Below are positions 1-64,000 of a DNA stretch of 64,000 nt, one piece after another. The stretch is taken from positions 1 to 64,000 of the forward strand of contig NZ_FOTF01000013.1 in NCBI RefSeq assembly GCF_900114485.1. The letters run 5' to 3'. A model generated the notes under the pieces. That model had not been told where the DNA came from. It saw nothing but the letters and a program-made list of their open reading frames with translations, and ran no database searches. A program made the translations under genes and the position numbers. Numbering within the stretch: position 1 is the stretch's first letter; each line of letters opens with the position of its first letter. The stretch is from Loktanella salsilacus. GTDB taxonomy: Bacteria; Pseudomonadota; Alphaproteobacteria; Rhodobacterales; Rhodobacteraceae.

Positions 1-219
1 GCGCACGTCGTGGCCCAACTTCTCAAATTCCCGACCCCAGCCATGCGCCGTTGCACAAGCCTCCATGGCGATCAGGCATTTAGGCTGCTGCGCCACGAAC
101 GCGAGAAACTGACCTCGTGAAAGCTTCTTACGAAACGCGACCGAACCGTCTTGGTGTGCACCGTGCAGCTGGAAAACGCGCTTTGCCAGATCGACACCGA
201 TAATAGTAACTTCGGACAT
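1..219 (-). CDS. IS110-family transposase, N-terminal part (runs off window)
   Basis: The reverse strand opens at 219 with ATG and stays open to the window edge (73 codons seen). The product begins MSEVTIIGVDLAKRVFQLHG and continues with an IAMEACATAHGW segment. These are the first acidic-residue motif (GVDLAK) and the E-containing motif of the DEDD/RuvC-like N-terminal domain of IS110 transposases, which cut and join DNA with a Holliday-junction-type fold. A GGAAGGAG ribosome-binding site lies just upstream. The C-terminal serine-containing transposase_20 domain would lie outside the window. Direction is toward the left edge, so the bases from 220 to about 300 are the non-coding end of the element. 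Confidence 0.9.
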   Translation of the reverse strand, partial: MSEVTIIGVDLAKRVFQLHGAHQDGSVAFRKKLSRGQFLAFVAQQPKCLIAMEACATAHGWGREFEKLGHDVR

Positions 220-301
220 GGATACTCCTTCCTTCTGTGATGGTTTCAACACTCATCATAGTGGCACATTGCGATGCCGTCGGGAGGGGGCATCCAAGCC
301 A
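1..301 (-). mobile_element. End of an IS110-family insertion sequence
   Basis: The transposase start plus about 80 bases of non-coding DNA form one end of the element. The boundary is placed near 300 because the neighbouring CHASE4 reading frame loses family resemblance and stops there. I see no clear terminal inverted repeat, which is usual for IS110 proper; the exact end and any target duplication cannot be fixed without the other side. Confidence 0.7.
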
Positions 302-1063
302 TCAACAAAGCACGTCACCCGACGGACTGGTCACAGGGATACCCGCCTGATGTCCAGCAGGCGGATCCGTATTGAATTCCGCGCTGTCTAGCTCGATCGG
401 GGAACCGATTTGTGTGGCGAGCTCTGCGTCGAAGTACCGCAAAGCGACATGCAACGCTTCGGTTCCCGGCTTTTGCGCGATGTCGCCAGAGTCAGAAATA
501 ATGGGGATGACACTGACGATAGCCGTCCTGTCGCCAATCAGAACAGATGCCACGACCGCAACTTCGGCCAGCGCCTCGTATGGATCGTCCTCGCCTTGGC
601 TGACTTCTGCCATATTTTCGCGCAGCTGCGCGACAAGCGGTCCGATGAATTCAGCGCGGGCCTCATAGCGTTCTGGGGGCACGATTTCACCTAAGACCGC
701 GGCGAAGAAGGCCACATTCGCTTGGTCTAGGACATAATTTTCATCATGCCCAAAATAGCTTTGCATCCAGGACCCAAGGTTATCGTCCATCCACTTCGTA
801 TCACGGGCAGCTGTTTGCTCAACCGCGTCATCCCAAACGGTGGCGCTGCGCTGTTGTTCTGGAAGGACCTCAATCGCGGCGGTAAGGCGTTTCGCGGCAA
901 AACGTTCCTGCTGCGCGCGCGCGTTCTGATCCGCGATATTGATCGCGTTATGTCCAACAAAAACAAGGCTTAAAAGGCCAACGCAAACGACGATAAACAG
1001 CGATCTGACGATCTGGAACGAAAGCCTGTTTAGACTAGCCGTCATGATGGAAATCGCCTTCAT
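302..1063 (-). pseudogene. CHASE4-domain membrane sensor, truncated by IS110
   Basis: The 253-residue product has an N-terminal membrane helix (about residues 17-37) followed by an extracytoplasmic region that resembles CHASE4, including a TVWDDAVEQTA segment near residue 75 and a PGTEALHVALRYFDAELA segment near 200. CHASE4 sensors normally continue into a second membrane helix and a GGDEF, EAL or kinase output. Here the frame ends abruptly after SPSGDVLC at the IS110 boundary, with no second helix and no output domain. I infer a cyclic-di-GMP enzyme or kinase gene inactivated by insertion. The rest of the gene, if it survives, would lie on the far side of the element, outside the window. Confidence 0.75.
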
Positions 1064-1513
1064 ATGCGTGTCACTGAATGGGCTGTTCGATACCTAAACC
1101 AAAGGCGAATTGGGATAGGTCATAGCGCCTGAAAGACGGTTAATTAAACACTATGGCAAATAAAAGGCACGGCGGGATCGCCAAACAAGTTGGCGCGGTT
1201 CATGCGCAAAAATCATGGCAAGGCGCAGTCTGCTTGTGGCGCCATATGACGCCGGTATAGTCGGTTTTGGCTGGTCGGGACTGTCTACGCCACGACCCCC
1301 AGCAGAGTCTGCATCATCGACAGCGATAGCGGCGACCCGAAGACAAATCCGAATGATCACCAAGGCCCGAATGTCGCCATCGCCATCCTTCTCGCACCGC
1401 TGCCCTTTACGACGCCCAAGTGGCTGTCAGCGTTTGGCCCGGCCGATCCGGTTTGGATCAACCCTATTCCCCAGTTGTGCCACAGCCAAGCCCGGCACCC
1501 CTGGCCCAGTCAA
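1064..1513. other. Intergenic stretch, no supported gene
   Basis: About 450 bases between the sensor remnant and ctlX. Short open frames exist on both strands, but none resembles a protein family, has a convincing ribosome-binding site or fits its neighbours. It may hold promoter sequence for the sensor (AT-rich around 1138-1150) and the end of the ctlX transcript. Confidence 0.5.
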
Positions 1514-2437
1514 TCATCGCCGGGGCGCAAGGTGGATGCCCGCGATGGTGCACCGGACCGAACCGCCTGCCATCTCGATTGTCGGGATGGACAGCGGGAC
1601 AAGCGTGGCGCTTTGGGCGATCAATGCAATTTGGGACGGGTCCAGCGCATCATAGGCGGTCTGCGACAGCGCCAGCAGGCGACCATCGCGGCCCTGAAGT
1701 TCGATCGCATTTCCGGCGAATTGGGCGATCTGCGCCTCGGTCAGGGCGATGACGTCGCGGCCAGAGTCTTGCAGGCGGGTGATCACCTCGTCGCGGCGGG
1801 CATCGTCAGTGATCATATCGGTCCCCAGCAACGCATAATCCGTTCCGATGCACATCAGCACGTTGGTATGATAGATGTTAACGCCGCGTGAATCCGCGGC
1901 CGGGAACACCATGGGTTCAAAATTGAAATGCGTGCAGAACCGTTCGAGCGCGATGGAGTTCGTGCGATCAGATGCCACCGCATAAGCAACCCGGTCGATA
2001 TGATCGAGGACCATCGCACCGGTCCCCTCTAGGTACAGGCGGTCGGGCTCTAACCCCGAATAATCAATCACATCCTGAACGCGATATTTTGCTTTCAGCA
2101 ACTCGATCACATCGGCGCGCCGTTCCAGCCGACGGTTCGCGGCCTTCATCGGATAGATGGCCACATGACCGCCCGCGTGGGTCGAAAACCAGTTGTTGGG
2201 AAAGACACAATCCGGCGTAGCCGCATCGGTACCTTCAAACACATGGACGCGCATGCCGCGGCGTTCCAGTTCCGCCATCGCAGCCGTATGTTCGTCATAG
2301 GCGCGGCGTGACAGGTCACTGCCCTGCACATCCATCTGCGCCTGAAAGGCATTGTCCTGCGCGGTTTGCGTATTCACCGTGAAATGGTGCGGGCGCACCA
2401 TCACAACGGCGGCCGGGACCTGAACAGAGGGGCGCAT
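1514..2437 (-). CDS. ctlX: Citrulline utilization hydrolase CtlX, amidinotransferase fold
   Basis: The 307-residue protein belongs to the arginine deiminase/amidinotransferase superfamily (pentein fold). Visible landmarks are TPDCVFPNNWFSTH (74-87), LEGTGAMVLDH (136-146), YHTNVLMCIG (189-198) and the C-terminal GGSVRC segment, whose Cys296 is the expected nucleophile, with His190 as partner. CtlX members are thought to hydrolyse citrulline (or a related ureido/guanidino amino acid) toward ornithine. Its start overlaps the stop of ornithine cyclodeaminase (TAATG), so the two are translationally coupled and probably act in sequence: citrulline to ornithine to proline. The exact substrate is inferred from family and neighbours. 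Confidence 0.85.
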   Translation of the reverse strand: MRPSVQVPAAVVMVRPHHFTVNTQTAQDNAFQAQMDVQGSDLSRRAYDEHTAAMAELERRGMRVHVFEGTDAATPDCVFPNNWFSTHAGGHVAIYPMKAANRRLERRADVIELLKAKYRVQDVIDYSGLEPDRLYLEGTGAMVLDHIDRVAYAVASDRTNSIALERFCTHFNFEPMVFPAADSRGVNIYHTNVLMCIGTDYALLGTDMITDDARRDEVITRLQDSGRDVIALTEAQIAQFAGNAIELQGRDGRLLALSQTAYDALDPSQIALIAQSATLVPLSIPTIEMAGGSVRCTIAGIHLAPRR

Positions 2438-3498
2438 TATGCCCCTTCGATGCCAGCGCGGCGCACCATGCCGAACAGATCACGGGGATCGTCCGGGTCG
2501 GCAATCATGTCGAGCGCATCATAAAGCCCCGTGCTTTCCAGCTGATCGCGCAGATAGCGCAGCGCCGAGAAATCCTCGGTCGCGAAACCGACGCCGTCGA
2601 ACAAGGTGATCTGGCGCGCATCGCGGCGGCCCTTGGCTTTGCCGGTGATGACTTCCCACATCTCGGTCACGGGGAAATCGGCTGGCATCTGCTGGATTTC
2701 ACCCTCTATCCGCGTTTGCGGCGGGTATTCGACGAAGACGTCTGCGCGGCTCAGGATGTCTTTGTGCAATTCAGTTTTGCCGGGGCAGTCGCCACCGATG
2801 GCGTTGATATGCACGCCGGCACCGACCATGTTGTCAGTCAGGATTGTAGCATATTGCTTGTCCGCCGTGCAGGTCGTGATGATCTGCGCGCCCTCGATTG
2901 CCTCTTGGGCGGATGAGCACGCCGTCAGCTCGAACCCCTGATCCGACAGGTTGCGCAGCACCTTTTGCGTGGCCGCCGGGTCGATATCATACAGCCGCAG
3001 CTTGGTGATGCCGCAGATCGCCCGAAAGGCCGTCGCCTGAAATTCAGACTGCGCGCCATTGCCGATCAGCGCCATCGTGTCGGCCCCTTCCGGAGCCAGA
3101 TATTTCGCGACAAGCGCCGAGGTCGCCGCCGTGCGCAGCGCCGTCAGCAAGGTCATTTCAGACAGCAAAACCGGATACCCGGTCTGGACGTTGGCCAGCA
3201 GGCCAAAGGCCGTGACGGTCTGTAGCCCCTCGGCCGTATTCTTGGGATGCCCGTTGACGTATTTAAAGCCGTAGACCTGCCCGTCAGAGGTCGGCATCAG
3301 TTCGATCACACCGACGTCGGAATGCGATGCGACGCGCGGCGCTTTGTCGAACAGCTCCCAGCGGCGAAAGTCTTCCTCGATATAGGCGGCGATGCCGGTC
3401 AACATCTTGGACAACCCGGTGCGGTTGATCAGCCGCATCATATTGGCGACGCTGACAAAGGGCACATAGGCCAGTTTTGATGGTGCAGGAGCCGACAT
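2437..3498 (-). CDS. Ornithine cyclodeaminase
   Basis: The protein belongs to the ornithine cyclodeaminase/mu-crystallin family, which converts L-ornithine to L-proline and ammonia using bound NAD. The Rossmann segment ALIGNGAQSEFQATAF is at about 146-161, preceded by a substrate-binding TALRTAATSALVAKYL helix. I place the start at the MSAPAPSK methionine (3498); another methionine four codons upstream (3510) is possible. Length, about 353 residues, is normal. The gene is first in a two-gene operon with ctlX and is divergent from an Lrp/AsnC regulator, the usual context for amino-acid-induced arginine, citrulline and ornithine catabolism. Confidence 0.9.
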   Translation of the reverse strand: MSAPAPSKLAYVPFVSVANMMRLINRTGLSKMLTGIAAYIEEDFRRWELFDKAPRVASHSDVGVIELMPTSDGQVYGFKYVNGHPKNTAEGLQTVTAFGLLANVQTGYPVLLSEMTLLTALRTAATSALVAKYLAPEGADTMALIGNGAQSEFQATAFRAICGITKLRLYDIDPAATQKVLRNLSDQGFELTACSSAQEAIEGAQIITTCTADKQYATILTDNMVGAGVHINAIGGDCPGKTELHKDILSRADVFVEYPPQTRIEGEIQQMPADFPVTEMWEVITGKAKGRRDARQITLFDGVGFATEDFSALRYLRDQLESTGLYDALDMIADPDDPRDLFGMVRRAGIEGA

Positions 3499-3544
3499 GG
3501 TGGACCTCATTTTTAATATGTTCCATTGTCTGCTATAATAATTG

Positions 3545-3618
3545 CGCCGAATATGGCGAAGTTGCTATGATTATGCGGGCAAATTGTGCAAATTGCGTAG
3601 TGTTAATTAACAAATTGC
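3545..3618. promoter_or_regulatory. Divergent promoter region with repeated CAAATTGC boxes
   Basis: Between the cyclodeaminase and the Lrp-type gene lie three copies of CAAATTG (3580-3586, 3589-3595 and 3611-3617), an inverted repeat CGCC-GAATAT-GGCG (3545-3558) and a palindrome GTTAATTAAC (3602-3611). Clustered degenerate AT-rich boxes are typical of Lrp/AsnC binding. Regulation of both directions by the adjacent regulator is inferred. Confidence 0.5.
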
Positions 3619-3627
3619 AGGGCAATC

Positions 3628-4074
3628 ATGGGGCAACAGGCAGAGACGAAATATGTCTTCGACAATCTGGACCGCACATTGATCGGGCTGCTGCGCAGTG
3701 ATGGCCGGGCGCCCGTATCCAAGCTGGCCGACATCATGGGGGTGTCGCGCGCCACGGTGCAGACACGTCTGGACCGTCTGCTTGCCTCTGGCGCCTTGCT
3801 GGGCTTCACCGCGCGGGTGCGCGAGGATTACGCCATCAACCAGATCCGCGCGATCATGATGATCGAAGTGTCGGGCCGGAATACCACGCAGGTCATCAAC
3901 AAGCTGCGCGGCCTGCCTGAACTGACCGCCCTGCACACGACCAGCGGCAAATGGGACCTGATCGCAGAGGTTCTGGTTGAAAGCCTGTCCGAGTTCGACA
4001 GCGTCCTGCGCGAGGTGCGTCTGGTCGATGGCGTGCTGAACAGCGAGACGAACATCCTGCTAACTAGCATTTAA
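3628..4074 (+). CDS. Lrp/AsnC-family transcriptional regulator
   Basis: The 148-residue protein has an N-terminal winged helix-turn-helix (about residues 13-60: LDRTLIGLLRSDGRAPVSKL then MGVSRATVQTRLDRL) and a C-terminal RAM/effector domain (about 70-145, with GKWDLIAEVLVE and a terminal SETNILLTSI). Such proteins sense amino acids and usually control an adjacent divergent operon. Here that operon is ornithine cyclodeaminase-ctlX, so ornithine, citrulline or arginine is the likely effector (inference). The convergent fliI gene ends 25 bases downstream. Confidence 0.9.
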   Translation: MGQQAETKYVFDNLDRTLIGLLRSDGRAPVSKLADIMGVSRATVQTRLDRLLASGALLGFTARVREDYAINQIRAIMMIEVSGRNTTQVINKLRGLPELTALHTTSGKWDLIAEVLVESLSEFDSVLREVRLVDGVLNSETNILLTSI

Positions 4075-4098
4075 AGCGAAGGCAGAACGCAAATACCC

Positions 4099-5436
4099 TC
4101 AAGGCCGAATACCCGCCTGATCTAGCAGCGTGGCGACGTCCGAAAACGCTGTGTCAGGCGGCGTTTGCTCGTGCTTGCGCTGCGACAGGAACGCCTCGCA
4201 GGGGCCAGCAAAGGCGATGGAGCAGTCCAAGTCCGGATTGCTACCGCTGCGATATGCGCCAATGCGGATCAATTCCTCCATGTCGGCATGGGCGGCCAAT
4301 GCACGGTGAGCCGCCTTGAGAAGGGTATATTCCACGTCGGTATGACATTCCGGCAACGTCCGAGAGACGCTGGCCAGCAGGTCAATCGCCGGATAGCGCC
4401 CCCGCTCTGCGATCCGGCGATCCAGCACGATATGGCCGTCAGTGATCCCGCGCACAGCATCCGCGATGGGGTCATTCATGTCATCGCCATCGACCAGAAC
4501 GGTAAAGATGGCCGTGATGTCGCCCTTGCCCACAGGACCCGGTCCGGCCCGTTCCAACATTTGCGGCAGCTCTGAAAAGACCGTGGGCGGATAGCCTTTC
4601 GCGGTTGGCGGCTCGCGAGAGGCAAGGCCGATTTCGCGCTGCGCCATGGCAAAGCGGGTCACGCTGTCCATCAACAGCAAGACGTGTTGGCCTTGATCGC
4701 GAAAATGCTCTGCCACGGCCATCGCTGTCCAGGCCGCTTGGCGCCGTGTCAGGGGCGGTTCATCGCCTGTCGCGACCACCAGCACCGCCTTTTTCATACC
4801 TTCTGGACCAAGGTCGGTCGAAATGAAGTCCTGTACTTCCCGGCCCCGTTCACCGACCAGCGCCATGACGACGACGTCGCATTCGGTATAGCGTGCCAGC
4901 ATGGCCATCAGGGTGGACTTGCCGACGCCAGAGCCAGCAAAGATGCCCAGCCGCTGCCCGCGGCACAGCGGCGTGAAAATATCGAGCGCGCGCACATGCG
5001 TGGCCAGTTTTGGGCCAATCCGTTTGCGGTCGAACGCACTGGGCGGGGACGCACGCAGGGGGCGCGGTGTATCGCCCTCTGGCAGATGCCCTTTTCCGTC
5101 AAGGGGCGCGGCAGCGGCATTGATGACGCGGCCCTTCCAGCTTTCATCTGGTCTGATCACATCGCGGCCATGATCGACCTCGACCAGATCGCCCGCCGCC
5201 ACACCGCGCCACGACCCGAACGGCAGCAGCTCTGTCCCGTGCGTGCCAAGGCCGACAACCTCTGCATGAACCGGCCCGGCAGACCCGTGGACAATGCACC
5301 GCTCGCCGATCCCAAGCACCCGTTGCAGGCCAACCGCAGTCAGGGTGATGCCGGTGATGGCCTGCACCTCGCCGGTGATGACGGCCTCTCCTGCGTCACG
5401 CGCAAAGCTCGTTAGCTCGGAAAATATGGTTTTCAT
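4099..5436 (-). CDS. fliI: Flagellum-specific ATPase FliI
   Basis: FliI is the F1-like hexameric ATPase of the flagellar type III export apparatus. The 445-residue product has Walker A AGSGVGKST (about 167-175), MALVGERGREVQDFI after it, and a Walker B-containing LLLMDSVTRFAMAQREIGLA. The start is the ATG at 5436 (MKTIFSELTSF), which matches family length; an upstream in-frame methionine at 5607 would add a non-homologous stretch overlapping flgB. The gene stands alone on the reverse strand, divergent from flgB, at the left border of the flagellar cluster. FliH is encoded far away beside fliF and a FliJ-like protein at the far right end. Confidence 0.95.
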   Translation of the reverse strand: MKTIFSELTSFARDAGEAVITGEVQAITGITLTAVGLQRVLGIGERCIVHGSAGPVHAEVVGLGTHGTELLPFGSWRGVAAGDLVEVDHGRDVIRPDESWKGRVINAAAAPLDGKGHLPEGDTPRPLRASPPSAFDRKRIGPKLATHVRALDIFTPLCRGQRLGIFAGSGVGKSTLMAMLARYTECDVVVMALVGERGREVQDFISTDLGPEGMKKAVLVVATGDEPPLTRRQAAWTAMAVAEHFRDQGQHVLLLMDSVTRFAMAQREIGLASREPPTAKGYPPTVFSELPQMLERAGPGPVGKGDITAIFTVLVDGDDMNDPIADAVRGITDGHIVLDRRIAERGRYPAIDLLASVSRTLPECHTDVEYTLLKAAHRALAAHADMEELIRIGAYRSGSNPDLDCSIAFAGPCEAFLSQRKHEQTPPDTAFSDVATLLDQAGIRP

Positions 5437-5503
5437 GTATAATTCACTTTGAGAGGCGTTTGTTTTTGTACTATACAAGAATAAAATAAGCGGCAGTAAA
5501 AAA
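5437..5503. promoter_or_regulatory. Divergent fliI/flgB promoter region with CAAGAATAAA box
   Basis: This 67-base AT-rich gap must hold promoters for both fliI and the flgB operon. It carries CAAGAATAAA (5476-5485), ending 18 bases before the flgB ATG; variants of this element recur in the other flagellar promoter gaps. Confidence 0.5.
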
Positions 5504-5908
5504 ATGAACTTGTCTAACCTTTCTATTTTTGGCTTGGCATCCGACCGGATGACGTGGCTTGCTGCGCGGCAGAAGGTGACATCGGAAAACGTAGCGAACG
5601 CGGGCACGCCTGAATTTCAGTCCCGCGACGTGACCTCTTTTGCGTCAATGGTTGACGGCCGCAGCACTGCGACCTCTGGCCTTGCGACAACGGACCCGCG
5701 GCACATCACGGGCATAACCAGCACATCGACAGCTGGCATCCGCGAAATGGACGACCCGACGGCGACCCACGCCTCGATCAACGGCAATACCGTCAATCTG
5801 GAAGAGCAGGCCATCCGGTCTGCGGACATCAGCGACCAATATCGCATGGCAGCACAGCTTTACCGCAAAAGCTATGATCTGCTGACGATGGCAGTGACCG
5901 GAAGGTAA
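5504..5908 (+). CDS. flgB: Flagellar proximal rod protein FlgB
   Basis: The 134-residue protein has the N-terminal rod signature (AARQKVTSENVANAGTPEFQ, about 22-41) and a C-terminal helix (DISDQYRMAAQLYRKSYDLL) that packs with the N-terminus in the coiled axial structure. FlgB forms the proximal rod in the periplasm, together with FlgC, FlgF and FliE. It is the first gene of the operon flgB-flgC-fliE-fliQ-sltF-like-flhA-fliR-flhB. Confidence 0.93.
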   Translation: MNLSNLSIFGLASDRMTWLAARQKVTSENVANAGTPEFQSRDVTSFASMVDGRSTATSGLATTDPRHITGITSTSTAGIREMDDPTATHASINGNTVNLEEQAIRSADISDQYRMAAQLYRKSYDLLTMAVTGR

Positions 5909-5917
5909 GGAATAATC

Positions 5918-6328
5918 ATGGACCCGCTTCAGTCTATCGCACGTATCGCAGCCAGCGGCATGACCGCGCAAACGGCGCGTCTGCGCGTCATATCGGAAAA
6001 CGTGGCCAACGCGGATTCCACTGGCGCGACCCCCGGCGATGATCCGTTCCGCCGCAAGACCATCAGCTTTTCAGAAATGGTCGACCGCGATAGCGGCGCG
6101 ACACTGGTGGAAGTGGACCGGATCGGCCGCGATCAATCTGATTTCCGGCTCGATTACGACCCATCGCACCCTGCGGCGGACGAAACCGGTTATGTGAAAC
6201 GGCCCAACGTCGATCCGATCATCGAGATGGCCAACATGCGCGAGGCATCGCGCAACTATGAAGCCAATATGAACATGTTCGAAGCAGGCCGCCGGATGCG
6301 CGGCCAAATGCTTGATCTGCTGAAGTGA
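5918..6328 (+). CDS. flgC: Flagellar proximal rod protein FlgC
   Basis: The 136-residue protein carries the axial-protein N-terminal motif (RLRVISENVANADSTG, about 21-36) and a C-terminal PNVDPIIEMANMREASRNYE segment typical of FlgC. It assembles the proximal rod after export by the type III apparatus. It starts 9 bases after flgB and is followed by fliE after 7 bases. Confidence 0.95.
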   Translation: MDPLQSIARIAASGMTAQTARLRVISENVANADSTGATPGDDPFRRKTISFSEMVDRDSGATLVEVDRIGRDQSDFRLDYDPSHPAADETGYVKRPNVDPIIEMANMREASRNYEANMNMFEAGRRMRGQMLDLLK

Positions 6329-6335
6329 TGCTACG

Positions 6336-6662
6336 ATGAGCGATCCAACCTCCCTCGTCTCCTCCGCCGCTGTCCGGGGTGCTTACCGCACCTCGCAGTC
6401 GATCATGGGCGAAAAGGGCGCGGCAGCGACCGAAGAGTCCAATCCGACCAGCTTTTCCAACATGGTGCGCAGCGCATCCGAAAACGCGATCGACACGATG
6501 CGCGCAGGCGAGCAGACGGCGCAAGCCGGCCTGCGCGGCGAGGCTGACACGCAGCAGGTCGTCGAAGCGATGATGGCGATGGAGTCGACCGTCAAAGTCG
6601 CCGTTTCCGTCCGCGACCGCTTTGTCGAAGCCTACCAAGAAATCCTGCGGATGCCGATCTAG
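6336..6662 (+). CDS. fliE: Flagellar hook-basal body protein FliE
   Basis: The 108-residue protein ends with the FliE signature (TQQVVEAMMAMESTVKVAVS and a final VRDRFVEAYQEILRMPI). FliE links the MS ring to the proximal rod. Position between flgC and fliQ is standard in alphaproteobacterial clusters. Confidence 0.93.
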   Translation: MSDPTSLVSSAAVRGAYRTSQSIMGEKGAAATEESNPTSFSNMVRSASENAIDTMRAGEQTAQAGLRGEADTQQVVEAMMAMESTVKVAVSVRDRFVEAYQEILRMPI

Positions 6663-6665
6663 GTC

Positions 6666-6935
6666 ATGAATGAAGCGCAAGCCTACGACATCATCTCTGA
6701 CACTGTGCTGGCCGTTTTGCTTGCATCGGCGCCCGTGCTTGGCGTGGCGCTTGTCATCGGGCTTGTGATTGCGTTCTTTCAGGCGCTGACCCAGATTCAG
6801 GAAATGACGCTGACCTTCGTGCCTAAGATCGTGATGATCTTTGTCACCCTGCTTGTCGCGACACCGTTCATGTACGGCACGCTCAAATCGCTGTCCGATA
6901 CCGTCTTTGACCTTGTCGAAAATGGTGGATTATGA
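6666..6935 (+). CDS. fliQ: Flagellar export gate protein FliQ
   Basis: The 89-residue protein has two membrane helices (about 15-38 and 52-72) and the family signature FFQALTQIQEMTLTFVPKI. FliQ is a subunit of the FliP-FliQ-FliR export gate in the inner membrane. It overlaps the next gene by four bases (ATGA). Confidence 0.95.
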   Translation: MNEAQAYDIISDTVLAVLLASAPVLGVALVIGLVIAFFQALTQIQEMTLTFVPKIVMIFVTLLVATPFMYGTLKSLSDTVFDLVENGGL

Positions 6936-7753
6936 AGGGGCTGCACCGCATTCTTGTCGCGGGCCTTATCGGGCTTACCTTCGGTACCACCGCGCTGGCT
7001 GATGGCTGGGGGCAGTTCTATGTGTCCAAAACGCCGCGTGCGGCCCGCGCTGGGGCACCGATTGCCAGCGGCGGCGAAGATGGCGTTTGCATCCGCGAAA
7101 TCCTAGCCGCGCAGGCGCGCCACGGCATTCCAGACAACATGCTGCTGGCCATCGGCCTACAAGAGGCCGGCACCCGCCGGAACGGGCAATTTACCGTCTG
7201 GCCCTATGCCGTGAATGCCGAAGGCGAAGGCCGGCTATTTGACAGCCGCCTAGCCGCGCTTGATTGGATTGCAGAGCGTCAACGCGCTGGTGTGCGGTCG
7301 ATTGATGTGGGCTGCATGCAGATCAACATGCGATGGCATCCCGATGCGTTTGTAAACGCAGCCGAAGGGTTTGATCCGACGGTGAACGTCGATTATGCCG
7401 CGCGCTTCCTCAAGCAACTTTACGCCCAAACAGGCAACTGGATGCAGGCCGCCGGGTCTTATCATTCGCAAGAGCCGCAGTACCGCGACATCTATTTGTC
7501 GCGCCTGCACAGCAATATCGCTGCCGCCAATGCACGGCTGCCGGAATTTATCGCCCTTGCTGGCGGGTCCGCCCCCCGCCGCACAGCCCCGCCCGTCCAG
7601 CGTGACGACAACGGCAATGTCGTCGTGGCGCGGGCAACATGGGGTGCAAGTTTGGGCGGCGCATCGAACGCACGCACATCGCTTTATTCCTCGCAGACCA
7701 TCCAGCCGATCCTGCCGACTTATACCTCATCACTCTTTGGACCAGCGGGATGA
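6932..7753 (+). CDS. Lytic transglycosylase, flagellar SltF-like
   Basis: The 273-residue exported protein has a signal peptide (about 1-23, cut near ALA-DG) and a lysozyme-like SLT domain: LLAIGLQEAG with catalytic Glu78 and GCMQINMRWH (128-137). Its place between fliQ and flhA, overlapping both by four bases, argues that it opens peptidoglycan for the growing rod. The FlgJ-like protein in this cluster (23137-23439) has only the rod-binding part and no muramidase domain, so this enzyme probably supplies that activity, as SltF does in Rhodobacter sphaeroides. The name SltF is by function and context, not by alignment. Confidence 0.8.
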   Translation: MKGLHRILVAGLIGLTFGTTALADGWGQFYVSKTPRAARAGAPIASGGEDGVCIREILAAQARHGIPDNMLLAIGLQEAGTRRNGQFTVWPYAVNAEGEGRLFDSRLAALDWIAERQRAGVRSIDVGCMQINMRWHPDAFVNAAEGFDPTVNVDYAARFLKQLYAQTGNWMQAAGSYHSQEPQYRDIYLSRLHSNIAAANARLPEFIALAGGSAPRRTAPPVQRDDNGNVVVARATWGASLGGASNARTSLYSSQTIQPILPTYTSSLFGPAG

Positions 7754-9831
7754 GCGGGAAACCCACAGTCCTGCCGCAGCTTGGCATCTTTCGCGGCAAC
7801 AAGGACGTTGGCTTTGCTGTCGGCATGGCCCTTGTGCTGGCTATCTTGTTCCTGCCGCTGCCGCCGGTGCTGCTGGACCTTGGGTTGGCCGTGTCGCTCT
7901 CGCTCAGCGTGCTGATTTTCATGGTCGCGCTTTGGATTCCATCGCCGCTGCAATTCAACTCTTTCCCGACGCTTTTGCTGGTCACGACCATGCTGCGCCT
8001 GTCGCTGAACGTCGCCTCGACCCGGTTGATCCTAAGTGAAGGTCACACGGGGATGCAGGCCGCTGGCGACGTCATCCAAGGCTTTTCCAAGTTCATCATC
8101 GCAGGCAACTTCGTCATCGGCGTCGTGATATTTGCGATCCTTGTGATCATTAACTTTGTCGTCATCACCAAGGGTTCGACCCGCATTGCAGAAGTCGCGG
8201 CGCGGTTCTCGCTCGACGCGATGCCGGGCAAGCAGATGGCCATCGACGCCGACATGGGCGCAGGCCTGATCGACGAAGACGAGGCCCGCCGCCGCCGCAA
8301 GGAACTGGAGGACGAGACATCGTTTTTCGGCGCAATGGACGGTGCATCTAAGTTTGTGCGCGGCGACGCCGTTGCGGGCCTGATCATCACGCTGATCAAC
8401 GTGATCGGCGGCATCCTGATTGGCGTCGTGCAGCGCGGCATGTCGGTCGGGGATGCGGCCAATGTCTTTACGTCACTGACCATCGGCGACGGTCTGGTCA
8501 GCCAAATCCCCGCGCTTGTCGTGTCGCTTGCGGCCGGTTTGATCGTCACCAAAGGCGGCACCCGCGGCGCTGCAAACGAAGCGGTTTTGGATCAGCTGTC
8601 GAACTTTCCCAAGGCGCTTTATATGTCGGCGCTGCTGCTTTTCGGGATCGGCATGCTGCCGGGCTTTCCACTGTTCGTCTTTAGCCTACTTGCGGCCACC
8701 ATGGGCGGCCTTGGCTATTTCATCCAGATCAACGCCGCCAAAGCAGCCGAAAAGAAAACGCAATCTGACGCGCTGGACGCACAAAAGAAAGCGGCCCCTG
8801 AATCCGACAGTAACCCGATGCGCCTTGATGATTTACGGCTCGTCTTGGGCGAAGGACTTGTTGGGCTGGCCAACCGGCCAGATGCGGTATTGCCCAGCAA
8901 GATCAAATCCCTGCGCAAGCACTTTGCCGAAAAATACGGCTTTCCCATGCCATCGGTGCGGATCAAGGACGACGCCAGCCTGCCGATCAACAGCTATGTG
9001 TTTCAGGTACACGGCGTCGATGTCGCACGCGGCGACATCCGGGCCAATCAGATGATGGTCATCAATCCAGACGGCATCCCCCTGCAATTGGTCGGAGAGC
9101 GGACCAAAGAGCCAACATTTGGCCTTGATGCGCTTTGGGTCGACAAAGCGGTGGCAGAACAGGCCGAAAACAGCGGCCTGACCGTGGTCGACCCCGAAAG
9201 CGTAATCACCACCCACCTCACCGAAGTCGTGAACGAAAACATGGCGGAGCTGCTGACTTATGCCTGCGCCAAAGAGGCAATCGACGGTTTGGACCGGAAC
9301 TATCAAAAACTGGTAAGCGATCTGCCTGTGCCATCGCCCGCAATCATGGTGCAAAAAGTGCTGCAGGAACTGCTGCTGGAACGGGTGTCGATCCGGAACC
9401 TGCCGCTGATCATCGAGGCGATGGCCGAGGCGACCCGCCACACAACCAAGCCTGCAATGATCCTAGAGAACGTTCGCCGCCGCCTGTCGAGCCAGATTTG
9501 CCAAGGTTTGCTGGACGATCAGGGATTTGTCCACGTCATCACCCTGTCCCCCGCTTGGGAAGTCGAATTCATCGAGGCGATCAAAAGCGTCGGCGATGAT
9601 CGGAGTTTTGTCATGTCGCCAAAGCGTGTGCAGGAATTCGTGCTGCAATCGCGCCAGCAGATCCAGCGGTTTGCCAGCGATGACGTCTGGCCCGCCATTA
9701 TGGTCAACCCAGAGGCCCGGTCCTACATCCGCTCCATGCTCGAACGGGTCAGCCCGATGACGCCGGTGATTTCCAATGCGGAAATCCACCGCAAAGTGTC
9801 ATTGCGGACCGTCGCCACCATCGGGTCCTAG
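7750..9831 (+). CDS. flhA: Flagellar export protein FlhA
   Basis: FlhA is the large export-gate protein that docks chaperone-substrate complexes. The 693-residue product starts at the ATG (7750) overlapping the previous stop (ATGA) rather than at upstream in-frame methionines. The N-terminal half has about eight membrane helices with the conserved LRLSLNVASTRLIL and the FHIPEP-type loop region (MPGKQMAIDADMGAGLIDE). The C-terminal half is the cytoplasmic substrate-docking ring. Length matches the family. Confidence 0.96.
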   Translation: MSGKPTVLPQLGIFRGNKDVGFAVGMALVLAILFLPLPPVLLDLGLAVSLSLSVLIFMVALWIPSPLQFNSFPTLLLVTTMLRLSLNVASTRLILSEGHTGMQAAGDVIQGFSKFIIAGNFVIGVVIFAILVIINFVVITKGSTRIAEVAARFSLDAMPGKQMAIDADMGAGLIDEDEARRRRKELEDETSFFGAMDGASKFVRGDAVAGLIITLINVIGGILIGVVQRGMSVGDAANVFTSLTIGDGLVSQIPALVVSLAAGLIVTKGGTRGAANEAVLDQLSNFPKALYMSALLLFGIGMLPGFPLFVFSLLAATMGGLGYFIQINAAKAAEKKTQSDALDAQKKAAPESDSNPMRLDDLRLVLGEGLVGLANRPDAVLPSKIKSLRKHFAEKYGFPMPSVRIKDDASLPINSYVFQVHGVDVARGDIRANQMMVINPDGIPLQLVGERTKEPTFGLDALWVDKAVAEQAENSGLTVVDPESVITTHLTEVVNENMAELLTYACAKEAIDGLDRNYQKLVSDLPVPSPAIMVQKVLQELLLERVSIRNLPLIIEAMAEATRHTTKPAMILENVRRRLSSQICQGLLDDQGFVHVITLSPAWEVEFIEAIKSVGDDRSFVMSPKRVQEFVLQSRQQIQRFASDDVWPAIMVNPEARSYIRSMLERVSPMTPVISNAEIHRKVSLRTVATIGS

Positions 9832-9834
9832 GAC

Positions 9835-10590
9835 GTGGACCTGTCCACCCTGCTGACCGGCACCGTCATGGGCTACTTCGTGGTTTTTGCGCGGATCGGG
9901 TCGGCGCTGCTCTTTATGCCGGGATTTGCCGAAAATACGGTCCCCGTCCGCCAGCGGCTGTTGTTCGGCCTGATCCTGAGCGCGGCGCTTTTCCCCGTCT
10001 CTGGCGTTGGACCCATCGTAGAGGATCGGCCCGTCGCACTGATGTTGCTGTTCGGGGCAGAAGTCACGGTTGGCCTGTGGATCGGGCTTGTTGGGCGCAC
10101 ATTGCTGTCGGCGCTGCAGTTCGCGGGCTACCAGATCGCGCTGATGTCCGGCCTTGCCAATGCCCTTGCCCCCAACACCGGATCGATGGAAGGCGCGACC
10201 AGTCTGGCCGCCATGTTGATTGCCGGGGCCACAGCGCTGATTTTTATCACGGATTTGCACCATATCATCATCCGATCCTTGCTGATGTCTTATCAGGTCT
10301 TTGCGCCGGGCAGCTTTATGCTGGCTGAACTGACCGACCAATTCGCCCGCGCGGTGCAGGTCAGTCTGTATATGGGGCTGTCGATTGCCGCGCCGTTCTA
10401 TATTGCGGGTCTGGTGCTGAACGTCGGCATGGGCCTTGCGAACCGGATGATGGCAAGCCTGCAGGTCTTCTTTATCGCGCAGCCTGCCTTGATCGTCGCG
10501 GGCCTTGCCTTGATGGTGCTGGCGATCCCAACCATGATGCGCGGGTTCCTTGAACCCTTTGCCGATTGGCTGGCGACTTACGAGTTCTGA
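9835..10590 (+). CDS. fliR: Flagellar export gate protein FliR
   Basis: The 251-residue integral membrane protein has about six helices and the family features FARIGSALLFMPGF near the N-terminus and PNTGSMEGATSL in the middle. It starts with GTG (9835), three bases after the flhA stop. FliR completes the FliPQR gate and is followed directly by flhB, whose product wraps around it. Confidence 0.93.
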   Translation: MDLSTLLTGTVMGYFVVFARIGSALLFMPGFAENTVPVRQRLLFGLILSAALFPVSGVGPIVEDRPVALMLLFGAEVTVGLWIGLVGRTLLSALQFAGYQIALMSGLANALAPNTGSMEGATSLAAMLIAGATALIFITDLHHIIIRSLLMSYQVFAPGSFMLAELTDQFARAVQVSLYMGLSIAAPFYIAGLVLNVGMGLANRMMASLQVFFIAQPALIVAGLALMVLAIPTMMRGFLEPFADWLATYEF

Positions 10591-10594
10591 TCAC

Positions 10595-11713
10595 ATGTCA
10601 GAAGAAGACAAAAGTTCAAACACCGAAGAACCAACCGACAAGAAATTGCGGGACGCGCGCAAAAAAGGCGACGTAGCCCAATCGCGCGAGACAGGCACGG
10701 CCATGGTCGTATTTGCCCTGCTGATGATCCTTGTCTTCATCCTGCCCGCCTCTGCCAGCCGCATGGTGGCCGCGTTGCAAAGCCCATTGCTGTCCGCGAG
10801 CATCACGCAAATTGGGACGGACAGCGTGGGATTGGTGGAAACGGGGATCGTGCTGAAGGAATTGGGCTATACCCTTGGCATGGCGATGGTCCCGATTGCG
10901 TCTGTTATGGTCCTTGCTGCGCTGTTTGGCGTCTTGGTGCAGGGCGATACCGTCGTCGCCACCGATAGGATCAAGCCAAAATTGTCAAAGCTGAACCCGC
11001 TGGCGGGGTTTAAACGGCTGTTTTCCGTCGATGCCTTTGTCGAGTTCCTGAAAAACACCGTCAAAGTTCTGGCGATCTGTTTCATCACATACATCGCTGT
11101 GCGCGATATCGCGCAGTCATTGGCGCAAACCCAAGGTTTTGTGCCTGAACGCCTCGCTGCGCTGACGCTGGACAAGGTGCGCTGGATCTTCCTTGTCACC
11201 ACCATGATGCTAATCCCCATCGCGATTGCGGACATCATCTGGAAGCGGTTCCAATGGAAGAAAAAGCAGATGATGAGCCTGAAGGACATCAAGGACGAGA
11301 ACAAGGATAGCGAAGGCGATCCGCAAATTCGCGCGCGCCGGGCCGAATTGCGACGCGCCCGCGCACGTCAGCGGATGGCGCAAGCAGTGCCGACGGCCAG
11401 CGTTATTTTAACCAATCCCACGCACTACGCCGTCGCGCTCAAGTATGAGCAGGGCAAGGACGATGTGCCGATCTGCGTCGCTAAGGGTGCCGATGTAATG
11501 GCAAAGCGCATTCGCGAACTCGCGCTGGAACATGACATTCCGATGATCGAAAACCGCCCCCTCGCCCGCGCACTGCACGCCGCTGTCGAGGTTGATCAGC
11601 GCATTCCGATGGAGCACTGGCAAGCCGTCGCGGAAATCATCGGCTTCGTGATGGACGTCCGCCGCAACGTGCGCCGCAAACCGCCCGCCGGGTCCACCCT
11701 GCGAGAGGACTAG
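10595..11713 (+). CDS. flhB: Flagellar export switch protein FlhB
   Basis: The 372-residue protein has four N-terminal membrane helices and a cytoplasmic domain with the self-cleavage motif NPTH (residues 274-277), whose autocleavage switches export from rod/hook to filament substrates. The opening EEPTDKKLRDARKKGDVAQS is the usual FlhB start, which fixes the ATG at 10595. It is the last gene of the flgB operon and converges with the MotE-like gene, overlapping by four bases at the 3' ends. Confidence 0.96.
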   Translation: MSEEDKSSNTEEPTDKKLRDARKKGDVAQSRETGTAMVVFALLMILVFILPASASRMVAALQSPLLSASITQIGTDSVGLVETGIVLKELGYTLGMAMVPIASVMVLAALFGVLVQGDTVVATDRIKPKLSKLNPLAGFKRLFSVDAFVEFLKNTVKVLAICFITYIAVRDIAQSLAQTQGFVPERLAALTLDKVRWIFLVTTMMLIPIAIADIIWKRFQWKKKQMMSLKDIKDENKDSEGDPQIRARRAELRRARARQRMAQAVPTASVILTNPTHYAVALKYEQGKDDVPICVAKGADVMAKRIRELALEHDIPMIENRPLARALHAAVEVDQRIPMEHWQAVAEIIGFVMDVRRNVRRKPPAGSTLRED

Positions 11714-12339
11714 CGCAGGCGCAGCCCTTCTAGGTTGCGGTCTGCGGGCAGCTTAGAGCGTTCTAGAAGGATTTTGGTAATCAGCCGCGCGCGGACCAAA
11801 CTGAACGATCCCATGATCTGCGCGGCGTCACGTTCTGCCATGGCCCCGATCACCTCGACCGCGGTTTCGATGTCGATTTCGTCCATGATCCCTGCGGCGA
11901 CTTGCGGTTTCATATTGCGGTAAAGCTCGACCAGTTTCGTCATGTCTTGGTCTTTTGCGCCCTCAATCACAGCAAGCTGCGCAGCGATTTCGTCGCGCGT
12001 TTCGGACAGGCGTGTCTGCTCGGCCCGCAGGCTTTCCTCTGCCAGCGCAAGGCGCGCCTGCTCGTCTGCGATCTCTTGCCGCTGCGTGATCAGCAACGCG
12101 CGTTCTTCTGCGATTGCGTCGGCAATCACCTGGCTTGGCTCGCACACATTGCTGTCGATGATGTCGCCGGTGGGCCGGGTGGTCGCGGGCAGATCAGCGC
12201 CGACTTCGGGCGCTGGCAATGCGCTGTCAGTTGCGGCCTCTGCAATCGCGGCCATCGGCATCAGGTCGACCGAAAGCTTTAACATGCCCGCCACACCAAG
12301 GCCCAAGACGATGATCTTTGGAAGCGAGAAGAACTTCAT
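11710..12339 (-). CDS. MotE/MgtE_N-like flagellar protein
   Basis: The 209-residue protein has one N-terminal membrane anchor (about 8-28), a low-complexity linker, a coiled-coil (about 75-135) and a C-terminal segment like the MgtE_N/FliG-like helical repeat (LYRNMKPQVAAGIMDEIDIE then VIGAMAERDAAQIMGSFS). Proteins of this build are annotated as MotE or FlbB-like motility proteins and are thought to help the motor or export in the periplasm. It is last in the reverse-strand run fliL-fliM-DUF6468-this gene; its start overlaps the preceding stop by four bases. Confidence 0.75.
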   Translation of the reverse strand: MKFFSLPKIIVLGLGVAGMLKLSVDLMPMAAIAEAATDSALPAPEVGADLPATTRPTGDIIDSNVCEPSQVIADAIAEERALLITQRQEIADEQARLALAEESLRAEQTRLSETRDEIAAQLAVIEGAKDQDMTKLVELYRNMKPQVAAGIMDEIDIETAVEVIGAMAERDAAQIMGSFSLVRARLITKILLERSKLPADRNLEGLRLR

Positions 12340-12737
12340 TTTTTACGCTCCTTGGTGATGTCGAAAAACGTGCGGACCAGTTCTGATTTGCCTGGCACTG
12401 GCGTCTGCCACTGGACCGGCTCGTTCGCGCGCAGCCGTGCCGCGCGTTGCTGGGCAGGGGTCTGGTCTGTCAGGGTGCTGGTGCGGATGGTTTTCGGCGC
12501 GGATTTTGGCACCTCTTGCGCGGTGGCCACGGCGTGACGCGCCGCTTCGCTCAGATCGCGCATATCCTCGACCGACCGTGTCGTCTGGTCGACGGCGTTG
12601 GAAAAGGCGGTGACCATCGGCTCCATGTCCCGCAGCGTCGCCATCAGTTTGCGCATCCGGCGGTCCAGAATGACGGCATAGGTGAGCGTGCCGACCAGCA
12701 GGACCATGATGACAATATCAATCACTGCTGACATCAT
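12336..12737 (-). CDS. DUF6468-type membrane-anchored flagellar protein
   Basis: The 133-residue protein starts with one membrane helix (MMSAVIDIVIMVLLVGTLTY) followed by a basic stretch (DRRMRKL) and a cytoplasmic helical region. It matches what I know of the DUF6468 family, found next to fliM and motE in Rhodobacterales flagellar clusters; no biochemical role is known to me. The start is at MM (12737), inside the 3' end of fliM; a longer frame begins at 12827 but would prepend an unrelated sequence across fliM. Confidence 0.65.
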   Translation of the reverse strand: MMSAVIDIVIMVLLVGTLTYAVILDRRMRKLMATLRDMEPMVTAFSNAVDQTTRSVEDMRDLSEAARHAVATAQEVPKSAPKTIRTSTLTDQTPAQQRAARLRANEPVQWQTPVPGKSELVRTFFDITKERKK

Positions 12738-13665
12738 CTTGGCCTTCCTCCGGTTCAGTTTTTGGCAATAAGGATCGAATAACACGCAGCGCCAATGCGC
12801 CATTGTTGCGCTGCCCGAACGAGGCATGGAACATCGGTTGCGCGTTGACCATGCCCAAAACCGGCGTGTCGATGGTCATGCCAAGGTCGATCACCTCGCC
12901 CACCGTCCAATTCAGCACCTCGTGCAGCGGGAGAGAGATTTCCTGCATCATGCCCGTAATCGTGACGTTTGTCCCCGATATCTGCGCATTCATGTCACTG
13001 CGCGAACTGCTGTCGCCCCCAAGCCGGCCACCCAAAAAGGGCTGCGCAAGCTTGGCGCTGACGTCATCCAGCGTGCCATAAGGCAGGACGAATGTGATAT
13101 GCCCGCTGCGATCCTCGAACTGCAATTTCAGCCTAATCCGCAACGTCGCCGTCCGCGGGGCCGCCAGCAGAACAGACCGGGGGTTTGATTCAAGCGACTG
13201 CGTGGCAAAGTGCACGGGGATAATGTCGGAAAAACTGGATCCCAGCGTCGCCAGACATAGATCGGCCAGCTGGCGACCCAGTTTCTGTTCAATCGCCGTC
13301 AGATTGCGCGGCGTCCAAACACGAGAGGTGGCACGCCGTCCGCCCAGCATAATCTCAAGAACAGAGAACAGCAGGTCAGGCTCTATCACGCAGGCCAGCT
13401 GGCTATCCCAAGGATCAGCCGCCGCGATGGCGATCAGCGACGGCGACGATACCGTTTCCATCGCATCCTCGTAGGGAAGGTAGTCCAGCGAGGCCAGTTC
13501 GATTTCCGGCGCGATGGTGCAATAGGCTTTCATCTGCGGCACGAGCGCGAGCAAGAAGCGGTCGACAATGATTTCAAGCGTCGGCAACCGGTCGAAGTTT
13601 TCCCGCGCATGGCGGATCATCGCCTCTTCCAGCGACTCCGCTGCGATATTCTTCGCGACACTCAT
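12718..13665 (-). CDS. fliM: Flagellar motor switch protein FliM
   Basis: The 315-residue protein matches FliM: a middle CheC-like domain (about 30-215) and a C-terminal SpoA domain (about 235-300, with LHEVLNWTVGEVIDLGMTID). FliM forms the C-ring with FliG and FliN. Unusually, the first residues (MSVAKNIAAESLEEAMIRHA) show no LSQDEIDALL-type peptide, the conserved site where phospho-CheY binds. It overlaps fliL by four bases upstream. Confidence 0.88.
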   Translation of the reverse strand: MSVAKNIAAESLEEAMIRHARENFDRLPTLEIIVDRFLLALVPQMKAYCTIAPEIELASLDYLPYEDAMETVSSPSLIAIAAADPWDSQLACVIEPDLLFSVLEIMLGGRRATSRVWTPRNLTAIEQKLGRQLADLCLATLGSSFSDIIPVHFATQSLESNPRSVLLAAPRTATLRIRLKLQFEDRSGHITFVLPYGTLDDVSAKLAQPFLGGRLGGDSSSRSDMNAQISGTNVTITGMMQEISLPLHEVLNWTVGEVIDLGMTIDTPVLGMVNAQPMFHASFGQRNNGALALRVIRSLLPKTEPEEGQDDVSSD

Positions 13666-14204
13666 TGCACCACCATATCCGCGATCAAGATTTCAACCGG
13701 CGCTTCGGTGTGGCCAACAGCGCGGGCGCGGCGCAGCAGTTCTGATTTAATCATGGCCAATCCTTGACTACCCCGGATATCGGCAACCTCTAGCTGGCGT
13801 AGGAAATCCTGAAATGTGTCGCGCAAATAGATTTCGCGGCTGATGAGCCGATCCGCGCCCTCTTGGGTGTCATCATAGACCAGCAGCATGTTCAGCTTTA
13901 GAAAACGGCTGCTTTGACGCCCATTGGCACCCGTTTCGGTAACGTTCACGATAATTTCTGGAAATGGCATGACAGGCATTTCGCCCGCGTCAGCCGCTGC
14001 TTCACCATGCCCGCCTGCGTCTTCGCCCTCCGCAGGTTCTTCGGCCGCATGATCCTCTGCCGGGGCGGCATCGGGCGCAGCCGTATCAGACCCAAGGCCC
14101 GCGACACGCATCATCGCGTCCGTTCCGACCGCAAGCGTCGCCCCGCCGATACCGGCGAGAAGACACAAAAGACCGATAGCAAGGATAACCAGAGACTTTT
14201 TCAT
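13662..14204 (-). CDS. fliL: Flagellar basal body-associated protein FliL
   Basis: The 180-residue protein has one N-terminal membrane helix (about 5-27), a long acidic Ala/Glu-rich linker (about 42-72) and a periplasmic stomatin-like FliL domain ending in VEILIADMVVQ. FliL surrounds stator units and supports torque. It heads the reverse-strand operon and is divergent from fliF across a 182-base gap. Confidence 0.92.
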   Translation of the reverse strand: MKKSLVILAIGLLCLLAGIGGATLAVGTDAMMRVAGLGSDTAAPDAAPAEDHAAEEPAEGEDAGGHGEAAADAGEMPVMPFPEIIVNVTETGANGRQSSRFLKLNMLLVYDDTQEGADRLISREIYLRDTFQDFLRQLEVADIRGSQGLAMIKSELLRRARAVGHTEAPVEILIADMVVQ

Positions 14205-14386
14205 AATTTAAACTTTAATAAAAACCTTTGCGTGCCGCTACCAGCAAGGACAAACAAATCGTCATGCAAGCCTTACTGCAACAGTAACATGATTATTTGC
14301 CACACCTCGCAAGTATAAAAACGTATATACTTGCGTTTTATCCCGTCTCGCAGGAACCTTAGGTCAAAACAGCGAAGTGAGGGTCC
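14205..14386. promoter_or_regulatory. Divergent fliL/fliF promoter region with 10-bp inverted repeat
   Basis: The gap holds a perfect inverted repeat: CGCAAGTATA (14308-14317) and TATACTTGCG (14326-14335) with an 8-base spacer. A related CAAGGACAAA lies at 14245-14254. Both match the element seen in other flagellar promoter gaps. A dimeric regulator site serving both directions is inferred. Confidence 0.6.
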
Positions 14387-16075
14387 GTGCGTCAGATTAT
14401 CGACAACCTAAAAGACTTAGGCCCGCAGCGCTTAGCCGTGCTGGGCGGCGTCGGTCTTGCCATCATCGCAGCGGTCCTGATCGGGATGCGCACTATTTTC
14501 GCGCCAACCTATGTACCGCTGTATAGCCAACTGTCCCCCGGCACTGCGTCACAGATGATGCAATCGCTGGAACAAGCGGGCCTGACGGTCGATTTGTCGC
14601 GTAACGGCGATACAATTTCTGTGGCCGAGGACGATATTGCCCGCGCGCGGATGGCATTGGCCGACGCGGGCCTGCCTGGCGAAGGCGTGCCGGGTTGGGA
14701 AATTTTCGACAATATGTCGGGCATGGGCATGAACACCTTCATGCAAAACGTGAACCGGTTGCGGGCGCTTGAAGGCGAGCTGACCCGGTCCATCCAGACC
14801 ATCAATGGCATCAAAGCCGCGCGCGTTCACCTTGTCCTGCCAGAACGTGCCGCATTTTCGCGCGAACGCTCTCAGGCCAGCGCTTCTGTTATCGTGCGCA
14901 CCTCTGCGAATACCACGCTGTCGCGCAATCAGGCACAGTCTATTCAGGCACTGGTCGCATCGGCTGTGGCCGACCTTGACGCACAGAACGTCACGATCCT
15001 GTCCGCCTCTGGCGAGACGATTTTGGCCAAAGAAGACGCCGGCGGGTCCGATTATTCCCTGCAAAGCCAGCGCAGCACGATTGAAGAGCAGTTGGCGCAA
15101 AAGGTGGAATCCATCCTGAACGCACGGGTCGGCACCGGCAATTCGCGGGTGCGGGTCAGCGTCGATCTGACCACCGAACGCGAACGGCGGGTCACGCAAA
15201 GCTTTGACCCCGATCAGCAAGTCGCCCGGTCCATCGAAACGCGCGCGCGCAATTCCAGCGAAGCCGACGGCAACGCTGGCACTGTCGATGTGGGTAATAA
15301 CATCCCGGCTGAACTGCGCGACGCAACTGCGGCGGGCGGCGGCCAGTCGACCCGGAATGAGAACGACGAGATCATCAATTACGAGATCGGCTCGGTCGAA
15401 AGCGAAATGACCCGCGAACCGGGCGATATCGAACGCGTATCCGTGGCCGTTTTGGTGAACGGCAGCTACGGCACCCTGCCCGACGGGTCCGAAGGGTACA
15501 TCGAACGTTCTGCCGATGAAATGGCGACGCTGACCCGGCTGGTCACAACGGCCATCGGATTTGACGAAAATCGCGGCGACCAAGTTCAGGTCGATAGCCT
15601 AGAGTTCCTGAACTACGAGACTGATTTCAACGGCATGCCGGGCCGCGGTTTGGGTACGATCCTTGCCGACAACACTATGGCGATCCTGCGCGCCCTGTTC
15701 GCACTGGCCTTTGCCGCGATCGTTATGCTGTTCGGTGCCAAGCCGCTGCGCCTGATCCTTGATGCGACCTCTCCGATGCCTGCATTGGCGGGCGCGGGCG
15801 GCGATGCGTCGATGCTGGGTGCCTCGTCTGGCAGCGGCTCGCGGGCCATTGGCTCTAGCGCCGGGCAAGACCGCCTGCCCGGCCCTGCCGTCAGCCAATC
15901 GCGCGAACTTGTGGTGGCTGGACAGGAAGGTTCCCGAGAGATGATCCAGATTGCCTCTGTCGATGGCGGGGTGCGTCAAAGCCAGATCAAGGCCGCCGTG
16001 GATCTGGCACAAGAAGACTCTGACGGCGCCCTGCGGGTGCTGGGTCAGTGGCTTGCAGAAAAGGATGCACGATGA
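14387..16075 (+). CDS. fliF: Flagellar MS-ring protein FliF
   Basis: The 562-residue protein begins with GTG, has an N-terminal membrane helix (about 18-36), periplasmic YscJ-like ring domains (APTYVPLYSQLSP to about 230), and a second helix near 425-450 followed by a cytoplasmic tail that binds FliG (SVDGGVRQSQIKAAVDLAQE). FliF forms the MS ring and the base of the rod. It begins the operon fliF-fliH-fliN-fliP-fliG. Confidence 0.95.
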   Translation: MRQIIDNLKDLGPQRLAVLGGVGLAIIAAVLIGMRTIFAPTYVPLYSQLSPGTASQMMQSLEQAGLTVDLSRNGDTISVAEDDIARARMALADAGLPGEGVPGWEIFDNMSGMGMNTFMQNVNRLRALEGELTRSIQTINGIKAARVHLVLPERAAFSRERSQASASVIVRTSANTTLSRNQAQSIQALVASAVADLDAQNVTILSASGETILAKEDAGGSDYSLQSQRSTIEEQLAQKVESILNARVGTGNSRVRVSVDLTTERERRVTQSFDPDQQVARSIETRARNSSEADGNAGTVDVGNNIPAELRDATAAGGGQSTRNENDEIINYEIGSVESEMTREPGDIERVSVAVLVNGSYGTLPDGSEGYIERSADEMATLTRLVTTAIGFDENRGDQVQVDSLEFLNYETDFNGMPGRGLGTILADNTMAILRALFALAFAAIVMLFGAKPLRLILDATSPMPALAGAGGDASMLGASSGSGSRAIGSSAGQDRLPGPAVSQSRELVVAGQEGSREMIQIASVDGGVRQSQIKAAVDLAQEDSDGALRVLGQWLAEKDAR

Positions 16076-16719
16076 TCACTGCCCTGAAACTGCGCAACTT
16101 TGACGACGACGGCTCTGCGCCGTCCCACGACCCCAATCAGCTTAGCAGCGCAGAGGTCGCGGTGCTGGTCGCCAAGGCGCGTGAAGAAGGTCGGATCGGT
16201 GGCTACTTGGCCGGGGCAGAGGATGGTCGCAGTGAAATGCGCCGAACGATGCAAGCAACGCAGGCTGAAATGCTGGACAGCCTGACCCAGCAACTGGCCC
16301 AACTGGCCGCCACATCCGCCGCCCAGCAAGAGGCATTGGTTGAACAAATCGTCGGGTTTACTCTGCAAACCTGCGAGATCGTCTTTCCCGAACTGATTGA
16401 GACGATGTCGGTCGCGCGAGTCAAAAAGACCGCGCTGCAATCGCTGAAGATGGCCATCGGCTCTAGCCGGATACAGGTCAAACTGTCCCCCACGACCCTA
16501 GCTGAAATTGGGCCAGAATTGCAGGCGCGGGCAACCTATTACAGATGCGCCAAGGCGCTTGAATTGCAGGCAGACCCTGATCTTGCCGACGGCGACGCCC
16601 GGATGAGCTGGGATCACGGCAGCCTTGATTACGGCTTTCGGAAAATCTGTGATCGCCTGCTGGCCGAATTGCGCGAAACCCATAAACGAGCGGTAGACGC
16701 TCAAATCAAGAAAGACTGA
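16072..16719 (+). CDS. fliH: FliH-like flagellar export protein
   Basis: The 215-residue protein overlaps the fliF stop (ATGA), which fixes the start. It has a central helical region with the Gly-containing EEGRIGGYLAGAEDGRSEMR segment (small-xxx-small repeats are typical of FliH) and a C-terminal domain like FliH/V-ATPase E subunit. FliH anchors FliI to the export gate and C-ring. The sequence is divergent; the call rests on length, repeats and position between fliF and fliN. Confidence 0.75.
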   Translation: MITALKLRNFDDDGSAPSHDPNQLSSAEVAVLVAKAREEGRIGGYLAGAEDGRSEMRRTMQATQAEMLDSLTQQLAQLAATSAAQQEALVEQIVGFTLQTCEIVFPELIETMSVARVKKTALQSLKMAIGSSRIQVKLSPTTLAEIGPELQARATYYRCAKALELQADPDLADGDARMSWDHGSLDYGFRKICDRLLAELRETHKRAVDAQIKKD

Positions 16720-16720
16720 C

Positions 16721-17164
16721 ATGCATAAGCTTGACCAGAAAGACGCTGACTCCGCCGCGCATGCCAAAACTGACGCGGACGACGTGGATACACCAATGAC
16801 GCCGCAAGACACCGCCGAAATGACCCAAACCGCTACCAGCGAAAGCGCGGTCTTTCCCCATCTTGATACCGATGACACTGAAAACGCGCTTGCGGCGCAG
16901 CCCGAAGAAGGCGGCGCTGGCATGAATGCGATGCTGAATGTCCGTCTGGATGTGCAGGTCGTCTTGGGACAAGCACGGATGCCGATTTCGCGCCTGCTAG
17001 AGCTGACCCGCGGCTCTATTGTTGAGCTGAACCGCAAGATCGGCGCCCCTGTGGACTTGATGGTCAGCGGCCGACTGGTCGCGCGCGGCGATCTGGTCAA
17101 GGTTGGCGAGGATCGCCTTGGCGTGTCCCTGACCCAGATCGTCAAGGATTACGTCCCTGACTGA
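16721..17164 (+). CDS. fliN: Flagellar motor switch protein FliN
   Basis: The C-terminal 75 residues are a clear SpoA domain (VRLDVQVVLGQARMPISRLL, then VDLMVSGRLVARGDLVKVG). The first 70 residues form an acidic, probably disordered extension, longer than in E. coli FliN. FliN lies at the bottom of the C-ring and binds FliH-FliI. Confidence 0.93.
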   Translation: MHKLDQKDADSAAHAKTDADDVDTPMTPQDTAEMTQTATSESAVFPHLDTDDTENALAAQPEEGGAGMNAMLNVRLDVQVVLGQARMPISRLLELTRGSIVELNRKIGAPVDLMVSGRLVARGDLVKVGEDRLGVSLTQIVKDYVPD

Positions 17165-17189
17165 TTTTATACATTTCCGTTCCGAGTGG

Positions 17190-17987
17190 GTGATCCGTTT
17201 ACTGCTGGCAAGCATGTTTGTGCTGCCCGGCGTCAGCATGGCCAGCGCGCAGGACAGCGGTTTTCTAAGCACGCTGTCTGATGCCATCGGCAACGCAGCC
17301 CCCGGTAGCGACGAAAACGCCAACCTGTCGGGCCGGATCATCCAGTTCATTGTTTTTGCCACGGTCCTTAGCATTGCGCCCGGACTATTGGTCGTGATGA
17401 CCAGTTTTACCCGCTTCGTCATCGTGCTGTCGATGCTGCGTTCGGCGTTGGGCCTAAACCAGACGCCGCCCAACATCGTTCTGACGTCTCTTGCGCTGTT
17501 CATGACCTTCTTTGTCATGCAACCGGTGTTCGAGGACGCCTATGAGGGCGGTGTCGTGCCGCTGCTGGAAAACACGCTCGCCGAAGATCAGGCCATCGCC
17601 CGCATCGCAGAGCCGTTTCAGGCATTTATGTTCGTCAACACACGCCCGCAGGATTATGCGCTGTTTCAAAACATCGCTTTAGGCGACGACGTGGTCGAAG
17701 ACTTGGTTCTGCCCGAAACCGCCTCCGAGACATCGTTCCGCTTTCTTGTCCCCGCCTTTATGATTTCAGAGCTCCGCCGCGCCTTCACCATTGGCTTTTT
17801 GATCTACCTGCCATTCGTCGCCATCGACCTTATCGTCGCCTCTGTCCTGATGAGCGCTGGTATGATGATGTTACCGCCGGTTTTGATTTCGCTTCCCTTC
17901 AAAGTCATATTCTTTGTACTGATCGACGGCTGGTACATGCTGGCCGGATCGCTCATTGAAAGTTATGCGCCGCTGGCAGGCGGCTGA
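17190..17987 (+). CDS. fliP: Flagellar export gate protein FliP
   Basis: The 265-residue protein begins with GTG and a cleavable signal peptide (about 1-20, SMASAQ), a normal FliP feature, followed by four membrane helices and the hallmark TSFTRFVIVLSMLRSALGL and FMISELRRAFTIGFLIYLPF segments. FliP nucleates the export gate. No fliO is found between fliN and fliP. Confidence 0.96.
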   Translation: MIRLLLASMFVLPGVSMASAQDSGFLSTLSDAIGNAAPGSDENANLSGRIIQFIVFATVLSIAPGLLVVMTSFTRFVIVLSMLRSALGLNQTPPNIVLTSLALFMTFFVMQPVFEDAYEGGVVPLLENTLAEDQAIARIAEPFQAFMFVNTRPQDYALFQNIALGDDVVEDLVLPETASETSFRFLVPAFMISELRRAFTIGFLIYLPFVAIDLIVASVLMSAGMMMLPPVLISLPFKVIFFVLIDGWYMLAGSLIESYAPLAGG

Positions 17988-18013
17988 CGTACCCCATCGA
18001 TAAGGATTGCCCG

Positions 18014-19066
18014 ATGTCCACCAACGCGCAGACCGAAGGACGCAAAGTGCCAAGCCCCGTCAGGAAACTGCGCGGGCCGACAAAGGCTGCGATTACCTTT
18101 CTGTGCCTTGGCGAAGAGGCCGGATCGGCCCTGATGCAAAAGTTAAGCAGCGCCGAAATCGAACGCGTCACCATGGCGATGAGCAAGCTAGGACCGATCC
18201 CCGCCAGCGTCGTCGAAGAGGTGCTGAGCGAATTTACCGACGGCGTGGTCAGCGGGTCGGGGTCTGTCATCGGATCAATCTCTTCGGCGGAAGCGATGCT
18301 GCGCAAGTTTTTGCCAGACGATCAGGTCGCGAATATTATCAAAAGCGTTCGCAGCAATACCCGAGAGGACGAAATCTGGCGCAACCTTGGCGCGCTGAAC
18401 GAGACAGTCATCGCGAACTATCTGAAGGGCGAGCACGATCAGACCGCCGCCGCGATCCTGAACAACATCGACACCAGCGTCGCGGCAAAGGTCCTGCCAC
18501 TGCTTGGACCAGAGCGGATGCAGGATGTGGCAGAGCGGATGATCGCGATGGAAGCGGTCCCGGTGCATATGATGCAGCAGATCGAAGAGACGCTGAAGCA
18601 GGATATCATGTCCGATACCGTCCACAAAAGCTCTGCTGAGACGCATCAACGTATGGCGGATCTATTCAACAAACTGGACGTGCAGGCGTTCGAACAATTG
18701 GCCGTTGCCCTTGATCGCCGTCTTCCCGAAACGTTCCAATCGATCAAACAGCGCATGTTTGTGTTCGAGGATCTGATCAAGCTGAACATGCAAGATTTGG
18801 CGCAAGTCATGCGCGGCCTAGAGGGTGACACCCTGCCGCTTGCTATGCGCGGCGCGCAAAAAGATTTGCGCGATCACCTGATGGCCTGCCTGCCGCAACG
18901 CTCGCGCCAGATGTTGATGGACGAAATGGAAGCCACCGGCCCCGTGCGCGGCCGCGACGTGCGCACGGCGCAATCTGCGATGGTGGATTATGCCAAAAGC
19001 CTTGCAGACGAAGGCGTCATCGAACTGCCATCCAGTTCTGATGAAGAAGATGAAGAGCTGTTCTAG
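18014..19066 (+). CDS. fliG: Flagellar motor switch protein FliG
   Basis: The 350-residue protein has the three FliG domains: N-terminal (LRGPTKAAITFLCLGEEAGS), middle (about 130-210, with VLPLLGPERMQDVAERMI) and C-terminal torque-generating (MFVFEDLIKLNMQDLAQVMR, then AQKDLRDHLMACLPQRSRQM) that contacts MotA. It is the last gene of the fliF operon and converges with the DUF1217 gene. Confidence 0.96.
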   Translation: MSTNAQTEGRKVPSPVRKLRGPTKAAITFLCLGEEAGSALMQKLSSAEIERVTMAMSKLGPIPASVVEEVLSEFTDGVVSGSGSVIGSISSAEAMLRKFLPDDQVANIIKSVRSNTREDEIWRNLGALNETVIANYLKGEHDQTAAAILNNIDTSVAAKVLPLLGPERMQDVAERMIAMEAVPVHMMQQIEETLKQDIMSDTVHKSSAETHQRMADLFNKLDVQAFEQLAVALDRRLPETFQSIKQRMFVFEDLIKLNMQDLAQVMRGLEGDTLPLAMRGAQKDLRDHLMACLPQRSRQMLMDEMEATGPVRGRDVRTAQSAMVDYAKSLADEGVIELPSSSDEEDEELF

Positions 19067-19073
19067 CGCCCTG

Positions 19074-19904
19074 TCACCGGTAAGCGTTATAGCCCGTTTT
19101 TCCGATGGTCGGGATGTCGATCGTGATAATCGAAATGTTGCCGCCCTGCCCCGCAGATACGGCATTTTGCATCAACGTCAGCGCCGCGCTATTTTGCTGC
19201 GTGCTGATCCCTTCGATCACATCGTAAACGGCGGCAAAACGCGACACGAGCTTGTCGACCTCTGCCGGGTCCTTCAGCTTCGTGATGTCAAATTTTTGCG
19301 CAAAAATCTCGGCTTGCCGGTCGACATCAACGCCAACGACGGCGTCTGGAATGCTAAGCGCGCGGCGCATAAATTTGCCAAGGTCTGCGTCTTTTAGCAC
19401 GTCGAACCACGTATTGATCCCAGATGCTTTTGCCTTGAAATCAAGGGCTAAACCCGCGCCTTCGTTATCCTCGGCTGCGTTATTCAGCACAAGGCGTTCC
19501 TTAAATCGGGCAACCATATCCGACTGCCAATCAAGGTCGGCGAAGTTTGCACTCCCGCCGCCGCCCGGCTCAAAGCCCAGCGTTTTGTACATCGTTTTGA
19601 TATTCGTATCCGTCAGGCGGTTTACCAAGGCGCTACTCTCGGAAATATCGCTTTCCAGCGTCTTGCGGACCAGCGCCTTACCAAAGATCTGAGCCTCTAG
19701 ATCAAAGGCGCGCATGACGAAGGTATAGACTTCGGTATCAGCGATCAGCTCTTTGGCCGAACCAATCGATCCGATCCGTTCACTAAAAGCGGCAATCTGG
19801 CGCGCGCTCAACGCGTCGCGCGCGACCAGATCAATTTGTTTCTCCCGAGTTGCCTCGAACAGCTTGATACCAAGCTGTGTTCCAAGCCCCCCGAGAGAGA
19901 TCAT
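19074..19904 (-). CDS. DUF1217-family flagellar protein
   Basis: The 276-residue protein belongs to the DUF1217 family, found almost only in alphaproteobacterial flagellar clusters. It shows related helical blocks (TYVFVMRAF-like near 60, a TLGFEPGGG linker near 110, and RRALSIPDAVVGVDVDRQAE near 180). No signal peptide is visible. Its start overlaps the flbT stop by four bases, linking it to the flagellin-flaF-flbT group. Its molecular role is unknown to me. Confidence 0.75.
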   Translation of the reverse strand: MISLGGLGTQLGIKLFEATREKQIDLVARDALSARQIAAFSERIGSIGSAKELIADTEVYTFVMRAFDLEAQIFGKALVRKTLESDISESSALVNRLTDTNIKTMYKTLGFEPGGGGSANFADLDWQSDMVARFKERLVLNNAAEDNEGAGLALDFKAKASGINTWFDVLKDADLGKFMRRALSIPDAVVGVDVDRQAEIFAQKFDITKLKDPAEVDKLVSRFAAVYDVIEGISTQQNSAALTLMQNAVSAGQGGNISIITIDIPTIGKTGYNAYR

Positions 19905-20326
19905 ACCTGCGCCATTTGCTGCGGCTGCACACGGTGTGCGGGGCGCATCTGCATCAGCTCGGTCTCATAACGCAGAACAACGCGCATTTCGCTCATCGCT
20001 TTGTAGTAATCGGCCGCGCTAACATAGTTTGCGGCGACCATCACCCGGCTGCGCATTTCAGGACCAAAGCAGCAGGCCAAATCGACGAGGCCTTTTTGGA
20101 TCGCCGTGATTGCCTGTTCACGCGTTTCGGGCCGGATCAACGCCGTCTGCAACAAGAAATACACCTTTGACACGGGTGTAGCCTGTGCCTCTGGCTTCAA
20201 CAAATCGGACTCGCGCACGATATCCGCGCGGTTTTCAACGGTCAGCGCCTGACGGCGATCGCCATTACGAATGACGCAACCATTTACGACAACACGTTCA
20301 TGCGGCTTCAATGTCAGCTTTAACAT
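19901..20326 (-). CDS. flbT: Flagellin post-transcriptional regulator FlbT
   Basis: The 141-residue protein begins MLKLTLKPHERVVVNGCVIR, the FlbT signature, so the start is the ATG at 20326, one base after the flaF stop. In Caulobacter, FlbT binds the flagellin mRNA 5' leader and represses it until the hook is complete. Its position next to flaF and the flagellins fits that role. Confidence 0.92.
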   Translation of the reverse strand: MLKLTLKPHERVVVNGCVIRNGDRRQALTVENRADIVRESDLLKPEAQATPVSKVYFLLQTALIRPETREQAITAIQKGLVDLACCFGPEMRSRVMVAANYVSAADYYKAMSEMRVVLRYETELMQMRPAHRVQPQQMAQV

Positions 20327-20327
20327 C

Positions 20328-20732
20328 TCACACCTCCCGCACGGCAGGCGCGGCCTGACCGGACAGCCCTGCTGCAATGTTGACGTTCACTTCGATCAGA
20401 CCAGACAAGCGACCCTGCCCCGCCATCAACGCAGAAGTTTGGCGATCGACCCAAAGCCCGATCGAAATCAGGGATGCCTTAAGCGTATCAGGCATCGCGT
20501 TCGCAGGTTCTGCCAGATCATAGCGCAACGCGGCCCAGAATTGCTGGTTTTCGGACAGCGCATCACGCAGGCCGCCAGCCAGAATGGCCAGGCGATCTTT
20601 GGTATCGACGGCGGCGTCAAATCCTTGACCACGCTGGGTCAAATCGTGGGTCACGCGCGACAGGATACGGCGTTCAATTTGCCTTGGTGTCTCGCTTTCG
20701 CGGATCGTCTTTTTATATGCGGCCAAGCTCAT
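20328..20732 (-). CDS. flaF: Flagellin regulator/secretion factor FlaF
   Basis: The 134-residue protein matches FlaF (SETPRQIERRILSRVTHDL near the N-terminus and NQQFWAALRYDLAEPANAMP in the middle). FlaF helps flagellin translation or secretion and works against FlbT in related bacteria. It lies 84 bases after the second flagellin gene. Confidence 0.9.
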   Translation of the reverse strand: MSLAAYKKTIRESETPRQIERRILSRVTHDLTQRGQGFDAAVDTKDRLAILAGGLRDALSENQQFWAALRYDLAEPANAMPDTLKASLISIGLWVDRQTSALMAGQGRLSGLIEVNVNIAAGLSGQAAPAVREV

Positions 20733-20816
20733 AGGTTTTGCCTCGTTTTTATATTTTTATCGTTGTGCCTTGCGGGGCAGCCTCACATCCGAGTGGATGC
20801 CGGCATCGATTTCACC

Positions 20817-21653
20817 TTATTTAAATAGGCTCAGAATGTTCTGCGGTGCTTGGTTTGCGATCGACAAGGACTGCGTCGCCAACTGCTGCTGCACCTGAAG
20901 GGACTGCAAACGCGCGGCTTCTTCTTCCATATCGGCGTCGATCATCGAACCCACGCCGGAATCCAGACGGTTGGTCAGCTCGCTTAGGAAGTTCTGCTGC
21001 GTCTCAATGGACTTTTCGGCAATACCAAGATCGGTGGCAGCGCCCGTTACCGTCGACAAGAAACCTTCGGCAGTTTGAAGTGCTGTCTGCAGATCCGCGG
21101 AGGATGTCGTATTATCGATGGAAAAAGCTTCAAAGCTTGCCTGAACAGCCTCAAGGTTCGTCGCGTCATACTTAATGACAGTCGTTGACAAAGAGCCACC
21201 AGAGCGGCTTACACCCGACACGATTTCTTTTGGACCCGACCCTGCAGCCGTTAGTAGATTCTCGCCATTGAAAGACGATTGTGCAATTGAAGTCTTCATC
21301 TGAGCGGCCAGCGACGACAATTCCTTTTGAATTGCATCTTGGTCAACGCCTTCAGTTTGGGCAAAAGCCAAGCGATCCACAAACTGCTGTGCCAAATCAA
21401 CCATTGTTTCCGCACCAAGACGCCCCGTCGAAACAGAGTTTTTAGCCAGTGTCAGGCCGCTATTAATGGCTTTATTCATCCCGCTCTCGGAATCCATCGT
21501 GGTGGAGATCGAGAAATAAGAAGCGTTATCCTTCGCAGAATTCACCTTAAGGCCGGTCGAAATCCGGTTTTGCGTTTCGCCAAGCCGGTCATTAACGCCG
21601 CGCAATGTCGACAAGGCGTTCATCGCCGACGTATTGGTGAGGATCGAGGACAT
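20817..21653 (-). CDS. Flagellin (downstream copy)
   Basis: The 278-residue flagellin has conserved D0/D1 ends (SSILTNTSAMNALSTLRGVN at the start, QSLSIANQAPQNILSLFK at the end) and a short variable middle. It is about 12 residues shorter than the upstream copy, and the ends are near identical, so a tandem duplication is likely. The ribosome site AAGGAA is preceded by leader sequence shared with the other copy. Confidence 0.95.
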   Translation of the reverse strand: MSSILTNTSAMNALSTLRGVNDRLGETQNRISTGLKVNSAKDNASYFSISTTMDSESGMNKAINSGLTLAKNSVSTGRLGAETMVDLAQQFVDRLAFAQTEGVDQDAIQKELSSLAAQMKTSIAQSSFNGENLLTAAGSGPKEIVSGVSRSGGSLSTTVIKYDATNLEAVQASFEAFSIDNTTSSADLQTALQTAEGFLSTVTGAATDLGIAEKSIETQQNFLSELTNRLDSGVGSMIDADMEEEAARLQSLQVQQQLATQSLSIANQAPQNILSLFK

Positions 21654-21688
21654 CGAAGTTTCCTTACTATTCTAGTAAAATTAAAGCT

Positions 21689-21702
21689 GTCATTCTGACA
21701 AC
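21689..21702 (-). promoter_or_regulatory. Shared flagellin leader element GTTGTCAGAATGAC (copy 1)
   Basis: Read on the reverse strand, GTTGTCAGAATGAC lies 36 bases before the ATG of the flagellin at 21653, followed by CTAGAATAGT 12 bases before the ATG. The same 14-mer occurs at the same distance before the other flagellin. It contains a small inverted repeat GTCA-GAA-TGAC. Promoter or FlbT target; not decided. Confidence 0.55.
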
Positions 21703-21736
21703 CGCAAGCTGTGATCGGTCCCGACTTTGGAAGTGT

Positions 21737-21758
21737 TCCGGCCCCCAAGGGGGCCGGA
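21737..21758 (-). terminator. Strong GC hairpin between the flagellin genes
   Basis: TCCGGCCCCC (21737-21746) and GGGGGCCGGA (21749-21758) form a perfect 10-bp inverted repeat with a two-base centre, 25 bases after the stop of the upstream flagellin gene. There is no following T-run, so it may act as an mRNA-stabilising 3' hairpin as much as a terminator. Confidence 0.7.
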
Positions 21759-21782
21759 GATGAGTTCGTCGTTCAGATTGGC

Positions 21783-22655
21783 TTAACGGAACAAGCTCAG
21801 GATGTTCTGCGGTGCCTGGTTTGCGATGGACAGAGATTGGGTAGAAAGCTGCTGCTGGACCTGCAGAGACTGCAAGCGTGCGGCCTCTTCTTCCATGTCC
21901 GCATCAACCATCGAGCCGACGCCGGAGTCGAGGCGGTCGGTCAGATTGCTTAGGAAGTCTTGCTGCGTTTCGATCTGCTTTTCAGCAATGCCCAGATCGG
22001 TTGCAGCACCTGTTGCAGCAGTCAGAAAGGCGTTCGCTGCTGTAAGCTTAGCCGCCATGGTCGTCGTAGCGTCTGAGACATCGATGTTTGCAAAGCTATC
22101 GTCAGAAGCAGCCGCACCAGGCCCAGTGACAACCGTTTCCAAATTAGTGGTTGTGAAGTTGATGTTGGTGGTTTCTAGGGTGGCACCGTTCCGGCTAACA
22201 CCAGACACAACAGTACGAGCTGACGTTGCGGTGCTGCCGTTGCCAGCATCGCTGATCAGGTTTTGGCCGTTGAAGGAAGATTGTTTCACAGCGTTAGACA
22301 TTTGCGCCGAAAGCGATTCCAGCTCTTTCTGAATGTCAGCCTTATTCACACCTTCGGTCTGTGCGAAAGCTACGCGGTCAACAAACTGCTGGGCCAAATC
22401 GACCAGAGTTTCTGCACCAAGACGTGCAGTCGCAACCGAGTTCTTCGACAAAGTCAGGCCTTCGCCAACAGCTTTGTTCATGCCGCTTTCCGACTTCATC
22501 GTTTCAGAGATGGAGAAATAGGAAGCGTTGTCCTTTGCCGAATTGACCTTCATGCCGGTCGAAATACGGGTTTGGGTGTCGTTCAAGTTCGAGTTCACGT
22601 TCCGCAACGTGGTCAGTGCGTTCATTGCGGAGTTGTTTGTGAGGATCGAAGACAT
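21783..22655 (-). CDS. Flagellin (upstream copy)
   Basis: The 290-residue flagellin starts SSILTNNSAMNALTTLRNVN and ends QSLSIANQAPQNILSLFR, with the conserved DADMEEEAARLQSLQVQQQL segment shared with its neighbour. Differences concentrate in the surface-exposed middle (about 135-210). It would be exported by the type III apparatus to form the filament. It is separated from the other copy by a strong hairpin. Confidence 0.95.
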   Translation of the reverse strand: MSSILTNNSAMNALTTLRNVNSNLNDTQTRISTGMKVNSAKDNASYFSISETMKSESGMNKAVGEGLTLSKNSVATARLGAETLVDLAQQFVDRVAFAQTEGVNKADIQKELESLSAQMSNAVKQSSFNGQNLISDAGNGSTATSARTVVSGVSRNGATLETTNINFTTTNLETVVTGPGAAASDDSFANIDVSDATTTMAAKLTAANAFLTAATGAATDLGIAEKQIETQQDFLSNLTDRLDSGVGSMVDADMEEEAARLQSLQVQQQLSTQSLSIANQAPQNILSLFR

Positions 22656-22689
22656 GGTATATTCCAGACTATTCTTAGTTTAACATGTC

Positions 22690-22703
22690 GTCATTCTGAC
22701 AAC
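22690..22703 (-). promoter_or_regulatory. Shared flagellin leader element GTTGTCAGAATGAC (copy 2)
   Basis: On the reverse strand the same 14-mer as at 21689-21702 lies 35 bases before the ATG at 22655, followed by CTAAGAATAGT 12 bases before the ATG. Conservation of both blocks and spacing outside coding sequence suggests shared control of both flagellins. Confidence 0.55.
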
Positions 22704-22732
22704 TGCGGTCTTTTACCGCGTACGTTCAACAT

Positions 22733-22755
22733 CAATTAAGATTCAGACTTAATTG
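22733..22755. promoter_or_regulatory. AT-rich inverted repeat upstream of flagellin
   Basis: CAATTAAG (22733-22740) and CTTAATTG (22748-22755) are a perfect inverted repeat with a 7-base spacer, between the FlgN-like gene and the first flagellin. Low GC content argues for a protein-binding site rather than a terminator. Confidence 0.45.
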
Positions 22756-22762
22756 AGGCAGA

Positions 22763-23140
22763 TTAGAAACTTTTATCGACCAATGTGCGGCCTATTGCAG
22801 AATTGTCACGCTTTGCACCGCTTGGGCCGTAAAGCCCCGCCGCGCTATGCCGTTTACGGGTATTAGAGACCTCTTGAATAATCTCTGCGGTCACTAATTG
22901 GGCTTGCTGAAGGTGCTGACTATCACGCACGATCAAATCTTTCAGCCCCTGCAGGACCTCTTTGCTAACCGATTGCGGATCGTCTTGTAACTGCTTTTCC
23001 AAAAGCGCGCTTAAGCGCGCTTTTTCAGCTGAAAACGTTACCACCTGCGCGAAATTACCGCTTTCAATCGCCGCAATCTCTTGCCGCAGAATCGATCCCA
23101 ATGCGTCAATGGCGACCAGTACTTTACGTCGATCAGTCAT
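22763..23140 (-). CDS. FlgN-like export chaperone
   Basis: The 125-residue helical protein resembles FlgN: a long N-terminal helix pair (ALGSILRQEIAAIESGNFAQV, about 13-33) and a C-terminal GLYGPSG, like the YG-rich tail of FlgN that binds FlgK/FlgL. FlgN keeps the hook-filament junction proteins soluble until export. It lies downstream of flgK, flgL, flgI and flgJ in one run and overlaps the flgJ-like stop by four bases. A perfect 24-bp palindrome lies inside the gene (23001-23024). Confidence 0.65.
   Translation of the reverse strand: MTDRRKVLVAIDALGSILRQEIAAIESGNFAQVVTFSAEKARLSALLEKQLQDDPQSVSKEVLQGLKDLIVRDSQHLQQAQLVTAEIIQEVSNTRKRHSAAGLYGPSGAKRDNSAIGRTLVDKSF
23001..23024. repeat. Perfect 24-bp palindrome inside the FlgN-like gene
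   Basis: AAAAGCGCGCTT and AAGCGCGCTTTT are exact reverse complements and adjoin without spacer. In transcript form it gives a GC stem flanked by A and U runs, like an intrinsic terminator, but within coding sequence. Confidence 0.8.
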
Positions 23141-23439
23141 AGATCCCGTCCTGTCCCATAACGCTGCATCGCCGATTCGATGCCTTTTGCGATGCCTGTC
23201 GAATTTTGGTCAGCGATACTTTTCCCGATGGCATTGGATAAAAAGCTACGCCACGTTTCTTCGGCATGGCCCCCGCCGAATTCGCCGATATTTACGGTCG
23301 AAAGCATTTCGTCGACCATTTGGCCTAAGAACATCGCTTCGAATTCCTTGGCCGACTGGGCCGTCAGCGCTGCGTTCTTATCGGCCGCGGGGGCCGGTTT
23401 GACCGCGAAGGCTGCCGCTGAAGGGGGGGGAAGTTCCAT
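23137..23439 (-). CDS. flgJ: Rod-binding protein FlgJ, without muramidase domain
   Basis: The 100-residue protein matches only the N-terminal rod-binding part of enterobacterial FlgJ (AKEFEAMFLGQMVDEMLSTV, about 30-49, and FGGGHAEETWRSFLSNAIGK). It caps the growing rod. The ATG at 23439 is preferred over a TTG two codons upstream because AGGAAG then sits seven bases away. The missing peptidoglycan hydrolase is probably the SLT protein at 6932-7753. Confidence 0.85.
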   Translation of the reverse strand: MELPPPSAAAFAVKPAPAADKNAALTAQSAKEFEAMFLGQMVDEMLSTVNIGEFGGGHAEETWRSFLSNAIGKSIADQNSTGIAKGIESAMQRYGTGRDL

Positions 23440-23450
23440 GGTCAAACTTC

Positions 23451-24554
23451 CTAAATTATTTCAAGATCGGCGTGCAGGGCACCTGCCGCTTTGATCGCTT
23501 GTAGGATCGAAATCGTCTCAGTTGCGCCGACGCCGATAGCGTTCAACCCGTCCACCAGTCGTTGCAGACTGACCGACCCGTCAATCACCGCAAATTTTGC
23601 ATCGCGCTTTTCAACACCGACGGACGAATTGGGCACGATCACCGTGGTGCCGCCAATCGACAACGACTCTGGCTGGCTGACGTTAAAATCATCGCGCACC
23701 GTCACCGTTAGCCCGCCTTGGCTGACCGCGACGCGGTCGATGCGGACGTTTGCGCCAATCACGATTGTGCCGCTGCGGGCGTCGATGATGACCTTGGCCA
23801 CCTGGTCAGGCTCGACCAAAAGCGGTTCGATATAGGCCATCATTTCCACCATCGACACTTTGCCGCTTAGCTCGATCGCGATGGTCCGTGAATCAATCGC
23901 CGTGGCAGCGCCCGGCAATTCCGCATTGATGACGCTTTCGACCCGCTTGGCGGTGACAAAATCAGGATTGCGCAGTGCCAAAAGGACACGGTCCAAATCG
24001 TTAAACGCAAAATCGACTTCGCGTTCAACGATGGCGCCATTCTCAATACGTGCGCCCGTCGGAACGCCTTCGACGATAGAGGCATTTAGACCCTGCGCCG
24101 CGTAGCCTGCGACCGCGATTGGGCCCTGCGCGACGGCATAGATCTCTCCATCTGCAGCCGACAATGGCGTCACGATCAAGGTGCCGCCGCGCAGCGACGA
24201 CGCGTCACCAAGCGAGGACACAACGACGTCAATGGAAGCGCCTGCGCGCGCGAAAGGAGGCAGATCAGCGGTCACCATCACGGCGGCGGTATTGGCTGTG
24301 CGCATTTGGTCTTCGGTCAGGTTGCCGATGCCAAGGCGTTCCAACATCCCCTCTATCGCGCGCTGGGTGAAGGGAGAGTTACGCAAGGAATCCCCGGTGC
24401 CATTCAGACCGACGACAAGGCCATAGCCAACAAGTTGGTTCGACCGGACGCCTTCGACCGTCACAATATCCTTGATCCGCACCTGCGCCGTGGCAGGCAA
24501 TGCCAGCGCAACGATAAGGCTGGTCAGCAAGAGTTTAAGCACCGCGTTCATCAT
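23451..24554 (-). CDS. flgI: Flagellar P-ring protein FlgI
   Basis: The 367-residue protein has a signal peptide (about 1-23, ending ATAQ) followed by the FlgI signature VRIKDIVTVEGVRSNQLVGY and VGLNGTGD. It forms the P ring around the rod in the peptidoglycan layer with FlgA's help. It starts 12 bases after flgL. Confidence 0.96.
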   Translation of the reverse strand: MMNAVLKLLLTSLIVALALPATAQVRIKDIVTVEGVRSNQLVGYGLVVGLNGTGDSLRNSPFTQRAIEGMLERLGIGNLTEDQMRTANTAAVMVTADLPPFARAGASIDVVVSSLGDASSLRGGTLIVTPLSAADGEIYAVAQGPIAVAGYAAQGLNASIVEGVPTGARIENGAIVEREVDFAFNDLDRVLLALRNPDFVTAKRVESVINAELPGAATAIDSRTIAIELSGKVSMVEMMAYIEPLLVEPDQVAKVIIDARSGTIVIGANVRIDRVAVSQGGLTVTVRDDFNVSQPESLSIGGTTVIVPNSSVGVEKRDAKFAVIDGSVSLQRLVDGLNAIGVGATETISILQAIKAAGALHADLEII

Positions 24555-24566
24555 CAGCCCCCTCGC

Positions 24567-25643
24567 CTACAAATAATTCAAGAAGGACAAACGCGAGAGC
24601 CGCGCCGTCACTGCATAACTGGATTCAAGCTGGTTCTGCAGCTGAGTCAGGCGGGTTGCGGCGTCGTATTGGTCCGCGCCCTCCAGCAGCAACTGTTCGC
24701 CGGCCAGCAGGCTGCCCCGGCTTTCCTGTGTCGCTATTGTATTCGCAAGCCGGGACCGGCTTAGGCCCGTGTTGGTCTCAAGCTCGGTCACGCCGGACAG
24801 GCCGCTTGCGATTGCGTTGCGCGCCTCGGTGATCCACGCATCGCGCGCGTCCGGGTCAGTGATCTGGCCGGAATCAACAGCGCTAAGCATCGCAAGTCCG
24901 CGCATCAGATCGCGCATCGCGGGGGCATTCGCCTGCGCGGGTTGCGCCATCGTTTCCGTGGTGGACACCCGCGCCGTCAACTGCGCACTTGACTGCCCAT
25001 TCGCATCAAGCGTGGGGGAGCCGTTGTAGAAACTCGCCTCGAAATTACGCGACGGGTTCGCGGTGTCCGTGTCGGAAAACACGGCTTTCAGTGCGTCAAT
25101 CTTGGACTGCACATCAGCCAAAGACGTCATCGGGCCGCTTAGGACATCGTCCACGATCCCGGCGGGCGACAGGCCCGTGCCCGGATTAATCTGGGTCCAA
25201 CCCTGCAAGGGGCTGACATCGCTGCGCGTGCCGCTCATCAAAAAGCCCGATGAATCGCTGACCGCGCTACGTTCGATCAAAGTATCAAGCGCAGAGCGGG
25301 CGACCTGTGACAGCGACCCCGATCCTGCGCTGGTCAGCGCCACGAAAGACTGGTCCAGCACGTCCTGCGCCGTCTCTCGGATGGACCCTAGCGATGTTTC
25401 CACCGCCAAGAACCGCCGATCTAGCAGCGCATTGGACGCACTAAACCCGTCGTTGCGCACGATTTGCATGCGAATGGCGATGGCGTCTGCCGACTTATGC
25501 CCAAGCGCGTCAAGCGGCTGCGCCTTAAGGCCAGTCGTCGCTTCTTTGGACGCGTCAGAGATTTGATCCGCCAAGCGGCTCGTCGTCTCGCGCATCCGCA
25601 AACTTTGCAGTGCTGTTGATACAGACCTTGAAATTTCAGTCAC
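24567..25643 (-). CDS. flgL: Hook-filament junction protein FlgL
   Basis: The 358-residue protein is flagellin-like at both ends (SVSTALQSLRMRETTSRLAD near the start; LLEGADQYDAATRLTQLQNQ near the end). It follows flgK by 8 bases and begins with GTG. FlgL (HAP3) joins FlgK to the filament. Sequence is divergent, but order flgE-flgK-flgL-flgI supports the call. Confidence 0.88.
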   Translation of the reverse strand: MTEISRSVSTALQSLRMRETTSRLADQISDASKEATTGLKAQPLDALGHKSADAIAIRMQIVRNDGFSASNALLDRRFLAVETSLGSIRETAQDVLDQSFVALTSAGSGSLSQVARSALDTLIERSAVSDSSGFLMSGTRSDVSPLQGWTQINPGTGLSPAGIVDDVLSGPMTSLADVQSKIDALKAVFSDTDTANPSRNFEASFYNGSPTLDANGQSSAQLTARVSTTETMAQPAQANAPAMRDLMRGLAMLSAVDSGQITDPDARDAWITEARNAIASGLSGVTELETNTGLSRSRLANTIATQESRGSLLAGEQLLLEGADQYDAATRLTQLQNQLESSYAVTARLSRLSFLNYL

Positions 25644-25651
25644 TGTTCATC

Positions 25652-27070
25652 TCACACGGCATTCAAAAGGGTGTCGATCATGTCCGATAGACTGCTTAGC
25701 ACCTGCGAATTGGCACCGTAGCTTTGCTCGATCTCCAGCAGCTTTTGCAGTTCGGTGTCGATATTGACGCCTTCCACCATGCTGCGGCCATCCTCAAACG
25801 TGGCAAGGCGGATGGACGCCGTCCCGGCCTGACTATCGGCGCTGACGCGAATGTTGTGCTGCGCCCCGACCATGCTAGAGGCCAGATCGCCCAGACGCGC
25901 CGAACTGCCCAGCCCGGCCGCTGTCGCGATGGGGCGGGCGGTATCGAAGGCCCCGATAAACGCATTAATCTGGGCCGTTGCGCCAGCGTCGCCGGGCGTT
26001 GCAGCAGACATACCGTCCCGCAGACGCCACAGGGCACCGCCCGTTTCAGGGCGCACGTTGGCATTGATGCCAAGCCGGCCCGCCAACCCGTCGCTTTGCG
26101 CCGGATCAAAGGCCGCGCCGCCATCAGTAAACAGACCCGGCTGCCCCGCGGTCAGCGAGCTATCCGCATCTTGAAAACTCTCAACCAGCCCGCGCGCCAG
26201 CTCGTCCTGCTGCAGCTTCATCTGCGGAATGACGTTGGACAGCATCTGGCTTAGCCCCGCCATCCGGCCAGAGGTGATGCCCCGGTTGCCCGGTTGGTTT
26301 GGCGTAATATCCGTACCATCAGCGAAAAGCGTGCCGCTTTGCGTATCGACCGTCAGCCGCGCTGCATCCGTCCCGCTAACAAGCTCGGTGCCGCCAGCAG
26401 TGAACAGGGTCAGGGTGCCGCTGGATTCCCAACGCGATTGGAAATCCATCTGGCTGCCCAGTGCATCCAGTCGCATGTTCATCTCGTCCATCAGACCGCT
26501 AAAGCTGGGCGATCCAATGCTTTGCCCGCGCAGCTGCGCATTCAGGTTTGCGATGTCTGATAGGGCAGAATTGACTTCCGTTGCAGCACTTTGAAAGCTG
26601 GCAGCTGCCTGCGTGCGGCTGCTTTCAAGCGCATTTGACGCCGTGTTTAAGCTGCGCACCAACGTATCGGCCCGCGCCAGCACATCGGCCTGCACCGAGG
26701 CGCTGGAAGGGTTGTTGGCCAGCAGATCAAGGCCCGCCTGAAAATCCGCCATCCGCGCCGCAGGAGAGATTTCGTCGCCGATATCGCCCAAAGTCGACAG
26801 ATAGCCACGCAGCACTTCGCCGGTAACATTGGCCTGTCCCAATTGCGCACTGGCGCCGCGCGACATCGCCGCAAGCCGTTCGTCGACTTGCCGCGCCATG
26901 CGCAGATCGACCGTCTGCCCGCCTGTTCCGCCGCTGCTGACCTGCGTGCCCTCGCGCCGGGTATAACCCGCCGTGGATGCGTTCGCGATATTGCTCGCGA
27001 CCATATCCGCCCGCGCCTCGGTGACGCGCAGGCCGCTGCTGGCAGAGTTGAAGGCAGAGGAGATGCTCAT
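25652..27070 (-). CDS. flgK: Hook-filament junction protein FlgK
   Basis: The 472-residue protein has the axial N-terminal motif (SSAFNSASSGLRVTEARADM, then ASNIANASTAGYTRR) and a C-terminal VNIDTELQKLLEIEQSYGAN plus leucine-rich end. It forms the first junction zone on top of the hook. The length is at the short end for FlgK. Confidence 0.93.
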   Translation of the reverse strand: MSISSAFNSASSGLRVTEARADMVASNIANASTAGYTRREGTQVSSGGTGGQTVDLRMARQVDERLAAMSRGASAQLGQANVTGEVLRGYLSTLGDIGDEISPAARMADFQAGLDLLANNPSSASVQADVLARADTLVRSLNTASNALESSRTQAAASFQSAATEVNSALSDIANLNAQLRGQSIGSPSFSGLMDEMNMRLDALGSQMDFQSRWESSGTLTLFTAGGTELVSGTDAARLTVDTQSGTLFADGTDITPNQPGNRGITSGRMAGLSQMLSNVIPQMKLQQDELARGLVESFQDADSSLTAGQPGLFTDGGAAFDPAQSDGLAGRLGINANVRPETGGALWRLRDGMSAATPGDAGATAQINAFIGAFDTARPIATAAGLGSSARLGDLASSMVGAQHNIRVSADSQAGTASIRLATFEDGRSMVEGVNIDTELQKLLEIEQSYGANSQVLSSLSDMIDTLLNAV

Positions 27071-27084
27071 TCAAACGTTCCGGA

Positions 27085-28353
27085 TCAGCGCTTGATACGC
27101 AGGGTTTCGTCCAGCATTTCGTCGCTGGTCGTGATGATCTTGGCATTCGACGAATAAGCGCGCTGGGTCTGGATCAGATCAGTCAGCTCTTGCGCGATAT
27201 CGACGTTTGACCCTTCCAACACACCGCTACTGACGCTGCCCACGCCGTTCGACATCGCCTTGTTCAAGGTCACCGATCCGGATTCGAGCGTCGCAATATA
27301 GGCGTTGCCGTTGACGGACCGCATCTGGTCGGGGTTGGTGACATTGGCCACCGGGATTTCAAACAAAGCGCGGCGCTGCCCGTTGTCGAAAACACCGTAC
27401 AGCACGCCCGTATCGCTCATCTCGGCGCGCACAAGGCTGCCAGTTTCTGTGCCGTCGTCGGTAAAGGCGGCGGGCGTCTGGTCGCCTGCAAACTGCGTCA
27501 TACCGTCAAAGCTGCCCGGCGCGCCCAGCGAAATACTGATCTGCTGCGGCGCCGCGCCATTGTTGATGGTCAGGTTCACGGTGCCAGTGGCCGGGTCCAT
27601 CGGCAGACCGTTCGACACATAGCTGGCCGGGCTGCCCGCATTCGCGCCGCTGTCGTTGAAATTCACGGTGGCACTGCCGTAGTTCGTTCCGGCGTCATCA
27701 GCGACGTTCACCGTCCACTGGTTAGGCGTCGCGCTAGGCTGCCAAGACAGATTCAGCTTTTCCGATCCGCCCAACTGGTTGACGTAGCGCATGGTCGACA
27801 CGAACGGCGCGCTTGGCGTGGCAAGGCCCGTTTCTTGCGCTGGCATGTTACCGGACACACCGATTTCTGTGCTGGGGGCACCGGGGATTTGATAGCTCGC
27901 AATATTGACCGTGCTCAGATCGCCAAAGCCGGTGCTGCTGACCGCCCCTGTCGCGCCAGCAGCGTCGGTCGGAAAGCCGCTTAGGAAATAGCCTGCGGCG
28001 TTGCGCAGGTTGCCGTTCTGATCCGGGGTGAAAGAACCCGCGCGGGTCAGATAGTAGTTTGATTCGACGGGATCGTTCACATTCCGTGACACCACGAAAA
28101 AGCCATCGCCCTGCACCGCCAAATCAGTCGAACGTCCGGTGCTGACCAGACTACCGTTCGACGACACATCGGCGCGGGTTGTCGACAAAACACCAGCCTG
28201 CGTGCTGTTGGTGTTCTGCGTGACAAACTCGGAAAACGTACGGCGATAGCCGACAGTATTCGCGTTCGCGATATTGCTCGAGATGTTTTCAACCTTGGAG
28301 GAGTTGGCCTGCAACCCACTGACCCCGGTTTGCAGGGCGCTGGTAATGCTCAT
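27085..28353 (-). CDS. flgE: Flagellar hook protein FlgE
   Basis: The 422-residue protein has the hook/rod N-terminal motif (GVSGLQANSSKVENISSNIA then NTVGYRRTFSEF) and the matching C-terminal helix (SNVDIAQELTDLIQTQRAYS). It heads the long reverse-strand run flgE-flgK-flgL-flgI-flgJ-flgN-like-flagellins-flaF-flbT-DUF1217. Upstream (28388-28432) are TTTATACTTT, CAAGAATAGT and CAAGGATAAA boxes like those in other flagellar promoters. Confidence 0.94.
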   Translation of the reverse strand: MSITSALQTGVSGLQANSSKVENISSNIANANTVGYRRTFSEFVTQNTNSTQAGVLSTTRADVSSNGSLVSTGRSTDLAVQGDGFFVVSRNVNDPVESNYYLTRAGSFTPDQNGNLRNAAGYFLSGFPTDAAGATGAVSSTGFGDLSTVNIASYQIPGAPSTEIGVSGNMPAQETGLATPSAPFVSTMRYVNQLGGSEKLNLSWQPSATPNQWTVNVADDAGTNYGSATVNFNDSGANAGSPASYVSNGLPMDPATGTVNLTINNGAAPQQISISLGAPGSFDGMTQFAGDQTPAAFTDDGTETGSLVRAEMSDTGVLYGVFDNGQRRALFEIPVANVTNPDQMRSVNGNAYIATLESGSVTLNKAMSNGVGSVSSGVLEGSNVDIAQELTDLIQTQRAYSSNAKIITTSDEMLDETLRIKR

Positions 28354-28387
28354 GACTTACTTCCGTCTTTTTGGTGTTATTCTTGGT

Positions 28388-28432
28388 TTATACTTTAGTA
28401 ACACTTTATCAAGAATAGTTAGCAAGGATAAA
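28388..28432. promoter_or_regulatory. flgE upstream region with CAAGGATAAA-type boxes
   Basis: Between flgE and the TPR gene lie TTTATACTTT (28388-28397), CAAGAATAGT (28410-28419) and CAAGGATAAA (28423-28432). They match the recurring flagellar promoter element; the role in flgE expression is inferred. Confidence 0.45.
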
Positions 28433-28454
28433 CTTTTCTGCATCGTCATAAATG

Positions 28455-30224
28455 TCACTGGTCCACCGATCCTTCGCGGACTTCTGTGACGGTGTTTAGG
28501 ACACGATCAGCGTTATCCATACTCAGCCGCATCATTTCGGTGCTGAGAAGTGCCGCGTCAGGCGCCCCTTCTAGCAAGCCCGTTGCAAGCTCTTCCCAAC
28601 CGGGCAGATCAGTCAGCGACGGAAAGGCGGTGGCGGTGCGGCGCACCGTATCCATGTCGCCCATCTGATAGGCCGCCAACGTCAGCCGCGTGGCATCAGC
28701 AAAGGTGAATTGCGCGGGATAGGTTTTCCATAGCCCGTCCAGCGCCTGCTGCGCCGCGCTCCAACTGCCGCTTTCATAAAGCGCCACCGCGCGGCCGCGG
28801 CGCGAATCGATATCCAGTGCGAGAACGCGCAACTCTGCCAACTCATCCGACCGGCCTGCCTTGCTCAGGGCTTGGATCAGCAGCCGCTTCATTTGGGGGT
28901 CGGCTTCTTGCTGATCGCCAAAGCTGATCAGCAGATCAACCGCCGCATCCGCCTGCCCGCCCGCCAGCAACGCCTCTGCTTCACTACGGCGCAAACGGTT
29001 GATCAAGGCAGGATCAAGCACGGACTGGCCCATACTATCCGCACTTTCAGCAACCGCACGCAGCCCCTGAAACTCGCGTGCGGCAAGGGCCGTCATGCCC
29101 GTATCAAGCAGCGACTGCGGCAGGGCAAAGGCGCTCTCGACGACGCCCTCTTCTAGTCCCCAGCGGGTCATGATGGCGGCGTGCCCGTCCAGAAAGGCGT
29201 CCAAAGACACGTCGCCTGCGGCCCCTGCCCTGTAAAAATCGCTGATCACAGAAAGCGCATGCTGCCGGGCTTGTTCCGCTTCTGCCGGGGCATCAGCCGT
29301 CGTCATGACACGCTGCAACGCCCACAGCGCGGCCTGCATATCGCCCAGTTCAGCAGCGTATTGCGCCAACAGTGCCGTGCCCTGCTTAGCAAAAGCATCG
29401 CCGCTCCAAGACCAGCGCGCCGCTTTCAGCAAGGCAACGGCGTCCTGCAGCGGCAAGGTTTCAGTGCGCAAGCCCAACTCTACAATCGCCAGCCGCGCCC
29501 GGTGGGCGTAAACATCGCGCCCCTGCGCGGCTTCGGCGTAGCCATCAAAGGCCGTCAGCAGATCACCCGACAGCTCTGACGCGCGCGCCAATAGGAACCG
29601 GTAGGCAGCTGAATCGCGCAGCTCTGGATGGTCCGAAAAATAGGACGCCAGCTCTTTTGCAGCGTCCCAATTGTCAGCCGCGAGCGCCGCCTCAAGCAGG
29701 TCGGGCAGAATAGCGGCGGCGATTGCATTAGACAGCGTTGGCAGTCCCGCGACGGCGGCGGGCAACTCATTGGACACATCCGAATCCATCCGCGCCATCG
29801 CGGCGACGCGCAAGGCCGCACCTTGGCTCCACCCCTCTGACTGGGCAATCGCTGACCCCAAATCCGAGTCATACCCTAGAAGGTCTAGCGAAAGCCGGAT
29901 GCTATGATACCGCGCCATTGATGGCGCATCTAATTCGTCTGGCTTGATCGCCAACAGATAATCCGACGCTTCCGCCCGCAACATCTGCGCCAAGTGAAGC
30001 TCTGCCAGATCAAGATAGATGCCAGCGCGCTCTGCTTTTTCAAGCGGCCCCTGATCAGCAACTGCCAGGGCAGACAACGCGACCATCAACGCGCGCCGTT
30101 CGATCAAAAGATCCCGCGCCCCCCATTTGGACAAATTCAGATCACCGAACGCTGTCGCAGGTTGACCCGCCACAGGGGCGGCCAACAGCCATGACGCAAC
30201 AAGGATAGAGCACAGTATTCGCAT
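28455..30224 (-). CDS. Exported TPR-like helical-repeat protein, flagellar cluster
   Basis: The 589-residue protein has a signal peptide (about 1-20, ending PVAG) and is otherwise almost entirely Ala/Leu-rich helix pairs resembling degenerate tetratricopeptide repeats (for example AEALLAGGQADAAVDLLISF and ALYESGSWSAAQQALDGLWK). No catalytic motif is seen. It is probably a periplasmic scaffold. It sits between flgE and the divergent flgF operon with its own promoter box 20 bases upstream. A role like the periplasmic MotC of rhizobia is possible but unproven; I do not recognise a named family. Confidence 0.7.
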   Translation of the reverse strand: MRILCSILVASWLLAAPVAGQPATAFGDLNLSKWGARDLLIERRALMVALSALAVADQGPLEKAERAGIYLDLAELHLAQMLRAEASDYLLAIKPDELDAPSMARYHSIRLSLDLLGYDSDLGSAIAQSEGWSQGAALRVAAMARMDSDVSNELPAAVAGLPTLSNAIAAAILPDLLEAALAADNWDAAKELASYFSDHPELRDSAAYRFLLARASELSGDLLTAFDGYAEAAQGRDVYAHRARLAIVELGLRTETLPLQDAVALLKAARWSWSGDAFAKQGTALLAQYAAELGDMQAALWALQRVMTTADAPAEAEQARQHALSVISDFYRAGAAGDVSLDAFLDGHAAIMTRWGLEEGVVESAFALPQSLLDTGMTALAAREFQGLRAVAESADSMGQSVLDPALINRLRRSEAEALLAGGQADAAVDLLISFGDQQEADPQMKRLLIQALSKAGRSDELAELRVLALDIDSRRGRAVALYESGSWSAAQQALDGLWKTYPAQFTFADATRLTLAAYQMGDMDTVRRTATAFPSLTDLPGWEELATGLLEGAPDAALLSTEMMRLSMDNADRVLNTVTEVREGSVDQ

Positions 30225-30324
30225 ATATAGATGAACAAACGCAGTTTATACTTGCAATTAACCATCCCATGTTGCACGTATTCTAACAACAATCCATGCT
30301 ATATTTGATATTGTAGGGCCAACC
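30225..30324. promoter_or_regulatory. Divergent TPR gene/flgF promoter region
   Basis: The 100-base AT-rich gap holds TTTATACTTG (30245-30254), that is CAAGTATAAA reading toward the TPR gene, ending 20 bases before its ATG. This matches the element in the other flagellar promoter gaps. Confidence 0.5.
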
Positions 30325-31068
30325 ATGAGTGAAAGCAGCTATATCGGCCTGTCCTTGGCGTCATCGCTGCAACGGCAGCTCGACATCACGGCCAACAATA
30401 TCGCGAACGCCAACACCGCCGGTTACAAGGGCGAGCATGTGGTGTTTGAAAGCTATCTGCAAAAGAACGTACCAATCGGGCAAGACGCCGCTTCATTTGT
30501 AAATGATAGCGGGTCTTACATCGACACACAGGCCGGGGCGCTGTCTCAGACGGGCAATCCGCTTGATGTGGCCTTGAACGGCGAAGGCTGGTTCAGCTAT
30601 CGCACGCCGGAAGGTCAACAAGCCTTTGGCCGCGATGGCAGCTTTACGCTCGATACGCAGGGCAATCTGGTCATGATGTCAGGCGCAAGCGTCCTGAACG
30701 AAGGCGGCGCGCCCATCGTCCTGCCGACCGAAGGTATCGGAGAGATCAGCATTTCCGACGACGGCACGATTTCCGGCATCGGCACCGGGCCGCTGGACAA
30801 GATCGGCGTCTTCAACATCCCCGACATCCAAAGCTACGCGCGCATCGGCTCTAACATGTTGACCGCGCCCGAAGGGGCCCCAGCCCCGCAAGCAGCGCAA
30901 GGCACGCAGGTCATCCAAGGCTCGCTAGAGCTAAGCAACGTCAACCCGATCCGGGAAATGACCCGGCTGATCGACGTGCAGCGCGCGTACGAGCGGACGA
31001 ACACCCTGATGGGCAATGCAGACACCCTGCGCAGCGATGCGCTGCGGCGGATTTCTCAGGCGGTTTAG
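30325..31068 (+). CDS. flgF: Flagellar proximal rod protein FlgF
   Basis: The 247-residue protein has the axial N-terminal motif LDITANNIANANTAGYKGEH (about 19-38), a central FlgEFG domain (LNGEGWFSYRTPEG) and a C-terminal ELSNVNPIREMTRLIDVQRA helix. It starts the operon flgF-flgG-flgA-flgH. Confidence 0.93.
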   Translation: MSESSYIGLSLASSLQRQLDITANNIANANTAGYKGEHVVFESYLQKNVPIGQDAASFVNDSGSYIDTQAGALSQTGNPLDVALNGEGWFSYRTPEGQQAFGRDGSFTLDTQGNLVMMSGASVLNEGGAPIVLPTEGIGEISISDDGTISGIGTGPLDKIGVFNIPDIQSYARIGSNMLTAPEGAPAPQAAQGTQVIQGSLELSNVNPIREMTRLIDVQRAYERTNTLMGNADTLRSDALRRISQAV

Positions 31069-31107
31069 GCCACACGGCTTAACCCCTGACATGAAAGGAC
31101 TGACACG

Positions 31108-31893
31108 ATGAAGGCACTCAGCATCGCCGCGACCGGTATGATGGCGCAGCAGACCAACGTGGACGTCATTTCCAACAATATCGCCAACGCAAACACGACA
31201 GGCTTTAAATCCAGCCGCGCGGCATTTCAGGACCTGATCTATCAATCCATGCAACGCGAAGGGGCCCTGACGTCGGAATCAGGCACCGCCCGCCCCGTTG
31301 GCATCGACATCGGCCTTGGCGTGCAAACCGTCGGGACTGTCCGCCTGAACACGCAAGGCGGCATGCTGGCGACTGAAAACTCGCTGAACGTCGCCCTTGA
31401 TGGGCGCGGCTATTTTTCCGTCATCATGCCCGATGGCAGCCAAGCCTATACCCGCGACGGGTCGTTCCAGCTGTCCGCCGAAGGCGAGATTGTGACGATG
31501 CAAGGCTATCAGGTCGATCCCGGCCTCGTGGTCCCCGAAAACACCACGGCGGTCGAAATCAGCGAACAGGGCCTTGTGATGGCCTATGTCGAAAACGATC
31601 CCGTCCCCGTAGAGCTGGGCCAGCTTAGCATCGCGACCTTTATCAACGAACCCGGCATGCGCCCGGTTGGGAATAACCTTCTGCTGGCCACCGATGCCTC
31701 TGGCGAAGCGCAGACTGTGAACCCCGGCGATCCCGGTGCAGGACTGGTGCGGCAAGGCTACCTTGAGGCGTCAAACGTTAACGTCATCCAGCAGATTACC
31801 GACCTCATCTCGGCGCAGCGCGCCTACGAGATGAACTCGAAATCCATCGAGACCGCTGACCAGATGATGACCTCGGCGAACCAGATCCGATAA
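31108..31893 (+). CDS. flgG: Flagellar distal rod protein FlgG
   Basis: The 261-residue protein matches FlgG closely: NVDVISNNIANANTTGFKSS near the start, QTGDLQ-type central fold with SQAYTRDGSFQLSAEGEIV, and VNVIQQITDLISAQRAYEMN at the end. It builds the distal rod passing through the P and L rings. Its stop overlaps the flgA start (TAATG). Confidence 0.97.
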   Translation: MKALSIAATGMMAQQTNVDVISNNIANANTTGFKSSRAAFQDLIYQSMQREGALTSESGTARPVGIDIGLGVQTVGTVRLNTQGGMLATENSLNVALDGRGYFSVIMPDGSQAYTRDGSFQLSAEGEIVTMQGYQVDPGLVVPENTTAVEISEQGLVMAYVENDPVPVELGQLSIATFINEPGMRPVGNNLLLATDASGEAQTVNPGDPGAGLVRQGYLEASNVNVIQQITDLISAQRAYEMNSKSIETADQMMTSANQIR

Positions 31894-32552
31894 TGCGGGT
31901 TCTGGCGATCATATGGCTGACGCTTCTGGCGTTGGCGCACCCCGCGCTGGCCGCCCCCGTCGACGTGCTGATCGAAGAGCGCGCCCGCGCGGATTATGCC
32001 GCCGATCTGCCAGACGGCTCGGAATTCGATATCATTCTGGCAGAACAGCCGCAGGCCGATGTCGTCACGCTGGCAGAGTTCTGGATGGACGTGCCGACGG
32101 GCAAATTTCTGGTCAACGCCGTGCTCAGCAACGGCACCATACAACGCCTTAGCGGCCTTGCCGTCGTATCAATCCCCGTACCCGTCCCAAATCGCCGCAT
32201 CCTGCCGGATGAGATTATCAGCGAAGACGATTTGGTATCGGCGAACCTGCCGATGGGCCAGGTCGGCGGCTATATCGTCACCACGACCGACGACGTGATC
32301 GGCAAACAGGTCCGCCGGATGCTGTCGCCGGGCCGGCCTATTCAGGCGCAATCCATCATTCAGCCTTTGATCATCGCGCGGGGCGACCGCGTCGATATCG
32401 TGTTCAGCGACGGGCTTTTGTCCCTGTCGTCCCCCGGACGCGCCCTGGGCGATGCACATCGCGGGCAAGAGGTCCGCATCGTAAACCTTGTTAGCAATAA
32501 AACGGTCACTGCCATCGCCACCGGCGACGGCACCGTGGAGATCCTTCGATGA
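31893..32552 (+). CDS. flgA: P-ring assembly chaperone FlgA
   Basis: The 219-residue protein has a signal peptide (about 1-20, ending ALAA) and a C-terminal SAF domain (IPVPVPNRRILPDEIISEDD, then RRMLSPGRPIQAQSI and GDRVDIVF). FlgA is the periplasmic chaperone for FlgI. It overlaps flgH by four bases. Confidence 0.92.
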   Translation: MRVLAIIWLTLLALAHPALAAPVDVLIEERARADYAADLPDGSEFDIILAEQPQADVVTLAEFWMDVPTGKFLVNAVLSNGTIQRLSGLAVVSIPVPVPNRRILPDEIISEDDLVSANLPMGQVGGYIVTTTDDVIGKQVRRMLSPGRPIQAQSIIQPLIIARGDRVDIVFSDGLLSLSSPGRALGDAHRGQEVRIVNLVSNKTVTAIATGDGTVEILR

Positions 32553-33319
32553 CATCCCTGCCCTACCGCGCTGCCGTGTTCGCTGCTGTGTCCGCGCTTA
32601 CCCTGACCGCCTGCAACCGCGCCGAACAGTTCGACCGCGACCCAAAAACGTCAGAGCTGGTTGTCGACAGTGTCACGATCCCCGAAGTCGCCCGCATTCA
32701 GGTGCCCATGCCTGCCATCATGGCGGAACCGCCTCGCACCGGCAGCGCAAAAGCATCCCTGTTTTCAGCTCGCCAAGAGCCGCTGTTCGCCGATCAGCGC
32801 GCCGATGATGTCGGCGATATTGTCACGGTCCTGATCAAAATCAGCGACAGCGCACGTCTGCGCAATTCGTCCGATCGCCAGCGCGACGGCAGCGGCTCTG
32901 TCGGCTTCCCGACCTTCTTTGGCTACGGGGCCAAAATCGCCTCTATCCTGCCGGGTATCAGCCGCAGCGACCTGCCAACCGGCGACATTGTCGACGTCAG
33001 CTCTCAGATGCAGGCCAGCGGATCGGGCGCGATCAACCGCAACGAAGAAATCGACCTGAAGGTCGCGGCACTGGTCATCGAAAAGCTGCCAAACGGCACG
33101 CTGGTCGTCGCCGGGCGTCAAGAAATCAAGGTGAATGACGAGCTGCGTGAACTGCGCATGGCCGGCATCGTCCGCCCCGCCGACATCTTGAACGACAATA
33201 CAATTTCCTACGAAAAAATCGCCGAGGCGCGCATCGCCTACGGCGGACGCGGCAGCCTGTCGCGCACCCAAGAACGCAGCTACGGCGAAGACGCCATGGA
33301 TGTGATCCTGCCTTACTAA
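32549..33319 (+). CDS. flgH: Flagellar L-ring lipoprotein FlgH
   Basis: The 256-residue protein has a lipoprotein signal with lipobox LTAC (Cys22) and family motifs SLFADQRADDVGDIVTV-like after residue 75 and VVAGRQEIKVNDELRELRMA near 190. It forms the outer-membrane L ring. Confidence 0.95.
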   Translation: MTSLPYRAAVFAAVSALTLTACNRAEQFDRDPKTSELVVDSVTIPEVARIQVPMPAIMAEPPRTGSAKASLFSARQEPLFADQRADDVGDIVTVLIKISDSARLRNSSDRQRDGSGSVGFPTFFGYGAKIASILPGISRSDLPTGDIVDVSSQMQASGSGAINRNEEIDLKVAALVIEKLPNGTLVVAGRQEIKVNDELRELRMAGIVRPADILNDNTISYEKIAEARIAYGGRGSLSRTQERSYGEDAMDVILPY

Positions 33320-33401
33320 TCGCAATAAGGACACAATGTCAGGCCACGGCTGCCGCAATTGCTGCGTAATCCAATCGATGTCTTCTTAGGAAAGGTCGAT
33401 T

Positions 33402-33986
33402 GTGAAAAAGATTGCAATCGCGGTCGTGGCCCTCCCCCTGACGTGTTTAGGGGCAGGCTATGCTGCGGGTCTCGCGCTTATTCCAACCACGCCCCCCGCT
33501 GCATCTGTGCAGGAAGACGTTGTGCAAGATCAACAGCTTGACGCTGAAGTCGATGACACGCATGGCGATACACCTACCGCGCATGACGCTAGTGCCGATG
33601 CATCAGCAGACACCCACGCCAGCAGCGAACAAGACCCCCTGAACCCTTATACGCTGGCAGAAGATCGCACCGTCATTCGACTGGGACAAATGACGATTCC
33701 CGTCGAAAAGCTGCATAGCGTGTCCTATGTCGTCGCGGATTTCGCACTCAAGCTGACGGATATCGAAACGGCCGACCGCTATGCTCGCGTCGAAGAAGCG
33801 ACGCGCATCCGTGACGCGCTACTGACAGCAATGAATGTCGCGGCTGAAACTGCGGTCTTGCGTAGCGTCGCAATCGATAGCGATGCCTTGTCGGACATGA
33901 TCCTTGGCCTGCTGCGCAAAAACTACGACGGCATCGACGAAGTGCTTTTCGTCTCGCTTTATAAACAAGACGTTGCGCGGCTGTAA
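33402..33986 (+). CDS. Membrane-anchored FliL-like protein
   Basis: The 194-residue protein starts with GTG behind TAGGAAAGG. It has an N-terminal membrane helix (about 3-25), a long Asp/Ala/His-rich linker (about 35-78) and a C-terminal domain whose layout resembles FliL: a strand, a helix with RYARVEEATRIRDALLTAMN, and a final LFVSLYKQDV strand. The true fliL is at 13662-14204, so this may be a second, divergent FliL-type stator accessory. It lies 82 bases after flgH on the same strand. The FliL relation is structural guesswork from sequence layout. Confidence 0.55.
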   Translation: MKKIAIAVVALPLTCLGAGYAAGLALIPTTPPAASVQEDVVQDQQLDAEVDDTHGDTPTAHDASADASADTHASSEQDPLNPYTLAEDRTVIRLGQMTIPVEKLHSVSYVVADFALKLTDIETADRYARVEEATRIRDALLTAMNVAAETAVLRSVAIDSDALSDMILGLLRKNYDGIDEVLFVSLYKQDVARL

Positions 33987-33995
33987 CGCGTCGCC

Positions 33996-34667
33996 TTACA
34001 GGACCGAACGCACGACCTGAGACAGAACAGTCTCGCCATTGCTCAACTGCAACTCTGGCCCGCGCGCGGTAAAGTTCACGCGCTCTACCCCGGCTGTTGT
34101 CAGACTGGTGGCCGCAATCGGATCACCGTTCACGTCAGTCGCTGCAATCTCGATCCGGAAATTGCCCGGCGGCGTCGGTAGACCGACAGCGTCGCGCCGA
34201 TCCCATGCCACATCGATCAATTCACCATCTGCCACGGATGATCCGGTCAACTCTCTGACCAAACTGCCCTCTTGCGAATAGATGCGGATCTTGACGTCGG
34301 TCGCACCCGGCTCAACCTGATAGCTAAGCGGGAATTCAGTATCAGTCATCGTGACCTGGCTAGACGGCACCAACACATTGCGACCAATCATCTGCATGTC
34401 CGACATCGCGCCCATCGTCGCCAGCATGCTGCTGATCGATTCCAAGTTTGCGTTCGTCGAAATGCTTTGCTCGACCTGCGTTAGCTGCGCCAGTTGCGAC
34501 ACAAATTGCGTGGAATCGACAGGCTCTAAAGGGTCCTGATTTGATATTTGCGCGGTCAAAAGTGTCAGAAAGCTGTTGTAGCTTTCCTGCAGTTCGGTTG
34601 AGGATACTTGAGACGCCGACTGTGTCGTCGTTCCGGTTAGGCCGCTTGCAAGGGTCGCGTTGATCAT
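33996..34667 (-). CDS. flgD: Hook assembly scaffold FlgD
   Basis: The 223-residue protein has the N-terminal FlgD signature (YNSFLTLLTAQISNQDPLEP then TQFVSQLAQLTQVEQSIS) and C-terminal Ig/FlgD-ig domains (YSQEGSLVRELTG, PPGNFRIEIAATD). It caps the growing hook. It lies 11 bases after fliK, its partner in hook-length control. Confidence 0.95.
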   Translation of the reverse strand: MINATLASGLTGTTTQSASQVSSTELQESYNSFLTLLTAQISNQDPLEPVDSTQFVSQLAQLTQVEQSISTNANLESISSMLATMGAMSDMQMIGRNVLVPSSQVTMTDTEFPLSYQVEPGATDVKIRIYSQEGSLVRELTGSSVADGELIDVAWDRRDAVGLPTPPGNFRIEIAATDVNGDPIAATSLTTAGVERVNFTARGPELQLSNGETVLSQVVRSVL

Positions 34668-34678
34668 CGTCTTACCTT

Positions 34679-35908
34679 TCAGGTGAGAATATCAAGCAAG
34701 CCAGAGCCGCCAGTCACCCGCGCCGCGGGGACCGGACTTGCGTCCGCTTCTTGTTCAGGTGCGAAATTGGTCAGCAAAGGCGACTCAGGTTGCTGTTGGT
34801 TCTGACGGCCGCGATCGTCGAATGTCTGGAAATCCAGATCAGTGTTTTCCATCGCAATGCCGCGCGATTGCAAAGCATCAAGAAGCTGGTCTTTATCATG
34901 CCGCAAAACGTGCAGCACCGATGCGGTTTCCGCCGTCATGGCGATTTGCATGCGCCCTGTTTCGGTCCGGATGACCTCGATCTCGATGTCGCCCATGCCG
35001 TAGGGCGACAGGGAAAAGCGAAACTTTGAATCGCCTAAATCGGCGGTGCGGATCTGTTGGCCAACATGTTGCCGCAACTGATCATCGGGCGACGGCGCGT
35101 GATGCGGCGCGGCCATCGGGGTCGGCGCGACGCGCTGCATGTCCTGCGGCAGCGGTACCTGCCCCGGCACAGCGGCAGATATATCGCGCAGCAACCCGTC
35201 TTGAACGGGCCCCGATACATTAACCGCAACAGCCTTTGCCACGCCGACGGTCATATCAGGCGTAAAGTTTTCCGTCCGCACAGCTGCTTTGTCAGTCAAA
35301 GGTCGATCCATGCCGGCAAGCTGGGTTTCAGCGACCGCTGCAGCGTCCAGACTTGCTGCCCCCTGCGATATCGCAAGCGCGGCAATACCCGCTCGCTTTG
35401 CAGCAGCAGGCTCAACCGCAACCTCTCTTGCAACCAAAGGCACCCCGGCAGACGCGATACTCAGCTGGCTGATGGTTGTTGCAATCGGAAAGGCCTGCGC
35501 AATGCGGTCCTGCAATGCCGTCACAAGCGCGGGGTCCGCGATTTGCGATACCGCATCCATGTCTTCCAAGCTGGCAACTGGCTTTTCACCAAGTGCGGCG
35601 GCAAATGCGGCCAAAACGTCCTTGGGTTTTACATCGTCACCGCTCGATTGAAGCGCTGCGATGGTATGATCAAGAAGCCCCGTCAGCCCATCGGCAGTCG
35701 TCACGTCGAAATCGCTCAACGCCACCTCGCCGCCTTGGGCTTCATCACCCAGTCCGGCTTCTGCCAGACCGGGTGATGTTTGGGCAAGTTGCGGCTCTGC
35801 TGGCCTTTGCAATAGTGCTGCAAATTCCGACGTTTTCCCGGACTGGGATGCAGGTGCCCCGCTCGCCGCCAACTGCGGGGTCGCAGCCGGCATGGCGAAG
35901 GAAATCAT
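34679..35908 (-). CDS. fliK: Hook-length control protein FliK
   Basis: The 409-residue protein has a long low-complexity Ala/Gln-rich N-terminal part (the molecular ruler) and a conserved C-terminal Flg_hook domain (about 295-375: FRFSLSPYGMGDIEIEVIR, then LRHDKDQLLDALQSRGI). The C-terminal domain acts on FlhB to switch export specificity. Called from domain layout and its place directly before flgD. Confidence 0.88.
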   Translation of the reverse strand: MISFAMPAATPQLAASGAPASQSGKTSEFAALLQRPAEPQLAQTSPGLAEAGLGDEAQGGEVALSDFDVTTADGLTGLLDHTIAALQSSGDDVKPKDVLAAFAAALGEKPVASLEDMDAVSQIADPALVTALQDRIAQAFPIATTISQLSIASAGVPLVAREVAVEPAAAKRAGIAALAISQGAASLDAAAVAETQLAGMDRPLTDKAAVRTENFTPDMTVGVAKAVAVNVSGPVQDGLLRDISAAVPGQVPLPQDMQRVAPTPMAAPHHAPSPDDQLRQHVGQQIRTADLGDSKFRFSLSPYGMGDIEIEVIRTETGRMQIAMTAETASVLHVLRHDKDQLLDALQSRGIAMENTDLDFQTFDDRGRQNQQQPESPLLTNFAPEQEADASPVPAARVTGGSGLLDILT

Positions 35909-35950
35909 TGTGCGCCTGCCGGCAAGAGGCTCGGCACGGCCGCGTATTTG

Positions 35951-36670
35951 TCAGGAAATGCCGACATTGCCGCGCACTGCAGACATTGAGACATAGGCGA
36001 GCCCATCACAGACCAGCGATTTCAGGCGCAGCGTCCATTGGTTCAGCATCAGCTTTGAATCGAAATTCATCAGTGCGGCCAAAGATGGGGCCACCGCATT
36101 CACGCCGTCATGCTCTAGGCGGTGCACCGACAGGATTGCTGGCGGCGTATCCAAGAACAGGCAATCGGCGTCGGCGGGCTGCGCCCAATACTGCGCCAGA
36201 ACCGCGCTTAGGCCAGCGCGGAATGCTGCGGGCTCAAGACCCAGTTGCGCCATGGCATCCGATTGCGCCGCCTTGTAATAGGCCAGCCCAAGCGCATAAA
36301 GCACACTGTCTTCATCGACGAGCGGGAACATCCCGCGGCCAATGACATGCAGAAGAACTTCGCCAACGATGGTGCCGGCGGCATGGGAAATATTGGCAAA
36401 TGCGTTTTCATTCCGAACAATGACAAGCGAGCCATAAGGAACGTGAGCGTCCAGCTCTTCTGCAAGGACATCACCAAGACTGATACCCGGAATGCATTCA
36501 ATGTCGTCGGGCATGACCGACGGATCGGCGGACCAACCCTGAACTTGAAAAATAGAGGTTTGAACCGGTACGAGCGCCTGGATCAACAACTTTAACTTGT
36601 TACTGTCATCTGCACGGTCTGCGCAGCACGCACCCTTCCAGATGCCATGGATAAGCGTTTTTTCCTGCAT
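35951..36670 (-). CDS. Uncharacterised protein of the flagellar cluster
   Basis: The 239-residue protein has no signal peptide or membrane helix and I do not recognise a family. It contains a GISLGDVLAEELDAHVPYGS segment and a conserved-looking mid-region (GTIVGEVLLHVIGRGMFPLV), with two adjacent cysteines near the start (GACCADR). It lies upstream of fliK-flgD on the same strand, 42 bases before fliK, and downstream of motB. A CtrA-type box lies 180 bases upstream. A role in motility is suggested only by location. Confidence 0.55.
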   Translation of the reverse strand: MQEKTLIHGIWKGACCADRADDSNKLKLLIQALVPVQTSIFQVQGWSADPSVMPDDIECIPGISLGDVLAEELDAHVPYGSLVIVRNENAFANISHAAGTIVGEVLLHVIGRGMFPLVDEDSVLYALGLAYYKAAQSDAMAQLGLEPAAFRAGLSAVLAQYWAQPADADCLFLDTPPAILSVHRLEHDGVNAVAPSLAALMNFDSKLMLNQWTLRLKSLVCDGLAYVSMSAVRGNVGIS

Positions 36671-36849
36671 TTACTGCCTCGTTTTGGACATTCTGTCCTT
36701 GTTAAACCCAAGCTATTATTTTTTTTATGCTTGGCACTCGTTTATTAACTAATCTTTAGATTGCATACACAACCACGTCAACAACCGTGCAAAAAAGATG
36801 CAGAAAAAAGTCAGAAATGCGGCAGTTTTAACTAAAACCAAGTTAGTTT

Positions 36850-36864
36850 TTAACCAAATTTTAA
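36850..36864. promoter_or_regulatory. CtrA-type box TTAA-N7-TTAA
   Basis: TTAA at 36850-36853 and TTAA at 36861-36864 are separated by seven bases (CCAAATT), an exact match to the alphaproteobacterial CtrA half-site spacing. It lies in the 219-base gap between motB and the reverse-strand gene starting at 36670. CtrA controls flagellar genes in Rhodobacterales; such a short AT motif can also arise by chance. Confidence 0.5.
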
Positions 36865-36889
36865 TAAAATCGTGCAGCGAATGCCGCCT

Positions 36890-37810
36890 TCAGTCCGCTT
36901 GGAAAACAAGCCGGATCGAGATGCGGCGGTTTTCTGGCGCAAAAAGATCCGCCGTATCGATGGGCTGCGTATCCGCAACACCAGAGATGCGCATGAACCG
37001 CGCCGGGGCGATACCAGCTGCAATCAAGGTGCGACGCGTCGCATTGGCGCGGTCCGCCGACAGTTCCCAGTTTGTGTAACCATTGTCGCTACCATAAGTT
37101 GCGGCATCCGTGTGCCCCACAATCTCGACCGGCTGGGATTGGGCGGCGATCACGTCGCCGATAGCCAGCAGCAACTCACGGGTCTTTGCGCTAACCTCTG
37201 CACTGCCGCTAGCAAACAGCGATCGTTCGTCCTGATCCAGAACCTGTACAGTCAGCGCGCCGTTCGATTTTTCAAGGCGCACATTGCGCGCAAGATCACT
37301 CAGCGCTGCGTCAGAATTGATCCGCTCTGCGATTTCGTCGGCCATCTGGTCGATTTCAAGGCGGCGCAGGTCTGCTGCCTTCTCGGCGGCAGCATCTTCG
37401 GGATTAGAAGGCTCTTCACTGTCCAGATATTCGACCACAAACTCTGGTGGGTTGTCGCGCAGACGGCTGTCAAACACCATCATGGGGTTATCGCGCCCAA
37501 AGCTAGGCACCTTTACCGATCCAGTCACGTCTTGCGCCCCGGTCAGGATGCCCGGTGCCGCAAGCGGGCGCAAATCAGACGCCGCATCCGAAGACGTCCC
37601 ATTGTCAGACAGGGTTGGCGTGAAGTAATTTGCCAGCCCCCGCAGCTTTTCCTCGTCCGAGGCAGCAAGGATCCAAAGCAACAAGAAGAACGCCATCATG
37701 GCAGTCATGAAGTCGGCATAGGCGACCTTCCAGCCGCCGCCGTGATGCGCATGACCACCTTCTTCGTCATAGCGCTTAATGACGATTATCGCGTTCTTCT
37801 TGTTGGTCAA
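36890..37810 (-). CDS. motB: Flagellar stator protein MotB
   Basis: The 306-residue protein has one membrane helix (about 35-52, in YADFMTAMMAFFLLLWIL) carrying the essential proton-channel Asp of the YADFMTAMMAFFL motif, a plug region, and a C-terminal OmpA-like peptidoglycan-binding domain (EIVGHTDAATYGSDNGYTNW, LSADRANATRRTLI). I place the start at a TTG (37810, MTNKKNAIIVIKRYDEE) with GAGGAC upstream; an ATG at 37957 would lie inside mucR. Its partner motA is not adjacent: it is 1.9 kb away on the other strand beyond mucR and a membrane gene. Confidence 0.92.
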   Translation of the reverse strand: MTNKKNAIIVIKRYDEEGGHAHHGGGWKVAYADFMTAMMAFFLLLWILAASDEEKLRGLANYFTPTLSDNGTSSDAASDLRPLAAPGILTGAQDVTGSVKVPSFGRDNPMMVFDSRLRDNPPEFVVEYLDSEEPSNPEDAAAEKAADLRRLEIDQMADEIAERINSDAALSDLARNVRLEKSNGALTVQVLDQDERSLFASGSAEVSAKTRELLLAIGDVIAAQSQPVEIVGHTDAATYGSDNGYTNWELSADRANATRRTLIAAGIAPARFMRISGVADTQPIDTADLFAPENRRISIRLVFQAD

Positions 37811-37844
37811 AACCGTGTCCTCACATGCGCTGTAGTCAGACTGA

Positions 37845-38279
37845 TCAGTTGATCTCAGCGTTTTTGTCGGACGTTTCGCGGCTGTACGTGCCCAGACCAG
37901 ACTGCTTGGCGTAATCGGCTTTGCGCTTGCTATAGCTTGGCGCGACCAGCGGCACATCAGCGTTCAGGTTGAACATGACGCGGTACTCTTCTTCGCTTAG
38001 GCCATGTTCAGCACCGATATGGCGCTTCAACATCTTAAAGCCCTTGCCGCAGCACAAACAGTAGATGGTGTCTTGCGTCATGGCCTGCTCTGCCGGGACG
38101 GCAGGAATGGCCAGCATTTTGCTTGATAGCGCTTTAGCCACTTCTGCAGGACCAGCCTGAAGCCGCGCGACCAGTGTGATAATATCGTCAATCGAAACAT
38201 CAGACCGGCTTGCAAAGCCGGCGACGATTGTTGCGATCGCGTCTTCGTTCAAAACGTTTTTCATAGAATAATTTGACAT
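37845..38279 (-). CDS. MucR/Ros-family zinc-finger regulator
   Basis: The 144-residue protein has the C-x2-C-x9-H-x4-H finger typical of Ros/MucR proteins (Cys74, Cys77, His87, His92 in YCLCCGKGFKMLKRHIGAEH), followed by a basic tail. MucR proteins are H-NS-like or promoter-specific regulators of motility, exopolysaccharide and cell-cycle genes in alphaproteobacteria. Position between motB and a membrane-protein gene suggests it controls this cluster. A 14-bp perfect palindrome lies 86 bases upstream. Confidence 0.9.
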   Translation of the reverse strand: MSNYSMKNVLNEDAIATIVAGFASRSDVSIDDIITLVARLQAGPAEVAKALSSKMLAIPAVPAEQAMTQDTIYCLCCGKGFKMLKRHIGAEHGLSEEEYRVMFNLNADVPLVAPSYSKRKADYAKQSGLGTYSRETSDKNAEIN

Positions 38280-38336
38280 AAAGGCGACGTCCTCGAAAAA
38301 TTAATCTTGCCTTCTGCAAGTGCCATATAGACCGGA

Positions 38337-38351
38337 GGCGGATGCTCCGCC
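38337..38351. terminator. Short GC hairpin upstream of mucR
   Basis: GGCGGA-TGC-TCCGCC is a 6-bp stem with a three-base loop, about 130 bases after the stop of the membrane-anchored gene ending at 38480. No T-run follows; it may end or stabilise that transcript. Confidence 0.35.
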
Positions 38352-38364
38352 GAATAAAGCGCAA

Positions 38365-38378
38365 AGATAGATCTATCT
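38365..38378. promoter_or_regulatory. 14-bp palindrome AGATAGATCTATCT upstream of mucR
   Basis: AGATAGATCTATCT is its own reverse complement. It lies in the 200-base gap before mucR and could be an operator; I know no match to a named site. Confidence 0.4.
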
Positions 38379-38479
38379 CCGCTTGGTTTCAGTAGCACGA
38401 TTCGGGTTATCTTTGAAACACAACAAGCATTGCCAAGCATCTTTTCGCCTAACCTGTGTTCATTTCCGCCGCGAGATCG

Positions 38480-39595
38480 TCATGGCCGTGCGTGTGCGAC
38501 CACCCCTTGATCCAAGGGCCGCGCAGCATCCCGGGCGGCGGTTTCGGACGCGACGGCCTGCGTGAAAACCATGCTAAAGAAGCTGGTAATGACCATCCCC
38601 GCGACCGCGATCAGCGGGATGTGGAAGTTTTTCTTTAGCTTTGCGCGAAACCCGGTCTGGCGCGGCAAGATCGCAAAATCATCTTCCGGCTCGTCCGACT
38701 TGGCGTCGGCTTCTACCGGCACAAGCGCGCCGAACTCTACGAACACACCGCGCGGCATGACGGCGACCTGCACCTTGCGGCGCCCGCAGTTGTCCGAAAA
38801 TCCAGCTGGGAACAGCTCTATCGGGATATCGATGACCATCTTATCCTTCGGATGCCACCGCGCTGGCAGAATGCTGCGCGGAATGTAGATCGATGAAAAA
38901 TCATCCCGCAGCGCAATTTCGCGCACCAATGTCGGCACGGTAGGCACGGGAAAGTCAGGCTTGTCCGCAATCCGGATACGCCCACCGACCAGCCACATCT
39001 CTAGACTGACATAAAAGCTTTCTTCGACAGCAACCTCTTCGCTGGACACATATCCAACCGGCGGACCCGCCTGCGGTGCGCGCTTCTTTGGCGTGTTTTT
39101 AAAGCCAAAAGCAAAGATCTTGTCCGTCCGAACCCGCATCGACAGGCTACCGTCGTCAACGCGCTTGGCGCGCATCAGCTTGTCAAAGTCCAGATTTTCT
39201 TCGCGGGCGAAGTTGTAATTGATCAGATAGTCGTCTGCCGTCTCGCGCAGGCTGCCGCTGTCCTGAATCGACTTCAGCAGCGCGTTCTCTTCTGAAAACA
39301 GCAAGCGGCGCGCGGGATGACCTTCGACCTGCGGGCTGACGGCAAAGGCACCAACGGGGCGATCCAGAATTTCGGAAACGCGCGCAAAAATTGCTGACTC
39401 TTCATCATCATGGAACACGACAAACTCGCAAAGGCCCGCCGCATCCATGCAAAGCAGCAAACGCACCTCAACAGGCCAGCCCGGCGACAAAAGCGCCAGC
39501 TCCTCTGGGTCGACGAAATAGACGAAGGCGTCCGGCTCTGGCAGCAGTTCTTGTGCGCCCCGGTCCAGACCGTCAACTGATAAGTCACTATGCAT
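38480..39595 (-). CDS. Bitopic membrane protein, divergent from motA
   Basis: The 371-residue protein is mostly cytoplasmic, with a single membrane helix near the C-terminus (about 326-344, IPLIAVAGMVITSFFSMVFT) and a short tail. The cytoplasmic part holds a PilZ-like beta-rich segment (SLSMRVRTDKIFAFGF; GGRIRIADK; PARWHPKDKMVIDIPIELFP) but no canonical RxxxR/D-x-SxxG pair that I can see. Divergent from motA and upstream of mucR-motB, it may be a motor accessory comparable to MotF of R. sphaeroides; that comparison is by topology and location only. Confidence 0.6.
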   Translation of the reverse strand: MHSDLSVDGLDRGAQELLPEPDAFVYFVDPEELALLSPGWPVEVRLLLCMDAAGLCEFVVFHDDEESAIFARVSEILDRPVGAFAVSPQVEGHPARRLLFSEENALLKSIQDSGSLRETADDYLINYNFAREENLDFDKLMRAKRVDDGSLSMRVRTDKIFAFGFKNTPKKRAPQAGPPVGYVSSEEVAVEESFYVSLEMWLVGGRIRIADKPDFPVPTVPTLVREIALRDDFSSIYIPRSILPARWHPKDKMVIDIPIELFPAGFSDNCGRRKVQVAVMPRGVFVEFGALVPVEADAKSDEPEDDFAILPRQTGFRAKLKKNFHIPLIAVAGMVITSFFSMVFTQAVASETAARDAARPLDQGVVAHARP

Positions 39596-39690
39596 TAGAG
39601 AAATCCATGCCTTTTTCTATTTAATACTTGTTTGCGCTCCATCACTCAAGGATAAAGTAAGAATAGTTTGAACGAAAGGTGGATGGATCA
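39596..39690. promoter_or_regulatory. Divergent promoter region upstream of motA
   Basis: The gap contains TTAATACTTG (39621-39630), CAAGGATAAA (39647-39656) and AAGAATAGT (39659-39667), all variants of the recurring flagellar element. AAAGGTGG is the motA ribosome-binding site. Confidence 0.5.
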
Positions 39691-40557
39691 ATGACACTCT
39701 TAATCGGTCTTGTCATGGTCTTCGGGTTGGTTTTTGGCGGCTTTATGCTGTCGGGCGGCAACATGGATATCGTACTTCACGCCCTCCCCTACGAGGGCAT
39801 GATGATCGGCGGCGCGTCCCTTGGGGCCTTCGTGATCGCCAACTCTTTCTCCGTCGTAAAGTCATCGGCTGGCGGTGTCGTCCGTGTCATGAAGGGCCCG
39901 CGCTGGAAGGCCGGCGACTACAACGACCTGCTGAACCTGATGTACGAACTGGCCCGCTTGTATAAAAGCAAGGGCATCGTTGCGATGGACGAACACATTG
40001 AAAATCCAGAAGATAGTGCGATCTTTCAACGGTATCCAAAGCTGATGAAGGACCACTTTATCACCGACCTGATCAGCGACAGCTTTCGGATTATGTCGAT
40101 GCAATTCGATGACCGCTACCAAATGGAAGACGTCATCAACCGCAAGATCAAACGCCACCACCACGAAAAACTAGTGTCCGCCCGCGCCATTCAAAGCATG
40201 GCCGACGGCCTGCCCGCCATTGGCATCGTTGCTGCCGTTTTGGGTGTGATCAAGACGATGTCCTCTATCGACAAACCACCAGAGATTTTGGGTGCCATGA
40301 TCGGCGGCGCGCTTGTCGGAACATTCCTTGGTGTATTCTTGGCCTACTGCATGGTGCAGCCGATTGCAGGCCGGTTAGAGCAGATCGAAGAAGAGGACGG
40401 TGCAATCTATACGGTCATCCGTGACATCATTGTCGCAATCGTCTCTGGCCACCCCCCCGGCGTCTGCATTGAACTGGGCCGCGGCAATATCCCGACGATC
40501 AAACAGCCCAACTTCTCAAGCGTCGAAGCATCGCAGCGCGAGCTACCTGCAGCATGA
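39691..40557 (+). CDS. motA: Flagellar stator protein MotA
   Basis: The 288-residue protein has four membrane helices and the MotA signatures MADGLPAIGIVAAVLGVIKT and GGALVGTFLGVFLAYCMVQP; the cytoplasmic loop (about 60-160) contacts FliG. Start at the ATG 39691, eight bases after AAAGGTGG; a GTG four codons upstream overlaps that site. It leads a three-gene operon with a small exported protein and a FliJ-like protein. Confidence 0.95.
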   Translation: MTLLIGLVMVFGLVFGGFMLSGGNMDIVLHALPYEGMMIGGASLGAFVIANSFSVVKSSAGGVVRVMKGPRWKAGDYNDLLNLMYELARLYKSKGIVAMDEHIENPEDSAIFQRYPKLMKDHFITDLISDSFRIMSMQFDDRYQMEDVINRKIKRHHHEKLVSARAIQSMADGLPAIGIVAAVLGVIKTMSSIDKPPEILGAMIGGALVGTFLGVFLAYCMVQPIAGRLEQIEEEDGAIYTVIRDIIVAIVSGHPPGVCIELGRGNIPTIKQPNFSSVEASQRELPAA

Positions 40558-40823
40558 TCCGAACCGCCCTAGCCGCGCTATTTGGCCTGTGGGCTTTCGT
40601 GGGTCCGGTCTATGCGGCCGAACCCGCTCCGGCCGATGATCACGGCACTGCTGATAAAGCAGCGGCAACGGAACCAACTGGCCCCACCCTGCCCACATCC
40701 ATGCTGCGCCACGGCGTCGCCGGATACGTGCCCCCGCCAGAGGGGATCGCAATCCTTGACCCCGCAATTCTAGCCGCCATGCGCGAGCGTCTGATCATGT
40801 ACGTCCCGGAAAAGTCGCAATGA
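40554..40823 (+). CDS. Small exported protein in the motA operon
   Basis: The 89-residue protein has a signal peptide (about 1-22, ending VYAA), a Pro/Ala/Asp-rich stretch and a conserved-looking C-terminus (LRHGVAGYVPPPEGIAILDP). It overlaps motA upstream and the FliJ-like gene downstream by four bases each, so the three are translationally coupled. No family recognised; a periplasmic partner of the stator is possible. Confidence 0.65.
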   Translation: MIRTALAALFGLWAFVGPVYAAEPAPADDHGTADKAAATEPTGPTLPTSMLRHGVAGYVPPPEGIAILDPAILAAMRERLIMYVPEKSQ

Positions 40824-41251
40824 CGAAACGCCGGACCGATGGCTTGGCTGTCCTGTCCCGGCTCAAGCGTCACGAGATCGAGGCCGTCGCCCAACAGATG
40901 GCAGAGGTGAACCGCGCGCTTGGCGTGATCGAGGCAGAGCGGCAGGACCTTTTGAACCACATCAATGAACGCGGCGACCCTGATGCGATTGAAAGCGCCC
41001 GCGTGCATTCAGCCTTTATTCGCAACGTGTCTGAAACCATCCACCGCAAAGAGGCTGAAGCGGCGCGCCTACGAGAAAGCAGCGCGGGGGTGCATCAACA
41101 GCTGAACGGTCTGTTTGCCGACGCGAAACGACTTGAAATGATTAGCACCAGCCGCGCTGAGCAACGAAAGCAGCGGCGCAATCAGTTAGAAACAGCCGCC
41201 CAGAACGAGGCGTTCTTGGCAATCTGGCTACAGGACCGCGCCGCCGACTAG
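40820..41251 (+). CDS. FliJ-like coiled-coil protein
   Basis: The 143-residue protein is nearly all helix with heptad character (HEIEAVAQQMAEVNRALGVI; EAARLRESSAGVHQQLNGLF; EQRKQRRNQLETAAQNEAFL), the build and length of FliJ, the central stalk of the FliI ATPase. The rest of the export ATPase set contains no other fliJ candidate. It ends the flagellar cluster. Called from architecture, not from conserved residues. Confidence 0.6.
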   Translation: MTKRRTDGLAVLSRLKRHEIEAVAQQMAEVNRALGVIEAERQDLLNHINERGDPDAIESARVHSAFIRNVSETIHRKEAEAARLRESSAGVHQQLNGLFADAKRLEMISTSRAEQRKQRRNQLETAAQNEAFLAIWLQDRAAD

Positions 41252-41276
41252 CCGCCGGGCAATTTAGCTTATGTCA

Positions 41277-43781
41277 TCACACATGTGCCGCCGGAAAAAG
41301 GAACGGCGCGGTCTTGCTCGTGCTTGATTGCGCCACCTGCGCGGGCGGACCTTCGGCCACGACCTTGCCACCCTCGCCCCCTGCACCGGGGCCGATATCA
41401 ACGATCCAATCGCTCTGCCGCGCGACCAGCATGTTGTGTTCGACCATGATGACGGAGTTTCCTGCCGCGACCAGACGGTCCAGCTGCGCCAGCAACAAGG
41501 TCACGTCCGCCGGATGCAGCCCCGTCGTCGGTTCGTCCAGAACATATAGCGTATCGCTGCGCTGCGCGCGCTGCAGTTCTGTTGCCAGTTTGATCCGCTG
41601 CGCCTCGCCGCCGGACAGTTCTGTCGCAGGCTGGCCAAGCCGCAGATAGCCAAGACCGACTTCACGCAGGGCCGAAATTGCGCGCGCGATCGCCGGCGCG
41701 TCGGCAAAGAAGTCGTGCGCCCCCTCGACCGTCAGATCAAGAACCTCTGCGATCGTCTTATCGCGATAACGAATTTCAAGGGTTTCATCGTTGTAGCGCT
41801 GCCCACGGCACACCGGGCAAGGCGCGTAAACGCTAGGCAGGAAAAGCAGTTCAACACTGACGAAACCAGCACCTTCGCAGTTCGGGCAACGGCCCTTGGC
41901 CACGTTAAAGGAAAATCGCCCGGCATCATAACGCCGCGCCCGTGCCTTATCTGTTGCCGCGAACAGTTTGCGTACATGATCAAACAGCCCGGTATAGGTC
42001 GCCAGGTTAGACCGCGGCGTGCGGCCGATGGGTTTTTGGTCCACGACAACCAGTCGCTGGATATGCTGCATACCATCGACGATATGCCCGCCCGTTGGGG
42101 TGTCCATTTCCTGCTCCAGCAGTTCCGGCTCATTCTCTGACGCCTCGACTGCGGGCTTTTGACCCAAAGCGTCACCGACAAATTCGACCAGCGCCTGACT
42201 GACAAGGCTGGATTTGCCGGACCCCGAAACGCCCGTCACCGTGGTCAGCACGCCCAATGGCAGGTCGATATCAAGGTCATTCAGGTTATTGCGTGTCACA
42301 CCTGCCAGCCGCAGCCAGCTTTGCGGCTCTCTAGGTGTGCGGCCCTCTGCACGCGCATCCGCGAACAGATGCCGCGCGGTCGCAGACGCATCAATCGCGC
42401 GCAATCCATCCACCGGGCCAGTATAGACAACGCTGCCGCCGTGGGTGCCTGCGCCGGGCCCAATGTCCACGATCCAATCCGCGTGCTTTATGACACTGAC
42501 GTCATGCTCGACCACGAACAGGGAATTCCCTGCACCTTTTAGTTCGTCCAAAGCACCCAGAAGCGCCTGCGTATCAGCGGGGTGCAGCCCCGCTGACGGC
42601 TCGTCGAGCACATAGACCACGCCGAACAGCTGCGACCGGATCTGTGTGGCCAGCCGCAACCGCTGCAATTCCCCCGGCGACAGGCTAACGGTATTGCGTT
42701 CAAGCGACAGATAGCCAAGGCCAAGGCGCGTCAGCGCGGCCACGCGGGCCATGATGTCAAGGGTAATGCGCTGCGCCACGATGCCCTTTTCGGGATTCAT
42801 GTCATTGGCCACCGGCTCCCGGTCCGCAGCATTTTGCAGCAGCGTCGCCAGATCGTTCAGCGTCAGCCGCGAAATCTGACCAATATCAAGCCCCTCAAAG
42901 GTGACCGAAAGCGACTCGCGCTTTAACTTCTTGCCGTCGCATTCCGGACAGACGGAAATGTCCATGAACTGGGAAACGCGTTTTTTCGTCCGGGCGCTTT
43001 GCGTTGTCGTGAAGGATTGCAGCACATAATTGCGGGCGCTGGTGAATGTCCCCATATAGGTCGGCGACCGGTTTTCTGCGCGCGCGCGGCGCGTCTCCTG
43101 CGGGGTCATCCGCGCATAAACGGGGACTTCGGGCGCGTCATCCGTGAACAAAATCCAATCGCGCGTTGCCTGCGGCAGGTCCTGCCACGGCGTATCAATG
43201 TCGTACCCCAGCGAAATCAGGATATCGCGCAGGTTCTGCCCGCCCCACGCGGGCGGCCACCCGGCAATGGCACCCTCGCGGATCGTCTTGGCCTTATCCG
43301 GGACCAGCAAATCCTCGGTCACGTCAAACACCCGCCCGATGCCGTGACAGCGCGGGCAGGCCCCGTCTGGCGTGTTGGGCGAAAACGCATCCGCGTATAG
43401 GATCCCCTGCCCCTTGGGGTATTCACCCGCGCGGGAATATAGCATGCGCAACCCGTTAGAGATCGTCGTGACGCTGCCCACAGAGGACCGGGCCGACGGC
43501 GCACCCCTTTGCTGCTGCAAAGCGACGGCAGGCGGAAGCCCCTCGATGCTGTCGACGTCTGGCTCCCCCACCTGATCAATCAACCGCCGCGCATAGGGCG
43601 ACACGGAATCCAGAAACCGTCGCTGGGATTCTGCGAACAATGTGCCAAACGCCAGCGAGGATTTGCCAGACCCCGAAATGCCGGTAAAGACGACCAGCGC
43701 GTTGCGCGGCACGTCGATATCGACATCCTTCAGATTGTGAACACGCGCGCCCCGCACCTGAATACAGTTTTCACGCCCCAA
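41277..43781 (-). CDS. UvrA-like ABC ATPase (UvrA2 class)
   Basis: The roughly 834-residue protein has two ABC ATPase halves, each with Walker A (TGISGSGKSSLAFGTL; VTGVSGSGKSSLVSQALVEF), UvrA-type signature (LSPGELQRLRLA; LSGGEAQRIKLA) and CxxC zinc modules (CPRCHGIG, CPNCEGAG, CPVCRG). It is about 100 residues shorter than housekeeping UvrA, as in UvrA2-type proteins linked to drug or damage tolerance. No ATG or GTG starts the family-like N-terminus: the first standard start is a TTG at 43781 (MGRENCIQVRGARVHN), and the frame continues upstream for 15 codons (…KKSEASL) to a TGA, so a rarer start is possible. Confidence 0.85.
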   Translation of the reverse strand: MGRENCIQVRGARVHNLKDVDIDVPRNALVVFTGISGSGKSSLAFGTLFAESQRRFLDSVSPYARRLIDQVGEPDVDSIEGLPPAVALQQQRGAPSARSSVGSVTTISNGLRMLYSRAGEYPKGQGILYADAFSPNTPDGACPRCHGIGRVFDVTEDLLVPDKAKTIREGAIAGWPPAWGGQNLRDILISLGYDIDTPWQDLPQATRDWILFTDDAPEVPVYARMTPQETRRARAENRSPTYMGTFTSARNYVLQSFTTTQSARTKKRVSQFMDISVCPECDGKKLKRESLSVTFEGLDIGQISRLTLNDLATLLQNAADREPVANDMNPEKGIVAQRITLDIMARVAALTRLGLGYLSLERNTVSLSPGELQRLRLATQIRSQLFGVVYVLDEPSAGLHPADTQALLGALDELKGAGNSLFVVEHDVSVIKHADWIVDIGPGAGTHGGSVVYTGPVDGLRAIDASATARHLFADARAEGRTPREPQSWLRLAGVTRNNLNDLDIDLPLGVLTTVTGVSGSGKSSLVSQALVEFVGDALGQKPAVEASENEPELLEQEMDTPTGGHIVDGMQHIQRLVVVDQKPIGRTPRSNLATYTGLFDHVRKLFAATDKARARRYDAGRFSFNVAKGRCPNCEGAGFVSVELLFLPSVYAPCPVCRGQRYNDETLEIRYRDKTIAEVLDLTVEGAHDFFADAPAIARAISALREVGLGYLRLGQPATELSGGEAQRIKLATELQRAQRSDTLYVLDEPTTGLHPADVTLLLAQLDRLVAAGNSVIMVEHNMLVARQSDWIVDIGPGAGGEGGKVVAEGPPAQVAQSSTSKTAPFLFPAAHV

Positions 43782-44160
43782 AAGGCTGGCTTCAGATTTT
43801 TTCAGTGTGATCTTGTGACCTCATTTGCTGTTTGGTTTCCCAACATTCGCGTGAGTCAGGGGTTTTGCGGCGATCAATGCGCCAGATTAAGTCCTCATGT
43901 GCCCGCCCAGATGTCGTCCGGCACGTCTTAATCAGACATAGCTCACAAGTTCAGCGGGTCGAATTTAACCGGCCTGAAAAGTAAAGAACCTCCGCCGCGC
44001 CTAAGCGCATCAACGACCGCGGTGATGCCCTTAGTCAGCCGCGCTTTGTGCGGCAGACCGCACCGCAACATGCGCCGCGTCAGGCGTGACGGGCGGCAGT
44101 CGGACAAGGAGCCTTTGTCATGGATACCGCAAATACTCCCCCTGCCCTTCCGGTCGGATA
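43782..44160. other. Intergenic region with a possible gene remnant
   Basis: About 380 bases. At 44120 a plus-strand ATG behind AAGGAG opens a 31-codon frame (MDTANTPPALPVGYHKVLSA…) that stops at 44215 within the GntR gene. The excellent ribosome site on such a short frame suggests the start of a gene whose body was lost. No other gene is supported. Confidence 0.4.
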
Positions 44161-44826
44161 TCACAAGGTGCTGTCGGCCTTCTGGCGTTGCAGGGTGGCG
44201 ATCAGGTCCGTGTATTGATCGTTTTGGATTGCCACATGGGTCCGCATCGCGTCGGCAGCTTCGGCGGCGTTTCCGGCAATAATTGCCTCTAGAATGCGCG
44301 CGTGTTCTTGCAACGATGTGCCGACGCGGGCGCGGGCGCGCAACTGCAAGCGGCGATAGGCCTGCAGGCGTTTTTGCGTGCGATTGATTTCCAAGTGCAG
44401 GAAATCATTGCCGCCAATGACACGGATGGCCTCGTGAAAGGCCTCATTGGCATAGTAATAGGTATCGCTATCTCCGGACTCGGCTGCCGCGACGCAATGA
44501 TCGTGGCACGCTTGCAGCGTTTCCGCATCAGACGCAGTGGCGCGGCGGGCAGCATTGCGGGCGCAAAGCGCCTCTAGCTCTGCCATCACCTCGAACATCT
44601 CTCTCAGGCGGACGGGGCCCGGATCGACGACAAAGGCACCGCGGCGCGGAAACTGTTCGACAAGGCCTGTCGCCGCAAGCTGAAATAGCGCTTGGCGGAT
44701 CGGCGTGCGCGACACGCCAAAATCCTGCGCCAAGGTAACTTCGTCCAGCCGCGCGCCGGGCCGCAAGGCACCGGTCAGAATGCGGTCTTCGATCGCGTCA
44801 CGCAGGTTGGATGTATCACTGCTCAA
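44161..44826 (-). CDS. GntR/FadR-family regulator, MatR-like
   Basis: The protein has an N-terminal winged helix (LRDAIEDRILTGALRPGARL, then DFGVSRTPIRQALFQLAATG) and a C-terminal FCD effector domain with likely metal-binding His residues (NEAFHEAIRVIG, DAMRTHVAIQ). I choose the TTG start at 44826 (221 residues; AGAGAG upstream) because an ATG at 44901 would run through a palindromic operator. Divergent from malonate uptake and activation genes, it is most likely the malonate-responsive repressor, equivalent to MatR of rhizobia. Confidence 0.82.
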   Translation of the reverse strand: MSSDTSNLRDAIEDRILTGALRPGARLDEVTLAQDFGVSRTPIRQALFQLAATGLVEQFPRRGAFVVDPGPVRLREMFEVMAELEALCARNAARRATASDAETLQACHDHCVAAAESGDSDTYYYANEAFHEAIRVIGGNDFLHLEINRTQKRLQAYRRLQLRARARVGTSLQEHARILEAIIAGNAAEAADAMRTHVAIQNDQYTDLIATLQRQKADSTL

Positions 44827-44857
44827 GTTAACTCTCTTTTTCCTGATCTCACTATAA

Positions 44858-44884
44858 ATACAAGAAACCGCTTCTTGTATACAA
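44858..44884. promoter_or_regulatory. GntR-type operator between regulator and malonate operon
   Basis: ATACAAGAA (44858-44866) and TTCTTGTAT (44872-44880) form an inverted repeat; overlapping it, TTGTATACAA (44875-44884) is a perfect palindrome. The latter fits the FadR-subfamily consensus (TnGT…ACnA). From memory, the published rhizobial MatR site contains TCTTGTATACA, which is present here. Confidence 0.7.
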
Positions 44885-44986
44885 TAGTTCTTGCCGTTCA
44901 TGGATTAGCTGTTACCCTTACGTCACGCGCCGGTCCAGTCTTGGAGGGGACCCCGGCGATCCGTGATATATTGGGGAGGAAAACCA

Positions 44987-45976
44987 ATGAAATACGCTCT
45001 TATGGGCGCCGTCGCTGCGCTTGCGACCACCGCCATCAGCTCTGCGGCGTTCGCAGAGACCCTTAAGCTTAGCCATCAGTGGGCCGACGGCGATGTGCGC
45101 CACCAAGTCGCGCAGATGGTCGCTGACGATGTTGCTGCGGCCGGTGTTGATCTGGAAATCCAGATCTTTCCGAACCAGACCCTGTTCAAGGCGCGCGAGC
45201 AGTATACGCCGTTGTCGCGGGGCCAGCTGGATATGACGATCCTGCCGCTGTCCTACGCTGGCGGCCAGCAGCCTGCTTATAACCTTACGCTGATGCCCGG
45301 TCTGGTAAAAAACCACGACCACGGCGCGCGGCTCTCGGCCTCTCCTTTCATGGAAGAGATCGAAAAAGTCATGGCAGGCGATGATGTCATCACGCTGGTG
45401 CATGGCTATCTGGCGGGTGGTTTCGGATCGAACAAGGACTGCATCACCAACCCTGATGACGTCAATGGCGTGACAATCCGCGCCGCAGGCAAAAGCTTTG
45501 AGCAGATGTTAGCCAGCGCCGGGGCGTCGATTTCGTCCATGGCCTCGTCCGAGATTTATCCCGCCCTGCAAACCGGGGTGCTGGACGCGACGAACACCTC
45601 GTCCGAAAGCTTTGTCAGCTACCGTTTGTACGAGCAGCTGACCTGCTACACCCCCGCTGGCGATTTCGCGCTGTGGTTCATGTATCAGCCGCTGATGATG
45701 AACAAGACGACCTTTGACAGCCTCTCGGCTGAGCAGCAAACCGCGCTGGTCGAGGCCGGCAAAAAGGCCGAAGCCTTCTATCTAGAGCAGGCTAAACTGG
45801 GCGATCAAATTGCGGCCGATGCATTTTCCAATGCGGGCGTAGAGTTGGCACAGATGACCGAGGAAGACTTTAACGCTTGGGTCGCGCTGGCGAAAACAAC
45901 GTCCTATCCGGCGTTTGTCGAGGAAATGCCAGACGATGGACAGCGCCTGCTGGACCTTGCGCTGGCTGTTGAGTGA
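44987..45976 (+). CDS. TRAP transporter solute-binding protein (malonate, DctP/MatP type)
   Basis: The 329-residue protein has a signal peptide (about 1-24, ending AFAE) and the DctP fold: TLKLSHQWADGDVRHQVAQM at the start, QLDMTILPLSYAGG, and SSEIYPALQTGVLDATNTSS in the middle. The ATG at 44987 follows GGGGAGGA. Within the first operon position and with malonyl-CoA genes downstream, malonate is the likely ligand. A 10-bp hairpin follows the stop. Confidence 0.88.
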   Translation: MKYALMGAVAALATTAISSAAFAETLKLSHQWADGDVRHQVAQMVADDVAAAGVDLEIQIFPNQTLFKAREQYTPLSRGQLDMTILPLSYAGGQQPAYNLTLMPGLVKNHDHGARLSASPFMEEIEKVMAGDDVITLVHGYLAGGFGSNKDCITNPDDVNGVTIRAAGKSFEQMLASAGASISSMASSEIYPALQTGVLDATNTSSESFVSYRLYEQLTCYTPAGDFALWFMYQPLMMNKTTFDSLSAEQQTALVEAGKKAEAFYLEQAKLGDQIAADAFSNAGVELAQMTEEDFNAWVALAKTTSYPAFVEEMPDDGQRLLDLALAVE

Positions 45977-45984
45977 TCGACGAC

Positions 45985-46009
45985 GGAGGGCGGGTGTACC
46001 CCGCCCTCC
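45985..46009 (+). terminator. Intra-operon hairpin after the TRAP binding-protein gene
   Basis: GGAGGGCGGG and CCCGCCCTCC form a 10-bp stem with loop TGTAC, directly after the binding-protein stop. Such hairpins usually stabilise the upstream message or attenuate the rest, giving more binding protein than permease. Confidence 0.75.
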
Positions 46010-46035
46010 ACCCCTAACTTAAAAGGTTATCCAGC

Positions 46036-46602
46036 GTGAGTTATTCCGCCAGCGCCCCGCGCACCTTGCCTTTGGCTATTCGTCTTATCTTGGGTATTTC
46101 AACGCTTTGCGGGATTGTCGCATCCTTGATGATGTTCGCCGCCGTGCTGATCACCTGCCACATGATCTTTGTGCGCAATGTGCTGAACCAGTCGACCGTC
46201 TGGCAGACAGAGGTCGTGATTTATCTGATGATCGCAGCGACCCTGATTGGTCTGTCCTATGTGCAAAAGCTGCGCGGGCATGTGGGGGTCGATCTGTTAC
46301 CAACGCTGCTGCCCCAACGCATGCGGCGCGGGCTGGGTATTGCCACGCTGGTGGTCACCGCCGTGATGATCGCTGTGATGCTCTATTACGGCTATGACAT
46401 GTGGCATTTCGCATGGCAGCGCGGCTGGAAATCCGAAACCGTATTGGCCGCGCCGCTGTGGATCCCCTATCTTGCGATCCCCGTCGGCTTTGCCTTGTTC
46501 TTGCTGCAACTGCTGGCCGATTTGTGGCTGTCGGTGACAGCCTTTCCCATGGACGCCAAGGGCTTGCCCGCCATTGGCCTTGAGATGTCAGAGGATTACT
46601 GA
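46036..46602 (+). CDS. TRAP transporter small permease (DctQ type)
   Basis: The 188-residue protein has four membrane helices and the DctQ pattern (WQTEVVIYLMIAATLIGLSY, then RGHVGVDLL). It starts with GTG (46036) and overlaps the large permease (TGATG). It pairs with DctM in the sodium-driven importer. Confidence 0.9.
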   Translation: MSYSASAPRTLPLAIRLILGISTLCGIVASLMMFAAVLITCHMIFVRNVLNQSTVWQTEVVIYLMIAATLIGLSYVQKLRGHVGVDLLPTLLPQRMRRGLGIATLVVTAVMIAVMLYYGYDMWHFAWQRGWKSETVLAAPLWIPYLAIPVGFALFLLQLLADLWLSVTAFPMDAKGLPAIGLEMSEDY

Positions 46603-47921
46603 TGGACCCCCTTGCCCTTGGTGGCCTCGTTGCCCTGTTCACCGTCGTTGTGCTGTTTTCTGGCGTACCTGTTGCCGTCGGTCTGCTGATTGTCGCGACG
46701 GGCTTCCTTTATGTCTTTGACGGCCCGCGCAGCCTGCAAGCCCTGCCAGAGCTGTTTTACGGCGATCTAAACTCCTTTGCCCTGCTATCGATCCCGATGT
46801 TCATCATCATGGGGGCGGCGATTTCATCGACCCGCGCCGGGCCCGATCTGTACGAAGCGTTAGAACGTTGGCTGACCCGCGTGCCCGGCGGCCTGCTGGT
46901 ATCAAACTTGGGGGCCTGCGCCCTGTTCGCTGCGATGTCCGGGTCTAGCCCCGCGACCTGCGCCGCCATCGGCAAAATGGGCATCCCAGAGATGCGCAAA
47001 CGCGGCTACCCGGACGAAGTCGCAGCAGGCTCTATCGCGGCAGGCGGCACTTTAGGGATCCTGATCCCGCCGTCAGTGACGATGATCGTTTACGGCATCG
47101 CGACCGAAACCAGCATTGGCCGCCTGTTCTTGGCAGGTGTCTTGCCGGGTATCTTGCTCGTCTCGCTGTTCATCGCTTGGGCGATCTTTGACACATGGCG
47201 GCGCGGCGCGGCGGGTGTGGCACTGTCCGGCGTCACCTATAGCTGGCGCGAAAAGTTCGAGATTTTGCCCCGCGTTATCCCGTTTATCGTGATCATCGCA
47301 GGCGTGCTTTACGCCCTTTATGGCGGCATCGCGACGCCGTCGGAAACTGCGGCCGTGGGTGCGCTTTTGTGCATTGTCGTCGCTGTGGTCGTCTACAAGA
47401 TGGTGCAACCCGCCGCGCTCTGGACGGTGCTGCGTGACAGCACACGTGAAAGCGTGATGATCTTGTTCATCATCGGCGCGGCAGGTGTGTTCAGCTTTAT
47501 GCTGTCGTCCTTGTTCGTCACCCAGTCCATCGCCGCATGGATCGCCGACCTTGATGTGAACCGCTGGGTCCTAATGGGGGTGATCAACGTCTTTTTGCTG
47601 GTCGCTGGGTTCTTCCTCCCCCCCGTCGCTGTCATTTTGATGAGCGCGCCGATCCTATTGCCGATCATCACAGCCGCAGGGTTCGACCCCTATTGGTTCG
47701 CCGTGATCGTCACGATCAACATGGAAATCGGCCTGATCACGCCGCCTGTGGGCCTGAACCTTTACGTCATCAACGGGATCGCGCCGGATATCAGCCTGAA
47801 AAAGATCTTGGTCGGATCAATGCCCTTTGTGCTGTGCATGGTGCTGGCGATCATCATCCTGTCGGCCTTTCCATCCATCGTGACGTGGCTGCCCGACTAT
47901 CTCATGGGGCCAGAACTGTGA
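46602..47921 (+). CDS. TRAP transporter large permease (DctM type)
   Basis: The 439-residue protein has about twelve membrane helices and DctM signatures (FALLSIPMFIIMGAAISST; SPATCAAIGKMGIPEMRKRG; GGTLGILIPPSVTMIVYG; EIGLITPPVGLNLYVINGIA). It is the transport channel. Its stop overlaps the next start (TGATG). Confidence 0.95.
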   Translation: MDPLALGGLVALFTVVVLFSGVPVAVGLLIVATGFLYVFDGPRSLQALPELFYGDLNSFALLSIPMFIIMGAAISSTRAGPDLYEALERWLTRVPGGLLVSNLGACALFAAMSGSSPATCAAIGKMGIPEMRKRGYPDEVAAGSIAAGGTLGILIPPSVTMIVYGIATETSIGRLFLAGVLPGILLVSLFIAWAIFDTWRRGAAGVALSGVTYSWREKFEILPRVIPFIVIIAGVLYALYGGIATPSETAAVGALLCIVVAVVVYKMVQPAALWTVLRDSTRESVMILFIIGAAGVFSFMLSSLFVTQSIAAWIADLDVNRWVLMGVINVFLLVAGFFLPPVAVILMSAPILLPIITAAGFDPYWFAVIVTINMEIGLITPPVGLNLYVINGIAPDISLKKILVGSMPFVLCMVLAIIILSAFPSIVTWLPDYLMGPEL

Positions 47922-49189
47922 TGCGCGCCACCTCTGTCCTGAACGATCTTGTGGGCCGGGTGGCAGACCGGGGTCGCAGCATGATGGGCACAACCGCGCC
48001 GCGCACAGTGGCGCAGTTGTGCGATACCCTGCTGACAGGAAAGGGAGAGGCGACAGGCCTTGCCATCGCCAGCGCGATCTTTGACCGCTATGACGCGATG
48101 AGCCCCGCCGCGCGGCATGACTTTTTCACCATGCTGCGCGACCGGTTCAGCGTGGACCGCGCCCGCACCGAAGCGGCCTTGCAGCAATGGCAGGATGGCG
48201 ACGATACCGCCCTGCGCGTCCTGCACGCCGCGTCAGAGCCGCGATCCCAAGAGCTAATCCGCCGCCTGAACCGCGCGCCCGGCGGCACCCGCCGCTTGGT
48301 GGCCATGCGCAATGATCTGCTAAATCTGATGGATGACGATGCAAGCCTTGGGGCGCTGGATGCGGATTTCAGGCATTTATTTTCGTCTTGGTTCAATCGT
48401 GGCTTTTTGGAATTGCAGCGGATCGACTGGCACACGCCGGCCAATATCCTTGAAAAGATCATTAAATACGAAGCCGTCCACGAAATCAGCGGCTGGGACG
48501 ATCTGCGCCGCCGTGTGGCCGCGCTTGACCGCAGGCTTTACGCCTTCTTTCATCCCGCGCTTGGCGATGATCCCCTGATTTTCGTCGAAGTCGCCCTGAC
48601 GGCGGATATTCCCGTCGACATCGGTGCAATCCTTGCCGCAGATCGTGACATGATGCCGCCAGCCAAGGCGCAGACGGCAGTCTTCTATTCCATCTCCAAC
48701 TGCCAAACAGGCCTGCGCGGCATTTCATTCGGCAACTTCTTAATCAAGCAAGTGGTCGAAGAGCTGGGCCGCGAATGGCCAAACCTAAGCACCTTTGTGA
48801 CTCTGTCCCCGGTTCCGGGATTGCGCCCTTGGGCGCTGGCGCAAAAAGACAAACTACCGCCGCGACTGGCGGACGTCGTGACCCAGGCCGAAAGCGGCGC
48901 GCGCCCAAGCGGCCTGTCGGACCTGACCGCGCACTACATGCTAGTGGCCCGCAGCACCCGCGGCGGCGCAACTGATCCTGTGGCGCGGTTCCATCTGGGC
49001 AACGGCGCGCGGCTGGAACGTATTCACCGCGACGCCGATACATCGGCCAATGGGCAACAGGCGTCATGGGGTGTCATGGTGAACTATCTTTACGATCTTG
49101 ATACGATTGAACGAAACCACGAAGCCTACTCCACGGCGGACGACATCATCGCGTCGTCCACCGTACGCCGGCTGATTAAGACACGATGA
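47921..49189 (+). CDS. matA: Malonyl-CoA decarboxylase
   Basis: The 422-residue protein matches malonyl-CoA decarboxylase, which converts malonyl-CoA to acetyl-CoA and CO2. Visible are the N-terminal helical domain and the catalytic GNAT-like domain with FVTLSPVPGL (catalytic Ser region), FYSISNCQTGLRGISFGNFL and the FHLGNGARLERIH segment holding the catalytic His. The start at 47921 overlaps the dctM stop. With MatB it completes malonate to acetyl-CoA. Confidence 0.95.
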   Translation: MRATSVLNDLVGRVADRGRSMMGTTAPRTVAQLCDTLLTGKGEATGLAIASAIFDRYDAMSPAARHDFFTMLRDRFSVDRARTEAALQQWQDGDDTALRVLHAASEPRSQELIRRLNRAPGGTRRLVAMRNDLLNLMDDDASLGALDADFRHLFSSWFNRGFLELQRIDWHTPANILEKIIKYEAVHEISGWDDLRRRVAALDRRLYAFFHPALGDDPLIFVEVALTADIPVDIGAILAADRDMMPPAKAQTAVFYSISNCQTGLRGISFGNFLIKQVVEELGREWPNLSTFVTLSPVPGLRPWALAQKDKLPPRLADVVTQAESGARPSGLSDLTAHYMLVARSTRGGATDPVARFHLGNGARLERIHRDADTSANGQQASWGVMVNYLYDLDTIERNHEAYSTADDIIASSTVRRLIKTR

Positions 49190-49201
49190 CAAGGATCCAA
49201 T

Positions 49202-50716
49202 ATGTATAGCGCGAACTGTCTAGCCTCCGCCCTGCGCGCCGCCTCGCTCGGGCGCGATGATGCGCCTTTTGCCACCGACGCCAGCACGGGGCAGATCACG
49301 ACCTATAGCGCGCTTTGGACTCAGGTAGAGGCGATGGCCGGTGCATTGGTCGCCCTTGGCGTCGCACCCGGCGACCGCGTGGCGATGCAGGTCGAAAAAT
49401 CGATCCCGGGCCTCGCCTGCTATCTGGGCACCGTGCTGGCTGGCGCGATCCACCTGCCGCTCAATACCGGTTATCCGGCGGCAGAGGTGTCGTATTTCCT
49501 GACCGACGCCGCCCCGCGCGTGTTCATTTGCGACCCGGCCAAGCTGGACACCATGTCGCCCGTGGCGCTGGACGCTGGCGTAAGCCACGTCTTGACGCTG
49601 GACGCAGACGGCGCAGGCACCTTGTCGGACGCCGCTGCCACGGCGACCCCGCTAACGCAGGCGGTGGCAAGAGGCGCGGACGATCTAGCTGCATTCCTTT
49701 ATACCTCTGGCACCACGGGGCGCAGCAAAGGCGCGATGCTGACCCACGGCAACCTGACATCGAACGCCGACACGCTGCGCGATCTGTGGCAGTTCACCGA
49801 CACCGACGTGCTGATCCACGCGCTGCCCGTCTTTCACACTCACGGCCTGTTTGTGGCGATCAACGTCACGCTGATGGCGGGCGGCGCGATCATTTTGCAC
49901 CGCAGCTTTGACGCCGCCGCCGTTCTGGCGGATTTTCCCCGCGCCACATCGCTGATGGGCGTGCCGACCTTCTATACCCGCCTGCTGGACCAGCCCGGCC
50001 TGACGAAAGACGCCTGCGCCGGGATGCGCCTGTTCGTGTCCGGATCGGCCCCCATGCTGCTAGACACCCACCTGAAATGGCAGGATCGCACCGGGCATAC
50101 CGTGCTGGAACGCTACGGCATGACCGAAACCTGCATGAACACATCGAACCCCTACGACGGACAGCGCAAGCCCGGCACCGTGGGATTGCCCCTGCCGGGG
50201 GTAGAACTGCGTCTGGCCGAGGCGGACGGCTCCCCCACACCAAAGGGCGCGCCCGGCGGGATCGAAGTGCGCGGGCCGAACCTGTTCAAAGGCTATTGGC
50301 AAATGCCTGAAAAAACCGCCGCCGATATGCGCGCCGATGGCTGGTTCATCACCGGCGATATCGGCCAGATCGACGACGACGGCTATGTCTCGATCGTGGG
50401 GCGGTCAAAGGATCTGATCATCTCTGGCGGCTACAACATTTACCCCAAGGAAATCGAGGCGCTGATCGACGACATTGACGGCGTGGTCGAAAGCGCGGCT
50501 TTCGGCGTGCCTGACGCAGATTTCGGCGAAAGCGTCGCCGTCGCCATTGTGCTGGAACGCGGCGCAACCCTCACGCCGGATGCGATCAAACAGGCCATCG
50601 CCCCGCAGCTGGCGCGCTATAAACACCCGAGGCAAGTCCATATCCTTGACGCATTACCGCGCAACACGATGGGCAAAGTGCAAAAGAACCAGCTGCGCGA
50701 TACCTTTGCCGCCTAG
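49202..50716 (+). CDS. matB: Malonyl-CoA synthetase
   Basis: The 504-residue AMP-forming ligase has the P-loop YTSGTTGRSKGAMLTHGNL (about 161-179), the YGMTET motif, the GWFITGDIG hinge region and the catalytic Lys near GKVQKNQLRD at the end. MatB activates malonate to malonyl-CoA with ATP. It follows matA by 12 bases and ends the operon, converging with the glycerate kinase gene (4-base overlap of ends). Confidence 0.94.
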   Translation: MYSANCLASALRAASLGRDDAPFATDASTGQITTYSALWTQVEAMAGALVALGVAPGDRVAMQVEKSIPGLACYLGTVLAGAIHLPLNTGYPAAEVSYFLTDAAPRVFICDPAKLDTMSPVALDAGVSHVLTLDADGAGTLSDAAATATPLTQAVARGADDLAAFLYTSGTTGRSKGAMLTHGNLTSNADTLRDLWQFTDTDVLIHALPVFHTHGLFVAINVTLMAGGAIILHRSFDAAAVLADFPRATSLMGVPTFYTRLLDQPGLTKDACAGMRLFVSGSAPMLLDTHLKWQDRTGHTVLERYGMTETCMNTSNPYDGQRKPGTVGLPLPGVELRLAEADGSPTPKGAPGGIEVRGPNLFKGYWQMPEKTAADMRADGWFITGDIGQIDDDGYVSIVGRSKDLIISGGYNIYPKEIEALIDDIDGVVESAAFGVPDADFGESVAVAIVLERGATLTPDAIKQAIAPQLARYKHPRQVHILDALPRNTMGKVQKNQLRDTFAA

Positions 50717-51960
50717 GGCATGATCAGGATCGCGCGGAAATCGTTGACGTTCGTCAGCGTGGGCCCGGTCACGACCTGATCGCCCATACTGGCGAAAAAG
50801 CGATGCGCATCGTTGCAGCCTAGCGCGTCTTGCGGCGAAACGTTCAGGCCCTTGGCCCGCTTAAGGGTCTGGGGTCCGGCATAGGCCCCCGCGACCTCTG
50901 CTGCGCCATCGACGCCGTCGGTATCGCAGGCGATCAGGTGAATACGCGGGTGGCCTTGCAGGCCGATCGCAGCAGCCAGCGCATATTCCGCGTTCGGCCC
51001 GCCGATGCCATTGCCCTGCCGGGTGACTGTGCATTCGCCCCCAGACAGCAACAGCACGGGGCACGTCAGTGGCGCGCCTGCAATTTGCAACGCCAGCGCA
51101 GCATGGGACTGCGCCAGATCGCGCGCCTCGCCTTCAAGCGCATCGCCGAGCATCCGCACCTCAATCCCCGCCGCCTGCGCCTGCGCTGCGGCAGCCAGAA
51201 GCGAATGGGACGGGGCGGCGACGATCAAGGCAGTGGCGTTTGCAAGACGGGCATCATCCTTGGCGATGGGCGGGGGCGCGGCGGCAATCACAGCACGCAG
51301 ATGGTCCGGCAGCGCCACGCGCCAATGGTCAATCAACGCCAACGCCTCTTTCGCTGTGGCGCGGCTGGCTACGGTGGGGCCAGAGGCGATCTCGCTCAGG
51401 TCGTCGCCGGGCACGTCGGACAGAACCAGCGATAACAGCCGCGCCGGGGCGCAGGCTGCCGCCAGCTTGCCACCCTTCACCGCAGACACCTGCTTGCGCA
51501 CCACATTCATGCCAGAGATTGGCATGCCAGACGCCAGCAGCGCGGCGTTCAGCGCTTGTTTATCCGCCAGCGTCACACCGTCCACCGGCGCGCAAAGCAA
51601 GGACGACCCCCCGCCAGAGATCAGGGCGATCACTTGATCCTCTGGGCCAAGCGTCGCGCAAAGCGCCAGCAGGCGCTGCGCCGCGTCCACGCCCGCTTGG
51701 TCAGGCACGGGATGCGCGGCCTCGGTAATCTCGATCCCGGCGCAGGGGCGGGCATAGCCATAGCGCGTAATGACCAAGCCTTCGCAAGGGCCATAGGCGG
51801 CCTCGACCGCCTCGGCCATGCGGGCGCTGGCCTTGCCTGCACCGATCACAACAAGCCGCCCCGCAGGGCGCGGCGGCAGATGCGGCGGCAGGCACAGCAT
51901 CGGATCAGCGCGGGCGACAGCGGCGTGAAACAGGTCCGTCAAAAACGCCTTCGCGTCCAT
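50713..51960 (-). CDS. Glycerate 2-kinase (MOFRL/GckA type)
   Basis: The 415-residue protein matches the GckA/TtuD family: VIGAGKASARMAEAVEAAYG near the start, SGGGSSLLCAPV in the middle, SDVPGDD, and the C-terminal MOFRL domain (LLLSGGECTVT … GGPNAEYALA … CDTDGVDG). These enzymes phosphorylate D-glycerate to 2-phosphoglycerate; older databases call them hydroxypyruvate reductase. It is the last gene of the seven-gene operon, its start overlapping the isomerase stop (TAATG). It would consume the glycerate released by the adjacent glycosidase. Confidence 0.92.
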   Translation of the reverse strand: MDAKAFLTDLFHAAVARADPMLCLPPHLPPRPAGRLVVIGAGKASARMAEAVEAAYGPCEGLVITRYGYARPCAGIEITEAAHPVPDQAGVDAAQRLLALCATLGPEDQVIALISGGGSSLLCAPVDGVTLADKQALNAALLASGMPISGMNVVRKQVSAVKGGKLAAACAPARLLSLVLSDVPGDDLSEIASGPTVASRATAKEALALIDHWRVALPDHLRAVIAAAPPPIAKDDARLANATALIVAAPSHSLLAAAAQAQAAGIEVRMLGDALEGEARDLAQSHAALALQIAGAPLTCPVLLLSGGECTVTRQGNGIGGPNAEYALAAAIGLQGHPRIHLIACDTDGVDGAAEVAGAYAGPQTLKRAKGLNVSPQDALGCNDAHRFFASMGDQVVTGPTLTNVNDFRAILIMP

Positions 51961-52646
51961 TAGGCCAACCAGTCCCGATAGTCGCTGACCAACAAATGGG
52001 TCGGTGCCTCGTCCTCTTCGATCTGGGCAAAGCGGCCGATGGGCGCTTGAAAGATGTTGTCCGTTTCGTCGTCGTTGACGGTGCTGACCTCTCCGATCAG
52101 GACATCACCGCCCTCGCCCCAGAAGGCGTGCCAATCGCCGGGGCGCAGCGTGACGCTTTCGCCGGGGGCAAGGCGCAGCTTTTCACCGGGCGCAAAGGGG
52201 CGCGCGATGCCGTCGCACATGACGACCCCGCCGCGATCTTCGGCAAAACCGCCTTGGTCGTCAGAGCCGTAAAGCTTTACCACCAGCGCCCCGCCGCCGC
52301 GGTTGATGATATCCTCGGCCTTGATGACATGGGTGTGCATCGGCGACAGCTGATCCTGCCGCGAGATCAGCAGCTTTTCCGCGTAGCACATGCCACCACC
52401 GCGTTGCAGATCAGACAGCAAACCGTTGCGCAGGGTGAACAGGAACAGACCCATGTCGTCGAACTTGTCCCGGCCATAGTCGGTGATGTCCCAGCCGCAG
52501 CGCGCGTTGATGACATGCGCCGCGCCGGGTGCGCGGGCCTTGAACTGATCGGGCGACCAAGACGCAAAGGGCGGCAGGACAAAGCCATAGCTGCGGATCA
52601 TCTCGTCCGCTTCGGCCATGATCTGGTTGATGCGCGACCGCTTCAT
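51960..52646 (-). CDS. D-lyxose/D-mannose isomerase (cupin)
   Basis: The 228-residue cupin matches the D-lyxose isomerase family (YdaE type). Expected metal ligands are visible: His104 and His106 in SPMHTHVIKAED, Glu111, and His173 in PGDWHAFWG. Characterised members interconvert D-mannose and D-fructose as well as D-lyxose and D-xylulose. Placed between a glycosylglycerate hydrolase and a glycerate kinase, mannose to fructose is the fitting reaction (inference). Confidence 0.88.
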   Translation of the reverse strand: MKRSRINQIMAEADEMIRSYGFVLPPFASWSPDQFKARAPGAAHVINARCGWDITDYGRDKFDDMGLFLFTLRNGLLSDLQRGGGMCYAEKLLISRQDQLSPMHTHVIKAEDIINRGGGALVVKLYGSDDQGGFAEDRGGVVMCDGIARPFAPGEKLRLAPGESVTLRPGDWHAFWGEGGDVLIGEVSTVNDDETDNIFQAPIGRFAQIEEDEAPTHLLVSDYRDWLA

Positions 52647-52647
52647 C

Positions 52648-53931
52648 TTAGCGTCCTGCCTGTGCCAAAAACTCGATCACCATGGCCGCCGTCCACGTGA
52701 ACCGTCCGCCGCCGCAAGGCGTGCCGTCGGTGGGGTCATAGTATTCGGCAAAGCCGCTTTTCTCGATCAGCGCTATGCTGTCAGCCACGATGCGGGCCGC
52801 GACATCGCCCTGCCCCGCCTGCTGCAAGCCGTCGGCAATCATATAGTTCACGATCAACCAGACCGGACCGCGCCAATAGCGCAGGCTGTCAAACTCTGCC
52901 GCGTCTGGGTCGTGGCTCGGCACAAGGTAGGTCACCTTCTCGCCCAAGATCGTCAGCCGGGTGCCGATGGCCGCAGCGCGGTGCTGCGGGATGGCGGCAA
53001 AGGTCGCCAGCAAACCGCCGATGGACGGGCTTTGGATCAATGTGCCCAGCGTGCGGTCTAGGCACAGGTACTGACCCTGCGCATCGCTCCACAGTGTTTC
53101 CATTGCGGCCAGACCGCGGGCCAGATGCGCCCGCGCTTGCGCTGCAATACCCGGCTGGTCCAGCGTGTCGGCCAGATCGGCCAGATCGGCGCAGGACCGC
53201 AGCAGGATCGCGTTAAACCCCGGATCAACGACCTGAAACGGTGATGCGTCGTGCAATTTGGTGTTGTCCCAGTTCAATCCGCGGAACAGCTGCACAAGAT
53301 AGATGTAGCGTTCGTATTGCGCCTGCGTTGGGCGGTGATCGGGGTTCGCATGCTGGGTATCGCGGCGCACAAAAGGCAACACGCCCGTGGTCGGCACGCG
53401 TTCAAACGCAGCGTCCCAATCGACCGAGTTATCGCGCCCGGATTCCCACGGATGGATGATCGCCACAAGGCCCGTGCCCTGCGGGTCACGGCTGCGAAAG
53501 AACCAATCGTGCCACGCTGCGATCTTGGGCAGCAAGGCACCCGCGCGCGCCCGCGCCATGTCGCGGTCCTTGGTCATGTCGAAAATGCGGCGCACGGCAA
53601 AGCCTGCGACGGGCGGCTGGGTAATGCCTGACGTTGGCGTCGGGCGGTGCGTTTGCCACACGTCCGGGCCGGGAAAATAGCCGTCGTCGTGCTGGTGGAA
53701 CACGATATGCGGCACCATGCCGTCGTCCCACTGGTGATCAAACAGCGTGTCGATTTCGGTCCAGGCGCGATCCTCATTGATGTGGGCCTGACCGATCGCT
53801 GTCAGGCAGGAATCCCAGTTCCATTGAAAGGGATACAGGCCGTGGGTCGGCACGGTATAGGTGCCGCGATCATTCTCGCGCAGGATCTCGGCGGCGTGGT
53901 CAAAGATAGCGTTTGCCATTGGGATACTCAT
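52648..53931 (-). CDS. GH63-type mannosylglycerate/glucosylglycerate hydrolase
   Basis: The 427-residue protein is an (alpha/alpha)6-barrel glycosidase of the GH63 mannosylglycerate/glucosylglycerate hydrolase group. Landmarks are YPFQWNWDSCLTAIGQ (33-48), DGMVPHIVFH (70-79), HPWESGRDNSVDWD (160-173) with likely general acid Asp167, LRYWRGPVWLIVNYMI (350-365) and FAEYYDP (394-400) with likely general base Glu396. It has no signal peptide, so it acts in the cytoplasm after uptake. Trehalase (GH37) is an alternative fold relative, but the neighbouring glycerate kinase and mannose isomerase favour mannosylglycerate. Confidence 0.82.
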   Translation of the reverse strand: MSIPMANAIFDHAAEILRENDRGTYTVPTHGLYPFQWNWDSCLTAIGQAHINEDRAWTEIDTLFDHQWDDGMVPHIVFHQHDDGYFPGPDVWQTHRPTPTSGITQPPVAGFAVRRIFDMTKDRDMARARAGALLPKIAAWHDWFFRSRDPQGTGLVAIIHPWESGRDNSVDWDAAFERVPTTGVLPFVRRDTQHANPDHRPTQAQYERYIYLVQLFRGLNWDNTKLHDASPFQVVDPGFNAILLRSCADLADLADTLDQPGIAAQARAHLARGLAAMETLWSDAQGQYLCLDRTLGTLIQSPSIGGLLATFAAIPQHRAAAIGTRLTILGEKVTYLVPSHDPDAAEFDSLRYWRGPVWLIVNYMIADGLQQAGQGDVAARIVADSIALIEKSGFAEYYDPTDGTPCGGGRFTWTAAMVIEFLAQAGR

Positions 53932-53937
53932 TTCAGA

Positions 53938-54978
53938 TCAGGCGACGGCTTGCGTCGTTTCAGGGTCGAACCAGCGGATACGGTCCGGCTGCGGGGCCAG
54001 CGTCAGAATATCGCCGGGGCGCACGGTCAGATCACTGTCCAGCACGGCGCGAAAGGATGCGCCTTCGACATCGCAGGTCACCAGCAGGTGCGCGCCAAGC
54101 GGCTCGACCACGCGGGCGGTGGCTTTCAGGCCTTGGTCTGCGGGGCTCAGGTCCTCTGGCCGGATCGCGAATTCCAGCGGCTTTTGCGTCGCAGGACCGT
54201 TGAAGGTTTGCCCCGCGACGGACCACTGCCCATTGCCATGCGATGTGGCGGGCAAGAAATTCATCGGCGGATTGCCGATAAAGCTGGCGACAAAACGGGC
54301 GGCGGGGTTGCGATACACCTCGATCGGGGATGCCGCCTGCACGATGCGGCCTTGGTGCATAACGCTGATCCGGTCGGCAAGGCTCATCGCCTCGACCTGA
54401 TCATGGGTCACATAGATCGCGGTGGTTTTGCTTTCGGCCAAGACACCCTTCAGCTCTGCACGCATTTCCAGACGCAGCAGCGCGTCTAGGTTCGACAGCG
54501 GCTCGTCCATCAGGATCACATCAGGTTCCATCGCAAGCGCGCGCGCCACGGCAACACGCTGCCGCTGACCACCTGAGAGTTCCCCCGAATACCGCTTGAG
54601 CAGCTGTTCGATATGCATCAGCTCTGCCGTGCGTTCGACCCGCTTGGTGACCAACGCATTGTCCATTTTGGCCATGCGCAGACCAAAGGCGATGTTTTCG
54701 AACACCGTCAGATGCGGAAACACGGCGTAATTTTGAAACACCATCGCGATCCCGCGATCCCGCGGCGCAAGGTGATCGACGCGGCGGTCACCGATCCAGA
54801 CTTCGCCCTCTGACGGGGTCTCTAGTCCTGCGATAATTCGCAGCAAGGTGGTTTTGCCGCAACCGGACGCGCCTAGCAGGACCATAAATTCCTGATCCGC
54901 AACATCAAGGTTGATGGAATGAAGCGCCTGGTAAGCCCCAAACCGCTTGGCAACGTTCTTAATTCTGATCTGAGCCAT
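53938..54978 (-). CDS. Sugar ABC transporter ATPase (MalK/UgpC type)
   Basis: The 346-residue protein has Walker A GASGCGKTT, Q-loop VFQNYAVFPHLTVFENIAFG, signature LSGGQRQRVAVARALAMEPD, Walker B VILMDEPLSNLDA, and a C-terminal TOBE regulatory domain. The start at 54978 (MAQIRIKNVAKRFG, AGGAT upstream) fits the family better than an upstream ATG. It powers the two permeases encoded just upstream. Confidence 0.95.
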   Translation of the reverse strand: MAQIRIKNVAKRFGAYQALHSINLDVADQEFMVLLGASGCGKTTLLRIIAGLETPSEGEVWIGDRRVDHLAPRDRGIAMVFQNYAVFPHLTVFENIAFGLRMAKMDNALVTKRVERTAELMHIEQLLKRYSGELSGGQRQRVAVARALAMEPDVILMDEPLSNLDALLRLEMRAELKGVLAESKTTAIYVTHDQVEAMSLADRISVMHQGRIVQAASPIEVYRNPAARFVASFIGNPPMNFLPATSHGNGQWSVAGQTFNGPATQKPLEFAIRPEDLSPADQGLKATARVVEPLGAHLLVTCDVEGASFRAVLDSDLTVRPGDILTLAPQPDRIRWFDPETTQAVA

Positions 54979-55001
54979 GAAGGTGATCCTTTCAGGTGGG
55001 G

Positions 55002-55841
55002 TTAGCGGTTTGCGATGCCCCACATTGCGAACAGGTATTTCCGGACCGCAAAGATGAATACGAGGGCGGGGACGACAAGGATGAACCCCCCGGCGAATTT
55101 AAGGTGCAGCGGCGAGGTGCCGAGCGATTGAAGCAAGAAGGCAGGCAAGGTCCGGTTCTGGATCGTCAGCACGGCGGCTGCGAAAACCTCGTTCCACGAA
55201 ATCACGAAGGCAAAGATTGCGGATGCGGCGATGCCCGGTGCGATCAGTGGCAGCACGACCTTGGTAAAGGCGGTGAACCGCGTGCAGCCCAGCGTCCATG
55301 CCGCCTCTTCCAGCTCTATCGGGATGCCCGAAAACAGCGAGAAGGTGATCAGCACAGCAAAGGGAATTGCCAGCGTCGTGTGAACCAGCGCCAAGCCCAG
55401 CAAGGTGTCGTCCAATCCGGTGCGGATGAACAAGACGGCCAAAGGCAGGGCCAAGAGCGGCAGGGGAAAGGCGCGGGTCAGCAGGATCAGGACGCGAAAC
55501 AGTTCCTTGCCGCGAAAGTCGAACCGCGACAGCGCGTAGCCAGCTGGTGCGCCAAAGGCGATGGACAGCACCATGGTCAGGCAGGCGACGATGACCGAGT
55601 TTTTCAGCGCGGTCAGCATCCCGGCGAAGTTCGCGAAAAACGTCAGTGACCCCATGTCGAATTCAGGGATGAACGATTTGGGAAAGGCATTGACGGTTTC
55701 CGGCGACGACAGGGTGTTGATCAGCAAAAAGTAGATCGGCACCAGCACCCAGGCGCACAGGAACACAATGGCGGCGCGGAACAAAAAGCGGCCAGATTTA
55801 CGGACGTCCGCATGGGCGACGTCAGGGGTGACAGCGGTCAT
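55002..55841 (-). CDS. Sugar ABC transporter permease (MalG type)
   Basis: The 279-residue protein has six membrane helices and the EAA loop (ELEEAAWTLGCTRFTAFTKV then LPLIAPG) that contacts the ATPase. Its start overlaps the preceding permease stop by four bases. Confidence 0.95.
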   Translation of the reverse strand: MTAVTPDVAHADVRKSGRFLFRAAIVFLCAWVLVPIYFLLINTLSSPETVNAFPKSFIPEFDMGSLTFFANFAGMLTALKNSVIVACLTMVLSIAFGAPAGYALSRFDFRGKELFRVLILLTRAFPLPLLALPLAVLFIRTGLDDTLLGLALVHTTLAIPFAVLITFSLFSGIPIELEEAAWTLGCTRFTAFTKVVLPLIAPGIAASAIFAFVISWNEVFAAAVLTIQNRTLPAFLLQSLGTSPLHLKFAGGFILVVPALVFIFAVRKYLFAMWGIANR

Positions 55842-56683
55842 ATCGTTGCTCCTTTCGGGACGCGCAGCAGACGCAGGATGATCAAGGTGAACCCGATGGA
55901 AATCGCGAGGATGATCAGGGCGATCGCCGCGGCCGCACCGCTGTTCAGCAGGTCAAACTGATAGGCATAGGTTTCGGCCATCAGCACGGGGAACAGTGAT
56001 CCGCCAAGGGCGATGACGACGGCGAAAACCTCGAAGGCAAGGATGACGCGCAGAACAAGGGCGGTTTGCAGTGACGGGCGCAGCATCGGCAGCGTGATCT
56101 TCAGGAACCGCTTCCATGGGGATGCGCCGAACACCTCTGCCGCCTCGTAATACTCCTTTGGGATCAGGCCCATACCCGCAACAAGGATCACCAACATGAT
56201 CGCTGTCGCACGCCAGATTTCGGCCAGCGCGATGGCGATAAAGATGACCCAAGGATGCTCGTAGGTCAGCAGACTGATCGGTTTGTCGATCAGGCCCATG
56301 CCTGACATCATGGAATTCAGGAAACCGGACTGCTCAAAGATCGCAAGCCAGATGATACCGGCGGCTAGGTCGGAAATCCCCAGCGGGATTGTCCAGACAT
56401 ACAGAACCAGATCGCGGCCCTTTTCCATCTTGCTGACCATCGTGGCCATGGCCAGCGACAGGGCAAGCTGGATCGGCACGACGATGGCGGCCAGCAGCAG
56501 CGTGTTTTTGAGCGAGATCGGGAATTTCCAATATCCCACCACCTCGCGGAAGTTCGCCAGCGTGAAACCATCGCCCTGCGTGAACGCAAGCTGCGCGACC
56601 AGCACAAAGGGATAGATAAAGAACACGCACAAAAACAGCGTGACGGGCAGGATTAGCAAATAAGGAAGGGTGCGGGCGTTCAT
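55838..56683 (-). CDS. Sugar ABC transporter permease (MalF type)
   Basis: The 281-residue protein has six membrane helices and the EAA loop (YYEAAEVFGASPWKRFLKIT then LPMLRPSL). The start at 56683 is preceded by AGGAG at seven bases, favoured over an ATG nine codons upstream. It forms the channel with the MalG-type permease. Confidence 0.95.
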   Translation of the reverse strand: MNARTLPYLLILPVTLFLCVFFIYPFVLVAQLAFTQGDGFTLANFREVVGYWKFPISLKNTLLLAAIVVPIQLALSLAMATMVSKMEKGRDLVLYVWTIPLGISDLAAGIIWLAIFEQSGFLNSMMSGMGLIDKPISLLTYEHPWVIFIAIALAEIWRATAIMLVILVAGMGLIPKEYYEAAEVFGASPWKRFLKITLPMLRPSLQTALVLRVILAFEVFAVVIALGGSLFPVLMAETYAYQFDLLNSGAAAAIALIILAISIGFTLIILRLLRVPKGATI

Positions 56684-56726
56684 GGGATCGCTCCTTGCCG
56701 GATGGGTCATCCGTCATTCCGGGGGT

Positions 56727-56750
56727 GTCCGGGCCATTGCTGGCCCGGAC
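56727..56750 (-). terminator. Intra-operon hairpin after the ABC binding-protein gene
   Basis: GTCCGGGCCA and TGGCCCGGAC form a perfect 10-bp stem with loop TTGC, 25 bases after the binding-protein stop and before the first permease. It likely raises binding-protein level relative to permeases. The TRAP operon has the same arrangement. Confidence 0.75.
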
Positions 56751-56775
56751 GGTGGATCGTCAGGGAGGAGGACGA

Positions 56776-58044
56776 TTATTCGACGGGGCACGCGCCTTCG
56801 GACGGCGCATCAGGGGCCCAGCAGACAGCGCCAGTTTCCTGCATGATCGCGTCCAGCACTTTGGCCTGGTCGTCCAGCACAGCGCGGATGTCTTGGCCGC
56901 CCAGAATGATCCGCTCGAAGCTGTCGACATAGACGCGGTTAAAATCGCCGCCCTTGTCGCCCAGACCTGCGGGCAGCAGACCGGGGTTTGCGTCGGCAGC
57001 GCCGCTCATCTTGGCAATCGCGTCGCCAGCCGCGCGCACGGATGGTGGTAGATCGTCAGGCAAAGCCACGTCGACCACCGGGAAGAAGTTCGTCGCCCGC
57101 AGCGTTGCGATTTGGGTTTCCGGCTTCATCATATAGGCAACCAGCGCTTCGGCTTCGGCCATGTCAGGTGCGGTCACGGGGATCGCCAGACCTGCGACAA
57201 CAGGCATGAAACCACGCCCGGTTGGGCCTGCAGGTGCCGGGAAGGCGACGAAGTCATCAGGGCGCTCGTTAAACGCACCGGCTAGACGCGATGTGTGGTC
57301 GAAAGCGATCCAGACGTCCTCGGACAGCAATTGTTCCTGCATGAACGAAAAGTTCGTCGAACCGGTGTTCGTGTGGGACCAAAGGGCGCGGAACGCTTCC
57401 CATGCGCCGACGGCGGCGTCGGATTTAAACGTGCGCACCACGCCGTCGGTGTAGGACGGATAAAGGTAGCCTTGGAAGAAACGGTGCTTTAGACCATCTG
57501 GGCCAGCAGGAAAGCCGAACTTCTTGTCGCCTGTCGCCTCTTCCACAGCGGCCGACCATGCGATCAGTTGATCATAGGTCAGCGCGTCGATGTCAGCGCC
57601 TTCGGGCAGAAATTCCAGTGCCTTTTTGTTAGCGGCCATGATGTAGGACGCCTGCATCCACGGCAGATAATGCTGCTGATCCGTGCCCAGCTTGCCCAGT
57701 TCCAGGAACGTCGGGTTCACAGTCACGCCGCCCAGATCAAGGCCGGACAGATCCGCCAGATTGGCCGCATCCATCGCAGCAAAGCCGCCGTGCAGATCGC
57801 CCAGCACACCAATCGTGCCGTCGCCGGCCTGCAATTCAGCGTTCAGACGCGTTAGGAACGGACCGCTATCGTTGGCCTGATAGTCGGCACCTGCGTCAAA
57901 GCCGGACAGGACCTGATCGCGCATCGCCTGCGTTTCCTCGATCGGTTTGGCCTGCGTGGACCAGAACAGCACTTCGGCCTGCGCGGCACCGGTGGTCAGC
58001 GCGACGGCAGCAGTTGCACCCAATAATACGTTTTGCAGATTCAT
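56776..58044 (-). CDS. Sugar ABC transporter substrate-binding protein
   Basis: The 422-residue protein has a signal peptide (about 1-23, ending AQAE) and the fold of family-1 extracellular solute-binding proteins (MalE-like; LPWMQASYIMAANKKALEFL, DVWIAFDHTSRLAGAF). The start at 58044 follows GGGAGAG. It is the first gene of the operon, which continues with permeases, ATPase, hydrolase, isomerase and kinase, so its ligand should be the glycoside cut by the hydrolase. Cysteines near the C-terminus (VCWAPDAPSEGAC) may form a disulfide. Confidence 0.9.
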   Translation of the reverse strand: MNLQNVLLGATAAVALTTGAAQAEVLFWSTQAKPIEETQAMRDQVLSGFDAGADYQANDSGPFLTRLNAELQAGDGTIGVLGDLHGGFAAMDAANLADLSGLDLGGVTVNPTFLELGKLGTDQQHYLPWMQASYIMAANKKALEFLPEGADIDALTYDQLIAWSAAVEEATGDKKFGFPAGPDGLKHRFFQGYLYPSYTDGVVRTFKSDAAVGAWEAFRALWSHTNTGSTNFSFMQEQLLSEDVWIAFDHTSRLAGAFNERPDDFVAFPAPAGPTGRGFMPVVAGLAIPVTAPDMAEAEALVAYMMKPETQIATLRATNFFPVVDVALPDDLPPSVRAAGDAIAKMSGAADANPGLLPAGLGDKGGDFNRVYVDSFERIILGGQDIRAVLDDQAKVLDAIMQETGAVCWAPDAPSEGACPVE

Positions 58045-58185
58045 TTTTCTCTCTCCCTGTTGGTCTTTGGCACCTGCCCAACGGACATGACGCCACCTTT
58101 TGATCCCGAAGGGTCTTTGCCGCAGCTGGTTTCCCGATGGATCCATGGCCCCCTCCTGCCAGAATCACGCCGCTGGAGGCATTAA

Positions 58186-58203
58186 TGGTATAACGATATA
58201 CCA
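58186..58203. promoter_or_regulatory. LacI-type operator in the divergent gap
   Basis: TGGTATA (58186-58192) and TATACCA (58197-58203) are exact inverted repeats around ACGA, the size and CG-containing centre usual for LacI operators. It lies between the binding-protein start and the LacI gene, about 140 bases before the former and 92 before the latter. Confidence 0.65.
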
Positions 58204-58294
58204 GTCGTCAAGTATCATTTCACCGAACTGGACTGTGCAAACTGCCCTCTTTGGCGTATCCCTATGCTTGGAATTGCCAAAATCAGGTTTAACG

Positions 58295-59326
58295 ATGCAC
58301 CCCAGCGACGCCGCATCCACACGGAAAAAGCCGAACCTTCAAACGGTTGCAGAAGCGGCAGGCGTCTCTCTGGCGACGGTCAGTCAGGTGATGCGCAACG
58401 CCGGGCGCATTTCGGAAAAGACCCGCGAAAAGGTGTTGAAAGCAGCCGAGGCGCTGAACTACGTCCCAGACGGGCGTGCCGCCGCCATGCGATCGGGCCA
58501 AAATCACGAGATCGGATTGGTCATCCACCAGATCGCCAACCCCTTTAACGCAGAGGTCATCAGCGGCGTCAGCGACCTGCTGGAAACCGAAGGCTATCTT
58601 GTCTCCGTCCTCGATTCCCGCGATGACCCGGCGAAAGAGGCGCGCAATCTTGAAGCCTTCATTCGCAGTGGCCGCGGCGGTCTGCTGTGGGTCCCTGCCG
58701 TGGGCGCGCGCAATCGGTCGTTTGAATTGCTCAAAACCCACCAGATGCCCACAGTCACCTTTCTGCGCCGCGCGCAGCAGATCACCTGCGATCATGTGGG
58801 CATTGAAAACGCCGCCGCGACGGCGACGGCGACCCGCTATCTGGCCGACCTTGGCCACCGTCATATCGCGTTTTTCGGCGGCACCGGCGCGGGACAGGTC
58901 CACCTGCAACGGATTGAAGGCTACGAAGCCGTCATGGCCGAACGCGGCCTTGGCACCCCGCTTATCTGGCCCTGCGCCGATAACAAATTAGCCGGGCTCG
59001 AGGCGAACTTGGCCCTGCGCAAGGCCCATCCAGAGGTTACAGCGCTGGTCTGCAACGGCGATATGGTCGCCATCGGGGCCTGCCTTGCGCTGCACCGCCT
59101 TGGCCTGACGCCGGGGCGCGACATGTCGATCATAGGCTTCGATGACATTGCCGACGCAGCCGTCGCTACGCCGCCGCTGTCCACGATGGCGGTGTCGCCG
59201 CATCAACTGGGGCGGCGGTTGGCGCAGGTGCTACTGGACCGGATCAAAACACCCGACATGCCCCACGTTACCGTCACCGTGCCCGCCACGCTGATCACGC
59301 GCGGCACGACGGGGGCACCGATTTAG
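58295..59326 (+). CDS. LacI-family transcriptional regulator
   Basis: The 343-residue protein has the LacI helix-turn-helix and hinge (LQTVAEAAGVSLATVSQVMR near 15-34; REKVLKAAEALNYVPDGRAA) and a periplasmic-binding-like effector domain (IGLVIHQIANPFNAEVISGV; MSIIGFDDIADAAVATPPLS). The start at 58295 is the methionine nearest the HTH; longer in-frame starts lack family resemblance. Divergent from the glycosylglycerate operon, it is the likely local repressor. Confidence 0.93.
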   Translation: MHPSDAASTRKKPNLQTVAEAAGVSLATVSQVMRNAGRISEKTREKVLKAAEALNYVPDGRAAAMRSGQNHEIGLVIHQIANPFNAEVISGVSDLLETEGYLVSVLDSRDDPAKEARNLEAFIRSGRGGLLWVPAVGARNRSFELLKTHQMPTVTFLRRAQQITCDHVGIENAAATATATRYLADLGHRHIAFFGGTGAGQVHLQRIEGYEAVMAERGLGTPLIWPCADNKLAGLEANLALRKAHPEVTALVCNGDMVAIGACLALHRLGLTPGRDMSIIGFDDIADAAVATPPLSTMAVSPHQLGRRLAQVLLDRIKTPDMPHVTVTVPATLITRGTTGAPI

Positions 59327-59384
59327 CAGGTCTGTTTCAACGGCCGCGCACATCATTCACAGACCCGGCGCTTGGTTGAAAATA

Positions 59385-59714
59385 TCACCCCGGCAGCAAA
59401 GCACTTTGAACTGCCGCATCCCAGCCAAGATAATACGTATCCTGATCGCGGATCACCGGCCGCGCCATCACCTTGGGCTGGGCCTCGATCTGCGCCTCTG
59501 CCTCTGAATTCTTGAGCCAATCATTCAATCCGCGATAGTCGTTCGATTTGCGATCCACCAGCCGATCGCCGAACTCTGAAATCAGTTCAGCCAGCTCAGC
59601 TTCGCTTAGGGGGTCGGACCGGACATCCCGGAAATCAACGTTCTTGCCCGCGGCCTCTAAATCTTTTCGCGCCCTTTGGCACACAGCGCAGGTGCTTAAC
59701 CCATAGATAATCAT
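59385..59714 (-). CDS. ArsC/Spx-family thioredoxin-fold protein
   Basis: The 109-residue protein starts MIIYGLSTCAVCQRARKDLE, with a CxxC motif, and ends with a conserved RPVIRDQDTYYLGWD segment. ArsC/Spx-family members include arsenate reductases and redox regulators; the second Cys of CAVC is unlike classic plasmid ArsC (CGTS). The arsenate-reductase function is not proven and no ars genes are nearby. AAGGAA precedes the ATG. Confidence 0.82.
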   Translation of the reverse strand: MIIYGLSTCAVCQRARKDLEAAGKNVDFRDVRSDPLSEAELAELISEFGDRLVDRKSNDYRGLNDWLKNSEAEAQIEAQPKVMARPVIRDQDTYYLGWDAAVQSALLPG

Positions 59715-59882
59715 ATTATTTCCTTTGTCGGCAGTCCTGCGCCCCAGCATTTGCGCCTTTGGCGCGACACATGTGATGGCGACTGGTGTGTGATCGCTAC
59801 TTTGGCCAAATCATAAGCAACTTGGGATTTTTTACCAGTTGGGGCGTGACTCGCCTGCGACCCATCGGCTAGTCGTGTGATT

Positions 59883-60059
59883 ATGAAACACATCCCCAAA
59901 GAATCCACCGATGACGCGCTTATTCAGGAATTTCTGAAAAACGGCGGCAAAGTCAGCGTCGGGAAAACCAAACCTTTGCCAAGCGAGTTGGGCCTGAGCA
60001 ACAATGCCTGGAACAACAAGCTGACCAAAGAAGAAAAGGCCGCGCGCGATAAGAAGTAA
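59883..60059 (+). CDS. Small basic protein, function unknown
   Basis: The 58-residue lysine-rich protein (MKHIPKESTDDALIQEFLKN start, KLTKEEKAARDKK end) has the look of a small conserved Rhodobacterales protein and is followed by a clear intrinsic terminator. The ribosome site is weak. No family function known to me; RNA or DNA contact is possible given its charge. Confidence 0.6.
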   Translation: MKHIPKESTDDALIQEFLKNGGKVSVGKTKPLPSELGLSNNAWNNKLTKEEKAARDKK

Positions 60060-60108
60060 TGCGTCTCAAGCGTTACCAATTTTCGCAGCAAAGCGTGATG
60101 CCTTTAGG

Positions 60109-60128
60109 ACCGCCGCCGGGCGGTTTTT
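60109..60128 (+). terminator. Rho-independent terminator
   Basis: ACCGCC-GCCG-GGCGGT followed by TTTT, 50 bases after the small basic protein gene; the T-run is on the plus strand. Confidence 0.85.
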
Positions 60129-60167
60129 AAAGCGTCCCTAAGGGTGCCAACGTTAACAACACATAGC

Positions 60168-61019
60168 TCACCCCGCATCCAACCCATAAAACCGCTGCGC
60201 CGTGCCCCCATAAATCGCAGCGCGGTCAGCATCGCTCAAGGGCGCAAAAAGCTCTTCGGACACCGACCGCCAGCGGTCGTAATTCCCGGCAAGGTTCAGA
60301 ACCGGCCAATCACTGCCCCACATCACCCGCTCTGCGCCAAAACGCGCCAGAACGTGATCAACGACGGGGCGCAATACGTCCGCCGTCCAGCCGGGACCAG
60401 CCTCGTTTGCAAGGCCGGACACCTTGCACATAATCTGCGGCAACTTCGCCAGCTGCGCCATGCCCCGCCGCCAATCGTCACCCGCATCAGCGCCCCCGGC
60501 GATGACGGGCTTGGCGCAATGATTAATCACGATCTTCAAGGACGGCACCTGCGCCGCGACCTCTGCCAGCACATCCAGATGGCGCGGCGTGACAAGCGCA
60601 TCCAGCCGCAGGCCCCGCTCTGCCAGCTTGTGCAGATTGGCGATCACCGCAGGCTGGGCGATCCATCGGGTGTCGCTGATGTCTTGCAACATAGGCCGAA
60701 CCCCCTTGAACGCAGGGTGCGCAGCAAGGCGATCAAAGGTCTGCGCGGCCGCGGGATCCGCCAGATCGACCCACCCCACAACGCCCTTAATCCAGCCATG
60801 ATCCTGCGCCAGCGACAGCAAATAATCCGTCTCTGCCACCGTAGCTGCGGCCTGCACGACGACAGTTCCGGCGATGCCATGGCGCTGCAATACGGGTGCC
60901 AAATCGGCAGGCAGTATATCGCGGCGGATCGCGGCAACGTCGTCCGTCATCCAGTCATAATCGCCTCGCGCAATCTGCCAAAAATGCTGATGTGCGTCGA
61001 TCGGGTCGGGCTGTGCCAT
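60168..61019 (-). CDS. Amidohydrolase, L-fuconolactonase-like
   Basis: The 283-residue protein belongs to the amidohydrolase-2 (COG3618) family: IDAHQHFWQIARGDYDWM at the start with the HxH metal motif, LKIVINHCAKP in the middle and WGSDWPVLNLAGNYDRW near the end. Members hydrolyse sugar lactones such as L-fucono-1,5-lactone or L-rhamnono-lactone. The nearby sugar ABC importer and GntR regulator fit deoxyhexose or hexuronate catabolism. The exact lactone is not determined. Confidence 0.85.
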   Translation of the reverse strand: MAQPDPIDAHQHFWQIARGDYDWMTDDVAAIRRDILPADLAPVLQRHGIAGTVVVQAAATVAETDYLLSLAQDHGWIKGVVGWVDLADPAAAQTFDRLAAHPAFKGVRPMLQDISDTRWIAQPAVIANLHKLAERGLRLDALVTPRHLDVLAEVAAQVPSLKIVINHCAKPVIAGGADAGDDWRRGMAQLAKLPQIMCKVSGLANEAGPGWTADVLRPVVDHVLARFGAERVMWGSDWPVLNLAGNYDRWRSVSEELFAPLSDADRAAIYGGTAQRFYGLDAG

Positions 61020-61336
61020 GACGTATCCTTTCGCATGGTCGCTTGATTAAATATGTTTTGTATAATTAAAAACAGCACAATAAAACAGTCGTCTCGCCAA
61101 TATTTCGCGACAGGACTATGATGCAGCTTACCCCATTTCCTTATATTTGGCACCATTCGGTTTCTGCAGGCCCACGTTGACCTGTTCGTGTCCGATGCCA
61201 TCGCGCAGGCGCAATTCACGGCAAAAGACGGGACCGCAATCACGCGCCTTTCGCGGCAGATGCGCAGTTCATCCTGTCGCATACGGGCGACGCAGGCTAT
61301 GCCCCTCTCCGCTGCAGCGCAGGATTTCGTGACCAG
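61020..61336. other. Intergenic region with operator-like element
   Basis: About 317 bases between the amidohydrolase and the GntR gene. The left part is AT-rich and holds a 24-bp element shared with the permease promoter. The right part (61150-61335) is GC-rich with frames on both strands, none recognisable; it could be a decayed gene. Confidence 0.4.
61051..61074. promoter_or_regulatory. Shared 24-bp element, copy upstream of the amidohydrolase
   Basis: The 24-base AT-rich element begins ATATGTTT and ends AAAAACA; it matches 62337-62360 at 19 of 24 positions by hand alignment. It lies 32 bases upstream of the amidohydrolase start. Confidence 0.5.
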
Positions 61337-62242
61337 TTAAAGCGTGTGACTATTGGCCTGCAACGCGTTCAGCAACGTCTGCTTAGATGTCGCCAAATGC
61401 CGCAATGCCGCCGCCTGCGCCCGCCCGACATCCCGGCTACGCAGGGCGTCGATATAGGCCAGATGTTCTTGGATCGCATCCGCATTGCGGGTGCGTTCAT
61501 CCGCCTTATTCCACTGAAAATGATAGTGAAACACCAGAGAGATGACCTTTTGGAACTCTTTGACAAAGCGGTTCGTCACCACACTGTTGATCGCCTCGTG
61601 AAAGGTTTCGTCCAAGACGGAAAAGTCGTGATAGTCCCGATCGATCCGCTCTAGCAGGGCCAGATGCGCCTGTTCCAACACGTCAAGCCGGGCCCAAATC
61701 GGATGATCTGGCGCAAGGGCCACTAGATGCTGGACCGAGTTTAGTTCCAGCACGGTGCGAAAGTCCGACAGCTCTAGCGCGTATTCCTTGGTAAAGCCGT
61801 GCAGCACCCAGCCACCACGCGGCCGCCGCACGACGATCCCGAACCGCGACAAGGACGACAGGAATTCCTGCAAGGTATGCGGCGCAACGCCAAACTCCTT
61901 GGCCAGTTGCGCCACGTTCAGCGCCGTGCCCGGCGGCACGTCCATGCGCAGCACCCAATCAAGGAATCGCCCCTCCAGCTCTTCTATCGTCAGCAAGGTC
62001 GCTGGTTTTTCCAGACGATCCCCCGCACGCGTGCGCCGCTGGATCGCCTTTTCGCGGCCATCAAGCGCGATCAGCCCGATGTCGTCAAAGCGCGCAAGCA
62101 CGCTGCGGATCACAGTGCGACTAACGCCAAGATCGGCCGCAAGCACGTTTTCAGACTGCAGCGTGCCGCCAATTTCCGTTTTATCGCATATCGTTAGCAG
62201 CTTGTTATGCGCTTCGATGAAACGTGTGTTGTTGCGTGCCAT
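61337..62242 (-). CDS. GntR-type regulator with two winged-helix domains
   Basis: The 301-residue protein has an N-terminal winged helix (SENVLAADLGVSRTVIRSVL, about 30-49) and a second one (ALNVAQLAKEFGVAPHTLQE, about 105-124), then an FCD-type effector domain (LDETFHEAINSVV; AIQEHLAYIDALRSRDVG). Two DNA-binding domains in tandem is longer than the usual 220-250-residue FadR-type protein. It is divergent from the ABC permease and likely regulates this sugar locus through the shared element. Confidence 0.82.
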   Translation of the reverse strand: MARNNTRFIEAHNKLLTICDKTEIGGTLQSENVLAADLGVSRTVIRSVLARFDDIGLIALDGREKAIQRRTRAGDRLEKPATLLTIEELEGRFLDWVLRMDVPPGTALNVAQLAKEFGVAPHTLQEFLSSLSRFGIVVRRPRGGWVLHGFTKEYALELSDFRTVLELNSVQHLVALAPDHPIWARLDVLEQAHLALLERIDRDYHDFSVLDETFHEAINSVVTNRFVKEFQKVISLVFHYHFQWNKADERTRNADAIQEHLAYIDALRSRDVGRAQAAALRHLATSKQTLLNALQANSHTL

Positions 62243-62336
62243 AGGTCAGTGGCCTTTCCGATCTGCGCCATCACCACTTGTTCTATAGCCTGTTCAAAAA
62301 TAATTAAAAACATTTGACGCGTCACTTCGTGCCTGC

Positions 62337-62360
62337 ATATGTTTATTATTATAAAAAGCA
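62337..62360. promoter_or_regulatory. Shared 24-bp element, copy upstream of the ABC permease
   Basis: This copy begins ATATGTTT and ends AAAAGCA, 27 bases before the permease ATG, matching the element at 61051-61074. A regulator site (GntR protein) is inferred. Confidence 0.5.
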
Positions 62361-62387
62361 ATTATCGCCGCGGGAGGAGACGACAAA

Positions 62388-63401
62388 ATGTCAGATGTGC
62401 AGGCCTCGCGGTCACGCCGCCTTCGCCTTGGCGGCGCGTCGCTGCACAAGCTGTCAGCCGTGGCGACGCTGGTTTTGTTGATCGTGGCGTTTTCGTTCAC
62501 CAGCCCCGCATTCTTTTCAGTCAACAACGGCCTGACCGTCTTGCTGCAAACCGCCGTGATCGGATTGCTGGCAATTGGCATGACGATGGTCATCATCACG
62601 GGCGGCATCGACCTTAGCGTGGGGTCCGTGCTGGCCCTGTCTGGGGTTGTGACCGGGCTGGCGATCAAGGCGGGGATGCCCGTGATACCCGGCATGGGGC
62701 TGGGCATTGTGACGGGTGCGGCCTGCGGCGCGATCAATGGGCTGATCATCACTAAGATGCGGATCACGCCCTTTGTGGCGACCCTTGGCATGATGATGAT
62801 CGCCCGCGGCCTTGCGCTGCAACTGACAGGCGCCGCCCCGATCAGCCGTCTGGGCGACAGCTTTGGGCAGTTGGGGAACGGCTCGTTCTTTCGCGTTGTT
62901 GAAATGCAGGCCAACGGCTTTCCCAAGGTGATCTTTCCCGGCATCCCCTACCCTGCCGTGCTGCTGTTGGTCGTCGCACTCTTGGGGGCCTACATCCTGT
63001 CGCGCCGCCAAATCGGGCGGCATATTCTGTCGGTCGGATCGCACGAAGAGGCCGCCCGCCTGTCCGGCGTCAACGTCACCCGCACAAAGGTCTGGGCCTA
63101 CACCGCATCAGGTGCGCTGGCCGGTCTGGCAGGCATGGTTTTGATGTCCCGCCTTGTCACCGTCCAGCCGAACGAGGGCGTCATGTACGAACTTGACGCC
63201 ATCGCAGCCGCCGTCATTGGCGGCGCGTCATTGATGGGCGGCGTCGGCAGCATTTCTGGCAGCATGATTGGCGCATTCATCATCGGTGTGCTGCGCAACG
63301 GGCTGAACATGGCCGGCACCAGCGCCTTCATCCAACAAATTATCATCGGGATCGTGGTGATCGGGGCGGTCTATATCGACCAGATCCGCAACCGCAACTG
63401 A
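62388..63401 (+). CDS. Sugar ABC transporter permease (RbsC type)
   Basis: The 337-residue protein has about nine membrane helices and the RbsC signature (GMTMVIITGGIDLSVGSVLA; SGVNVTRTKVWAYTASGALA; DAIAAAVIGGASLMGGVGSI). The ribosome site is GGGAGGAG. No ATPase is encoded on its 5' side; it should follow beyond the window. Confidence 0.95.
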   Translation: MSDVQASRSRRLRLGGASLHKLSAVATLVLLIVAFSFTSPAFFSVNNGLTVLLQTAVIGLLAIGMTMVIITGGIDLSVGSVLALSGVVTGLAIKAGMPVIPGMGLGIVTGAACGAINGLIITKMRITPFVATLGMMMIARGLALQLTGAAPISRLGDSFGQLGNGSFFRVVEMQANGFPKVIFPGIPYPAVLLLVVALLGAYILSRRQIGRHILSVGSHEEAARLSGVNVTRTKVWAYTASGALAGLAGMVLMSRLVTVQPNEGVMYELDAIAAAVIGGASLMGGVGSISGSMIGAFIIGVLRNGLNMAGTSAFIQQIIIGIVVIGAVYIDQIRNRN

Positions 63402-63434
63402 ACGCCCGACATCAGCTTCATCAGGGAGGAAACC

Positions 63435-64000
63435 ATGAAGAACATCGTCACCGCAGCACTCACCACCGGGATCATCGGGCTTACCGCATCAGCCGCGACC
63501 GCAGGTGAAATCGCCGTTATCGTAAAGACGACAAATTCCAACTTTTGGCAAAATGTCAGCAAAGGTGCCGACGCGGCCATCGCAGGGCAAAGCGCGCATA
63601 CCGTCAGCTTTAACGGCCCGGCGTCTGAATCCGCCGTCGCCGATCAAGTCTCGCTGGTGGAAAACGCCATCAATCGCGGCGTGTCCGCCATCGTCTTGGC
63701 CCCCTCCGACCCAGAGGCATTGGCCCCCGTCGTCAAACGCGCCTTCGAGGCTGGCATCCCCGTCGCAATCATCGACAGCATGTTGGCTGCGGGCAACGAG
63801 GCCTATTACCAAACCTTCCTGTCCACGGATAACTGCGCCGCAGGCGAGCTGGCCGCGCAAACCATGATCGACGCCGCAGGCAGCACCGGCAAGGTCGCCG
63901 TGATGTCCTATGTCGCGGGTGTCGGGTCCGAAATCGGCCGCGTCGGCTGTTTCAGCGACTACCTCGCCAAAAACTCTGACCTTGAAATCGTCGGACCGTT
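63435..64000 (+). CDS. Sugar ABC substrate-binding protein (RbsB type), partial
   Basis: The frame opens at 63435 behind GGGAGGA and is open to the window edge (188 codons). It has a signal peptide (about 1-23, ending ATAG) and the periplasmic-binding fold (EIAVIVKTTNSNFWQNVSKG; SAIVLAPSDPEALAPVVKRA; VAIIDSMLAAGNEAYYQTFL). It is the ligand-binding partner of the RbsC-type permease; the sugar may be the one whose lactone is cleaved by the amidohydrolase. Confidence 0.93.
   Translation, partial: MKNIVTAALTTGIIGLTASAATAGEIAVIVKTTNSNFWQNVSKGADAAIAGQSAHTVSFNGPASESAVADQVSLVENAINRGVSAIVLAPSDPEALAPVVKRAFEAGIPVAIIDSMLAAGNEAYYQTFLSTDNCAAGELAAQTMIDAAGSTGKVAVMSYVAGVGSEIGRVGCFSDYLAKNSDLEIVGP

Follow-up and report, generated by a model that had tools for sequence, protein, structure and literature searches.

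Loktanella salsilacus carries a run of seven reverse-strand genes and a divergent LacI-family regulator gene which very likely form an operon for the import and catabolism of a glycosylglycerate. The genes occupy positions 50713 to 59326 of the window, the 64,000-nucleotide stretch of contig NZ_FOTF01000013.1 that was analysed. It is probable that the operon imports and catabolises a 2-O-alpha-glycosyl-D-glycerate, most likely mannosylglycerate, with a full pathway and with repression by the LacI protein. Mannosylglycerate is the digeneaside of red algae and also an osmolyte in some microbes, and digeneaside and glucosylglycerate represent abundant low-molecular-weight carbon of red algae and marine picocyanobacteria. 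No paper naming genes for the use of these two compounds by marine bacteria turned up in searches of open-access literature, and neither did any account of this operon, which agrees with the statement in an initial sequence-only reading that no dedicated system of this kind was known. The operon provides a testable gene set and corrects a misleading trehalase annotation. The direct observations are the gene set and its homology, conserved catalytic and contact residues, the uniqueness and conservation of an operator, and co-occurrence statistics.

All eight genes are present at the place and on the strands first proposed. On the reverse strand, the operon begins with a periplasmic solute-binding protein (SBP, 422 aa, 56776..58044; PF13416 and PF01547), followed by two CUT1-type ABC permeases that both match PF00528, PERM1 (290 aa, 55838..56710, with a public start 9 codons downstream at 56683) and PERM2 (279 aa, 55002..55841), and by a UgpC/MalK-type ABC ATPase with a TOBE_2 domain (ATP, 346 aa, 53938..54978; PF00005 and PF08402). 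Behind these are the genes for a GH63-type glycosylglycerate hydrolase of the MgH/GgH family (GH, 427 aa, 52648..53931), a D-lyxose/D-mannose ketol-isomerase (LYX, 228 aa, 51960..52646) and a glycerate 2-kinase of the MOFRL/DUF4147 type (KIN, 415 aa, 50713..51960). The LacI-family regulator (343 aa, 58295..59326; PF00356 and PF13377) is encoded on the forward strand. The genes are tightly packed, with gaps of 65 bases between SBP and PERM1, 23 between PERM2 and ATP, 6 between ATP and GH and 1 between GH and LYX, while PERM1 and PERM2 overlap by 4 bases and LYX and KIN have base 51960 in common. Scans for promoters and terminators gave no more matches than in shuffled sequence. The eight genes stand in the identical order on a publicly annotated plasmid of Loktanella salsilacus, which the window matches at 98.0% over 20 kb, and the operon is probably located on a plasmid. 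The locus is present in two sequenced strains of the species.

In the scheme that we infer, covering the substrate, each reaction, the direction of flux, repression and induction, the SBP, the two permeases and the ATPase would import the glycosylglycerate, after which the cytoplasmic GH63-type enzyme would convert mannosylglycerate to mannose and D-glycerate by an inverting mechanism. The isomerase would then convert mannose to fructose, and the MOFRL kinase would convert glycerate to 2-phosphoglycerate. Import, hydrolysis to a hexose and glycerate, the isomerase and the glycerate kinase are all well supported by the protein families, by residues of the active site and by the gene context in relatives. 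The pathway had also been called closed, a description that does not hold as fructose would still have to be phosphorylated by a kinase encoded elsewhere in the genome, for which the candidate is a weak PfkB match (six of the seven PfkB matches were examined).

The hydrolase is central to this scheme. GH matches the mannosylglycerate hydrolase type family PF22422 (366.3 bits, cut-off 27), and its best relative in the PDB is the Thermus MgH (2z07/4wva; 408.6 bits, 47.5% identity), compared with 231.1 bits and 34% identity for the Mycolicibacterium hassiacum GgH (MhGgH). It shares both family (CAZy GH63) and catalytic residues with Thermus thermophilus MgH (TTHA0978; PDB 2z07, 4wva-c) and MhGgH (5ohc and others). 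Of 19 MhGgH contact residues compared, 18 are kept in GH, including the catalytic Asp167 and Glu396 (Asp182 and Glu419 in MhGgH) and the glycerate-holding Arg216, Tyr36 and Tyr88 (MhGgH numbering). Positions 36, 40, 42, 43, 88, 115, 180, 216, 222, 375 and 376, the strictly conserved contacts in PMC6608630, are likewise all kept. According to the same paper MhGgH does not accept glucosylglycerol or glucosylglycolate, and the pocket would therefore read glycerate. GH falls below the glucosylglycerate hydrolase equivalog NF047898 of NCBIfam (356.1 vs 550 bits), as do the Deinococcus (366.1) and Meiothermus (403.1) copies. No signal peptide is seen in GH by eye, and its public start is 4 codons downstream. 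PMC6608630 treats MhGgH as mobilising the cell's own solute, whereas GH is found in an ABC import operon. Recycling of a self-made solute through mannosyl-3-phosphoglycerate synthase (MpgS) or a PRK13915-type glucosyl-3-phosphoglycerate synthase (GpgS) was considered and rejected, as MpgS is found in none of 149 family genomes and none has a PRK13915 match above cut-off, 143 having matches far below it; the search covered these two enzymes.

The one exception among the contact residues is Gln434, which is replaced in GH by Phe, as in Thermus MgH. This Phe is found in 93/93 clade-A rows, 11/11 clade-B rows and 8/8 further plasmid copies (the alignment took GH reading frames of 401-479 aa from clade A and those of more than 380 aa from the family). 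Since it is present in all of the compared relatives whatever their operon partners, it does not discriminate between mannosylglycerate and glucosylglycerate within the set; it separates the relatives from the mycobacterial GgH without proving mannose. The MhGgH row of the alignment is chain 6g3n, which itself shows Phe at 434, whereas chain 5ohc and PMC6608630 give Gln.

What, then, is the sugar? The partner genes found here and in relatives (LYX, KIN, a ROK kinase and a phosphorylase) point to a hexose and glycerate. Mannosylglycerate, the substrate proposed at the outset, appears the most likely single one; the isomerase is what tips the choice away from glucosylglycerate, within a class, the 2-O-glycosylglycerates, that we likewise infer. 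The live rival, distinctly less probable, is that glucosylglycerate is the physiological substrate, or that both heterosides serve equally, with the isomerase acting on other sources of mannose or lyxose and co-transcribed by chance. MhGgH cleaves both compounds and favours glucosylglycerate almost tenfold, the GGaP acid/base motif TETN (PMC10608839) is present in a phosphorylase that belongs to the Meiothermus version of this importer operon, and no isomerase is found in 56 of the 80 homologous loci. Against this, glucose needs no isomerase, the nearest solved relative of GH is MgH rather than GgH, and LYX lies directly behind GH in 23 of the 80 loci and occurs in clade B too.

LYX matches PF07385 with 332.6 bits (cut-off 20.8) and PDB 3kmh, of the same family, with 190.6 bits; 3kmh and 3mpb we take to be the E. 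coli D-lyxose isomerase, for which we know of no link to a glycosylglycerate pathway. It lies below the NCBIfam D-lyxose/D-mannose isomerase equivalog NF051472 (237.5 vs 350 bits), and enzymes of this class differ in their activity on mannose, which is reported to be under 2% for one from an archaeon. Besides the 23 loci mentioned, LYX is one gene away from GH in a further locus (L046), giving 24 of 80. Across the family genomes LYX is present in 31/41 with GH and 37/108 without (p=7e-6), and in 3 of the 31 that have LYX as well as GH (2 if the own genome is left out) the two lie within 10 kb, against about 0.16 expected by chance; both results count against the glucosylglycerate rival. LYX is, for all that, not tied to the GH operon, as 37/68 LYX-bearing family genomes have no GH63, and the one sampled genome of the same genus carries LYX and no GH. 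Class-wide, LYX is in 3/11 GH genomes (p=0.004; p=0.034 without the own genome), and outside the family the link is not significant (1/8 GH genomes, p=0.21). Neither LYX nor KIN adjoins GH in any of 10 clade-A family loci (two with little sequence behind GH), and LYX is beside GH in 0/40 rows of other clade-A groups (Mesorhizobium, Devosia, some Rhodobacterales).

The gene tree of LYX suggests, weakly, that LYX has moved repeatedly. In this tree, built without locus L012, the state of lying next to GH is scattered, with 14 changes, no better than shuffles; the starred branches force only 3 of these, 28 of the 42 branches are open and the two clade-B LYX sequences form very long branches. The GH tree (FastTree) gives 16 changes of LYX adjacency, 7 of them forced by starred branches, with the adjacent labels set by hand for L010, L012, L014, L040, L046 and two clade-B loci. 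No use was made of the placement of the Thermus and M. hassiacum enzymes in this tree as both are long branches.

The kinase behaves differently. Both domains of KIN are above cut-off (DUF4147/PF13660 263.9 bits, MOFRL/PF05161 113 bits), its best PDB relative is the glycerate kinase 2b8n (233.6 bits) and the public annotation is also glycerate kinase, though it falls below the NCBIfam equivalog NF041176 (188.2 vs 550 bits). KIN is found in 8 of the 80 related loci, once on the opposite strand. The sequence-only reading had named homologous loci without a glycerate kinase as evidence against itself, and taken literally these are what is found, with no KIN match in 72 of the 80; yet KIN occurs somewhere in 28 of the 41 family genomes with GH and, in other arrangements, beside GH, and for these reasons it is read as an optional member of the operon and not as a refutation. 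It is also found in 64/108 family genomes without GH, such that there is no co-occurrence beyond chance (p=0.35).

The operator mentioned in the sequence-only reading is real. The palindrome GTATAACGATATAC is located at 58188..58201, between the LacI and SBP genes, and from this single site the LacI protein is predicted to repress the operon until an inducer is present. The pattern RTATAWCGWTATAY occurs nowhere else in the window even when one mismatch is allowed (0/100 shuffles reach one such site) and, in a scan for exact sites, nowhere else without mismatch in the genome of 4,125,589 bases. A divergent LacI gene of the same cluster accompanies 44 of the 80 related loci, and among 43 relatives with a divergent LacI the gap to SBP holds an exact site in 33 and a site with up to one mismatch in 38, a count that is partly circular because the motif was derived from those very loci. 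The uniqueness in the own genome is free of that circularity, as is the absence of sites with up to one mismatch from 657,545 bases outside these gaps in the relatives. Three of five plasmid loci scanned have an exact site, those of the Jannaschia and Deinococcus plasmids being without. Such local control by a LacI-type protein with a single operator argues against osmoprotection, in which the importer would supply salt-stressed cells with a compatible solute and the hydrolase would merely trim the pool. Mannosylglycerate and glucosylglycerate are compatible solutes (PMC8490865 and PMC6608630), but the operon, both in this genome and in another phylum, includes genes for catabolism (isomerase, kinases, phosphorylase), which makes this explanation improbable. 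Least credible of all is an operon for trehalose or another disaccharide, as suggested by the public name 'trehalase family glycosidase', the GO term trehalose metabolic process and a weak trehalase match of GH (PF01204, 26.2 bits, cut-off 21), for PF22422 scores 366.3 bits, the glycerate contacts are kept, no NCBIfam trehalase model (TreA/TreF) matches at E 0.001 and the glycerate kinase would have no role; the trehalase reading of GH was rejected and the public name is misleading.

How far does the operon extend beyond this genome? Its transport genes have all the parts of a CUT1-type ABC sugar importer: an extracellular SBP, with a signal peptide seen by eye, two BPD_transp_1 permeases and a MalK/UgpC-like ATPase with TOBE, the last scoring 405.8 bits with the NCBIfam UgpC subfamily (cut-off 432). 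The SBP has no PDB relatives by phmmer at E 0.001 and three weak matches in a profile search at E 0.01. All four importer genes are found in 74 of the 80 related loci, a set that excludes the window's own locus (L001). Low-identity paralogues in L040 and L043 contribute to the raw counts (ATP 79, PERM2 78, PERM1 76, SBP 74), and as several loci stop at contig ends (e.g. L012, L025, L067) every number given for absent genes is an upper bound. The conserved unit is importer plus hydrolase. SBP orthologues are 60-80% identical in the related loci and 47-60% in a further set including Deinococcus and Meiothermus, where PERM2 is 58-60% and PERM1 52-56% identical. The partner genes differ among these Deinococcota: in Deinococcus the orthologous operon (SBP 47%) carries KIN and a ROK kinase, and in Meiothermus (SBP 52%) the phosphorylase, which is GH13_18-like. 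The core of the operon, which has relatives even in these distant genera, is not rare but widespread and misannotated.

In clade B, 9 of 11 loci have a hydrolase of this family together with a second importer, whose permeases are 26-31% identical. BLASTP of one SBP pair between the two importers gave no match (E 0.91); as both SBPs belong to the same Pfam families, the second is only distantly related, not unrelated. Second-importer loci also carry KIN (L099; Limimaricola) or LYX (L119, near L100). Ten of the clade-B loci were taken from 30 family matches regardless of LYX or KIN, and the eleventh, L119, was chosen for its LYX beside GH. On balance we lean towards a family of dedicated glycosylglycerate importers (SBP-permease-permease-ATPase plus GH63) that spans phyla and has exchangeable downstream adaptor genes, the second importer having been recruited to the same hydrolase family. 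As adaptors, marine roseobacters would have the mannose isomerase, for mannosylglycerate, and Meiothermus the phosphorylase, for glucosylglycerate; in Deinococcus the adaptor would be the ROK kinase, and in some Rhodobacterales, Devosia and Chelatococcus a PIG-L deacetylase. The public names of the hydrolases are trehalase or hypothetical, and a widespread route by which bacteria take in the heterosides of algae and microbes would therefore have gone unrecognised. The architecture is that of an ordinary sugar operon, and the surprise lies in its reach and modular partner genes rather than in a new mechanism; SBP plus GH63 offers a marker with which genomes and metagenomes could be mined.

Escherichia coli is known to grow on mannosylglycerate by means of a dedicated system for its uptake and hydrolysis, as is predicted here. 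In that system, mngR-mngA-mngB, the transporter is a substrate-phosphorylating PTS, the mannosidase belongs to GH38 and the regulator is of the GntR type. The present operon is of another type, with ABC import, GH63, an isomerase and LacI. The GH13_18 glucosylglycerate phosphorylases, such as GGaP of Meiothermus silvanus and YcjM of E. coli (PMC8950772), likewise break a glycosylglycerate down into glycerate and a hexose unit, but by phosphorolysis rather than hydrolysis, and this type is described as strict for glucosylglycerate (PMC6521584). In Meiothermus taiwanensis a GGaP-like gene follows the orthologous importer and GH63.

The eight genes at 50713-59326 very probably form a dedicated system for the import and catabolism of a glycosylglycerate, and their main substrate is likely to be mannosylglycerate (MG). 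Pfam and NCBIfam models identify a glycerate 2-kinase type protein with DUF4147 and MOFRL domains (KIN), a D-lyxose isomerase (LYX), the ATPase, two permeases and binding protein of a CUT1-type importer (ATP, PERM2, PERM1 and SBP) and the divergent LacI regulator; the hydrolase (GH) matches PF22422 in Pfam at 366.3 bits. All are known families, and among the titles and abstract openings listed for papers of an open-access library none describes such an operon or this combination.

What does the hydrolase itself say about the substrate? Its closest solved relative is the Thermus MG hydrolase (MgH; 408.6 bits, 47.5% identity), followed by the M. hassiacum glucosylglycerate (GG) hydrolase (MhGgH; 231.1 bits, 34% identity). 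According to PMC6608630, MhGgH is almost tenfold more efficient on GG than on MG and inactive on glucosylglycerol and glucosylglycolate; its proposed catalytic residues are Asp182 and Glu419. The window's hydrolase keeps 18 of the 19 MhGgH contact residues compared, the exception being Gln434, and in an alignment these 18 are nearly invariant across 93 rows of clade A (the closer relatives, including the window) and 11 of clade B (relatives 39-49% identical, with another importer). The departures are Gly180, gapped in four clade-A rows, Phe89, replaced by Tyr in two clade-A rows and one clade-B row, and His78, replaced by Ser in one clade-B row. It is this conservation that makes the pocket read as suited to a glycosylglycerate. 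At position 434, MhGgH has Gln, and Thermus MgH, the window's enzyme and all relatives compared have Phe; judged from the alignment, this residue divides the set from mycobacterial GgH and makes no choice between mannose and glucose.

Operons in other phyla bear on the nature of the substrate. A Deinococcus peraridilitoris plasmid has the order LacI-SBP-P1-P2-ATP-GH63-KIN-ROK kinase and a Meiothermus taiwanensis plasmid the order LacI-SBP-P1-P2-ATP-GH63-sugar phosphorylase, and by sequence comparison both importers are orthologous to that of the window (SBP 47%, PERM1 52%, PERM2 58% and ATP 61% identical in Deinococcus; 52%, 56%, 60% and 60% in Meiothermus). PMC10608839 gives TETN as the acid/base motif of glucosylglycerate phosphorylase (GGaP) and PYELN as its loop A; the Meiothermus phosphorylase has TETN, and PYELC in place of PYELN, its best NCBIfam model being sucrose phosphorylase (192.1 bits, below the cut-off of 334.4). 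Three different enzyme sets (LYX/KIN, KIN/ROK and phosphorylase) thus lie downstream of one orthologous importer and hydrolase, and each of them fits a hexose bound to glycerate. The gene tables shown for orthologous operons of Roseomonas, Shinella and Chelatococcus have neither LYX nor KIN adjoining. A PIG-L family gene (GlcNAc-PI de-N-acetylase type) lies directly behind GH63, at a spacing of -4 to +3 bases, in seven of the eight loci of its cluster (L029, L046, L055, L056, L065, L066 and L075); it also adjoins GH in family loci L084, L087, L088 and L089 and in Chelatococcus (L139, 8304-8987), and such coupling could point to an acylated or N-acetylated heteroside in those operons. By eye, in four loci of Devosia and Chelativorans (L039, L059, L066 and L072) an SGNH-hydrolase-like gene is followed by another copy of GH63, a Gfo/Idh-like oxidoreductase and a dehydrogenase are encoded nearby, and L059 and L066 additionally encode what was named, again by eye, an alpha-galactosidase-like protein.

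Of the 30 clade-B loci, 11 were examined, one of the 11 picked for its LYX. Nine of these have the order SBP'-P1'-P2'-GH-ATP' (primes marking clade-B counterparts); SBP' is on the opposite strand in one of the others, and GH stands alone in the last. Because the permeases share 26-31% identity with the window's, and the window SBP shows no similarity by BLASTP to the SBP' of L092 (E 0.91) and one weak match, of 80 residues, to that of Limimaricola (E 2e-4), the clade-B importer is judged a second, distantly related CUT1 importer and not an orthologue. Both SBP and SBP' match SBP_bac_1 and SBP_bac_8 in Pfam. Solved relatives of SBP' are 7v09 (97.1 bits) and YcjN (88.9 bits), the latter a member of the E. 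coli operon of YcjM. YcjM is a characterised glucosylglycerate phosphorylase, according to PMC8950772. Clade-B loci with KIN are L099 and Limimaricola; LYX occurs in L119 and, about 5 kb off, in L100.

What favours mannose over glucose is the link of LYX to GH. Of 149 family genomes, 41 have a GH (11 at ≥68% identity, 30 at 39-49%), 68 have LYX and 92 have KIN. LYX is present in 31 of the 41 genomes with GH versus 37 of the 108 without (p=7e-6; 30/40, p=1.3e-5, without the own genome), and likewise for clade A alone (9/11, p=0.02) and clade B (22/30, p=2e-4), p-values that are optimistic since the genomes, about one per genus, are yet related. For KIN this link is absent in the family genomes (28/41 with GH versus 64/108 without, p=0.35), and class-wide (289 genomes, GH in 11, LYX in 10) the LYX link fades beyond the family. 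Where a family genome has LYX as well as GH (31 cases), the two are less than 10 kb apart in three (own, G086 and G063), against about 0.16 expected; KIN is that close to GH in two of 41 (own and G007). In the GH tree LYX is a neighbour in 24 of 54 rows of the window's group, in two of 11 clade-B rows and in none of 40 rows of the other clade-A groups (Mesorhizobium, Devosia, also Rhodobacterales). Counting against mannose, besides the fading of the LYX link beyond the family, neither LYX nor KIN adjoins GH in any of the ten clade-A family loci fetched, and in 19 of the 20 loci picked by LYX (L102-L121, the exception being L119) LYX stands alone or with KIN, lacking GH. In L102, L103 and L104 LYX adjoins KIN with no GH63, L103 having by eye a PfkB-type kinase upstream; this pair may serve another mannose-plus-glycerate source. 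Eight family genomes (L110-L115, L117 and L118) have a Peptidase_C26 (glutamine-amidotransferase-like) gene near a free-standing LYX, one member having been scanned. The free-standing LYX of L105 (G006, same genus, no GH) shares 89-90% identity with that of the window, so the isomerase may have a history of its own, apart from that of the operon.

Fructose, in the proposed route, would need a kinase. The own genome has seven PfkB matches. Among the six fetched, L125 (contig 22, 42.5-43.8 kb) scores highest against the NCBIfam fructokinase model, yet its 133.8 bits fall far short of the 450 required. Contig 35 encodes a second KIN paralogue with 56% identity.

A scan of genome contigs gave at least 565 stretches encoding a GH relative, the best 80 of which, excluding the window's own locus, were analysed. 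By tblastn these contain ATP in 79, PERM2 in 78, PERM1 in 76, SBP in 74, LacI in 73 (52-68% identical in 44, 20-29% in 29), LYX in 24 and KIN in 8. Since the permease and ATPase matches of L040 and L043 are paralogues (25-43% identical), the four importer genes occur as orthologues in 74 of these best 80. All eight genes are present in six of them (L006, L013, L017, L036, L041 and L049), and L. salsilacus and a Jannaschia plasmid of 26 kb have the complete set too; in a second L. salsilacus strain one permease is absent from a gene table that is itself incomplete. GH was not found in the one same-genus genome of the family sample.

The regulatory site GTATAACGATATAC lies at 58188-58201, in the gap separating the divergent LacI and SBP genes, and is the sole zero-mismatch match to RTATAWCGWTATAY genome-wide. 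In 43 related loci with a divergent LacI, the very loci from which the motif was derived, the gap site is exact in 33 and within one mismatch in 38; beyond LacI-SBP gaps no site with at most one mismatch occurs in 657,545 bases, and the Jannaschia and Deinococcus plasmid loci have no exact site. LacI thus reads as a local regulator with a single target, for which we infer repression.

The host is judged to be a Loktanella-type roseobacter and the operon probably plasmid-borne, because window positions 44000-64000 (the window being contig 51 of a 4.13-Mb genome) match two plasmids at 98.0%: plas2 of L. salsilacus 1A07893 along 100% of their length and a plasmid of a second strain along 75%. The public annotation of plas2 has the identical eight genes in identical order, with the hydrolase named 'trehalase family glycosidase' under the GO term trehalose metabolic process. 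Of 72,556 plasmid records, 102 have a GH match, 71 of these being Rhizobium. The complete set on the Jannaschia plasmid (L131; NZ_CP083543.1, 26,219 bases) means that the operon can reside on small replicons; there it sits beside genes for RND efflux and for a tartrate dehydrogenase. On the + strand at 46602-50716, the window encodes a TRAP transporter, malonyl-CoA decarboxylase and malonyl-CoA synthase, likely a malonate-use cluster, which is convergent with KIN, the gene ends overlapping by 4 bases.
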